Below the pieces are notes generated by a model that searched no databases, had not been told where the DNA came from, and saw nothing but the letters and a program-made list of their open reading frames with translations. DNA of 35,113 nt, from positions 57,972-93,084 of the forward strand of contig CAMYJO010000015.1 in assembly GCA_947258755.1 (NCBI GenBank), written 5' to 3'. Shown in pieces: positions 1 to 35,113 of this stretch (position 1 is its first letter; each line of letters starts with the position of its first letter). This DNA is from an uncultured Gammaproteobacteria bacterium. GTDB taxonomy: Bacteria; Pseudomonadota; Gammaproteobacteria; JAADHQ01. A program made the position numbers and the translations under genes.

Positions 1-1977
1 AGTGGTAATAAAGATATCGACACCGAGCAGTTGCTTGAAGGCTTGAAGAATGTCGGCCTGGCCGAGGGCCGGGTGTTCAACCGCTCATTGCTGGATAAAG
101 TTGAGCAGGAATTAAGAAGGCAGTATTTCAGCAATGGTAAGTATGGGGTTAAATTAAAAACCACGGTATCGCCATTGGAGCGAAATCGTGTCAGTGTGGC
201 GTTGAAGGTGTCTGAAGGTAAGATCGCCAAGATCAGGGAAATCAATCTTATCGGTAACAAGGTTTTCACGGATAAGGAACTGACCAAGCTCTTTACCCTG
301 AGCACGCCGACGATGTTCTCGACCTACAGCGGTAATGATCAATACTCCAAGCAAAAACTGGCAGCCGACCTGGAAGTACTGCGTTCGCATTACCTGAACC
401 GGGGTTACTTGAACTTCAAGATCAAATCGACTCAGGTGTCTATTTCAGCAGACAAGAAGTTCATCTTTATCTCGATTAATATAGATGAAGGTGATCAATT
501 CAAGATCAAGGAACTGAAATTGGCCGGTCAATTGATTGTACCGGATGAACTGGTTAAACAGTTTACGGTTTATTCTGGTGAGATTTTTTCACAAAAAAGC
601 GTGGCCAGAACGGTCAACAAAATTTCCGACCGTCTGGGTGACGAAGGCTATGCCTTTGCTAACGTCAACACCGTGCCGAGTATCGATAAGGACAACAAAC
701 AAGTCAGTCTGACTTTCTTTATCGATCCTGGAAAAAGGGTCTATGTGCGCCGCATCAATATGAGCGGCAATATCAAAACCAGCGATGAAGTGTTGCGCCG
801 TGAGATGCGGCAAATGGAAGGGGGCTGGTTCTCGACCAAGAATGTCAATCGTTCAAAGACACGCCTGGACCGTCTCGGTTACTTTGAAGACGTCAACCTG
901 GAAACGCCCGTAGTGCCTGGCAGCACCGACCAGGTGGATGTGAACTACAAGGTTACGGAAAGGCCTTCGGGGAATTTTCTGGCCAGTATCGGCTATTCGC
1001 AATCCGGTGGTGTGATCCTCTCTGGTAGTATTAACCAGGATAACTTCCTCGGTTCAGGCAAGCGTGTCGGCATCAGTGCCAATAACAGTGATGTCAATAC
1101 TGGCTACAGCATCAGCTATCATAATCCGTACTACACCGTAGATGGCGTCAGTCGCGGTTTTGCACTGTCCTCGCAAGAGACCGATGCCGCCGAGGCCAAT
1201 CTAGCCGACTATATTACTGATGTAGACCAAATATCAATGACTTACGGTATCCCTGTCAATGAGAGTGACCGTATCAACTTCAGCATGTCTTATGCGCTGA
1301 CCGATCTGACGGTTATCGATACTAGCTTCCAGCCGGCAGTGGATTTCACTAACAAGTTTGGTGATAGTTTTGATACACTTACCTTAGGTGTGGGATGGTC
1401 ACATGATACGCGTAATCGGGCGATATTTGCGACTCGCGGGATTCTGCATAATCTGTCCGCTGAAGTGGCCGTTCCGGGTCAGGACCTGGAATATTACAAG
1501 CTCAGCTATAGGCAAAGGCGTTATATACCATTGACCAAGAAGTTAACGCTTCTCATGCGTGGTGAAATCGCTTATGGTGACGGTTATGGTGACAGTGATG
1601 ACCTGCCGTTTTTCGAGAATTTTTTTGCTGGCGGCATCAAGAGTGTGCGTGGTTATCGTGATAACAGCCTCGGCGCCCAGTCTGGAGGGGAACCGGTTGG
1701 TGGAAACCTGAAGACGGTCGGTGCCATTGAATTGTTATTTCCACCACCTTTTGCTTCCGATAGTAAGTCGGTCAGGATGAGTGCATTTTTCGATGCGGGT
1801 TATGTTTTCGACAGTATTGATGATTTTAGTATAAAGCAGTTGCGCGGTTCAGCCGGTCTGTCATTATCCTGGTTGTCACCGGTGGGGCCATTGGTATTTA
1901 GTCTCGCCACACCTGTTAATGATCGTGCTATTGATGATACACAAACCTTCCAATTTTCATTGGGCAGTTCGTTCTAA
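1..1977 (+). CDS. bamA: Outer membrane assembly factor BamA (5' end missing)
   Basis: Central, essential subunit of the BAM complex, which folds and inserts beta-barrel proteins into the outer membrane. The reading frame is open from base 1, so the gene starts upstream; 658 residues are visible against about 750-810 for the family, so the signal peptide and most of POTRA1 are missing. The visible part begins in a POTRA repeat (SGNKDIDTEQ) and continues through POTRA repeats to about residue 320, then a 16-strand barrel. The loop-6 motif VRGYRDNS (a variant of VRGF) is present, and the protein ends in FSLGSSF with the terminal Phe expected of an outer-membrane barrel signal. skp follows after 24 bp, the standard gammaproteobacterial order. 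Identification is very secure. Confidence 0.97.
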   Translation, partial: SGNKDIDTEQLLEGLKNVGLAEGRVFNRSLLDKVEQELRRQYFSNGKYGVKLKTTVSPLERNRVSVALKVSEGKIAKIREINLIGNKVFTDKELTKLFTLSTPTMFSTYSGNDQYSKQKLAADLEVLRSHYLNRGYLNFKIKSTQVSISADKKFIFISINIDEGDQFKIKELKLAGQLIVPDELVKQFTVYSGEIFSQKSVARTVNKISDRLGDEGYAFANVNTVPSIDKDNKQVSLTFFIDPGKRVYVRRINMSGNIKTSDEVLRREMRQMEGGWFSTKNVNRSKTRLDRLGYFEDVNLETPVVPGSTDQVDVNYKVTERPSGNFLASIGYSQSGGVILSGSINQDNFLGSGKRVGISANNSDVNTGYSISYHNPYYTVDGVSRGFALSSQETDAAEANLADYITDVDQISMTYGIPVNESDRINFSMSYALTDLTVIDTSFQPAVDFTNKFGDSFDTLTLGVGWSHDTRNRAIFATRGILHNLSAEVAVPGQDLEYYKLSYRQRRYIPLTKKLTLLMRGEIAYGDGYGDSDDLPFFENFFAGGIKSVRGYRDNSLGAQSGGEPVGGNLKTVGAIELLFPPPFASDSKSVRMSAFFDAGYVFDSIDDFSIKQLRGSAGLSLSWLSPVGPLVFSLATPVNDRAIDDTQTFQFSLGSSF

Positions 1978-2001
1978 CAGTTTTGAACAGAGTAGTTGTT
2001 T

Positions 2002-2556
2002 ATGATTAGAAAATTGTTACTAGTTTCCGCATTACTGTCTGGCTTCATGCTGACGCCGACGCTCGTTCATGCCGAAGATCCGAGGTTTGCGGTCGTCAAT
2101 GTTGCCAAGGCCCTGGAAGAATCGCCACAGGCGGTCGCCGCCAATAAAAGGCTGGAGATTGAATTCGCACCGCGTAACCAGGTCTTGCTGACAATGCGCA
2201 AGAAGTTACGAGAATACGAAGATAGAGTGGCCAAGCAGGGCATGCAGATGAGCGAGGCTCAACTACGAGAGCTTGAACGCAATGTGCATGATACCAAACG
2301 ACAGATCCGCAGAGCGCAGGAAGATTATCGTGAAGACCTCAATATTCGACGCAACGAAGAATTGAGAAAACTGCAGAAAAGAGTCAAGCGCGCCATCATA
2401 ACCGTCGCCGCAGAAAAGAATTACGATATCGTTATGGGTGAAGGTGTATTGTATTCATCTCCCCGTGTCGACATTACTGGTGAGATACTTAAGGTGTTGG
2501 AAAAGGAATTTAAAAGCGCACCCTCAGCTGCATTCGACAACGATGCTGATAACTAA
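2002..2556 (+). CDS. skp: Periplasmic chaperone Skp (OmpH family)
   Basis: Trimeric periplasmic chaperone that holds unfolded outer-membrane proteins on their way to BamA. The protein has 184 residues from the ATG at 2002; an in-frame TTG at 1996 is possible but less likely. It starts with a signal peptide ([14 protein letters not shown]..., cleavage near VHA|ED), then a short beta strand ([15 protein letters not shown]). A long charged coiled-coil arm follows, about residues 50-130, rich in R, K, E and Q, and a closing strand ([13 protein letters not shown]). Length is slightly above the E. coli protein. It lies directly between bamA and lpxD, as in most gammaproteobacteria, and is probably co-transcribed with them. 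Confidence 0.95.
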
Positions 2557-2573
2557 TAAATGGGGGTAATTCC

Positions 2574-3590
2574 TTGGGATATACCCTGCAAGAACTCGCA
2601 GATGCAATTGACGGCATAGCGCACGGATCTGCCAAGAACCCAATTGACAGTGTTGCCACGATCTATAATGCCGGTGCCGGTAGCATAAGTTTCCTGGCTA
2701 ATCGCGGCTATTACAAATACCTGTCCGATACCCATGCCGAGGCCATCATCCTGGCCGAGCAAGACCTGGAAAAGTGTCCGGTACCTGCCATTGTGGTTAA
2801 AAACCCTTATCTTGCCTATGCCAAAATAGCCACGCTGCTAAACCCGCCAGTACAAGCTATTCAAGGCTTACACCCGAGTGCCAGCGTCGCTGCAGATGCG
2901 AGTGTGCATGCCAGTGTGGCGGTGGCTGCCAATGCAGTAATCGAATCGGGAGTATCGATTGCCGAAGGTTGTACTATCGGCCCCGGTTGTGTTGTCGGTA
3001 GCAATGTCACGATTGGTAAAGCGACGGTGTTGGTGGCCAATGTAACGCTGTGTCATGACGTCGTCATCGGCGCCAGGGTCATTCTACATCCGGGTGTGGT
3101 GATCGGCGCGGATGGCTTTGGTATCGCCAATGATGAAGGCGAGTGGATCAAGGTACCGCAACTGGGTTCGGTCAATATTGCCGACGATGTCGAGATTGGC
3201 GCCAATACCACTGTCGACCGAGGCGCACTGGAAGATACGATTATAGAACAAGGTGTGAAGCTCGATAACCAGATTCAAGTGGCACATAATGTTATCATTG
3301 GTGAGCATACGGCCATCGCCGGCTGTACCGGGATTGCCGGTAGCACCCATATCGGTAAGCATTGTGCCATTGGCGGTGCTGTCTCGATTGTCGGTCATCT
3401 TGAAATTGCCGATAAAGTACAGATAACAGCGGCCTCGACAGTCACGCAAAGCATCAAGGAGCCGGGCTTGTATTCATCAGGTACGCCATTGCAACAAAAC
3501 GGGCATTGGCACAGAAACTTTGTTCGCTTTCGTCAGCTCGACGAAATGGCAAAAAGAATTCGTAAACTTGAAAAACAAATTGAAAAATAA
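2574..3590 (+). CDS. lpxD: UDP-3-O-(3-hydroxyacyl)glucosamine N-acyltransferase LpxD
   Basis: Third step of lipid A synthesis: adds an acyl chain from acyl-ACP to the 2-amino group of UDP-3-O-acylglucosamine, in the cytoplasm. 338 residues, close to the E. coli 341. The N-terminal uridine-binding domain (about residues 1-100, with the typical [10 protein letters not shown] segment) is followed by a left-handed parallel beta helix of hexapeptide repeats. The catalytic His is residue 238, in [11 protein letters not shown]. The C-terminus ends in the usual helix ([14 protein letters not shown]). The only start that preserves the family N-terminus is TTG at 2574; the ATG at 2560 is in another frame. 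The upstream GGGGGTAA run is a plausible ribosome binding site. 17 bp separate it from skp. Confidence 0.96.
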
Positions 3591-3608
3591 AGTAGCAGGA
3601 TAATTTAT

Positions 3609-4067
3609 ATGTCGTCTGAAAAAACTATGGATATACATGCCATATTAAAACATTTGCCTCACCGCTATCCCTTCCTATTGATAGATCGGGTAACGGATTA
3701 TAAGGAAGGTGAATACCTTAGTGCCTACAAGAATGTGACCTATAATGAAAATTATTTTACCGGTCATTTTCCAATTCGTCCGGTTATGCCGGGTGTGCTA
3801 ATTCTGGAAGCATTGGCACAGGCCACAGGTATCCTGGCATTTAAAACCAATGGTACCTTGCCAACAGATAAGTCGCTTTACTATTTTGTCGGCATCGACA
3901 AGGCCCGTTTCAAGCAACCGGTGGAGCCGGGCGATCAATTGGTGCTTGAAGTGAAGCTGACTAAAAAGAAAGGCCCGATGTGGAAATTTTCAGCTGAGGC
4001 CAAGGTCGATGGCAAGGTGGTCACATCAGCCGAGCTGATGTGTGCGGAAAAGGACATAGATACTTGA
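3609..4067 (+). CDS. fabZ: (3R)-hydroxyacyl-ACP dehydratase FabZ
   Basis: Hot-dog-fold dehydratase that converts beta-hydroxyacyl-ACP to trans-2-enoyl-ACP in fatty acid elongation. Its location between lpxD and lpxA is the canonical one, balancing 3-hydroxyacyl-ACP between phospholipid and lipid A synthesis. 152 residues. The family signature [13 protein letters not shown] is present at about residues 15-27, and the catalytic His and Glu are in [20 protein letters not shown]. The start is ATG 3609 with an AGCAGGA-like site upstream; an in-frame ATG at 3627 would give a slightly shorter protein. The stop codon overlaps the TTG start of lpxA (TTGA), implying translational coupling. Confidence 0.97.
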
Positions 4068-4834
4068 TACATGAAACCGCCATTATCGACCCGGGCGCAC
4101 GTCTTGCCGACGGTGTGGAAGTAGGGGCGTACTCGATTATCGGTGCCGATGTGGAGATAGGCAAGGGCACTGTCATCGGCCCCCACGTCGTTGTCAAAGG
4201 CCCTTGCAAGATCGGTGAAGACAATCGTATCCTGCAATTTTCCTCTGTGGGTGAAGATCCACAAGACAAGAAATTCGCAGGTGAGCCGACACTGCTGGAA
4301 ATCGGCGACAGAAACCTTATTCGTGAATCCTGCACCATCAACCGCGGCACCACACAAGGCGGCGGCACGACCAAAATCGGTTCCGATAACTGGATCATGG
4401 CCTATGTCCATATCGCCCATGACTGTATCCTCGGTAACCATACCATCCTCGCCAATGGCACCACCTTTGCCGGTCACGTAACTGTTGAAGATTATGTTAT
4501 TCTCGGTGGCTTCACCATGGTGCATCAATTTTCGGTGCTCGGTAAGCATTGTTTCACGTCTATCAATAGTGTCGTGCTGAAAGATATTCCTCCTTATGTG
4601 ATGGTGTCCGGGCAACCGGCTGTGCCGCATGGCCTGAATACTGAAGGCCTGAAACGTCATGCCTTCACAGCAGAAAAAATCAAGGAAATTAAACAGGCTT
4701 ATAAACTCCTGTATAAATCGAATTTGCTATTTAAGGACGCCAAGGAACAAATAAAGTCCATGGGTGAATCATCAGAGGAGCTAAAACATTTTTCCCAGTT
4801 CCTTGAAAACAGTCAGCGTGGAGTTGTCAGATAA
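4064..4834 (+). CDS. lpxA: UDP-N-acetylglucosamine O-acyltransferase LpxA
   Basis: First committed step of lipid A synthesis: transfers 3-hydroxyacyl from ACP to the 3-OH of UDP-GlcNAc, as a cytoplasmic homotrimer. With the TTG at 4064 as start the protein is 256 residues and its N-terminus ([14 protein letters not shown]) aligns with other LpxA proteins. A GTG further upstream at 4040 would add eight residues the family does not have. The left-handed beta helix is clear, and the catalytic region [12 protein letters not shown] carries the conserved His. The [13 protein letters not shown] segment begins the helical C-terminal domain. It overlaps fabZ by four bases. Confidence 0.95.
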
Positions 4835-4859
4835 ATTCTGACATGCAATAAGCCGGGCC

Positions 4860-6005
4860 ATGGTCTGTATCGCACTTGTCGCAGGTGAAGCATCCGGAGA
4901 TCTGCTCGGCGCCTCGCTGATAAACGCATTAAAAGATAAATACCCGCAGGCGGAATTCATCGGCATTGGCGGCCCGGAAATGATCAAGGCGGGTTGCGAA
5001 TCGCTCTACCCAATGGAAGCCCTGTCGGTCATGGGGCTGGTCGAAGTCCTAAAGCACTTGCCGTCACTATTAAAAATGCGTGCACAACTCTATGCGCGCT
5101 TACTGGAAAAGAAACCGGATGTCTTTATTGGTATCGACGCCCCGGACTTTAACCTGGCCCTGGAGCGTAAACTCAAATCCAGTGGTATCAAAACCGTTCA
5201 TTATGTCAGCCCATCGGTCTGGGCCTGGCGCCAATGGCGGGTCAAGAAAATCGCCAGATCTATCGACCTGATGTTGACCCTGTTTCCGTTTGAAGTCTCT
5301 TTTTATCAACAACATGAGGTCAAGGCCGTTTTTGTCGGTCATCCGTTGGCGGACATGGTGCCCATGCAAGTCGATCAGGCGCAGGCGCGCACACAGGTTT
5401 ACCCAGACAATGACAAACGCCTGGTGGCGATGTTGCCGGGCAGCCGTATCAGCGAGCTGGAGCGGTTGGCCGAAGTGTTTATACGAACGGCCGAACAATG
5501 CAGCAAAAACGCACCGGACCTGGAATTCATTGTGCCCTTCGCCAATGACAAAACAAGGCGTTATTTTCAGGATGTAGTCGACAGACTGAAAACACAGGCC
5601 AACATCACAACTATCCTGGGCCAATCGCGCCTGGTTATGCAGGCCAGTGATGCTGTGTTACTGGCCTCGGGCACGGCGGCCCTTGAGGCCCTGTTGCTGA
5701 AACGACCGATGGTGGTCGCCTACAAATTATCAGGGCTCACCTATTGGTTATTGAAGACCTTCAGGATTCTTAAGGTGTCGTTGTACTCATTGCCGAACCT
5801 GCTGGCAGGAAAAAAAATAGTCGAAGAATTCATCCAGAAGGATGCCCGGCCTGAAATGATAGCACCCGCATTGCTGACATTATTGGATGAAGAACATTCC
5901 AATCAGGCATTACTAGCGACCTACGATGACATTCATCGATCGCTTAAAAAAGAAGCCAGTCAAGAAGCCGCCAATGCCATCGCCGCATTGATGGATAAGG
6001 AATAA
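4860..6005 (+). CDS. lpxB: Lipid-A-disaccharide synthase LpxB
   Basis: Glycosyltransferase (GT19, GT-B fold) that joins 2,3-diacylglucosamine-1-phosphate and UDP-2,3-diacylglucosamine to make the lipid A disaccharide at the inner face of the cytoplasmic membrane. 381 residues, matching the E. coli 382. The N-terminal signature ALVAGEASGDLLGA is present, as is YVSPSVWAWRQWRVKKIA in the middle. The C-terminal nucleotide-sugar part contains the expected LLASGTAALEALLLKRPMVV. ATG at 4860; the ribosome binding site is weak. It follows lpxA by 25 bp and precedes rnhB by 7 bp. Confidence 0.97.
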   Translation: MVCIALVAGEASGDLLGASLINALKDKYPQAEFIGIGGPEMIKAGCESLYPMEALSVMGLVEVLKHLPSLLKMRAQLYARLLEKKPDVFIGIDAPDFNLALERKLKSSGIKTVHYVSPSVWAWRQWRVKKIARSIDLMLTLFPFEVSFYQQHEVKAVFVGHPLADMVPMQVDQAQARTQVYPDNDKRLVAMLPGSRISELERLAEVFIRTAEQCSKNAPDLEFIVPFANDKTRRYFQDVVDRLKTQANITTILGQSRLVMQASDAVLLASGTAALEALLLKRPMVVAYKLSGLTYWLLKTFRILKVSLYSLPNLLAGKKIVEEFIQKDARPEMIAPALLTLLDEEHSNQALLATYDDIHRSLKKEASQEAANAIAALMDKE

Positions 6006-6012
6006 TTGAAAT

Positions 6013-6609
6013 ATGTATGATGAAGACAAGGAATACCCATTACTAACCGCAGGCGTCGATGAAGTAGGACGTGGCCCTTTGGCCGGACCCGTGGTCGCAG
6101 CCGCCGTGATCCTCGACCCGAATAAGCCAATCGAAGGCCTGGCTGACTCAAAAAAATTGAGTGAAAAGAAACGCGAAGCCCTGTACCCAATCATCAAGGA
6201 AAATGCCTTGTACTTTTCAGTAGCTGAGGCCAGTGTCGAGGAGATCGACCGCATCAATATCCTCCAGGCCAGTCTGCTGGCGATGCAACGTGCGATCGAG
6301 GGGCTAGGGGTCTTACCTGAACATGTATTGGTCGATGGCAATAAGGCGCCCAATGTCAGCATGTCGGTCGATACCGTTGTTAAAGGTGATAGCCGCGTAG
6401 CCTCCATCAGTGCTGCCTCGATTATTGCCAAAGTAGATCGGGACCGGATGATGCACGAGTACCATCAACGCTATCCGCAGTTCTCCTTTCATAAACACAA
6501 GGCCTATGGTTCTAAGCAGCATCTTGCTGAATTGCTGGAACATGGGCCTACTCCGGAACATCGCAAGACCTTTGCGCCGGTGCGTAGATTGCTGGGTGAA
6601 GGCGGTTAG
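6013..6609 (+). CDS. rnhB: Ribonuclease HII
   Basis: Cleaves the RNA strand of RNA-DNA hybrids and 5' of single ribonucleotides misincorporated in DNA. 198 residues, the usual size. The active site acidic residues are visible in [15 protein letters not shown] (Asp and Glu near residues 16-17), in VLVDGNKAP and in AKVDRDRMM. The C-terminus ([20 protein letters not shown]) is typical. It is the last gene of the conserved envelope operon. In many gammaproteobacteria dnaE follows, but here the sequence changes to a decayed accessory region. Confidence 0.97.
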
Positions 6610-6788
6610 CCATTTGCCCTGGCGCATTTATCAAACCTGTGCGCTGTACTGAAGCAATAGAGCCTGCCAAGCTTATTACGGTCTATCTACTTGGTATGTC
6701 ATCGGAAATGTATTTATTTATACACTATAGGCATTATAGAATGCTTAATACGGTGTCTTTCATCGACCAAAACCCGACATCAAACGTC

Positions 6789-6808
6789 ATTCCCGCGCAG
6801 GCGGGAAT
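6789..6808. repeat. REP-like palindrome, left end of element
   Basis: ATTCCCGC and GCGGGAAT form a perfect 8-bp stem around a GCAG loop, flanked by CGTC and CCAAAA. It resembles dispersed REP-type palindromes. It could also act as a weak terminator for the rnhB operon, although only four A residues follow it. Confidence 0.6.
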
Positions 6809-6825
6809 CCAAAAAGGAATAGCAT

Positions 6826-7115
6826 ATGGAAATGACACCATGCGTTTACATGAAGGCTAACAAACCCAATGGCTCACGATATATCGGTGTGACTTCTAAG
6901 CTGTTTAAACGTGTTTTGGAATACAAAACTAACTTGGTTAAGGGTTTGCAAAAAACTACCATGTGCATGCGCTGGTGTGGTATGAGCGATACGAAGAGAT
7001 GCAATCGGCAATAGTATGTGTAAAACAACTAAAGAAGTGGAATCGTCAATGGAAGATCTGTCTAATTAACGAGTTGGATCCACAATGGAATGATCTTTAT
7101 ACAACGATAGTGTGA
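6826..7115 (+). pseudogene. GIY-YIG endonuclease family protein, frameshifted
   Basis: The first frame (6826-about 6950) reads as the start of a small single-domain GIY-YIG nuclease: CVYMKANKPNGSRYIGVTS corresponds to the GIY and YIG strands, followed by a KRVLEYKTNLVKG helix. After an A6 run near 6950 the homology continues in another frame with ALVWYERYEEMQ, KQLKKWNRQWKICLINE and DPQWNDLY, ending at the TGA at 7113-7115. A single frameshift therefore separates the two halves of an otherwise full-length gene of about 95 residues. The original protein would be a UPF0213/YhbQ-like nuclease. In its current form only a truncated 62-residue product is predicted. Confidence 0.8.
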
Positions 7116-7130
7116 CAAATGGATCCCCGA

Positions 7131-7153
7131 TCCCCGACTAAGTCTCTCGGGGA
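7131..7153. repeat. Palindrome at right end of element
   Basis: TCCCCGA (7131-7137) and TCGGGGA (7147-7153) are perfect inverted arms around a 9-base loop. They sit just after the stop of the nuclease relic and before the GGGATGACG end. Confidence 0.55.
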
Positions 7154-7260
7154 CAGGCTGCGCTGGGATGACGGTCTAAAGGAGCGGCTGTTCCTGGTGG
7201 AAAGCTGTCTTTGGACATTAGTGTTGCTATGAATGACTTAGTGCCATAACTTGTAATTGC

Positions 7261-7704
7261 TTAGTTAACCGCAGTCACACCCCAGAGCAAACCAAACAAC
7301 AAAGGCTGATGTAGCATATAAATCCACAGGCTATACCTTCCAGCCAGATTTAATATAGATGAAGTACTGAATCGATCGCTGGCATACAATACGCGATTGC
7401 CCACTGCGGTATGTACAAGGAAATGCCCGATCGTAATCCCACATAACACCACACCCAGCCAGGGTAGCGGCGGAACATAATCCTCGGTCAATGGCCTGTG
7501 CGTCATCAGCCCTATCCAATGTAGTGCTGGATGATTAAAAAGTGTTAGAGAGACGTTATTACCGATAACGATCAGTGATACACCGATAATCAGGCTGTAG
7601 ACCGGATGTTTGATAAACGGGATGGCCAATAGACTGGCAACGGCAATGAAATGCAGGATACCAAACCAAATCGTGCGGCCAGGAAATAAAAAGTAGGAAA
7701 CGAT
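7261..7704 (-). pseudogene. DUF1624-type membrane acyltransferase, C-terminal fragment (copy 1)
   Basis: On the minus strand the C-terminal half of a multi-pass membrane protein is readable. Hydrophobic segments surround the conserved FNHPALHWIGLMTHRPLTEDYVP-type region, then LPWLGVVLCGITIGH and a final AGRYSLWIYMLHQPLLFG. It matches copy 2 at 10885-11611 closely. The fragment stops abruptly at about 7704 in the segment corresponding to SYFLFPGRTIWFG of copy 2, with no N-terminal half upstream. The family (heparan-alpha-glucosaminide N-acetyltransferase-like, DUF1624) is assigned from this C-terminal pattern. It is a truncated relic. Confidence 0.75.
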
Positions 7705-7705
7705 A

Positions 7706-7918
7706 CGCCTGCATATTGCTTATCAAGATACGTTTGGTAACTTAAAATATGTAACTAACGTCAGTGGTATGTGGGAGCATTATTTCCTCGATAGCAGAGC
7801 TGGTATTGGCGTCGATGTCGGCGGCTATCCTGGCATCACTGTAGATCCAGCCGGGAGGGTAACCGTCTTGTATATCGACTGGAGTGATGACACGGTCAAA
7901 TTAGTATTCAGTCCATAA
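7706..7918 (+). pseudogene. Fragment of a secreted LKYATN-type repeat protein
   Basis: An open frame without a start runs to TAA at 7916-7918, preceded in frame by a stop at 7694. It reads HIAYQDTFGNLKYVTN, then VGGYPGITVDPAGRVTVLYID and VKLVFSP. This pattern (HI-Y-D...LKY-TN...G-P-I-VD--G-V---Y-D) is that of tandem repeats found in large bacterial secreted beta-propeller-like proteins. Only about one and a half repeats remain and they begin exactly where DUF1624 copy 1 breaks off, so it appears to be a rearrangement scar. Function cannot be assigned. Confidence 0.55.
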
Positions 7919-8366
7919 TTGGGTTGATGAATTGCATAACGAGAGGATAATTAAGAATGCATCACAGTAATTGATGAGCGCCAGTCAATAAATGATACGC
8001 TGAAGTTCCGCTATCGACCCAACTCGTTCGTTTAGCTAGCGCTAACATAAATAATCACTAACCTGCAGCCCAAAGCGCTCGTTCAACGAGCCTTAATAAT
8101 AATTCTGTTATATTTCAGGTTGTGGCCTATTGCAGTCATATAGGCAACACTTTTAGATACATTTAAATTTTTCTGTGAACTTTCTTGAATAGTCCAAATT
8201 TTGGTCTATTCTTGTGACATCGTTGAAAGATGAAATAAGGATGTGCTCCCGCAGAGAGATTTCTGGAGACCGTCGACAACGTGTGTATTCGCTAAACAGA
8301 TCTACGTAAAAAAACAAACCAAAACTGTTGCTAATTTCATTATTTACTTCATTGAGTGGGTCTAAA
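7919..8366. other. Intergenic region, no gene recognised; contains a small palindrome
   Basis: About 450 bp with no convincing coding sequence. A 94-residue minus-strand open frame at 8153-8437 has no recognisable domain and overlaps the next gene, so I do not call it. A perfect inverted repeat GCTCGTTCAACGAGC lies at 8077-8091; it is not followed by a T run and its role is unknown. The promoter of the downstream pair presumably lies in the AT-rich 8290-8350 stretch, but I see no good -35/-10 pair. Confidence 0.5.
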
Positions 8367-8864
8367 ATGGAACACAATATCAGATTGTTTATTAAATATA
8401 TCCTCGGCATTTTCACTACCTTGATTTTCATGGGCATACCCGGCCTGGTTTATTCAGCCGATCTTGGAAGCGTGCCACCCTGGACGGATTCTCGCATAGA
8501 GCTGATTGATCAACCTGGCGAGGGGCCCGACCGGGTCATCTCAATTACCATGTCAACCAAGCTCGGTGAATCGATTCTCATTATTGAAAGGGATGGTCAA
8601 AAATCAGAAGCCCCTATGTCCAATGAGGCGTGCTTGAACCTCTGGCAGTACCTGTTGGACAGGGATATCGGTAACATGGTGGATGCGCCAGTGGAGAACC
8701 CGATTCCCGACCAATCACTGTTCATATTCAAATTCACGAACGGTCTCGAGAGTAACACTTTCTCGGCATATGGAGTTGATTTCCTCAAAGATACCCGTTA
8801 CCGGGAGATTGCCAGATCAATTATTGAAGTTGCTGATAAATATAGTCCTAAAGGGGAGGATTGA
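8367..8864 (+). CDS. Hypothetical exported protein
   Basis: 165 residues from the ATG at 8367; an in-frame TTG at 8328 would add a poor N-terminus. It starts with a signal peptide or anchor (IKYILGIFTTLIFMGIPGLVYSA) followed by ADLGSVPPWTDSRIELID. The mature part is rich in acidic residues with no recognised domain. Segments such as SNEACLNLWQYLLDRDIG and YREIARSIIEVADKY look like helices around a small mixed fold. It ends three bases before the metalloprotease-like gene, so the two are probably one transcription unit. One guess is a periplasmic partner or inhibitor of that protein, but nothing in the sequence proves it. Confidence 0.7.
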   Translation: MEHNIRLFIKYILGIFTTLIFMGIPGLVYSADLGSVPPWTDSRIELIDQPGEGPDRVISITMSTKLGESILIIERDGQKSEAPMSNEACLNLWQYLLDRDIGNMVDAPVENPIPDQSLFIFKFTNGLESNTFSAYGVDFLKDTRYREIARSIIEVADKYSPKGED

Positions 8865-8867
8865 GTC

Positions 8868-10529
8868 ATGCTGAATAGAATTCCCTCTGCGATTAAAATT
8901 GCTCTGGTATCGTTCATATTACCCACCTCATCGTTTGCACTTAATACTACCGTCAATGGCACTCTGGGTGATCTAGATGGCGACGGCGATGGCGGTGCGG
9001 GAGAGGCTGCGGTCCTTAATACGGCGGTAGCCTGCTGGGACGCGAGGATCACCACGAATCGTAATTTTACCCTGACTGTTAGCGGTGCAAGTCTGACTGG
9101 CCGTGGTGTCGGGTCGGTGACCGCGCTAGCGGGTGGTGTTCCGACTGCCGGAATGATCATGATGGACAACGACGGTAGCACCAACTGGTTTACAGACTTG
9201 ACCCCTTTGGATAGTCTTGAGTTCACGCCGGATCCGAATGCACAATGGCGCTTTATCAACGGAACCGCCGCATCGGGTGCAAATAACGCAGACTTATTGA
9301 GGTCGGTTGCGCATGAAATTGGACATGCAAACGGATGGATCTGCGGAACCGCCGCGTGCAATAGAACAACCGACACGGCTAACTATGATGCCTTGATGAA
9401 TCCGCAGCCGGCAAGTTTCACACTTAATACGACGGTAAACCTTCAGGCGAATCCAGGATTTAACGTACCACTGCGCGGTGATGGCCTGGTCGGGGGTATA
9501 GGCGCTGGTGGGATTGTCAACGAGCTAAGTCACACTGGCCCGGCAGGTCCAACCAATGCTGTCGCTGACTTGATGTTTGGGCGTACGGGTAACGGTGTGC
9601 GTGAAACGCCATCCATAGTCAACGTCGACATGTTTTCACGTGCCTACGGCGACACTGTAAACTTACCCCCCACAGTCAACGCGGGTACAGATATTACCGC
9701 TGAATGTTCAGAGGTTGGAGGTTCGACGGTTTCACTGGACGGGTCGGGTTCCACTGATCCTGAAGGCGACGCATTGACCTATTCATGGGCATGCCCAACA
9801 GTCGCACTGGCTGATGCCAACACGGTGATGCCAGATGGTTTTTTCCAGAAAGGACAGACGGAGCAGTGTCGACTGGATGTAACTGACCTGGCTGTTTGCT
9901 CGCCAGATGCTGACCTGGTTAATGTAACTGTCGTCGATACGACTCCGCCCAACCTTACAGTACCGGACGATGTAACGGCCGAGTGCGCAAGCCCGGCGGG
10001 CACGGCGGTTAACATTGGCAATGCTATAAGCGCCGATGTGTGTGACTCCATGGTGACATTATCGAACGACGCACCTGCACTCTTTCCACTGGGCGAAACC
10101 TTGGTAACCTGGACTGCACTCGACGACGATGGGAATGCCACCCAAGTGACACAGGTAGTGACAATTGAGGATACTATCCCTCCGGAAATCACTGTCGAAC
10201 TTGACTCCGGCTCTCTCTGGCCACCTAACCATAAATTAAACACAATTACAGCGTCTGTCGCAGTGACGGATTCTTGTGATCCGAGTCCGTCGGTAACCCT
10301 TGCATCCGTCGTTAGCAGTGAGCCCGACAATGATATTGGTGACGGTAACACTAATGACGACATTCAAGGAGCTGCGATCGGTACCGACGATCGTGAGTTT
10401 GAACTTCGGGCTGAACGCGATGGAAGAAATACGGGTAGGGTTTATACTATTCTCTACACTGCCACTGATGGAAGTGGTAACGAAACCTCTGAAGAAGATA
10501 CGGTCATCGTGCCACGGAACAGAAAATAA
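8868..10529 (+). CDS. Secreted metalloprotease-like protein with PKD/HYR modules
   Basis: 553 residues with a signal peptide (cleavage near SSFA|LNTT). The N-terminal domain contains HEIGHANGW, with the zinc-protease HExxH at H149, E150 and H153 and the metzincin-like Gly. A later DALMNP segment resembles a Met-turn. The position of the usual third metal ligand (HExxHxxGxxH/D) is Cys159, so catalysis is uncertain. From about residue 265 there is a PKD-like module (NAGTDITAEC...DGSGSTDPEGDALTYSW), then HYR-type modules (TPPNLTVPDDVTAEC... and IPPEITVEL...WPPNHK...VTDSCDPSPSV...YTATDGSGN). These modules usually sit on extracellular proteins. No PEP-CTERM or other sorting tail is visible. I infer a secreted or surface enzyme or adhesin. 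It is co-directional with, and 3 bp after, the small exported protein. Confidence 0.75.
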   Translation: MLNRIPSAIKIALVSFILPTSSFALNTTVNGTLGDLDGDGDGGAGEAAVLNTAVACWDARITTNRNFTLTVSGASLTGRGVGSVTALAGGVPTAGMIMMDNDGSTNWFTDLTPLDSLEFTPDPNAQWRFINGTAASGANNADLLRSVAHEIGHANGWICGTAACNRTTDTANYDALMNPQPASFTLNTTVNLQANPGFNVPLRGDGLVGGIGAGGIVNELSHTGPAGPTNAVADLMFGRTGNGVRETPSIVNVDMFSRAYGDTVNLPPTVNAGTDITAECSEVGGSTVSLDGSGSTDPEGDALTYSWACPTVALADANTVMPDGFFQKGQTEQCRLDVTDLAVCSPDADLVNVTVVDTTPPNLTVPDDVTAECASPAGTAVNIGNAISADVCDSMVTLSNDAPALFPLGETLVTWTALDDDGNATQVTQVVTIEDTIPPEITVELDSGSLWPPNHKLNTITASVAVTDSCDPSPSVTLASVVSSEPDNDIGDGNTNDDIQGAAIGTDDREFELRAERDGRNTGRVYTILYTATDGSGNETSEEDTVIVPRNRK

Positions 10530-10884
10530 CTGTAATCAGATGAGAACGGCTACATCCGGCAGCTACCTGCATTAGCCAAAGGAGAATTTACTTTCTATTT
10601 AACTCGCGGTTACCTTTGACTGGATGATCGGGTTTAATGCTTTCTTATGATTGATTTATAGTGGATGATAGTCATCGGTCAGATGCCAGCGCGCTAGGGG
10701 TATTCTATACCTGCTGTCCGGATCTGCTTGTAAACGGAATTGGCTATCAATTGATCTGGAGAAAACCCTGAAGCCTACTATCAGGTAGCCTCAATGGAAC
10801 CAATGCAGATATCGCGATTTCCACTCTTGGCGAAAGCTGCCACTGATTATAATGTGTCACTATGCAATGCAGCTCATTATAGTA
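10530..10884. other. Intergenic region, nothing recognised
   Basis: About 355 bp between the metalloprotease-like gene and the convergent DUF1624 relic. No gene, RNA or clear terminator is visible. Some stretches could be decayed coding sequence, but I cannot assign them. Confidence 0.4.
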
Positions 10885-11611
10885 CTATAAGCTTTTCGTA
10901 ACTACCCAAAGCACACCAAACAATATCGGTTGATGTAACATATAAATCCACAAGCTATACCTGCCAGCCCAATTTAAAGTAGTAATCTGACTAAGTCTGT
11001 TTCGCATATACAGGACTTGTTGACCTTTTTGGGTATGCAGAAGCAGGTGCCCCATCGTAATGCCACATAACACCACACCCAGCCAGGGTATCAGCGGTAC
11101 ATAATCCTCGGTCAACGGCCGGTGTGTCATTAAGCCTATCCAGTGAAGTGCAGGGTGATTAAACAAGGTGAGGGTGATGCTATTACCGACTGCAACCAAC
11201 AGAAGTCCTGTGATCAGGCTGTAGATGGGATGTTTGACAAACGGAATAGCTAATAGACTGGCAACGGCAATGAAATGCAGGATACCGAACCAAATCGTAC
11301 GGCCTGGAAACAAAAAATAGGACACGATAGTGATAGATAACTGCGGAGCAGGCCAGTAATATTAAAATGCGCTTGAGTGCATGGTTCCAACGTATACCCT
11401 GATGGTGGGCCAGCATCAGGCTAATGCCTACCAGTAACAGGAACAGGGTGATGATGAATGTACGGAAATGAAGCCAGAAAATCTCATGGTGAAATTCGAT
11501 AGAAACAAAACGGAAATGATCTAGGTCATAGCAGAAATGATAAATCACCATCAATAGCACAGCGAATCCACGCATGCTGTCAATGAAATAGGAACGACGG
11601 TTCGGCGCCAT
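10885..11611 (-). pseudogene. DUF1624-type membrane acyltransferase, frameshifted (copy 2)
   Basis: The minus-strand gene starts at ATG 11611 with RRSYFIDSMRGFAVLLMVIYHF, the typical start of the DUF1624 / heparan-alpha-glucosaminide N-acetyltransferase-like family (an RxxxxDxxRGxAxxxMxxxHF pattern). It continues in frame to about 11330. The match then moves to another frame, SYFLFPGRTIWFGILHF, and runs to the stop at 10885 with the same C-terminal half as copy 1. One extra base in the CTATCACTATC segment explains the shift. Both halves together would give a normal protein of about 240 residues with several membrane helices. Unless this is a sequencing error the gene is inactive. Confidence 0.75.
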
Positions 11612-11721
11612 GTAAAATAAAATCTATCTAGTTGTAAGTGTAGATTAATATACTATACAAGCGTGCTGGATGCGAGTATGGATCACCGGAAAACTGGGAT
11701 TAATCGAAAGATCCTTGTTGC

Positions 11722-11943
11722 TTATACGATAGGATCTTGTTTAGGATCCAGTAATTCATTACGCAGTATTTTCATACTGTATGGCGCTTCTATGGCCAAC
11801 TTGATGGCAGCGTGACCGCGACACTTTACCGCAACCTTAATGGGGCCGTTGGAAAATAATTCTTCGACTGTCATTTCTGGTTGGATATTATCGCTGGGGT
11901 AGATCAGTATGGATTCGCCTGTCCTTCGCTCCAGTACGAGCAT
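11722..11943 (-). CDS. Atypical CsrA/RsmA-family RNA-binding regulator with internal insertion
   Basis: 73 residues. The ends match CsrA: MLVLERRTGESILI at the start, and IKLAIEAPYSMKILRNEL at the end with the Arg equivalent to the RNA-contacting R44. Between them is an insert of roughly 15-18 residues (PSDNIQPEMTVEELFSNG) not found in canonical CsrA. Thr5 of the usual LTR motif is Glu here. A similar helix-forming insertion is known in Pseudomonas RsmN/RsmF, so a swapped-fold variant of that type is the best comparison. A good ribosome binding site (AAGGAG, 8 bases upstream) precedes the ATG at 11943. It is the only gene in its short unit, downstream of the kinase on the same strand. Confidence 0.85.
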   Translation of the reverse strand: MLVLERRTGESILIYPSDNIQPEMTVEELFSNGPIKVAVKCRGHAAIKLAIEAPYSMKILRNELLDPKQDPIV

Positions 11944-12056
11944 GTGTAGAACTCCTTTTCATAGTTATATAATATTAAGCATGATTTGGGAGCATGCTTT
12001 AGTAAAGAATATGTGAGTCTAACTGAACGATACCGAAATACAATAGTAGATAATAT

Positions 12057-12842
12057 TTATAGTTTGTTTAATTCAGATAGTGCATGCTCTGCCGTTTGAT
12101 AACGGTCAGTGCTATCGTCAGCCAGGAGTTTATCGATGAATGTATGATACCTTGGGTCGATGTCATCTAAGTCTAATGAGACCGGGTTGGCGGCCATCGG
12201 CAGCCGGTCTTTATTTGTTTGCCCCGTGTTTCTACGTTGCCCCGTTAACATCTCATAGAAGATTAATCCGGCTTGATAGAGGTCGCTTTGCTGTCCCCAT
12301 TGATGCCCTTGGGCCTGCTCGGGTGACAGGTAGGCATGTTTGCCAATCCAGGTGTGCGCGCTATCTTGCTGTTCATTGAGTTTACAGGCACAACCAAAAT
12401 CGATCAGATGCACTGTCCCCTGTGTAGCCACAATAATATTGTCGGGCGTAATATCGGAATGGATAATGGTATTTTCGTTTTTATGTAGGGAAGAAAGGGC
12501 CGTTAACAATTGTCGGAGAATGTCAGTACTTTGTTCTATTGATAGAGATTGGGCATTGATAATCTCGGTTAGGTTAACGCCGTCAATATACTGATAGGCA
12601 AAGTAGGGTCGTTTACTTGATAGGTTGCTTTTTATAAAAGTGGGTGTGTGGTCACTTTGTAAAGAACGAAGGATATCGGCTTCATTGGTGAATCGCTCCT
12701 TTAAAGCCACCTGGTCACAGAAATCAGGTTTTAGGCTTTTGACGACTAGCGTATTTTTTGATTTAACCAGGAAAAGCTGGCTAATACTACCGTTGAAATA
12801 CGGGTTGATATCTATCGAATCGGAATATATCAAATGTCCCAT
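12057..12842 (-). CDS. Hanks-type Ser/Thr protein kinase
   Basis: 261 residues comprising little more than a kinase domain. Visible elements are the invariant Lys in TLVVKSLKP, a C-helix Glu in FTNEADIL, the hinge YQYIDGVNLTEII, the catalytic loop HSDITPDNIIV (HRD is HSD, so a non-RD kinase), the metal-binding LIDFGCA and the SPE motif in HAYLSPEQAQG. A glycine-rich loop is poorly preserved. No membrane segment or sensor domain is seen. ATG at 12842 with AAGGAA upstream. It overlaps the end of the Lnt-like gene by 13 bases, implying co-translation. Its likely partners are the FHA-domain proteins of the divergent Tad locus and downstream, since FHA domains bind phosphothreonine; this is inferred from proximity. 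Confidence 0.88.
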   Translation of the reverse strand: MGHLIYSDSIDINPYFNGSISQLFLVKSKNTLVVKSLKPDFCDQVALKERFTNEADILRSLQSDHTPTFIKSNLSSKRPYFAYQYIDGVNLTEIINAQSLSIEQSTDILRQLLTALSSLHKNENTIIHSDITPDNIIVATQGTVHLIDFGCACKLNEQQDSAHTWIGKHAYLSPEQAQGHQWGQQSDLYQAGLIFYEMLTGQRRNTGQTNKDRLPMAANPVSLDLDDIDPRYHTFIDKLLADDSTDRYQTAEHALSELNKL

Positions 12843-14836
12843 GGTCTTTTCCTTGTCGACAGGGTTATTATTTTACCAGTCCACTTTTGCATAAATGCAG
12901 CAGTTTTAATGGCTAGTAACTCGGCGTAGTAAGGTGAGAAGAATATTACGCCGTTGTCTGTAAATTCTGTAATGACCACGCTTTCACCTGATGATAATAG
13001 TGTCAGGCAGGGTGTCTTAATATTTTGTAGCGTGTTTGCGTGTACATGTGTTAATTCTTTACTGGTTGTTGAATAATCAAATCTGTCGAAGATACTGCTT
13101 ATATCAATTGTGCCATCAGTCCTGGTGCTGACTAGGTTGATAGGACTCAATTCCTCCCTAAGAAGGCTTAGATTGACATTATTACCAAAGTGCCTGAGTA
13201 AATAGGTAATTGCGGATAACATACTTTCATCAGGGGTGCTGGCTTTGAGCTGTGCATAGCTGTAGCTACCATTCCCATGTTGTTGCTGAAAATTAACAAA
13301 GCTTGCCGGTAATACGTCACCACTGTTGCCCTGATAAAGGTGACGCATATAGAAATGTTGAAATATAAGCACGCAGCACATTAAAGCAGCCGCAATTATA
13401 AAATGCCTCGATTTTGCAGACTGACGTGGTAATCGCCCTTTAGAGGAGGTTAGGCAAGTTATTAGGAAAATGAATATTGCCAGAGTGGATAATATCCAGA
13501 ATGTAGTTAAAACGCTGTGATAATGCCTGACAAAGAATGTCATTGAATAATCAGGTTGTATGCGAGCGTTTATTATCCCGCTTTTGAATAAACCGAGTCG
13601 TTTGTCTATTCGACCATCGGCTGTAATTACTGCCGATGGTCCTGCATTAGCGGCCCTGATGACAGTCTTACCGGTTTCAACGGCACGAAGTTTCGAAAAC
13701 TGCAGATGGAGCTCAGGTAGTATTGACGGACCGGCATAGGCATCATTGGTGGCCAGTGAAAGAAAACCAGCGCCGGTCTTAGATAATAGGGCTGCGGGTT
13801 GGGTGAAAATAGACTCATAACAAATGAGACTTCCGGGACGACCCGGTAATTTATCATGAATCGTCCAATATCCAGGGCCGCGTGATTCATTTTCAAGGAA
13901 GGGTATCAGGATATTTTTATCGTATCTATTGAGTACAGTACCAGAACTAGAGATAGAGAATATCGAGTTGAAAACTTGTCCCGAAGGGGACAAATCTGGG
14001 CTCGCAACCAACATGCTAACGCCATGTGCATCTGCTTGCTGTTTAATACTGTCCTTCTTGCGGAATTCGAATTTAGCCAAACTAACTTCAGGCCAAATGA
14101 TTAAATTTGGTTTTATAGTCGCATTCACAACGGTCATCAGTAGTTTATTGCGCTGAATTGATAACTCTTCCAACATATTGTCAGAGGCAATCGCAACCGT
14201 ATCGCGCGGGTGGGCATTCGTCTGTATTATGCTGGCGTTGATTACATCTTCTGACAGTGAGGGCTTGTGAGAAAACAAAATAGAGAATAAGAAAGCGCAG
14301 GCTATTGTGGCTATCATGCTTGCGGGTAGTGTTATGCTTGAATTGCTTGATAGTCGTATTGAAAGCACAATGAGTGCTACCTGAAACGCAATAAGTAAGA
14401 AGCTCAGTGCATATTGACCACCAAACTGAGCTGGCAATAATAGTGTGGGTGACGCTGTTAGCGGGATTACCAGTGTCACAGGTAGGTTAAAGGTTTCGAG
14501 TGATAATTCAATAAAGACCCATAGCAAAGGCACTATAAGGATCGCTAACGCCACTTTGTTATAAATCATTAACATTGCGCAATACAGGAACACGGTAAAA
14601 AGCACAGAAAAAATTAATACCATTGCCAGGTAGGCATAGATATCATAAGCCCAGGTACCGAAATAACTGTAGCTGGACACAATCAGTGCAAACAGGAATC
14701 CGTCCTGGATCAGCAGTCTGCGATGTTGATCTTCACGGTTTACTAATAAGGGAATAAGAAAAAAACAACCGATGATCGGGATACTAAAAGGTGGTAATGA
14801 TCCGAGGAAGAGTAATGATGAAAGGATAATGTGCAC
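12830..14836 (-). CDS. Apolipoprotein N-acyltransferase-like protein with C39-peptidase-like C-terminal domain
   Basis: 668 residues from a GTG at 14836. The first 200 residues hold several membrane helices. A nitrilase-type CN-hydrolase domain follows (about 215-440), with the catalytic Glu in LIIWPEVSL, Lys in RYDKNILIPF and Cys in SLICYESIF. The additional essential Glu residues of Lnt (after IPF, and in CYE) and the LRAVETGKTVIRAANAG segment are also present. Canonical Lnt ends soon after at about 510 residues. Here another membrane helix (HFIIAAALMCCVLIFQHF) leads to an extra 140-residue domain. That domain has features of a C39 peptidase (ITYLLRHFG, an IKTPCLTLL strand, VVITEFTDNGVIFFSP) but no Cys in the catalytic position. 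It may be a second Lnt paralogue that modifies a specific lipoprotein. It forms a minus-strand operon with the kinase. Confidence 0.8.
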   Translation of the reverse strand: MHIILSSLLFLGSLPPFSIPIIGCFFLIPLLVNREDQHRRLLIQDGFLFALIVSSYSYFGTWAYDIYAYLAMVLIFSVLFTVFLYCAMLMIYNKVALAILIVPLLWVFIELSLETFNLPVTLVIPLTASPTLLLPAQFGGQYALSFLLIAFQVALIVLSIRLSSNSSITLPASMIATIACAFLFSILFSHKPSLSEDVINASIIQTNAHPRDTVAIASDNMLEELSIQRNKLLMTVVNATIKPNLIIWPEVSLAKFEFRKKDSIKQQADAHGVSMLVASPDLSPSGQVFNSIFSISSSGTVLNRYDKNILIPFLENESRGPGYWTIHDKLPGRPGSLICYESIFTQPAALLSKTGAGFLSLATNDAYAGPSILPELHLQFSKLRAVETGKTVIRAANAGPSAVITADGRIDKRLGLFKSGIINARIQPDYSMTFFVRHYHSVLTTFWILSTLAIFIFLITCLTSSKGRLPRQSAKSRHFIIAAALMCCVLIFQHFYMRHLYQGNSGDVLPASFVNFQQQHGNGSYSYAQLKASTPDESMLSAITYLLRHFGNNVNLSLLREELSPINLVSTRTDGTIDISSIFDRFDYSTTSKELTHVHANTLQNIKTPCLTLLSSGESVVITEFTDNGVIFFSPYYAELLAIKTAAFMQKWTGKIITLSTRKRPWDI

Positions 14837-14939
14837 GTTGATTAACTATCCATGTTAATTTTAATAACATTTAGTATATATGAGATGGTTGTTTAAGTCT
14901 TATCTACTTCAAGGTAAAAAATATTTAATGTGAAAGTTG

Positions 14940-14968
14940 TTTACTTAAATTAAAACTTTTGCTATAAA
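14940..14968 (+). promoter_or_regulatory. Candidate promoter of the flp/tad operon
   Basis: TTTACT at 14940-14945 and TATAAA at 14963-14968 are separated by 17 bases, with TGC directly before the -10 box giving an extended -10. The match to a sigma-70 promoter is good at -10 and modest at -35. A start near 14975 would give a leader of about 65 bases before the flp ATG. Confidence 0.45.
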
Positions 14969-14982
14969 TTACCTGTGAATGA

Positions 14983-15031
14983 GGATATAGATGGATCACA
15001 TTCGCGAACAACACACATGGAATATAAAGGA
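14983..15031 (+). promoter_or_regulatory. GGA-rich flp leader, possible CsrA target
   Basis: The short leader upstream of flp contains four GGA motifs, at 14983, 14993, 15019 and 15029. The last lies in the ribosome binding site AAAGGAGAG. Multiple GGA motifs with one over the Shine-Dalgarno is the usual layout of CsrA/RsmA-repressed mRNAs, and an atypical CsrA gene lies 3 kb away. Confidence 0.35.
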
Positions 15032-15038
15032 GAGTGAA

Positions 15039-15317
15039 ATGAAGTGCTTCAAAAATTCTACTTTTGTAGGAAAAATCCGACAAAGAGGACAGGGAATGTC
15101 TGAATACCTGATTATTGTTGCCCTAATTGCTGTTGCTGCTATCGGTGTAGTAGGCTTTATGGGTGATACAGTCAGTAATCAGATGGCTAGTATGGCAAAG
15201 GAAATATCCGGCGGTGATGGATCTGCTGCCACAACTGCATCGCAAACCGCTGCTGACAATGCTGAGACCAAGGCCAAAACCGGTAAAACCATGGCGACTT
15301 TCGCGTCTGGTAACTAA
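15039..15317 (+). CDS. flp: Flp/Tad major pilin
   Basis: 92 residues from the ATG at 15039, chosen because AAAGGAGAG sits at the right distance; an in-frame ATG at 14991 lacks such a site and would give an unusually long leader. The class III prepilin signature is clear: RQRG|QGMSEYLIIVALIAV, with Gly at -1, Glu at +5 and Tyr at +6 of the mature pilin, then a hydrophobic helix. The C-terminal tail is polar and rich in Ala, Thr and Lys. Mature pilin would be about 75 residues. It is the first gene of the Tad locus and is followed by a strong hairpin, as expected for a pilin made in excess over the assembly proteins. Confidence 0.92.
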   Translation: MKCFKNSTFVGKIRQRGQGMSEYLIIVALIAVAAIGVVGFMGDTVSNQMASMAKEISGGDGSAATTASQTAADNAETKAKTGKTMATFASGN

Positions 15318-15334
15318 GCAAGCTTAAGGATAGC

Positions 15335-15380
15335 GCGTAACCACCGTAGATTCTGTTGATTTGGTGGTTACGCATCTGCT
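15335..15380 (+). terminator. Hairpin after flp, terminator or attenuator
   Basis: GCGTAACCACC (15335-15345) and GGTGGTTACGC (15363-15373) form a perfect 11-bp stem around a 17-base loop, followed by ATCTGCTTTTG. It is positioned to end most transcripts after flp and let a fraction read into the rest of the tad operon, giving high pilin and low assembly-protein levels. Confidence 0.6.
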
Positions 15381-15413
15381 TTTGTCAATCTGTTGACAGG
15401 GATGGTTTGCGCC

Positions 15414-16622
15414 ATGAGAAAATACCGAAGAAATTTACCAAGCTGTCAGAAAGGACAGGCTCTAATACTGGCCATTTTCCTGGTTCTGGCAACAACAATG
15501 ACGGCCGTATTGATGTACAACAACGGTCAGACTACCTCAGAAAAGACACGCCTGGTCAATGCGGCCGATGCGGCTGCCTACAGTGGGGCAGTATTTGTCG
15601 CACGAAGCCTTAATTTCCTTGCTTATACCAATCGAGCCATGATCGCCAATCATGTGGCGGTTGGCCATTTTGTTAGTTATGTTTCGTGGTTAAGGTATGT
15701 TGAGGATTCTATAAGCGAGCTGGATAAATATACAAAGTTTGTACCCTATATTGGTCAGGCAGTTGCCTATGTCGAGCAAGTGATGGAATATTTAAAAGAA
15801 GGGACAGAAACAGTCGCGCCTTTCATTGTTCAGGGCGCAGATGCCTTAAACAAGATTATGCATACCGCACAGAAATTTAGTCAGGTTACCATGAATGGCG
15901 TGATGTCGCCTGCTACTACACTTAAGTTCAGGTTAATGGATAAGGTGGTAAAGACCTACGACCCTAATATCCGTGTAAATTACAAAAAGGATATTAAAAA
16001 TGAGGGTGGTGGAATAACGGCACTACAGGTCGGTACCGATATTGCCAAGACCTTGCAGTATATTAAAAAATACAAGGCTGGTGATGACAAGGGCCGCATG
16101 AAAAAGATGGTCGAAACCAGCTATGATATATCCAGGCCATGGATAGTGGGTGATCGTGGCTGGAAAGTTAATCTTGTCGCCTTTAAATTACAGAAAAGCG
16201 GCAGTACCAGTCATACGTTGACTAAGAATGATTCCGACTGGAAAGCTAAAGATTCCTTGGTATATAAGTGGTGGACTGTCAAAGGTTGGAAAAGTACGGT
16301 TGTTGCAGATGGCGAGGCCAGTGCAACTGAATTTGCCGATGACTATAAAGGGATTCCAGGTTACTATGATCTAAGAAAAACGGGCAAGGATGCAGCTCAA
16401 ACCCTGAATATTTCAGCACTAGCGACGATGCCGATCGAAAGTACTCGATTTATGGAGCTTATGGGGATGAAGTCGGGCGCCCAACGATTAGCGGCACTGT
16501 CCAGAGCTGAGATTTTTCATGACAGGCCCGAAAAGGGTTTCACAAAATTCAAGAAGGGGGAGTATTCGAACCTGTACAACCCATTCTGGCAAGTTAGGTT
16601 GACCGAGAATCAAGTTAAATGA
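15414..16622 (+). CDS. TadG/TadE-like pilus assembly protein
   Basis: 402 residues from the ATG at 15414; in-frame starts at 15393 and 15402 are also possible. The N-terminus matches the TadE/G-like family: a basic stretch, then KGQALILAIFLVLATTMTAVLMYNN as a single membrane helix, and NAADAAAYSGAVFVARSLNFLAYTNRAMIANH, a hallmark of these pseudopilin-like proteins. Unlike the TadE-like proteins nearby it lacks Glu at +5 after the Gly, so it may not be processed. The long C-terminal domain, probably periplasmic, has no other recognised motif. Its stop overlaps the next start (ATGA). Confidence 0.75.
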   Translation: MRKYRRNLPSCQKGQALILAIFLVLATTMTAVLMYNNGQTTSEKTRLVNAADAAAYSGAVFVARSLNFLAYTNRAMIANHVAVGHFVSYVSWLRYVEDSISELDKYTKFVPYIGQAVAYVEQVMEYLKEGTETVAPFIVQGADALNKIMHTAQKFSQVTMNGVMSPATTLKFRLMDKVVKTYDPNIRVNYKKDIKNEGGGITALQVGTDIAKTLQYIKKYKAGDDKGRMKKMVETSYDISRPWIVGDRGWKVNLVAFKLQKSGSTSHTLTKNDSDWKAKDSLVYKWWTVKGWKSTVVADGEASATEFADDYKGIPGYYDLRKTGKDAAQTLNISALATMPIESTRFMELMGMKSGAQRLAALSRAEIFHDRPEKGFTKFKKGEYSNLYNPFWQVRLTENQVK

Positions 16623-17509
16623 CTAAGCAGTGTTTAAACATCAGATTCAGAATTAAGATAATGTTGTTCGGGCTACTGTCTGCGCCTGTTATGGTGCATG
16701 CCGAAACATGCCCAGGTAAGGATATGCCGGAAACAGTCAAGGCCCTGTATATTAAATATAAAATCACTGATGAAAAATTTATCAACCTGAACAGAAAGTG
16801 GGGTGCGCCGTCCACCGTTGTCGGAGATGAGTTGGAAGAATTGATCGTCTGGAAGAATCACCGTTGGCAACGATTGTTTGGCAAGTATTGGAATACCGAT
16901 GAAGAGACAGAAGCTGCGTATCAGGCACAGACTGATGCCCGACTGGACTATATTCTAGAGCAACAAATGGCTGGTAATGAATATTCGGAAGAAAAAATCA
17001 ATAAATTGTCAGCTGAGTATATGAATCATAAGCCAAAGCAAAAGATTCATGAATATGACCGTATATCAGTAGACGCGCCATACTATTCTTTGTACTACAA
17101 TCGCTCAAATAGTACCGGTTACGGTTTCAGAACGATCAATAATAGCGGCGCGCAACGAAAAAGGATGGATAAGACAGGTCGGGACCAACTTGATACCTGG
17201 TTAAGTAACAACTTCAAAGATACCAATAAGATATTCGGTTTTAAAAAAATTACCAGTAAAAAGTCTAAGATATTGGGTCATGATGTTAAATGTGAAACCG
17301 TCACGACCAGTTTCAAGGATGCTTTACGCGACTATGGTCAAATAGAAATGTGTAAAGCGAAAATCGCGGGAATTGAAGTTAATCTATATGAGAAGATGGG
17401 TAATGCCGGTCAACAATACATTAAACAGGCAGTAGAGATAAAAATAGCCTATCCGGCCCGCAAAGATATATTTTGTGCTCCCGACTATGTGAAAATGAGC
17501 GCACCCTGA
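16619..17509 (+). CDS. Hypothetical periplasmic protein of the Tad locus
   Basis: 296 residues. A signal peptide (LFGLLSAPVMVHA|ETCPG) leads a mature protein with several Cys residues (ETCPG, VKCETV, EMCKAK, IFCAPD) that could form two disulfides. It is rich in charged residues in the first half (LNRKWGAPST, LEELIVWKNHRWQRLFGKYW) and has no domain I recognise. It overlaps the TadG-like gene by four bases and is followed closely by a TadE-like gene, so it is a true member of this Tad operon. A role in pilus assembly or stability outside the inner membrane is inferred from position only. Confidence 0.7.
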   Translation: MTKQCLNIRFRIKIMLFGLLSAPVMVHAETCPGKDMPETVKALYIKYKITDEKFINLNRKWGAPSTVVGDELEELIVWKNHRWQRLFGKYWNTDEETEAAYQAQTDARLDYILEQQMAGNEYSEEKINKLSAEYMNHKPKQKIHEYDRISVDAPYYSLYYNRSNSTGYGFRTINNSGAQRKRMDKTGRDQLDTWLSNNFKDTNKIFGFKKITSKKSKILGHDVKCETVTTSFKDALRDYGQIEMCKAKIAGIEVNLYEKMGNAGQQYIKQAVEIKIAYPARKDIFCAPDYVKMSAP

Positions 17510-17521
17510 TGGAGGATGCAA

Positions 17522-18415
17522 ATGGAACTTGCAAAACACAACAAGTGCAGTAAAAAAATTAAACAGAGAGGCGCAGCGACAACAGAGTTTCTGGTGTCGT
17601 TGGCATTCTTTGTGCCACTCTTTGTCACCGTGCCTGTCATTGGCAAGTATCTATCATTCAAGCAGAAAAATATTGAATCCAATCGCTATGCAGTTTGGGA
17701 AAGGACTGTATGGTCAGATGAGGACGGTCGTTGGAACGATAACGAAAATACCAAATCCGACGAAGGTCTGGCCAAGGAGCTTGATAGACGTATGTATGGA
17801 AACCAGATACAGGGAATAGCCAGTAACGAAATTACTGAGAATTTACTCTGGAAGGATAGTCAAAATAATAAAATGCTCGCGCTTGCTCCAAAGGGTAAAC
17901 ATAGGGTATCTGTTAAAGTCTCATCTGCTGAATCACCCAGTACTGATTGGGCAACGGCAAATCTCGCATATAAGGGCATCCCGTATGTCGGTAAGGGCCT
18001 AAACAAAATAACCGATGTGGTTAATGCCACGATAGGCAATCTGGTGTCTGATTGTAAGGATGTGCCGGGTGTTGATTTTGAAAAGGGCATGAATCTAGGC
18101 TCTAAAAACTACGCAAGTATTACAGTCGCTGCAAACCTTAAGGATTTAGTGTCAAAGCAAAAAGTGAAAACAGATAAGAAAAACAATATGACCTTTTCTG
18201 CAAGTGGCTCGATACTTTCAAATGCATGGACTGCTCCAACAGAGGCTATTTTTAACGACAGAGTGAATAAATTAGTTATTGATGAAACCGTTCGGTGTAT
18301 TGCTTCACCAGCGCGAATCGTGTCAGCATTTCCTATCTACAAGGAAGGAAAAGATGCAAAGAATGTTGCTTCTGCTGGTAAAAGTACTGTACTTCTAGAT
18401 ACCTATAAAAAATGA
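17522..18415 (+). CDS. TadE-like pseudopilin
   Basis: 297 residues from the ATG at 17522, six bases after a GGAGG site; the ATG at 17516 directly abuts that site and is less likely. The N-terminus IKQRG|AATTEFLVSLAFFVPLFVTVPVIG fits the TadE pseudopilin pattern, with Gly at -1 and Glu at +5 followed by a hydrophobic helix. After it come SFKQKNIESNRYAVWERTVW and a long polar domain with KVSSAESPSTDW and two Cys residues (VSDCKDVPG, TVRCIAS). Minor Tad pilins of this kind are thought to sit at the pilus tip or base. Four-base overlap with the next gene. Confidence 0.78.
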   Translation: MELAKHNKCSKKIKQRGAATTEFLVSLAFFVPLFVTVPVIGKYLSFKQKNIESNRYAVWERTVWSDEDGRWNDNENTKSDEGLAKELDRRMYGNQIQGIASNEITENLLWKDSQNNKMLALAPKGKHRVSVKVSSAESPSTDWATANLAYKGIPYVGKGLNKITDVVNATIGNLVSDCKDVPGVDFEKGMNLGSKNYASITVAANLKDLVSKQKVKTDKKNNMTFSASGSILSNAWTAPTEAIFNDRVNKLVIDETVRCIASPARIVSAFPIYKEGKDAKNVASAGKSTVLLDTYKK

Positions 18416-19104
18416 ATACAAGACTTAATATTTCAGTTTTCCTGTTGTTCGTGCTTTTATGCGGCGCGGCCCGGTCCGAGGGGCTGTCTGGCATTCATAT
18501 GCCAGGATTTGAAGTAATGAATGGAATGAAGACAGAATGGGTGGCAAAAAAAATGATTTATAACGGCCATCCTATGACTATTCAGAATTTTAGTGCGCAT
18601 AAGAGTGCTGAATATGTCATGCAGCATTATGCTTCAAAGTGGAAGCTCAAAGGCCATGGAGAGTTAAAGCATCAGCGTGTCGGCGAAGATATGACCATAG
18701 GCTATGAGCATAACGGCTACAGTTACTCAGTGCAGGCGCGGGACACACTAGGAGGCAGTGAAGGCTCATTGGTCGTCACGCGAAACAAGGCATTTGAGCA
18801 GGGCGCAGTAAAGTTCCCGCTGTATCCAGAAGCACAGCTGGTTTCCAGAATTCAGAGTATTGATATGGGAAAACGTTCAGAAACGCTGACGCTAAGCACG
18901 TATCAATCAGCATCTATGGTCCGTAATTGGTATAGCTCGACATTATCTCGCAATGGCTGGATTACCCAGGAGTCACTGCCAACGAATGGTAATGGCGTCA
19001 TGGCCTTTCAAAAAGACAGGGCGCAATGTCAATTAACTATCATCGACAAGAGCCCTGTTAGAAATCACCAATCCATGATCATGATTCATTGGGTGAAGGG
19101 GTAA
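18412..19104 (+). CDS. Hypothetical exported protein of the Tad locus
   Basis: 230 residues with a signal peptide (MNTRLNISVFLLFVLLCGAARS|EG). The mature part appears to contain two related halves, each with a surface-exposed helix followed by a tryptophan-containing strand: SAEYVMQHYASKWKLKGHG, and later SASMVRNWYSSTLSRNGW. These resemble small domains in which a helix packs on a sheet. No family name can be given. Its ATG overlaps the stop of the TadE-like gene, so it belongs to the same operon. It may be a periplasmic accessory to the minor pilins. Confidence 0.7.
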   Translation: MNTRLNISVFLLFVLLCGAARSEGLSGIHMPGFEVMNGMKTEWVAKKMIYNGHPMTIQNFSAHKSAEYVMQHYASKWKLKGHGELKHQRVGEDMTIGYEHNGYSYSVQARDTLGGSEGSLVVTRNKAFEQGAVKFPLYPEAQLVSRIQSIDMGKRSETLTLSTYQSASMVRNWYSSTLSRNGWITQESLPTNGNGVMAFQKDRAQCQLTIIDKSPVRNHQSMIMIHWVKG

Positions 19105-19111
19105 TAATTAT

Positions 19112-19267
19112 ATGAGACGTCGCAAACAAAGAGGTGGTACAACTGCTGAGTACCTGTTGGTAGCGGCTGCTATTTTTGTCGCTTGGAGTGTTGTAGCAAA
19201 AGTAAAAACCGGTTTGACAAATCACCAGGCAGAATATACCTGGTCGATTTCACAACCAAATATTTAG
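19112..19267 (+). CDS. Second, very small Flp-like pilin
   Basis: 51 residues, read directly from the sequence: ATG 19112 to TAG 19265-19267. The N-terminus MRRRKQRG|GTTAEYLLVAAAIF has the full class III prepilin signature (basic leader, Gly at -1, Glu at +5, Tyr at +6) followed by one hydrophobic helix and a short tail (TGLTNHQAEYTWSI). The mature form would be about 43 residues, much smaller than the first Flp. It lies between the exported protein and cpaB in the same orientation, with gaps of 7 and 15 bp. A minor or alternative pilin, or a cap, is a reasonable inference. A weak ribosome binding site (GGGGTAA) precedes it. Confidence 0.75.
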   Translation: MRRRKQRGGTTAEYLLVAAAIFVAWSVVAKVKTGLTNHQAEYTWSISQPNI

Positions 19268-19282
19268 TATTAGGAGTATGAC

Positions 19283-20071
19283 ATGGCTGTCAATAAAGGA
19301 ACTGCAATATTATTAGTGGGTGCAATAAGTAGCGGTGGTGGTGCTGCTTATTTTACGGATGATTATATCAGTAACAAGGTTCAGAACGAACAGCAACGAC
19401 TTTCCGAGCAATACAAGCCTACTAAAGTTGTTGTCGCCAAGAACAACTTGCGTGTCGGTGATGTATTGAGTTATGACAATCTCGCGATTCGTGAAATGCC
19501 TGCAGGTTATTTACACGCTTCCGCAGTACGACAGGAAAATGCTGATTTTGTCGTTGGAAAAAGGATTATGCAGCCTGTCAATGCAGGCGAGTCCCTGTTA
19601 GATAATTTCCTGGCATCGCGGACGAATAGTGGCTTCTCAAATTTGATCGAGGTTGGCGAGAGAGCAATTACTTTTCCGGTCGATATCGTTTCGTCGATGT
19701 CTGGGTTACTACGCCCTGGTGATAAAATCGATTTGATGGTCACATTGAAGCAAGGGAGAAATGTGACCATGCCATTACTCAAAGATGTCACGATATTGGC
19801 AACAGGTGCGATTGTTGATGAAGAAGGGCTGTTGGCTAATGATGGCTCTTATCAAGCCATCACTATATCGGCAACACCACTGAATGCAGCCAAAATAACA
19901 CACGCGCGCCAGGTCGGTAATATGACCGTGGTGCTGCGTTCCGGTAAGAAGGAAGATGGTGAGAGCGTATCGAATGAACTAACGCAACCTGTTACTGTGC
20001 AAAACCTGTTTGGTGAGACTAAAAAGAAGATTAGGCGAGCTCCGAGTGTTGAAATAATTGTAGGCGGATAG
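19283..20071 (+). CDS. cpaB: Flp pilus assembly protein CpaB/RcpC
   Basis: 262 residues with an N-terminal membrane helix (ILLVGAISSGGGAAYF). A SAF domain follows at about residues 45-105 (KVVVAKNNLRVGDVLSYDNLAIREMP ... GKRIMQPVNAGESLL), then the RcpC/CpaB domain (ERAITFPVDIVSSMSGLLRPGDKIDLMVT). CpaB is a periplasmic component that works with the CpaC secretin in Flp pilus secretion. TAGGAG lies upstream of the ATG at a good distance. The order cpaB-cpaC-tadA-tadB-tadC is conserved, except that the usual tadZ/cpaE between cpaC and tadA is absent here. Confidence 0.93.
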   Translation: MAVNKGTAILLVGAISSGGGAAYFTDDYISNKVQNEQQRLSEQYKPTKVVVAKNNLRVGDVLSYDNLAIREMPAGYLHASAVRQENADFVVGKRIMQPVNAGESLLDNFLASRTNSGFSNLIEVGERAITFPVDIVSSMSGLLRPGDKIDLMVTLKQGRNVTMPLLKDVTILATGAIVDEEGLLANDGSYQAITISATPLNAAKITHARQVGNMTVVLRSGKKEDGESVSNELTQPVTVQNLFGETKKKIRRAPSVEIIVGG

Positions 20072-20079
20072 ATATAAAC

Positions 20080-21405
20080 ATGGATGATTTTATGCAAAAC
20101 ACCTGTAAAGGATATAGGGTAACTCTATTATTAATATGTTTGTTTGTGATTGCTACGCCGGTTGTAGCAGCTACTGATAGATACGAAGAAGTGTTGGAGA
20201 TATATGTTGGTCAAACTGAGATATTATCTCATAGTAATGTATCCAGGGTGTCAATTGGCAGTGGCGACTTAGCCAGTGTCAAGGTTCTGCGAGATGCAGA
20301 ACAAATACTACTCATCGGTAAAAAGGTTGGGCTGACTGATCTCAGGGTCTGGATGCGTAACAAGCTGCAAAAGCACTATTTGCTGCGTATCTTGGACCAG
20401 CCGCCTGAAGTTGCAATGGAGCAAGTCAAAAAACACCTGTCTGATATCGAAGGTGTCTCGATAAAACTGGTTGGAGACCAAATTGTAGTAGAGGGCTCGA
20501 GTCTTCGTAAGACTGATCAGCTCAGAGTCGAGGCTGTTAGTAAGCAATTTCCGAATGTGACCAGCTATGTTACTGATGGTGGCATAACCCTTCGCAGCAT
20601 GATTCATATGGATGTGAAGGTAGTTGAAGTCAAGAAAAATGAGCTTAAGCGTATCGGTATCAATTGGGCGGATGTCATTAATGGGCCGCAGTATGCGGTT
20701 TTTAATGATTACGTCACTAATAACGTGTTCAGGCCTGTACCGGATATAGATATCACCAATCCAGGAACTCTGCCGCCTGACCTCGGTTCAAGTAATCCGT
20801 ATTTTGGTATAGCCACCAATCTCACCTCGGTGATTAATTTAATGGCCAATGATGGTAATGCCAGATTGCTAGCAGAACCACAGCTCACCTGCCGTAGTGG
20901 TGGTAAAGCAGAATTTCTCGCCGGAGGTGAAGTCCCTTTGCCCATTAGGAACAACGATGGCTCGGTCAGTGTTACGTTTAAGCAATATGGCATTATCCTG
21001 AAAATTGAACCGGAATCGGACCCGGATGGCTATATATCTACTCACGTCAGTGTCGAGATCAGTACCGTTGATGATTCGATCAAGGTACTGGACATACCTG
21101 GATTTCTGACCCGTAAGACAGAGACAGACATGAATGTAAAACAGGGTGAGACCATGGTCATATCAGGACTGGTGAATACGGATTCAGCAAAAGCAGTGGA
21201 TAAATTACCCGGCCTGGGAAATATACCGATATTGGGAGAGCTATTTAAATCACGCTCATTTAAAAATAATGAGACTGAGATGGTTATCCTGGTGACACCG
21301 CATATTATTGACCCCGAACACAAAATCAACAAACGCTGGATCCAGCGTGCTGGCGAACTTAGGGAACAAAGCAATAAAGACCAGGAATTTAATATACTGG
21401 ATTAG
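20080..21405 (+). CDS. cpaC: Tad pilus secretin CpaC/RcpA
   Basis: 441 residues. A signal peptide (LLLICLFVIATPVVAA) precedes an N-terminal pilus-formation domain (VLEIYVGQTEILSHSNVSRVSIGSG ... LIGKKVGLTDLRVW), a BON-like segment, and the secretin core from about residue 250. Core motifs seen are NARLLAEPQLTC, AEFLAGGEVPLPI, GETMVISGLVN and LPGLGNIPILGELFKSRSF, followed by MVILVTPHII. It forms the outer-membrane channel through which the Flp pilus passes. It follows cpaB by 8 bp. An alternative start at ATG 20092 is possible. Confidence 0.94.
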   Translation: MDDFMQNTCKGYRVTLLLICLFVIATPVVAATDRYEEVLEIYVGQTEILSHSNVSRVSIGSGDLASVKVLRDAEQILLIGKKVGLTDLRVWMRNKLQKHYLLRILDQPPEVAMEQVKKHLSDIEGVSIKLVGDQIVVEGSSLRKTDQLRVEAVSKQFPNVTSYVTDGGITLRSMIHMDVKVVEVKKNELKRIGINWADVINGPQYAVFNDYVTNNVFRPVPDIDITNPGTLPPDLGSSNPYFGIATNLTSVINLMANDGNARLLAEPQLTCRSGGKAEFLAGGEVPLPIRNNDGSVSVTFKQYGIILKIEPESDPDGYISTHVSVEISTVDDSIKVLDIPGFLTRKTETDMNVKQGETMVISGLVNTDSAKAVDKLPGLGNIPILGELFKSRSFKNNETEMVILVTPHIIDPEHKINKRWIQRAGELREQSNKDQEFNILD

Positions 21406-21414
21406 GGACGCGAT

Positions 21415-23115
21415 ATGATTGAACTGTATGTACAACACGAGAACGGACAGTCAGTAAGGCATGATCTGAATGCTGGCAAGCATTGTATGGGGAAGGCGAC
21501 GGATGCTGATATTGTGCTCACAGATCCGTTCGCCTCTAAATACCATGCTGAACTACACGTAACACTGGACGGTGTCTTTATAAATGACCTGGGCAGCACC
21601 AACGGCACCTGGATGAATGATAATAAAATAAGTGATAACAAACTACTGTCAGACGGCGATACGTTTAATATAGGTAATCTGTCTATTACCACAAAAATAG
21701 GCTCGCAAACCCAACAGCAGCAGCCAGCTCAAGGTCAGCAAGTAAATCAAATAACGGATGCATCATCCGGGACTAATGTCTATACGCTTCCTGATAGGAA
21801 GGGTGACGATCAACTGTATGAATTCAGAAAAAAGGTTCATATGCTGGTCCTCGAACATCTTGATATGTATAAGCGTACGACCATGCACAATATGAGCTCT
21901 TCTGAATTGCGGGAAGAGGCTAAGAATTCAGCTCGTGAGGTCATTAAGAAAAGCAAGATCGAAATACCCAAGGTCAAACCCGAAGATGACATCATCAATG
22001 AGATAGTCGCTGAGGCCATCGGTCTGGGACCTCTTGAGGTCTTGTTAGCTGACGACACAATAACTGAGATTATGGTCAATGGCCCAAATGACATTTATAT
22101 AGAACAGTCAGGGAAATTGATTAAATCGGATGCTTATTTTAACAGTAGTGAATCATTACTCAGTATTATCGAGCGTATCGTTACGCCTCTAGGCAGGCGT
22201 ATCGATGAAGGTTCACCTATGGTCGATGCGCGTCTGGAAGATGGTTCTCGTGTAAATGCCATTATTCCACCACTATCATTGATTGGTCCGGTGGTAACAA
22301 TACGAAAATTCCCGAAATACCGTTTCTGCATTGATGATCTGGTCAAGATGGGATCAATGACACAGGATATGGCAGATTTTCTGGAAGTATGTGTTGTCAA
22401 TAAAAAGAATGTTGTGGTCTCAGGCGGAACGGGTTCAGGAAAGACAACCACATTAAATATTCTGTCAAACTTTATTCCCACCAATGAGCGTATTGTCACT
22501 ATCGAGGATGCGGCTGAGCTGCAGCTTGGACAAGATCATGTCATTACCCTTGAGAGCCGACCATCGAATGCGGAAGGTAAAGGTTTAATCGCTATTCGTG
22601 ATCTGGTCAAAAATTCGTTACGTATGCGCCCAGATAGAATAGTGGTTGGTGAGTGTCGCGGCGGTGAGGCCATCGACATGTTACAGGCGATGAATACCGG
22701 CCATGACGGCTCATTAACGACCGGCCATGCCAATTCACCTAGAGATTTCCTATCGAGATTGGAAGTTATGGTCTTGATGTCTGGAATTGATCTGCCGGTC
22801 AGGGCGATACGAGAACAAATAACCTCGGCAGTCGACATCATCATACAGCAGACCCGTTTTAGTGATGGCAAACGACGCATCACCAGTATTGTCGAAGTAG
22901 ATGGCATGGAAGGTGATGTCGTATTACTGCAAAAGATATTCGAGTTTAAAAGGAAAGGGAAAACGGCAGACGGAATTATTACCGGTGAGTACTCTGGTTG
23001 TGGTTATGCCCCGACGTTTTATAAAGAACTGGAAGATGCCGGGCTGGATCTAGATAGAGGTATATTTGGTGAAAAGGACTTTCTTAATGAGCAGAAACCC
23101 TCCTGGGAGTCATAG
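21415..23115 (+). CDS. tadA: FHA-domain fused Tad secretion ATPase (TadA/CpaF)
   Basis: 566 residues, longer than a plain TadA because of an N-terminal FHA domain. FHA (about 1-95): GKATDADIVLTDPFASKYHAEL contains the Ser-x-x-His-like phosphopeptide-binding pattern in the form SKYHAEL, and GSTNGTWMN carries the conserved NG. A Gln-rich linker (residues about 100-115) leads to the ATPase. It shows ADDTITEIMVNG, Walker A GGTGSGKTTT from Gly337, the Asp box IVTIEDAAEL, the Walker B region RPDRIVVGECRGGEA and the His box LTTGHANS. The protein is the hexameric motor for Flp pilus extension, and in some Tad systems also retraction. The fusion suggests control of the motor by threonine phosphorylation of a partner. 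It is 9 bp after cpaC and overlaps tadB. Confidence 0.94.
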   Translation: MIELYVQHENGQSVRHDLNAGKHCMGKATDADIVLTDPFASKYHAELHVTLDGVFINDLGSTNGTWMNDNKISDNKLLSDGDTFNIGNLSITTKIGSQTQQQQPAQGQQVNQITDASSGTNVYTLPDRKGDDQLYEFRKKVHMLVLEHLDMYKRTTMHNMSSSELREEAKNSAREVIKKSKIEIPKVKPEDDIINEIVAEAIGLGPLEVLLADDTITEIMVNGPNDIYIEQSGKLIKSDAYFNSSESLLSIIERIVTPLGRRIDEGSPMVDARLEDGSRVNAIIPPLSLIGPVVTIRKFPKYRFCIDDLVKMGSMTQDMADFLEVCVVNKKNVVVSGGTGSGKTTTLNILSNFIPTNERIVTIEDAAELQLGQDHVITLESRPSNAEGKGLIAIRDLVKNSLRMRPDRIVVGECRGGEAIDMLQAMNTGHDGSLTTGHANSPRDFLSRLEVMVLMSGIDLPVRAIREQITSAVDIIIQQTRFSDGKRRITSIVEVDGMEGDVVLLQKIFEFKRKGKTADGIITGEYSGCGYAPTFYKELEDAGLDLDRGIFGEKDFLNEQKPSWES

Positions 23116-23117
23116 TG

Positions 23118-23969
23118 ATGTTCTCTGATACCTTATTCCTAATGTTGATGGTGACAATATGCAGCGTTGCGGCATTCGTGTTGATTTATACATTCACCGT
23201 GCACGGAATGAAAATATACAAAACTAACTTTGTCCAGAAGGTAGATCATGGACTCAAAAACATGTTCATGTTCAATGATCCCAAGACCCTGTTTATGTTC
23301 CACATCATCGGTATAGCGGCAGGTGCAATATTAGGCTATCTATATGCAGGTGTATTCGGCTTGGTTACAGGGACGATTATCACGATCCTACTACCCAGTA
23401 TCATCTTAAAAAGATTAAAGAAAAATCGGATTAAAAAGTATATTTACCAGTTGCCCGACGCCTTGAACTCTATATCCGCATCACTACGAGCAGGCACTAA
23501 TCTCGCCAAAGCCATGCAGCAAATTGCCGAGCAGCAACCCGCGCCGATCTCTCAGGAGTTCACAGTTATTTTGTCTGAATATAAAATGGGTCGTCAGCTG
23601 GAAGACTCCTTGATGGATATGTACAAGCGCATCAATAGACAAGAGGTCGATCTACTTATTTCAGCTATTTCAATCTCAAGAAGTGTCGGTGGTAATCTTG
23701 CCGATACACTGGAGACACTAGCGAAAACTTTACGCGAAAAGGCACAAATAGAGGGAAAAATAGAAGCATTAACGGCCATGGGCAGAATGCAGGGCTGGGT
23801 GGTCGGGCTCATCCCGGTAGCCGTCATGCTGATGTTGCGTAAGCAAGAACCCGAGGGGATGAATGCCTTATTCAATGAATTAGCCGGTTGGGCAACACTG
23901 GCCGTCATTGCCGTGCTGATGACAATCGCCGTTCTGATGATCCGAAAAATTGTGAATATAGATATATAA
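23118..23969 (+). CDS. tadB: Tad pilus inner-membrane platform protein TadB
   Basis: 283 residues from ATG 23118; GTG at 23115 overlaps the tadA stop and is also usable. It has an N-terminal membrane helix (LMLMVTICSVAAFVLIYTF), a hydrophobic pair at about residues 55-95, and the cytoplasmic T2SSF domain: YQLPDALNSISASLRAGTNLAKAMQQIA, ISRSVGGNLADTLETLAKTLREK, then MGRMQGWVVGLIPVAVMLM. Two or three terminal membrane helices close the protein. TadB and TadC form the platform that couples TadA to the pilus. Confidence 0.93.
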   Translation: MFSDTLFLMLMVTICSVAAFVLIYTFTVHGMKIYKTNFVQKVDHGLKNMFMFNDPKTLFMFHIIGIAAGAILGYLYAGVFGLVTGTIITILLPSIILKRLKKNRIKKYIYQLPDALNSISASLRAGTNLAKAMQQIAEQQPAPISQEFTVILSEYKMGRQLEDSLMDMYKRINRQEVDLLISAISISRSVGGNLADTLETLAKTLREKAQIEGKIEALTAMGRMQGWVVGLIPVAVMLMLRKQEPEGMNALFNELAGWATLAVIAVLMTIAVLMIRKIVNIDI

Positions 23970-23971
23970 CC

Positions 23972-24877
23972 ATGCAATCAGTCGCCTACATTCCAATGTT
24001 TATGGTGTTTACCTCGCTGGTATGCATTGCACTGGTGATTGAGCATTATGTCAGGAACAGGGATCGTAATAATGATCAATCCTGGCGCGATAAATCGCCA
24101 TTAATGTTCAGGATGGTTAGACCTATAGTCAATATGTTTACCGTTAAAGTGACTGAGTCTATCGATCAACATAAGCTGTCCATATTGAAAGACCGCTTGA
24201 GTAGTGCCGGTATGAGCTATGCAATACGCCCAGAGGAATTTATTGTCACCAAACGGGTGTTTCTTGCTATAGGCTTGCTCATGTTCTTCTATGTCTACTT
24301 TATGTTAGAGCTGACCAGTTCTACCGTGATAACTGTCGTCGCGGTCATAATCCCGCTGGGTTATTTTTATCCGGACATCTGGCTAAGAGATCAGATCAAG
24401 TTGCGCCACCATAACTTCAGCAAAATGTTCCCATTCTTTCTTGATTTGCTTGTGCTATCCATGCGCGCAGGCCTTAATTTCGCCAGTGCACTCGACCATT
24501 CGGTTGAAAAAATGCCGCTTGGGCCAGTTAAGGATGAATTTACCAAGGTCTTACGTGATACCCGTACGGGCTTAAGCAGAAAAGAGGCGATGGTACGTAT
24601 GTCAGAACGCGTGCAAATGCCGGCCGTCGGTAATTTTGTTTCAGCCGTTAATCAAGCTGAAGAGTCTGGGGGAGAGGTCGGTGAAGTGTTGAGTGTGCAG
24701 GCACAACAACGACGCACAGAGCGTTTTCTAAGGGCAGAGAAATTGGCTAATCAGGCCCCGGTTAAAATGTTGGGCCCTCTTATCGGTTTGTTATTCCCGA
24801 TCACGTTTATCATTATTATGTTCCCGATTTATATCAAAGCAAGAGACTCGGGTTCCTTGGATTTCTTTTTTCAATAG
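23972..24877 (+). CDS. tadC: Tad pilus inner-membrane platform protein TadC
   Basis: 301 residues from ATG 23972, two bases after the tadB stop; the frame stays open upstream into tadB but without support. It contains an N-terminal helix (YIPMFMVFTSLVCIALVIEH), helices at about 95-140 (LLMFFYVYFMLEL, VITVVAVIIPLGYFYP) and the T2SSF motif FPFFLDLLVLSMRAGLNFASALDHSVEKMP. It continues with SAVNQAEESGGEVGEVLSVQAQQRRTERFLRAEKLANQAPVKMLGPL and a C-terminal membrane helix. Paired with TadB in the assembly platform. Confidence 0.92.
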   Translation: MQSVAYIPMFMVFTSLVCIALVIEHYVRNRDRNNDQSWRDKSPLMFRMVRPIVNMFTVKVTESIDQHKLSILKDRLSSAGMSYAIRPEEFIVTKRVFLAIGLLMFFYVYFMLELTSSTVITVVAVIIPLGYFYPDIWLRDQIKLRHHNFSKMFPFFLDLLVLSMRAGLNFASALDHSVEKMPLGPVKDEFTKVLRDTRTGLSRKEAMVRMSERVQMPAVGNFVSAVNQAEESGGEVGEVLSVQAQQRRTERFLRAEKLANQAPVKMLGPLIGLLFPITFIIIMFPIYIKARDSGSLDFFFQ

Positions 24878-24887
24878 GGCGATACAA

Positions 24888-25238
24888 TTGAGTGAACGTG
24901 CAGTCATCAATATACGTAACGGCAATATAGTGTCTAGCCATCTTCGATTCGCAGACAATTGGCTGAAACGCCTTATCGGGCTGTTATCTGAAAAATCGCT
25001 TGTGCAGGGACACGGACTTTGGATATTGCCATGTGCCTCTATTCATACGATGGGCATGCGGTTTCCGATCGATGTTGTTTTCATGGACAGGCATAACAAA
25101 GTAACTAAGCTCGCGAACGATCTAAAGCCCTTTCGATTTTGTTTATCGGCTAAAGGTACGCGATCAGTATTGGAATTACCGGTTGGAACAATCGCTTCAA
25201 CGGACTTGCAGCAGGGCGATATATTACTCGTTCAGTAA
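24888..25238 (+). CDS. DUF192 family protein
   Basis: 116 residues from a TTG at 24888, with AGGGCG upstream. The DUF192 pattern is clear: ADNWLKRLIGLLSEKSLVQGHGLWILPCASIHTMGMRFPIDVVFMD, followed by GTRSVLELPVGT. Unlike many DUF192 proteins it has no signal peptide or lipobox. The function of the family is unknown. It is tightly placed between tadC and the FHA-TPR gene, so it is likely translated from the tad transcript; DUF192 genes are known near Tad loci in other bacteria, which suggests a link rather than chance insertion. Confidence 0.88.
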   Translation: MSERAVINIRNGNIVSSHLRFADNWLKRLIGLLSEKSLVQGHGLWILPCASIHTMGMRFPIDVVFMDRHNKVTKLANDLKPFRFCLSAKGTRSVLELPVGTIASTDLQQGDILLVQ

Positions 25239-25250
25239 CAGTGAGGATTA

Positions 25251-26804
25251 ATGATGACACAGGAACATGGATGTAAGATTATGGAAGACAAAACACCGCC
25301 TATGGGGGCAATGCCGGTTCAATTGCATGGCAACGCCTCGGGTGTTGAGCAGAATACCGATAATATAGAGACGGCAACTGAGGCTGAGTATGCCTATTAT
25401 CTTGTTTCTGAACAGGATGGTCATCAAACAGAAATTATAAAGTTTCCGTTTATTATCGGCCGCTTATCGACCTGCGACTTGTATGTGCCAAACAAAAAGG
25501 TTTCCAGAGAGCATGCGCTCATATTAAAAGTCAAAAACGCACTGGTCATCACTAATGAAAATAGCCTAAATGGCATTCTTGTTAACAATCACAAGGTTAA
25601 ACGTGTGGTCCTGCAGGATGGCGATGAGATAATCATTGCTGATCAAAAATATACGTTTGATGTGCAGCGTCTTGAAAATAAGCAGCCGAATAAACTAGAT
25701 GGCCCAGACGAAGTTTTGGATGGTCAATATCAGCTTGAGGATCCGGCTGTCATGTCAGACAGTGAGCATACTCAAGAGGAATACGATACAGAAAGTAGTC
25801 CACTGCCGCTAACCGACAAGAAACAATACAATCGCAATCTCACCCGTGTCGGATTGATTGGTTTGCTTGTCACGGTACTCGCTATATTTGCGTATCAGCA
25901 ATACAAAAAGCGGAGTACAGACGCCAGAGTATTCGTCGTCAGCGACAAGAAAAACCAACAAGAAAAGCAGGCTGATACTACTAGCACGACTGAATCATCT
26001 GTTGTAGAGGCGGAAAAGACAAAAGATACTGCTGAACCTGTTCAGATAGCAGACAATATCATCAGTAAACCATTAATCACGAAAAAAACGAAAAGTGAGA
26101 AGCTATCTGTCACAGAGAGTAAAAACAAGGCTACACCCAGGATTAGCAAGAAAACCAAGCCCAAGCTTACAAGCAAGCCACGTAATAGACTGTTGATTGA
26201 GCAAAGCAACTCACAGCAGGAAATTAGCAGTTCGTTGAATCTCTATCATGCTGGACGCTTTGGTGAAAGTCATGTTGGCCTCATGGCTATCGAGAGCAAT
26301 AAGCGTCACCACCCGGAATTCCGACTACAGGCTAGCAAACTAAGAGAGCAGATAACTGAGTTAAATGGCTATTACGAAACTGGCAACAATGCTTTTGCGG
26401 CCAATAGTAAAAACGAGGCATTTGAATCCTGGGAAAAATTACTGACTACCCATAAGCGCTACTTTCCAGCCAAGCAAAGTTATTATGTCGAAGAAATTAA
26501 AGATAAAGTGGCCAGTGAATATGAGCAACGTGGTAATCAGGCCTATGTCAACGAGGAATGGAAAAAGGCATACAGTAACTGGAATAATGCTATTGCAATA
26601 CGGCCAAAGGAAGCTATTGAAACGTCAATAAGTCTTATGGACGCAGAGATAAGGGATTTATACCGCACTGGTTATCGCTACGAAACAGCGAATATTAGTA
26701 GGGCAGTGGAGTATTGGGAAAAAGTAGTGCAAAAAGCGCCAAATGGCCATGAGTATTATATTAAGGCTGCAGCAAAACTCCAATGGTATCAGAATAGACG
26801 CTAA
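25251..26804 (+). CDS. Membrane protein with FHA domain and periplasmic TPR-like repeats
   Basis: 517 residues. The FHA domain is at about 45-145 (FPFIIGRLSTCDLYVPNKKVSREHALIL with conserved Arg and Ser-Arg-Glu-His, then ENSLNGILVNN). A single membrane helix follows near residues 200-218 (VGLIGLLVTVLAIFAYQQY). Then comes a long Lys/Thr/Ser-rich linker (about 220-320) and a C-terminal region of TPR-like helical repeats, including SSLNLYHAGRFGESHVGLMAIE, NAFAANSKNEAFESWEKLL and YVNEEWKKAYSNWNNAIAIRP. The topology places FHA in the cytoplasm and TPRs in the periplasm, so it could carry a phosphorylation signal across the membrane to the pilus. Good ribosome binding site (GTGAGGA). Confidence 0.85.
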   Translation: MMTQEHGCKIMEDKTPPMGAMPVQLHGNASGVEQNTDNIETATEAEYAYYLVSEQDGHQTEIIKFPFIIGRLSTCDLYVPNKKVSREHALILKVKNALVITNENSLNGILVNNHKVKRVVLQDGDEIIIADQKYTFDVQRLENKQPNKLDGPDEVLDGQYQLEDPAVMSDSEHTQEEYDTESSPLPLTDKKQYNRNLTRVGLIGLLVTVLAIFAYQQYKKRSTDARVFVVSDKKNQQEKQADTTSTTESSVVEAEKTKDTAEPVQIADNIISKPLITKKTKSEKLSVTESKNKATPRISKKTKPKLTSKPRNRLLIEQSNSQQEISSSLNLYHAGRFGESHVGLMAIESNKRHHPEFRLQASKLREQITELNGYYETGNNAFAANSKNEAFESWEKLLTTHKRYFPAKQSYYVEEIKDKVASEYEQRGNQAYVNEEWKKAYSNWNNAIAIRPKEAIETSISLMDAEIRDLYRTGYRYETANISRAVEYWEKVVQKAPNGHEYYIKAAAKLQWYQNRR

Positions 26805-26821
26805 CTCAGGGAAGATCGACC

Positions 26822-27298
26822 ATGAAACAACTATCCATTCTTATATGTTTACTAGCATTGTCAGCGTGCGCAACAACGGGTGTGCGTGATGATCAAAGCA
26901 CCTCCGAGATATTTATGAAGGCAGAGAGCGCCTATGCGAAAAAGGACTATAAATTAGCAAAACAACATTATCAAAGCGTGATCGCAAAATATCCGGACAA
27001 TATCGGCGCACTGTTCAAATTGGCCAATATCAGCATGCGAGAGAAGGACTGGAACACGGCCATGGATTATTACACTATCATTTTGAGTCTAAAGCCAACC
27101 CATGCGAAAGCGCATCATAACCTGGCCATGTTGCATTTGAATAAGGCCAAAAACCATCTTAACTATTATATCGCTCATAACAATTCTATGAATAATATGG
27201 CCTTAGGGAAGCTTATCGAGTCGATCAATGACTACTCCTATCATAAGTCTGACAAGGTAACTTCGTTAGATAGACTGGCCGATATCGTAAAACATTGA
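26822..27298 (+). CDS. tadD: TadD-like TPR lipoprotein
   Basis: 158 residues. The signal peptide ends in a lipobox (LLALSAC|ATTG), predicting a lipoprotein. Two to three TPR motifs follow: SAYAKKDYKLAKQHYQSVIAKYP, ALFKLANISMREKDWNTAMDYYTIILSLKP and AKAHHNLAMLHLNKAKNHL. TadD proteins in other systems are lipoproteins that help secretin assembly. It is shorter than many TadD proteins (about 250 residues), and the assignment rests on context and architecture. It lies between the FHA-TPR gene and the TadE-Hint-toxin gene. Confidence 0.78.
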   Translation: MKQLSILICLLALSACATTGVRDDQSTSEIFMKAESAYAKKDYKLAKQHYQSVIAKYPDNIGALFKLANISMREKDWNTAMDYYTIILSLKPTHAKAHHNLAMLHLNKAKNHLNYYIAHNNSMNNMALGKLIESINDYSYHKSDKVTSLDRLADIVKH

Positions 27299-27338
27299 CA
27301 TTTTATCTTAAGCAAAGCAGGGACCAGGAGAGCAAAGG

Positions 27339-29531
27339 ATGCTGACAACACTCAAAAACCGCATGCGCGGCGTATCAATGACAGAAACCCTGATCATGAT
27401 GCCCGTGTTCCTGATGTTGACCCTCGGCGCACTGCAATACGCGCTGATCTACGAGGCCAAATCCTCCCTCGACTACGCCACCTTCATGTCGGCCCGTGCC
27501 GGTGCCGTCGACCATGCGCGTAAAAATGCCATCACCTATGGTCTGGCTAAATCCATTACACCATTGTACTCCCCTGAGATGGATGCTGCTGGACTGCTGA
27601 CCACCTTCGCCAAGGCCCGGGTCGATGTCGAGGCCTTTACCAAGATCAAAATCCTGAACCCGACCAAAGAGGCCTTCAAGGACTTCGGCGTCAAAAACAC
27701 CGAAAAGAACCTGCTCGAAATCCCCAATGAAATGCTGCACCTGGCCAGCACCCAAATCGGTAAAAAGAGCAAGGTCAACATCCAGGACGCCAACCTGCTC
27801 AAGGTCCAGGTCCTGTATGGTTATAAACTCAAGGTCCCATTCGTTAACAGCATCATCAGCACCATCGGCAGCTGGTTCACCCGAGACCCGATCAAACTGG
27901 CCTACTACAGCCAAAAACGCATCCCGATCCTGGCCACCGCCACCGTGCGCATGCAATCACGCGCTTGGGACAACAGCTGGGTCACGAAGAAAGCCGACGT
28001 CGACAAGGCCGTGACCGAATCCGGTGAAGACCAGGGCCCGCTGCAACTGGCTGAAATCCAGCGCCCATGGAAAAGCGGCCCGACCGGGCAGGGCAATCCA
28101 TCAGCTAACCCCAACCCGGATACACCGACAGGCAGTGAACAACCCGGAAATCCTGGCGATACCACGAATAACCCGCCTGACAACAATCCGCCTGATACCA
28201 AGCCTCCCAGTGATAATCCACCGGAAAATGATGGTGAAGACAAACCCGTTGAGAAACCCAAATGTGAAACCGAAGCCAATGCTACCACCGATGAAGATCG
28301 TGAGGGAGACAAGAGCTTCTGGGGTGATCTCTGGGACAAGGTCAAAAATTCCACCAGCAAAGTCTACAAATTCATCAAAGGGTTCTGGGAAGGTATCAAA
28401 ACCCAAATAAAAGATATTGCCAAAGCCGTTACCAACCCCACAGATACAGCGAAAGGCATCTATCAACTGGCTAAAGCTTTTATCGACAACCCGCAGAAAA
28501 CGGTCAGCACTATCATGCAGGCGCTGGGCCAGGACCTGACTACCTTGCTGGAATGCGGTGCCTACGACCAGGGTAGAATTCTTGGAGAATACGTCAGCCC
28601 GGCATTTATGTTCAAGCTCGCGACGATGCTGACTAAATTCCCGAACCTGGCAGAAGCCGTAGCAGCAACCAAAAAGGATCTTGGCTGTGCAAGCTTTACA
28701 GCTGGTACACCCATATTGATTCCGGGCGGAAGTATAAGAATTGAAGCGCTGAAAAAGGGATCTTATGTCAATTCACGTGATGAGTATTCATTTGAAAACA
28801 GTGACCAATTAGTTACTCATCTCCACAGCCGACAGGCTGATGGTTTTCATCGCATCCAGACTGAATTGGGTGACATTGAAGTCACCGCAGAACACCCGTT
28901 CTGGATGCAGGGCAAGGGCTGGATCAAGGCAAAAGATCTCAACAGGGGTGACCCGGTCGCCACTGTTAACGGTGATATGCTGATTTATCAGAACCAGTAT
29001 ATCGATACACCGATCCAGGTATACAATTTTACAGTCGACAAGACCCATAATTACTTTGCTGGTAGTATGGGGGCTTGGGTGCACAATGCGGGGCCAAATT
29101 GTGGGTTATCGCAACCTGTAAAGGGTTATCCAGGTATATTAGTTAGAAACGCTCAAAATAAGAATTCTTCCATTGTAAACCGGGAATTAGCTAAACAGGG
29201 TTACAATAAACCTTATGCCTCAAACACAATTGTAACTCAAGCTGTATTGGTGAAAAATACAAAATTTGTTAGAGTATTTACTCCTGGTAAAACTGGGGCG
29301 CAGGGTAAATGGGTTATGAGAGCAGAAGATATTAAAGGGTTAACAGCACAACAAATTAAAGAGAAATATGCATTACCATTTTTACCAAAAAATATTGTTG
29401 ATGTTGACGTGCCAGAAGGCACTGCAATAAGATTTGGTGAAGTAGGACCGAATTTTGGATCAAAGGGCGGAAATACTCAATTTGAGCTACTAGGGAGAGG
29501 GACGTTTAGTAACCCTAGGTTACTGCCGTAG
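27339..29531 (+). CDS. TadE-like pseudopilin fused to Hint domain and C-terminal toxin module
   Basis: 730 residues in four parts. (1) About 1-240: TadE-like pseudopilin, RMRG|VSMTETLIMMPVFLMLTLGALQYAL, with Gly at -1, Glu at +5 and a hydrophobic helix, then a pilin-like domain. (2) About 245-310: Pro/Asn-rich linker. (3) About 320-440: helical region, then a Hint autoprocessing domain from Cys450 (GCASFTAGTPILIP) through TAEH (His519) to VHNAG (His582, Asn583). (4) About 586-730: variable C-terminal module (VNRELAKQGYNKPY ... KWVMRAEDIKGLTAQQIKEKY ... GGNTQFELL ... NPRLLP), resembling tails of polymorphic toxins; activity unknown. GC falls from about 60% (27481-27540) to about 37% (29161-29220), which fits tail replacement. 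An AT-rich small gene follows at 10 bp, as an immunity gene would. I infer a pilus-borne toxin released by Hint cleavage. High confidence in the domains, moderate in the role. Confidence 0.85.
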   Translation: MLTTLKNRMRGVSMTETLIMMPVFLMLTLGALQYALIYEAKSSLDYATFMSARAGAVDHARKNAITYGLAKSITPLYSPEMDAAGLLTTFAKARVDVEAFTKIKILNPTKEAFKDFGVKNTEKNLLEIPNEMLHLASTQIGKKSKVNIQDANLLKVQVLYGYKLKVPFVNSIISTIGSWFTRDPIKLAYYSQKRIPILATATVRMQSRAWDNSWVTKKADVDKAVTESGEDQGPLQLAEIQRPWKSGPTGQGNPSANPNPDTPTGSEQPGNPGDTTNNPPDNNPPDTKPPSDNPPENDGEDKPVEKPKCETEANATTDEDREGDKSFWGDLWDKVKNSTSKVYKFIKGFWEGIKTQIKDIAKAVTNPTDTAKGIYQLAKAFIDNPQKTVSTIMQALGQDLTTLLECGAYDQGRILGEYVSPAFMFKLATMLTKFPNLAEAVAATKKDLGCASFTAGTPILIPGGSIRIEALKKGSYVNSRDEYSFENSDQLVTHLHSRQADGFHRIQTELGDIEVTAEHPFWMQGKGWIKAKDLNRGDPVATVNGDMLIYQNQYIDTPIQVYNFTVDKTHNYFAGSMGAWVHNAGPNCGLSQPVKGYPGILVRNAQNKNSSIVNRELAKQGYNKPYASNTIVTQAVLVKNTKFVRVFTPGKTGAQGKWVMRAEDIKGLTAQQIKEKYALPFLPKNIVDVDVPEGTAIRFGEVGPNFGSKGGNTQFELLGRGTFSNPRLLP

Positions 29532-29541
29532 AGATATAATT

Positions 29542-29850
29542 ATGAAAAAATCAAAAGATGATAATCAGAATGTTGATTTTCCTTGTCTACAGGAAATATT
29601 TTTTGACAAAGTAATTATAAGATTACAGGAGGTTGCAACAAATGAGATCAATAATAGAAATTTGTACGGATATGACAAGAATGGGGAAATGATTTGGCAA
29701 ATTGAGGATTTAACTACTGATGGGCATGATTCTCCATTTATGAATATAGAGAGAATTAGTAGTAGATTATTAGGATATACGTGGGATGGTTGGCGATTTG
29801 AAATTGATCCGTATACCGGAAAAGTATTGTCGAGACATATAACAAAATGA
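29542..29850 (+). CDS. Probable immunity protein for the Tad-linked toxin
   Basis: 102 residues, no signal peptide, AT-rich like the toxin tail. Features include IFFDKVIIRLQEVATNEINN near the start and a closing GYTWDGWRFEIDPYTGKVLSRH, a pattern of small cytosolic proteins commonly found next to polymorphic toxin tails. It starts 10 bp after the toxin stop in the same orientation. The role as cognate immunity protein is inferred from size, position and composition. Confidence 0.65.
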   Translation: MKKSKDDNQNVDFPCLQEIFFDKVIIRLQEVATNEINNRNLYGYDKNGEMIWQIEDLTTDGHDSPFMNIERISSRLLGYTWDGWRFEIDPYTGKVLSRHITK

Positions 29851-29960
29851 AAGAGAGGAATAGGGACACCCTGGACTTCCCATAGAGCAGTAGACACTTC
29901 CATGGTTATAATTGAGGCATCAGGATACTCTAGCCCCAGATGTTCAAGAAAAAGTAGCTG

Positions 29961-30092
29961 GAGTGGAGGCAGCCACCAAACATATCATGGCATCATGTTG
30001 AAGATAAAAAGACAATGATTCTAGTGCCAACAGATATACATGGAAATGTGCCGCATAGAGGCGGAGTTTCAATTATTAATAATGGTAGTTAA
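29961..30092 (+). pseudogene. Relic of a WHH/HNH-nuclease toxin tail
   Basis: A short open segment ending at TAA 30090-30092 reads WHHVEDKKTMILVPTDIHG, then VPHRGGVSI. This is the closing motif of the WHH branch of HNH nuclease toxins (WHH-EDGKTM-LVP-DIH--V-H-GG). The upstream part (about 29875-29987) is interrupted by stops and frameshifts, and no toxin N-terminus is present. It is therefore an orphan tail left between two immunity-like genes. Boundaries are approximate at the 5' side. Confidence 0.65.
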
Positions 30093-30154
30093 AGACGATT
30101 GAGTTTATTACATACCGTGATCCAGCAAATAGAGATGACATAAGGAAATTTGAA

Positions 30155-30577
30155 TTGACTATGAATCTCGATTTGCCTAGTGATTATAAAGATTTCTTGA
30201 TGAAATATAATGGCGCACAGCCAAAAGGTGAAGGGTATGGGTTCAGTGTGGATTGGTGTAGTGAGAAATTTAAAAAAATTAAAGATTGGGATAAGGCGTT
30301 ATTACATTACTTATTTGCATTGAATATTGATGATAATGAATTATACAAGTACTACAAGATGTACAGAGGCAGAGTACCGGTAGAGACCATACCTATTGGT
30401 CAGGATCCGGGTGGTAATATTATTTTATTAGGTATAAGAGGTGGTCAATATGGCAAGGTATACCTCTGGGAGCATGAATATGAGGTAGATGCTGATACAG
30501 GACCTGATTATAGCAATGTTGGCATTGTCTCTGAAAGTTTCACCGATTTTATTAATAATTTAGAAATAGTAGAGTAA
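30155..30577 (+). CDS. SUKH (SMI1/KNR4) family immunity protein, start uncertain
   Basis: 140 residues from TTG 30155, or 138 from ATG 30161. The SUKH fold is indicated by LPSDYKDFLMKYNGAQPKG, IPIGQDPGGNIILLGIRGGQYGKVYLWEHE and a closing ESFTDFINNLE. The normal N-terminal strand and helix of the family are readable in the same frame upstream (TIEFITYRDPANRDDIRKFEL, from about 30095), but there is no ATG, GTG or TTG there; a stop lies at 30086-30088. An ATG at 30082 would join that frame if one base were removed near 30094. So the gene is either N-terminally truncated by a frameshift or starts within the domain. It was probably the partner of the WHH toxin relic just upstream. Confidence 0.7.
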   Translation: MTMNLDLPSDYKDFLMKYNGAQPKGEGYGFSVDWCSEKFKKIKDWDKALLHYLFALNIDDNELYKYYKMYRGRVPVETIPIGQDPGGNIILLGIRGGQYGKVYLWEHEYEVDADTGPDYSNVGIVSESFTDFINNLEIVE

Positions 30578-30656
30578 GTGTATACGACGCCGCTTATCTT
30601 TAAATTACAGCGGTTGTTTCATGCAAAATTAATCAATTGTCTCGGAGGATATTCAG

Positions 30657-31217
30657 TTGAACATTACAAGGAAGTTACTGGTTATAACATTTGGCATGAT
30701 TATTTCTGTTTCAGCTTTCGCTGAACGCGCACAGCGCCCAATGCATATTCATAAGGTACAGGAACTCGGTCTGGAAATATGGACAGAATACAATCCGGAA
30801 TGGATTACGGATTTAGTGAAATTTCGTGGGAGGTCCATCTTCACCGCACAGACTCCCTCTAATACTTATCCACCGGCCGCAATGAGCTGGACAAGTTTTC
30901 CACGTATGCGTGTGGAGAAGGGCAATATTGAACAGGTCGCATTGACAACATTCAACCAGGCTGCTGCAAATTATAGTGCCTCGCAAGAGCAGATTAAGGA
31001 GTTAAAGGCCTCGCCAGCGACATATGGTGATTTAAGCGGTTATGAAGCAACTTTCTCTGGAACAGCACATGGCGATCCGATCGATGTGCGAGTCTTCGTC
31101 GGGCATAAGGATGGTAAGGGGCCTGTCACTATGCAGGTGTACACTTTGAGAGGTAAGCTCTCACATATCAGTGAGCAGATTAGAAGGTCCTGGACACATG
31201 TTAAATATTTGCCATGA
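30657..31217 (+). CDS. Hypothetical exported protein
   Basis: 186 residues from a TTG at 30657, eight bases after a strong GGAGG; no ATG alternative preserves the signal peptide (KLLVITFGMIISVSAFA|ERAQ). The mature domain has GLEIWTEYNPEWITDLV, AMSWTSFPRMRVEKG, a helix NIEQVALTTFNQAAANY and a C-terminal MQVYTLRGKLSHISEQIRRSW. Its order of elements is similar to the protein at 32316-33002, and both could belong to one small periplasmic alpha/beta family. No function recognised. It is separated from the toxin-immunity region by about 80 bp. Confidence 0.72.
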   Translation: MNITRKLLVITFGMIISVSAFAERAQRPMHIHKVQELGLEIWTEYNPEWITDLVKFRGRSIFTAQTPSNTYPPAAMSWTSFPRMRVEKGNIEQVALTTFNQAAANYSASQEQIKELKASPATYGDLSGYEATFSGTAHGDPIDVRVFVGHKDGKGPVTMQVYTLRGKLSHISEQIRRSWTHVKYLP

Positions 31218-31277
31218 TGATGCAACAGGATGTTTGGAAATTATAGATTGGCTGGAAAATTAAGCTGGAGATAAAAA

Positions 31278-32165
31278 GTGTTAAAAAAATTTTTGCTGGG
31301 TATTTTATTGCTACCATTCCTTACGCCCGCCTATTCCGCTGTCAGTGTAAATGATATTGATATTACGGCGCGCAATAAATATGGAGATACTGCGCTTTAT
31401 ACAGCCGCCAAAGAGGGTAATGTTGAGTTGGTCAAGGCGCTAATAGCACGAGGTGCTAAGATTGATGTCAAGAACCGATATTGGTACTCGCCGTTATACA
31501 TAGCTGCCTACAAGGGTAGAACAGAGATTGCTAAGATCTTATTGGATAATAAGGCTAACCCGAACATTAAGATCAGAGATGGTAGTACACCTCTGCATAT
31601 GGCCTCACGTGAGGGTAGGTTGGATATTGTTAAATATCTAATCAAGAAGGGTGCCAACATTAATATGTTGGATGATGATAATTTTACCCCAATTTATGGT
31701 GCCGCAAGGGAAGGTCATTATGAAGTTGTTAAGTATCTAATCGCCAATGGGGCAGATGTGAATGGTACAGAGAAGGGAAATAGTTATTCACCACTTCATT
31801 TAGCCGCGTATGCAAATGCCACAGAGATAGTGGAATTACTGATCGAAAAGGGGCTAGGGGTGAATCTGAAAGATGAATACGGTAATACACCACTTTACCA
31901 GGCAGCCGCTAAACGCGGTTCTCTTGCAACGGTAAAATTATTAATCGCAAAAGGCGCTGAGGTTAATGTAAAAACCAATAAAGGCGAGACGCCGCTTCAT
32001 GAGGCGGCCAGGATTAAAAATCAGCAGGAAGTGGTAAAGTATTTGATTAAACATGGTGCTGATGTTCGGGCGAAAAACAAGGAAGGGCAAACGCCCCTTG
32101 ATAAAGCATTAAGTCTCGATAGAAAAGCCACCATCGCGATTTTGCGTCATGCAATGAAGCAATAG
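31278..32165 (+). CDS. Exported ankyrin-repeat protein
   Basis: 295 residues from a GTG at 31278 with GGAG upstream. A signal peptide (FLLGILLLPFLTPAYS|AVS) is followed by eight ankyrin repeats that fill the protein: from NKYGDTALYTAAKEGNVELV to NKEGQTPLDKALSLDRKATI. The repeats are close to consensus (TPLHxAAxxGxxEIVKxLIxxGAxVN). Ankyrin proteins bind other proteins; an exported one would act in the periplasm or outside. Periplasmic ankyrin proteins are known in several Gram-negatives, for example next to catalases or effectors. The partner here is not evident. Confidence 0.88.
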   Translation: MLKKFLLGILLLPFLTPAYSAVSVNDIDITARNKYGDTALYTAAKEGNVELVKALIARGAKIDVKNRYWYSPLYIAAYKGRTEIAKILLDNKANPNIKIRDGSTPLHMASREGRLDIVKYLIKKGANINMLDDDNFTPIYGAAREGHYEVVKYLIANGADVNGTEKGNSYSPLHLAAYANATEIVELLIEKGLGVNLKDEYGNTPLYQAAAKRGSLATVKLLIAKGAEVNVKTNKGETPLHEAARIKNQQEVVKYLIKHGADVRAKNKEGQTPLDKALSLDRKATIAILRHAMKQ

Positions 32166-32315
32166 TATGCCGGATAGTTTGGCTCAAATTTGTTTAATTG
32201 GGGTAGATTTCTTGGCTGTAGTTTAATATGATTAGCTTGTATGTAAGGGTTGAAAGTAAGCGCAAAAACAGTATTTTAATGGAAGTATGAGATTGTTTAA
32301 AAGGAGTTAATATCT

Positions 32316-33002
32316 ATGTCAGCCTATGTCCTTGGATCCCTCGTTGGCCGCTTTGTATTGAGCGCACTCATTGTCTATATCATCATCTTGTTATTCAAAC
32401 GTTTCAATGCCCGTGACGCCTTACGGAAAATGAAAAGCCCTTGGTCGCTGATGGGCGTGTTATTGGTTTTTGTTCTCGGGCTGGCGGGTAGTGCGCATGC
32501 AGCAGAGTCGAGTGCTGCATCGGGAACTTTTGATATCAAGGATTTCCCTAAGGCCGGTCTGCAGGTGCATGTGCCTTCCAAGCCTGCCTGGAATGTGCAG
32601 ACCGAGGCGCGTCGTGATGCTGAAGCCATTTTGCTTAGTACACCACAAAATCATACCCCGCTGGCTGTGATTGAGATGACCTTGTTGAAAAATATGAAAG
32701 TGAATAAAAAGGAGCTGCGCGACACGGCAGTGACTGCATTGAATACCGGCCGTAAAAACGGTGGTATCCGCGGTAAAATTACCGGGGCCGATCTAAAGTC
32801 TGTGAAGTACGGTAAGATCGAAGGCTACCTTGATCAATATGAGATCTCTGCTGGCGGGCAGACATACACCATGAATAGTATCATGGCTGTTCTACCCAAT
32901 AATAAACCCATCCTGCTTTCGCTACTCACCCAGAAAGGCAAAACAGCTGAAGTAGAACTGACGGCGAACCAGATTTGGAGTCAACTGAAGGAATTACAGT
33001 AA
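32316..33002 (+). CDS. Hypothetical membrane-anchored or exported protein
   Basis: 228 residues from ATG 32316, with AAGGAG upstream. There are two hydrophobic segments: FVLSALIVYIIILLFKRF at about residues 13-30, and WSLMGVLLVFVLGLAGSAHA at about 43-62, the latter looking like an internal signal peptide with cleavage AHA|AES. The mature part (FPKAGLQVHVPSKPAWNV ... LLSTPQNHTPLAVIEMTLL ... IEGYLDQYEISAGGQTYTMNSIMAVLPNNKPILLSLLTQKGK) resembles the exported protein at 30657 and possibly DcrB-like folds. The N-terminal helix before the signal peptide is unusual. No function recognised. Confidence 0.72.
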   Translation: MSAYVLGSLVGRFVLSALIVYIIILLFKRFNARDALRKMKSPWSLMGVLLVFVLGLAGSAHAAESSAASGTFDIKDFPKAGLQVHVPSKPAWNVQTEARRDAEAILLSTPQNHTPLAVIEMTLLKNMKVNKKELRDTAVTALNTGRKNGGIRGKITGADLKSVKYGKIEGYLDQYEISAGGQTYTMNSIMAVLPNNKPILLSLLTQKGKTAEVELTANQIWSQLKELQ

Positions 33003-33051
33003 GCGTATACTATTTAAACATCATAAGAGCGAATGACATAAGGAATGTGGA

Positions 33052-33444
33052 ATGAATAAAGGTATATCTTTAAGTGTGGTGGCACTGTTATTTTCAATGA
33101 ATCCAGTCAATGCAGAATCAAATATTGCACAGGTACAGGTCAAATGTTCCGAATATATCGGTACGGATAAAACTGATAAGCAATTGAAAAATAACCTAAA
33201 ATCAGGTGAGCATAAGGTCTCGGCCGCACATTCTCTAGGCAAGATACTGGGCAATAGTATGCGTCGAAAAAGTTATGAAACCTGGGCAGCCGGTTTCCTA
33301 TCCGGCTACGAGATTTCGTCTGGAAAGTCAGCCTCAGTACACAGTAGTGACAAGATCAAGGCCGGCTTGCTGGCATATTGTAGCCAACATGCAGATGCGA
33401 CATTGTTGGATGCATCAAAAGCGGTAGCACAGAAATCGCAATGA
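33052..33444 (+). CDS. Small exported protein, Rap1a/HdeA-like pattern
   Basis: 130 residues with a signal peptide (ISLSVVALLFSMNPVNA|ES). The mature protein contains two Cys residues that could pair (VKCSEYIG and LAYCSQHAD) and the helical motif ETWAAGFLSGYEIS. This spacing (Cys...FLSGY...Cys) is seen in small helical periplasmic proteins of the Rap1a/Tai and HdeA types, but the similarity is weak. A strong terminator follows at 33523, marking the end of this group. Confidence 0.7.
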   Translation: MNKGISLSVVALLFSMNPVNAESNIAQVQVKCSEYIGTDKTDKQLKNNLKSGEHKVSAAHSLGKILGNSMRRKSYETWAAGFLSGYEISSGKSASVHSSDKIKAGLLAYCSQHADATLLDASKAVAQKSQ

Positions 33445-33522
33445 TGCTTGATTCATTACGGGTGATTTCTGAGTAGCAAAGTCTTATTCAAGATGCGTAA
33501 ATTGAAATCCCAGAATTGTTGG

Positions 33523-33555
33523 GCCCTTCCTGTTCAGGAAGGGCTTTATGTTTTG
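33523..33555 (+). terminator. Rho-independent terminator
   Basis: GCCCTTCCT and AGGAAGGGC form a perfect 9-bp stem (33523-33531 and 33536-33544) around a GTTC loop, followed by TTTATGTTTT. It is 78 bp after the stop of the small exported protein gene. Confidence 0.85.
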
Positions 33556-33977
33556 CATGTTGTTTACACGTTTTAATATTAGGATGTATTTTTTCTAACG
33601 TGCACCGCTAGTGGGTGCTTGTGTGTATTTCTCATTTACTGTCTTCAGTCCTTGTTAGTTGATGTGACAATAGCCGTTATCGCTCTCGGGTATAAATGTT
33701 CATTATTTCCCATTTTTCAGGCCAGGCGGGCATGTCAGCTGATTGTATTATTCACATGGCGAGATATTGTCATATAGATTCTGCTGTAAGCACTCCACGC
33801 AAATCCTTGAAAATAAATGTATTAGAATCATGCCGCCAGGAATAGGGGTAGTTGATTTTTGTAAGTGATCAGTAAGCGCTACCATTTATTATCGTTAATG
33901 ATATAGAATATGAATCTGAAGTAGTCTGACAATAAATAATTTAACAAGGACAGACAATAATCTGCATCTCGGATGAT
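33556..33977. other. Intergenic region, no gene recognised
   Basis: About 420 AT-rich bases between the terminator and the stand-alone FHA gene. No open frame with a recognisable product and no RNA gene is visible. The promoter of the FHA gene probably lies in the last 150 bases, but I see no convincing box pair. Confidence 0.4.
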
Positions 33978-33996
33978 GCAAGCTGCGGGAGCTTGC
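33978..33996 (+). promoter_or_regulatory. Hairpin enclosing the ribosome binding site of the FHA gene
   Basis: GCAAGCT (33978-33984) and AGCTTGC (33990-33996) form a perfect 7-bp stem around GCGGG. The GGGAG at 33987-33991 is the only plausible Shine-Dalgarno for ATG 33999, so it lies in the loop and upper stem. GGA at a hairpin loop over the ribosome binding site is the layout recognised by CsrA/RsmA proteins. Confidence 0.45.
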
Positions 33997-33998
33997 TG

Positions 33999-34418
33999 AT
34001 GAGTAATTTTGTGATTGAGCTGCTGGTGGAAGACCAGCGTGGTAATAAAACTTCGCACCAATTGGGTGAGGGTAGACACACACTGGGTCAATCCACTGAT
34101 TCAGACATTGTTATTAATGACGAGTACACATCGCGTTATCATGCCGATTTGTTTATAAACAAAACCGGTGTGTTTATTATCGATATGAACAGTACCAATG
34201 GCGTCTATTTTAAGGGTAAAAAGATAGACAGTATCCTTAAACTGGAAATTGGCCAAACTGTTATTGTCGGTAAAATGAAGTTGAGTACGCGCTTGCCTGG
34301 TGAGGAAAAAGATGTAAAACAGGGTAGAAAACCATCCTTGGGTCAAGATGACGATGATGGCCCGGAAACGGTTATGGAAAATGTTGATCAGCAGGTCCAG
34401 CGTATATTGATGTCTTAG
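33999..34418 (+). CDS. Stand-alone FHA-domain protein
   Basis: 139 residues from ATG 33999; an in-frame TTG at 33993 lies inside the hairpin. The FHA domain covers residues 1-95: LGQSTDSDIVINDEYTSRYHADL with the Ser-Arg-Tyr-His phosphopeptide-binding core, then DMNSTNGVYFKG. It resembles the N-terminal FHA domain of the TadA fusion at 21415 more than the FHA-TPR protein: both start with a short IEL(L/Y)V strand and share the ADIV/SDIV and SxYHA segments. The acidic tail QDDDDGPETVMENVDQQVQRI carries a Thr that could itself be phosphorylated. It may be a diffusible reader of the same kinase. Confidence 0.88.
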   Translation: MSNFVIELLVEDQRGNKTSHQLGEGRHTLGQSTDSDIVINDEYTSRYHADLFINKTGVFIIDMNSTNGVYFKGKKIDSILKLEIGQTVIVGKMKLSTRLPGEEKDVKQGRKPSLGQDDDDGPETVMENVDQQVQRILMS

Positions 34419-34429
34419 TTTTTTGTAGA

Positions 34430-35113
34430 CTAGCCAGCATATTCTTTTAGGAAAGGTGGTTGCGATTCGATAACCACCTGCTCACCACTTGCCGGATGCG
34501 TAAATGCCAGGAAGCTGGCATGCAATAGCAAGCGTGAAGACTTTTCTATAATTTCCCCCGTGGCATACAAACGATCGCCGAGAATGGCATGTCCGATGGA
34601 CTGTAAGTGCACTCTGAGTTGATGGCTGCGGCCGGTAATGGGTGTGAGTTGCAGCAGGCTGCCATTGTGCATATCCAGATAGCGCAGTAGTTTATAATGT
34701 GTGAGTGCCGATTTACCCTGCTCGAGATCGACCTTTTGTCGTGGTCGATTCGGCCAGTCACCGATTAAGGGCAGATCGATGCTGCCGACTGCATTTTTCA
34801 GTTGCCCATCAACGATGGCAACGTAGCGTTTTTGCAGCAGGCGTTGCTCAAATAGCCTTCCCAATTGACGATGCATGACGGCATTGCGGGCCATCAGAAT
34901 GATCCCGGAGGTTTCCATATCGAGGCGGTGAACGTTCAAGCTCTCGGGATAAACCTGTTGAACGCGGGATGTCAGGCAGTCTTGTTTATCGGGGCCGCGG
35001 CCCGGGACCGATAGCAGCCCGGCGGGCTTATTCAGCGCAATTAAATCCTTATCGATATAAAGTAACTCCAGCCCATTATTCGCAGGTGGGTGGTAGCTTA
35101 TCGATGACTTGTT
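34430..35113 (-). CDS. rluA: Dual-specificity rRNA/tRNA pseudouridine synthase RluA (5' end missing)
   Basis: The minus-strand frame is open to the right edge of the window, so the N-terminus is cut; 227 residues are visible against 219 for E. coli RluA, so little is lost. Motifs are LIALNKPAGLLSVPGRGPDKQD, the catalytic NVHRLDMETSG (Asp of HRLD), the RluA-typical DLPLIGDWPNRPRQKV, TPITGRSHQLRVH and the closing GHAILGDRLYA. RluA makes pseudouridine 746 in 23S rRNA and 32 in several tRNAs. It is convergent with the FHA gene, with 11 bp between the stops. Confidence 0.93.
   Translation of the reverse strand, partial: NKSSISYHPPANNGLELLYIDKDLIALNKPAGLLSVPGRGPDKQDCLTSRVQQVYPESLNVHRLDMETSGIILMARNAVMHRQLGRLFEQRLLQKRYVAIVDGQLKNAVGSIDLPLIGDWPNRPRQKVDLEQGKSALTHYKLLRYLDMHNGSLLQLTPITGRSHQLRVHLQSIGHAILGDRLYATGEIIEKSSRLLLHASFLAFTHPASGEQVVIESQPPFLKEYAG

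Follow-up and report, generated by a model that had tools for sequence, protein, structure and literature searches.

Gene organization of the locus

The window analysed here is a stretch of 35,113 nucleotides from an uncultured Gammaproteobacteria bacterium (contig CAMYJO010000015.1), which carries on its reverse strand a gene for an Lnt-like acyltransferase fused to a C39-like domain, together with a protein kinase gene and, on the forward strand, a Tad pilus locus. The main features are as follows, with positions counted from the first letter of the window and residues given for the fusion protein:

12057-12842 (-): Ser/Thr protein kinase, 261 aa (PF00069, 121 bits)
12830-14836 (-): Lnt-like acyltransferase/C39-like fusion, 668 aa, GTG start
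14267-14836 (-): N-terminal membrane region, LNT_N-like TM1-TM7, residues 1-190 (PF20154 and hydropathy)
13517-14239 (-): nitrilase (acyl-enzyme) domain, residues 200-440 (PF00795 and alignment with E. coli Lnt)
13820-13822 (-): Cys339 codon, predicted acyl-thioester nucleophile (alignment with E. coli Lnt)
13346-13402 (-): extra transmembrane helix TM9, residues 479-497, after TM8 and absent from canonical Lnt
12833-13324 (-): C39-like domain without the catalytic Cys, residues 505-668 (PF03412, model and fold matches)
13223-13225 (-): Ser538 codon in place of the C39 cysteine (alignment)
15039-15317 (+): Flp-type pilin, prepilin site GQG/MSEYL, divergent from the fusion gene
15417-16622 (+): TadG-like protein (PF13400)
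17516-18415 (+): pilin-like/TadE-like protein conserved in this locus type
18412-19104 (+): conserved exported protein of 230 aa, no assigned family
19283-20071 (+): CpaB/RcpC
20080-21405 (+): secretin CpaC/RcpA
21415-23115 (+): TadA/CpaF ATPase with an N-terminal FHA domain
23115-24877 (+): TadB and TadC platform proteins
25251-26804 (+): FHA-TM-TPR protein
26822-27298 (+): TadD-like TPR lipoprotein, lipobox LSAC

The GTG start of the fusion gene is supported by two relatives (G001 and G003) that have ATG at the same site. The kinase ORF begins 13 nt within the 3' end of the fusion gene, so that the coupling proposed in the first-pass annotation stands as a gene overlap, and the kinase ATG of both G001 and G003 shares bases with the stop codon of the fusion gene; from this arrangement, translational coupling of the two genes is plausible. 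The kinase keeps K35, H128 and D130 (HxD), N135 and D148-F-G in 9/9 sequences and is linked to the fusion in all members where the contig permits, that of G260 ending before the kinase. A promoter scan around the genes gave matches no more numerous than in shuffles.

The window locus is a class III (FHA) Tad locus, having the Flp pilin, CpaB, secretin, FHA-TadA, TadB, TadC and TadD together, and it is the FHA-fused CpaF that marks class III (PMC12019362). It resembles the class III Tad systems and the Kil system of Myxococcus in its FHA-fused ATPase and further FHA proteins (PMC12019362, PMC8460266), and differs from them in also having a linked kinase gene; a term search of the papers on the Kil system found no acyltransferase or C39 protein. 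The fusion-kinase pair adjoins a full Tad set, from the Flp pilin through FHA-TadA and FHA-TPR to TadD, in the window, G002, G057 and G086, and Tad parts limited by the contigs in G001, G003, G209, G149, G355, G260 and G069, while in G234 the pair adjoins the gene of the 230-aa protein. The dedication to a pilus locus suggested earlier is supported by this linkage, which is seen wherever the contigs allow. The 230-aa protein itself matched no Pfam family above cut-off, and it is also conserved in Tad loci of the same type that have no fusion. An skp-lpxD-fabZ-lpxA-lpxB-rnhB operon (1996-6609, +) lies beside the Tad locus in the window and likewise in G002, G001 and G057; since the last belongs to another family, this common neighbourhood suggests vertical descent of the Tad locus.

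Several other genes of the window deserve mention in their own right. One of them (27339-29531, +) encodes a TadE-like minor pilin joined to a pretoxin-HINT domain plus a C-terminal extension, and an immunity-type gene of the SUKH-1 (SMI1/KNR4) kind comes after it (30155-30577, +). The pair has the look of a polymorphic toxin borne on the Tad pilus tip, for which the Kil system of Myxococcus, Tad-like and used in killing, offers a comparison. An exported ankyrin-repeat protein (31278-32165, +) is encoded next to these toxin and immunity genes. At 10885-11611 (-), a membrane protein gene is spread over two frames that overlap (10885-11325 and 11183-11611); in G002, too, it is matched in two pieces, with frameshift or decay as possible explanations.

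Domain architecture and active site of the fusion protein

The identification of an Lnt-like acyltransferase made from the sequence was confirmed by profile searches, the protein scoring 32.1 bits against LNT_N (PF20154, cut-off 27.1), 67 bits against CN_hydrolase (PF00795) and 160.5 bits against the NCBIfam lnt equivalog TIGR00546 (cut-off 132.9), and 9/9 fusions tested match TIGR00546 at E <= 0.01. The nitrilase domain is followed by two hydrophobic segments, at residues 442-460 and 479-497, the second of which, TM9, is indeed the additional helix that had been noticed. The loop between them has a net charge of +5 and, following the positive-inside rule, the C-terminal C39-like domain is predicted to lie in the periplasm. 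A full-length AlphaFold model built from four sequences reached a pLDDT of 36 and was set aside, the C-terminal domain being modelled with 11 sequences instead (pLDDT 76.9, pTM 0.74).

This domain had been described as resembling C39 peptidases without their nucleophile, and the description agrees with both Pfam and the predicted structure. Peptidase_C39 (PF03412) matches the window domain at 28.9 bits (cut-off 22), and across the 11 fusions five are above the cut-off, two fall below it at E < 0.02 and four divergent members give no match. With the domain model as query, the top 23 PDB matches in Foldseek were all C39 or C39-like domains or transporters containing one, and VIA-align superimposed the model on 6mpz with Z 14.3 (rmsd 2.6, 127 residues) and on the HlyB C39-like domain (3zua) with Z 11.5, which is far from an unrelated fold. 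The C39-like identity rests on Pfam and these fold searches, the depth of the model being 11 sequences. The EpsAB domain is less likely as the true homologue, its structure (4g54) ranking under the C39 structures in Foldseek.

Ser538 occupies the place of the peptidase cysteine in the window protein, and over the 11 fusions this position is Ser in five, Ala in three, Thr in one and Pro in two, and never Cys. The C39 Asp position is mostly Ser in the alignment and the His position is Glu in 9/11, which also sets the fusion domain apart from that of the exporters. Both His and Asp are still present in G355 and the Asp in G069, which fits decay from an active peptidase. Ser as a new nucleophile replacing Cys was considered and rejected, given the variation at its position and the loss of most of the C39 His and Asp residues. 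The C39 domain of PCAT/AMS exporters and the C39-like domain (CLD) of HlyB (6mpz, 3k8u, 3zua) share the fold (Z 11.5-14.3) and the Pfam family with the fusion domain, and the HlyB CLD is Cys-less as well; these, however, are cytosolic and N-terminal on an ABC transporter, whereas the fusion domain is C-terminal on an Lnt-like enzyme and predicted to be periplasmic. A likeness in setting is offered by FapD of the Pseudomonas Fap amyloid system, a periplasmic C39 peptidase beside a fibre-export system, which shows that C39 proteins can work for fibres in the periplasm (PMC5557850). The Cys is still present in FapD, however, which is reportedly proteolytic (PMC5557850) and has no acyltransferase fused to it. 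A single further PF03412 protein was found in the genome, namely a PA2778-family C39 peptidase (NF033920; L023:1051-2046 and 2052-2567), a lipoprotein encoded next to a small membrane protein. It is also an envelope member of the C39 family, but differs from the fusion in its intact Cys, its TPR-like C-terminal part, the lack of an Lnt fusion and its location outside any Tad locus.

The active site was examined in an alignment of 11 fusions with E. coli Lnt and 19 canonical Lnts; G260, whose gene is split over two contigs, was left out of the fusion alignments. By this alignment, E250, K307, E315, C339 and E341 of the fusion correspond to E267, K335, E343, C387 and E389 of E. coli Lnt. The equivalents of E267, E343, C387 and E389 are kept in 11/11 fusions and that of K335 in ten, the exception being G069, which has Gln. 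The equivalent of Y388 is also retained in the window protein. On the other hand, W237, the 345-365 arm (P346/F357/F358) and W415 are missing in all 11, the W415 position being Tyr or Phe, and the spacing between E343 and C387 is 23-24 residues against 42-43 in canonical Lnt. Among the 19 canonical Lnts, W237 is kept in 18 and both P346 and W415 in every one. Over the 55 columns conserved in canonical Lnt, those kept in the fusions group at the chemistry (P266-E267, K335, P340, E343, C387, E389, G417), whereas the lost ones include G229, Q233, K236-W237, Y249, P346 and W415-F416. The claim that all catalytic residues are kept is therefore right for the triad and for E343, Y388 and E389, but not for W237, the arm or W415.

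The fusion is like Lnt (E. coli b0657; TIGR00546; PDB 5N6H, 5XHQ, 6NWR) in being a membrane nitrilase with the E-K-C triad, E343, E389 and the transmembrane scaffold and, by homology, in having a periplasmic active site. It is unlike Lnt in lacking W237 and the 345-365 arm, in having Y/F-A in place of W415-F416, in its additional TM9 and C39-like domain, in its Tad-locus setting and in its separate branch in the tree (see below). For E. coli Lnt, W237 has been described as essential in the second step alone, when the acyl chain is passed to the apolipoprotein, and F358 in the arm is given a similar treatment (PMC6971011). With the acyl-enzyme residues conserved and the second-step elements lost, the simplest reading of the alignment would be that the fusion retains the first half-reaction and has changed its acceptor.

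Distribution and descent of the fusion

The survey for the same fusion and its neighbours found it in 12 of the 369 genomes of the class, spread over six GTDB families and with the kinase and Tad linkage described above. All three genus mates in the collection (gammaproteobacterial MAGs) carry it, at 37-59% identity. The profile search of the 369 genomes found it in G057, G086, G209, G234 and G069, and a search for Tad loci added G149, G355 and G260, all of one family. Beyond the class, a sample of 398 genomes of the phylum gave no additional fusion at E <= 1e-45; the single other match there, G422, was discarded, having canonical Lnt residues and no C39 part. In a maximum-likelihood tree of the Lnt part (without the split G260), a single branch (100/100) separates the 11 fusions from 20 canonical Lnts. 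The fusion lineage is old, and its architecture is not a product of chance, since six families share it together with the kinase and the Tad setting. We regard it as a new subfamily and a new domain architecture of a known kind of enzyme, whose function we infer below.

Regarding the Tad loci, a TadG-like match of this type was present in 14 genomes, near full length in 13 and cut by a contig end in G003. The fusion is found in 12 of these 14 and absent from G276 and G258, as well as from the more remote Tad locus of G350. It seems, then, to be a frequent accessory of this type of Tad locus and not an obligate part of it.

A separate canonical lnt, the presence of which had been raised as a check, does exist in the genome, on contig C21 (LNT_N 135.9 bits, TIGR00546 318 bits), and adjoins corC, a gene order shared with lnt-ybeX of E. 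coli K-12. Strong canonical matches to LNT_N (E < 1e-30) were found in 10/12 fusion genomes, with weak ones in G209 (87% complete) and G069. In the latter, the fusion (L041) has the Gln at the catalytic Lys position and the genome shows no strong canonical match, which may be either a binning gap or a true exception.

Candidate function and its alternatives

Our preferred explanation, to which we give a probability of about one half, is that of an acyltransferase of the Lnt family dedicated to the Tad pilus, which would act on an acceptor other than the standard apolipoprotein N-terminus and hold it by means of the C39-like domain. In the nitrilase domain, Cys339 would take up an acyl chain from a phospholipid of the inner membrane, much as happens in Lnt's first step, and the chain would then pass to this different acceptor, which is probably an exported protein encoded in the Tad locus. 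The C39-like domain of HlyB recruits its unfolded substrate without proteolysis (PMC6363468), and the periplasmic Cys-less domain of the fusion would hold the acceptor in a similar fashion. The probable targets of the co-encoded kinase are proteins recognised by the FHA domains in TadA and the FHA-TPR protein, and their phosphorylation would tie pilus assembly to the acylation step. A toxin-bearing TadE as the general acceptor is unsupported, no TadE following TadD in G057. The Gln at the catalytic Lys in G069 and the loci of G276, G258 and G350 that do without the fusion speak against our explanation, as do the cytosolic substrate binding of the known C39-like domains, the depth of only 11 sequences behind the domain model and the four divergent members that PF03412 does not match.

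The specialised lipoprotein maturation advanced in the first-pass annotation would make the fusion a second apolipoprotein N-acyltransferase, maturing TadD by the ordinary Lnt reaction with the C39-like domain selecting the lipoprotein. It would suit the score above the lnt equivalog cut-off and the lipobox TadD encoded in the loci of G000, G002, G057 and G086, but we consider it improbable: the second-step parts of Lnt have gone from all 11 fusions, a canonical Lnt is already available in the window genome and clearly in most of the others, and the lipobox TadD of G350, in a locus without the fusion, speaks against a dedicated TadD N-acyltransferase. For the same two reasons of residue loss and G350, the acceptor is more likely not a standard diacylglyceryl-Cys lipoprotein. 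Somewhat less probable again is that the acyl chemistry has become vestigial, as could be read from the loss of the catalytic Lys in one member, the absence of the module from some loci and the Foldseek match to the periplasmic domain of EpsAB, below the C39 group. Catalysis is hard to dismiss, however, when four of the five acyl-enzyme residues are invariant despite the identity of only 20-33% that fusions outside the genus mostly show to the window protein. The nitrilase superfamily has hydrolase members, and an active site without the arm could admit water or a small acceptor, which would fit a phospholipid deacylase or an acyltransferase using a lipid or small molecule in place of a protein; leaving both the fused peptide-binding-type domain and the linkage to pilus genes unexplained, this is the least probable of these alternatives.

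Returning to the Tad-dedicated acyltransferase, a more specific and clearly more tentative version of it is that the enzyme lipidates a component of the Tad pilus, or of its tip or secretin complex, other than a lipobox lipoprotein, with the Cys-less C39 domain as its periplasmic substrate receptor; Lnt-type protein acylation would then come in a second form, linked to pilus assembly and to a kinase/FHA switch.

Within the collection of papers searched, no relevant one joined apolipoprotein N-acyltransferase with either the Tad pilus or C39. To our knowledge, Lnt has been associated with one reaction, and the C39-like domains that we know of bind their substrates in the cytosol. By analogy with these, the domain of the fusion may bind substrate in the periplasm, and the family, described chiefly from exporters, would thereby gain a Cys-less C39-like member on the periplasmic side. 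A clade that has kept the acyl-enzyme half of Lnt and swapped the acceptor half for a fused domain of peptide-binding type suggests that Lnt chemistry has been recruited for a different acceptor and that its two half-reactions may become separable in evolution, and it makes the fusion a testable candidate for lipid modification in the biogenesis of the Tad pilus.
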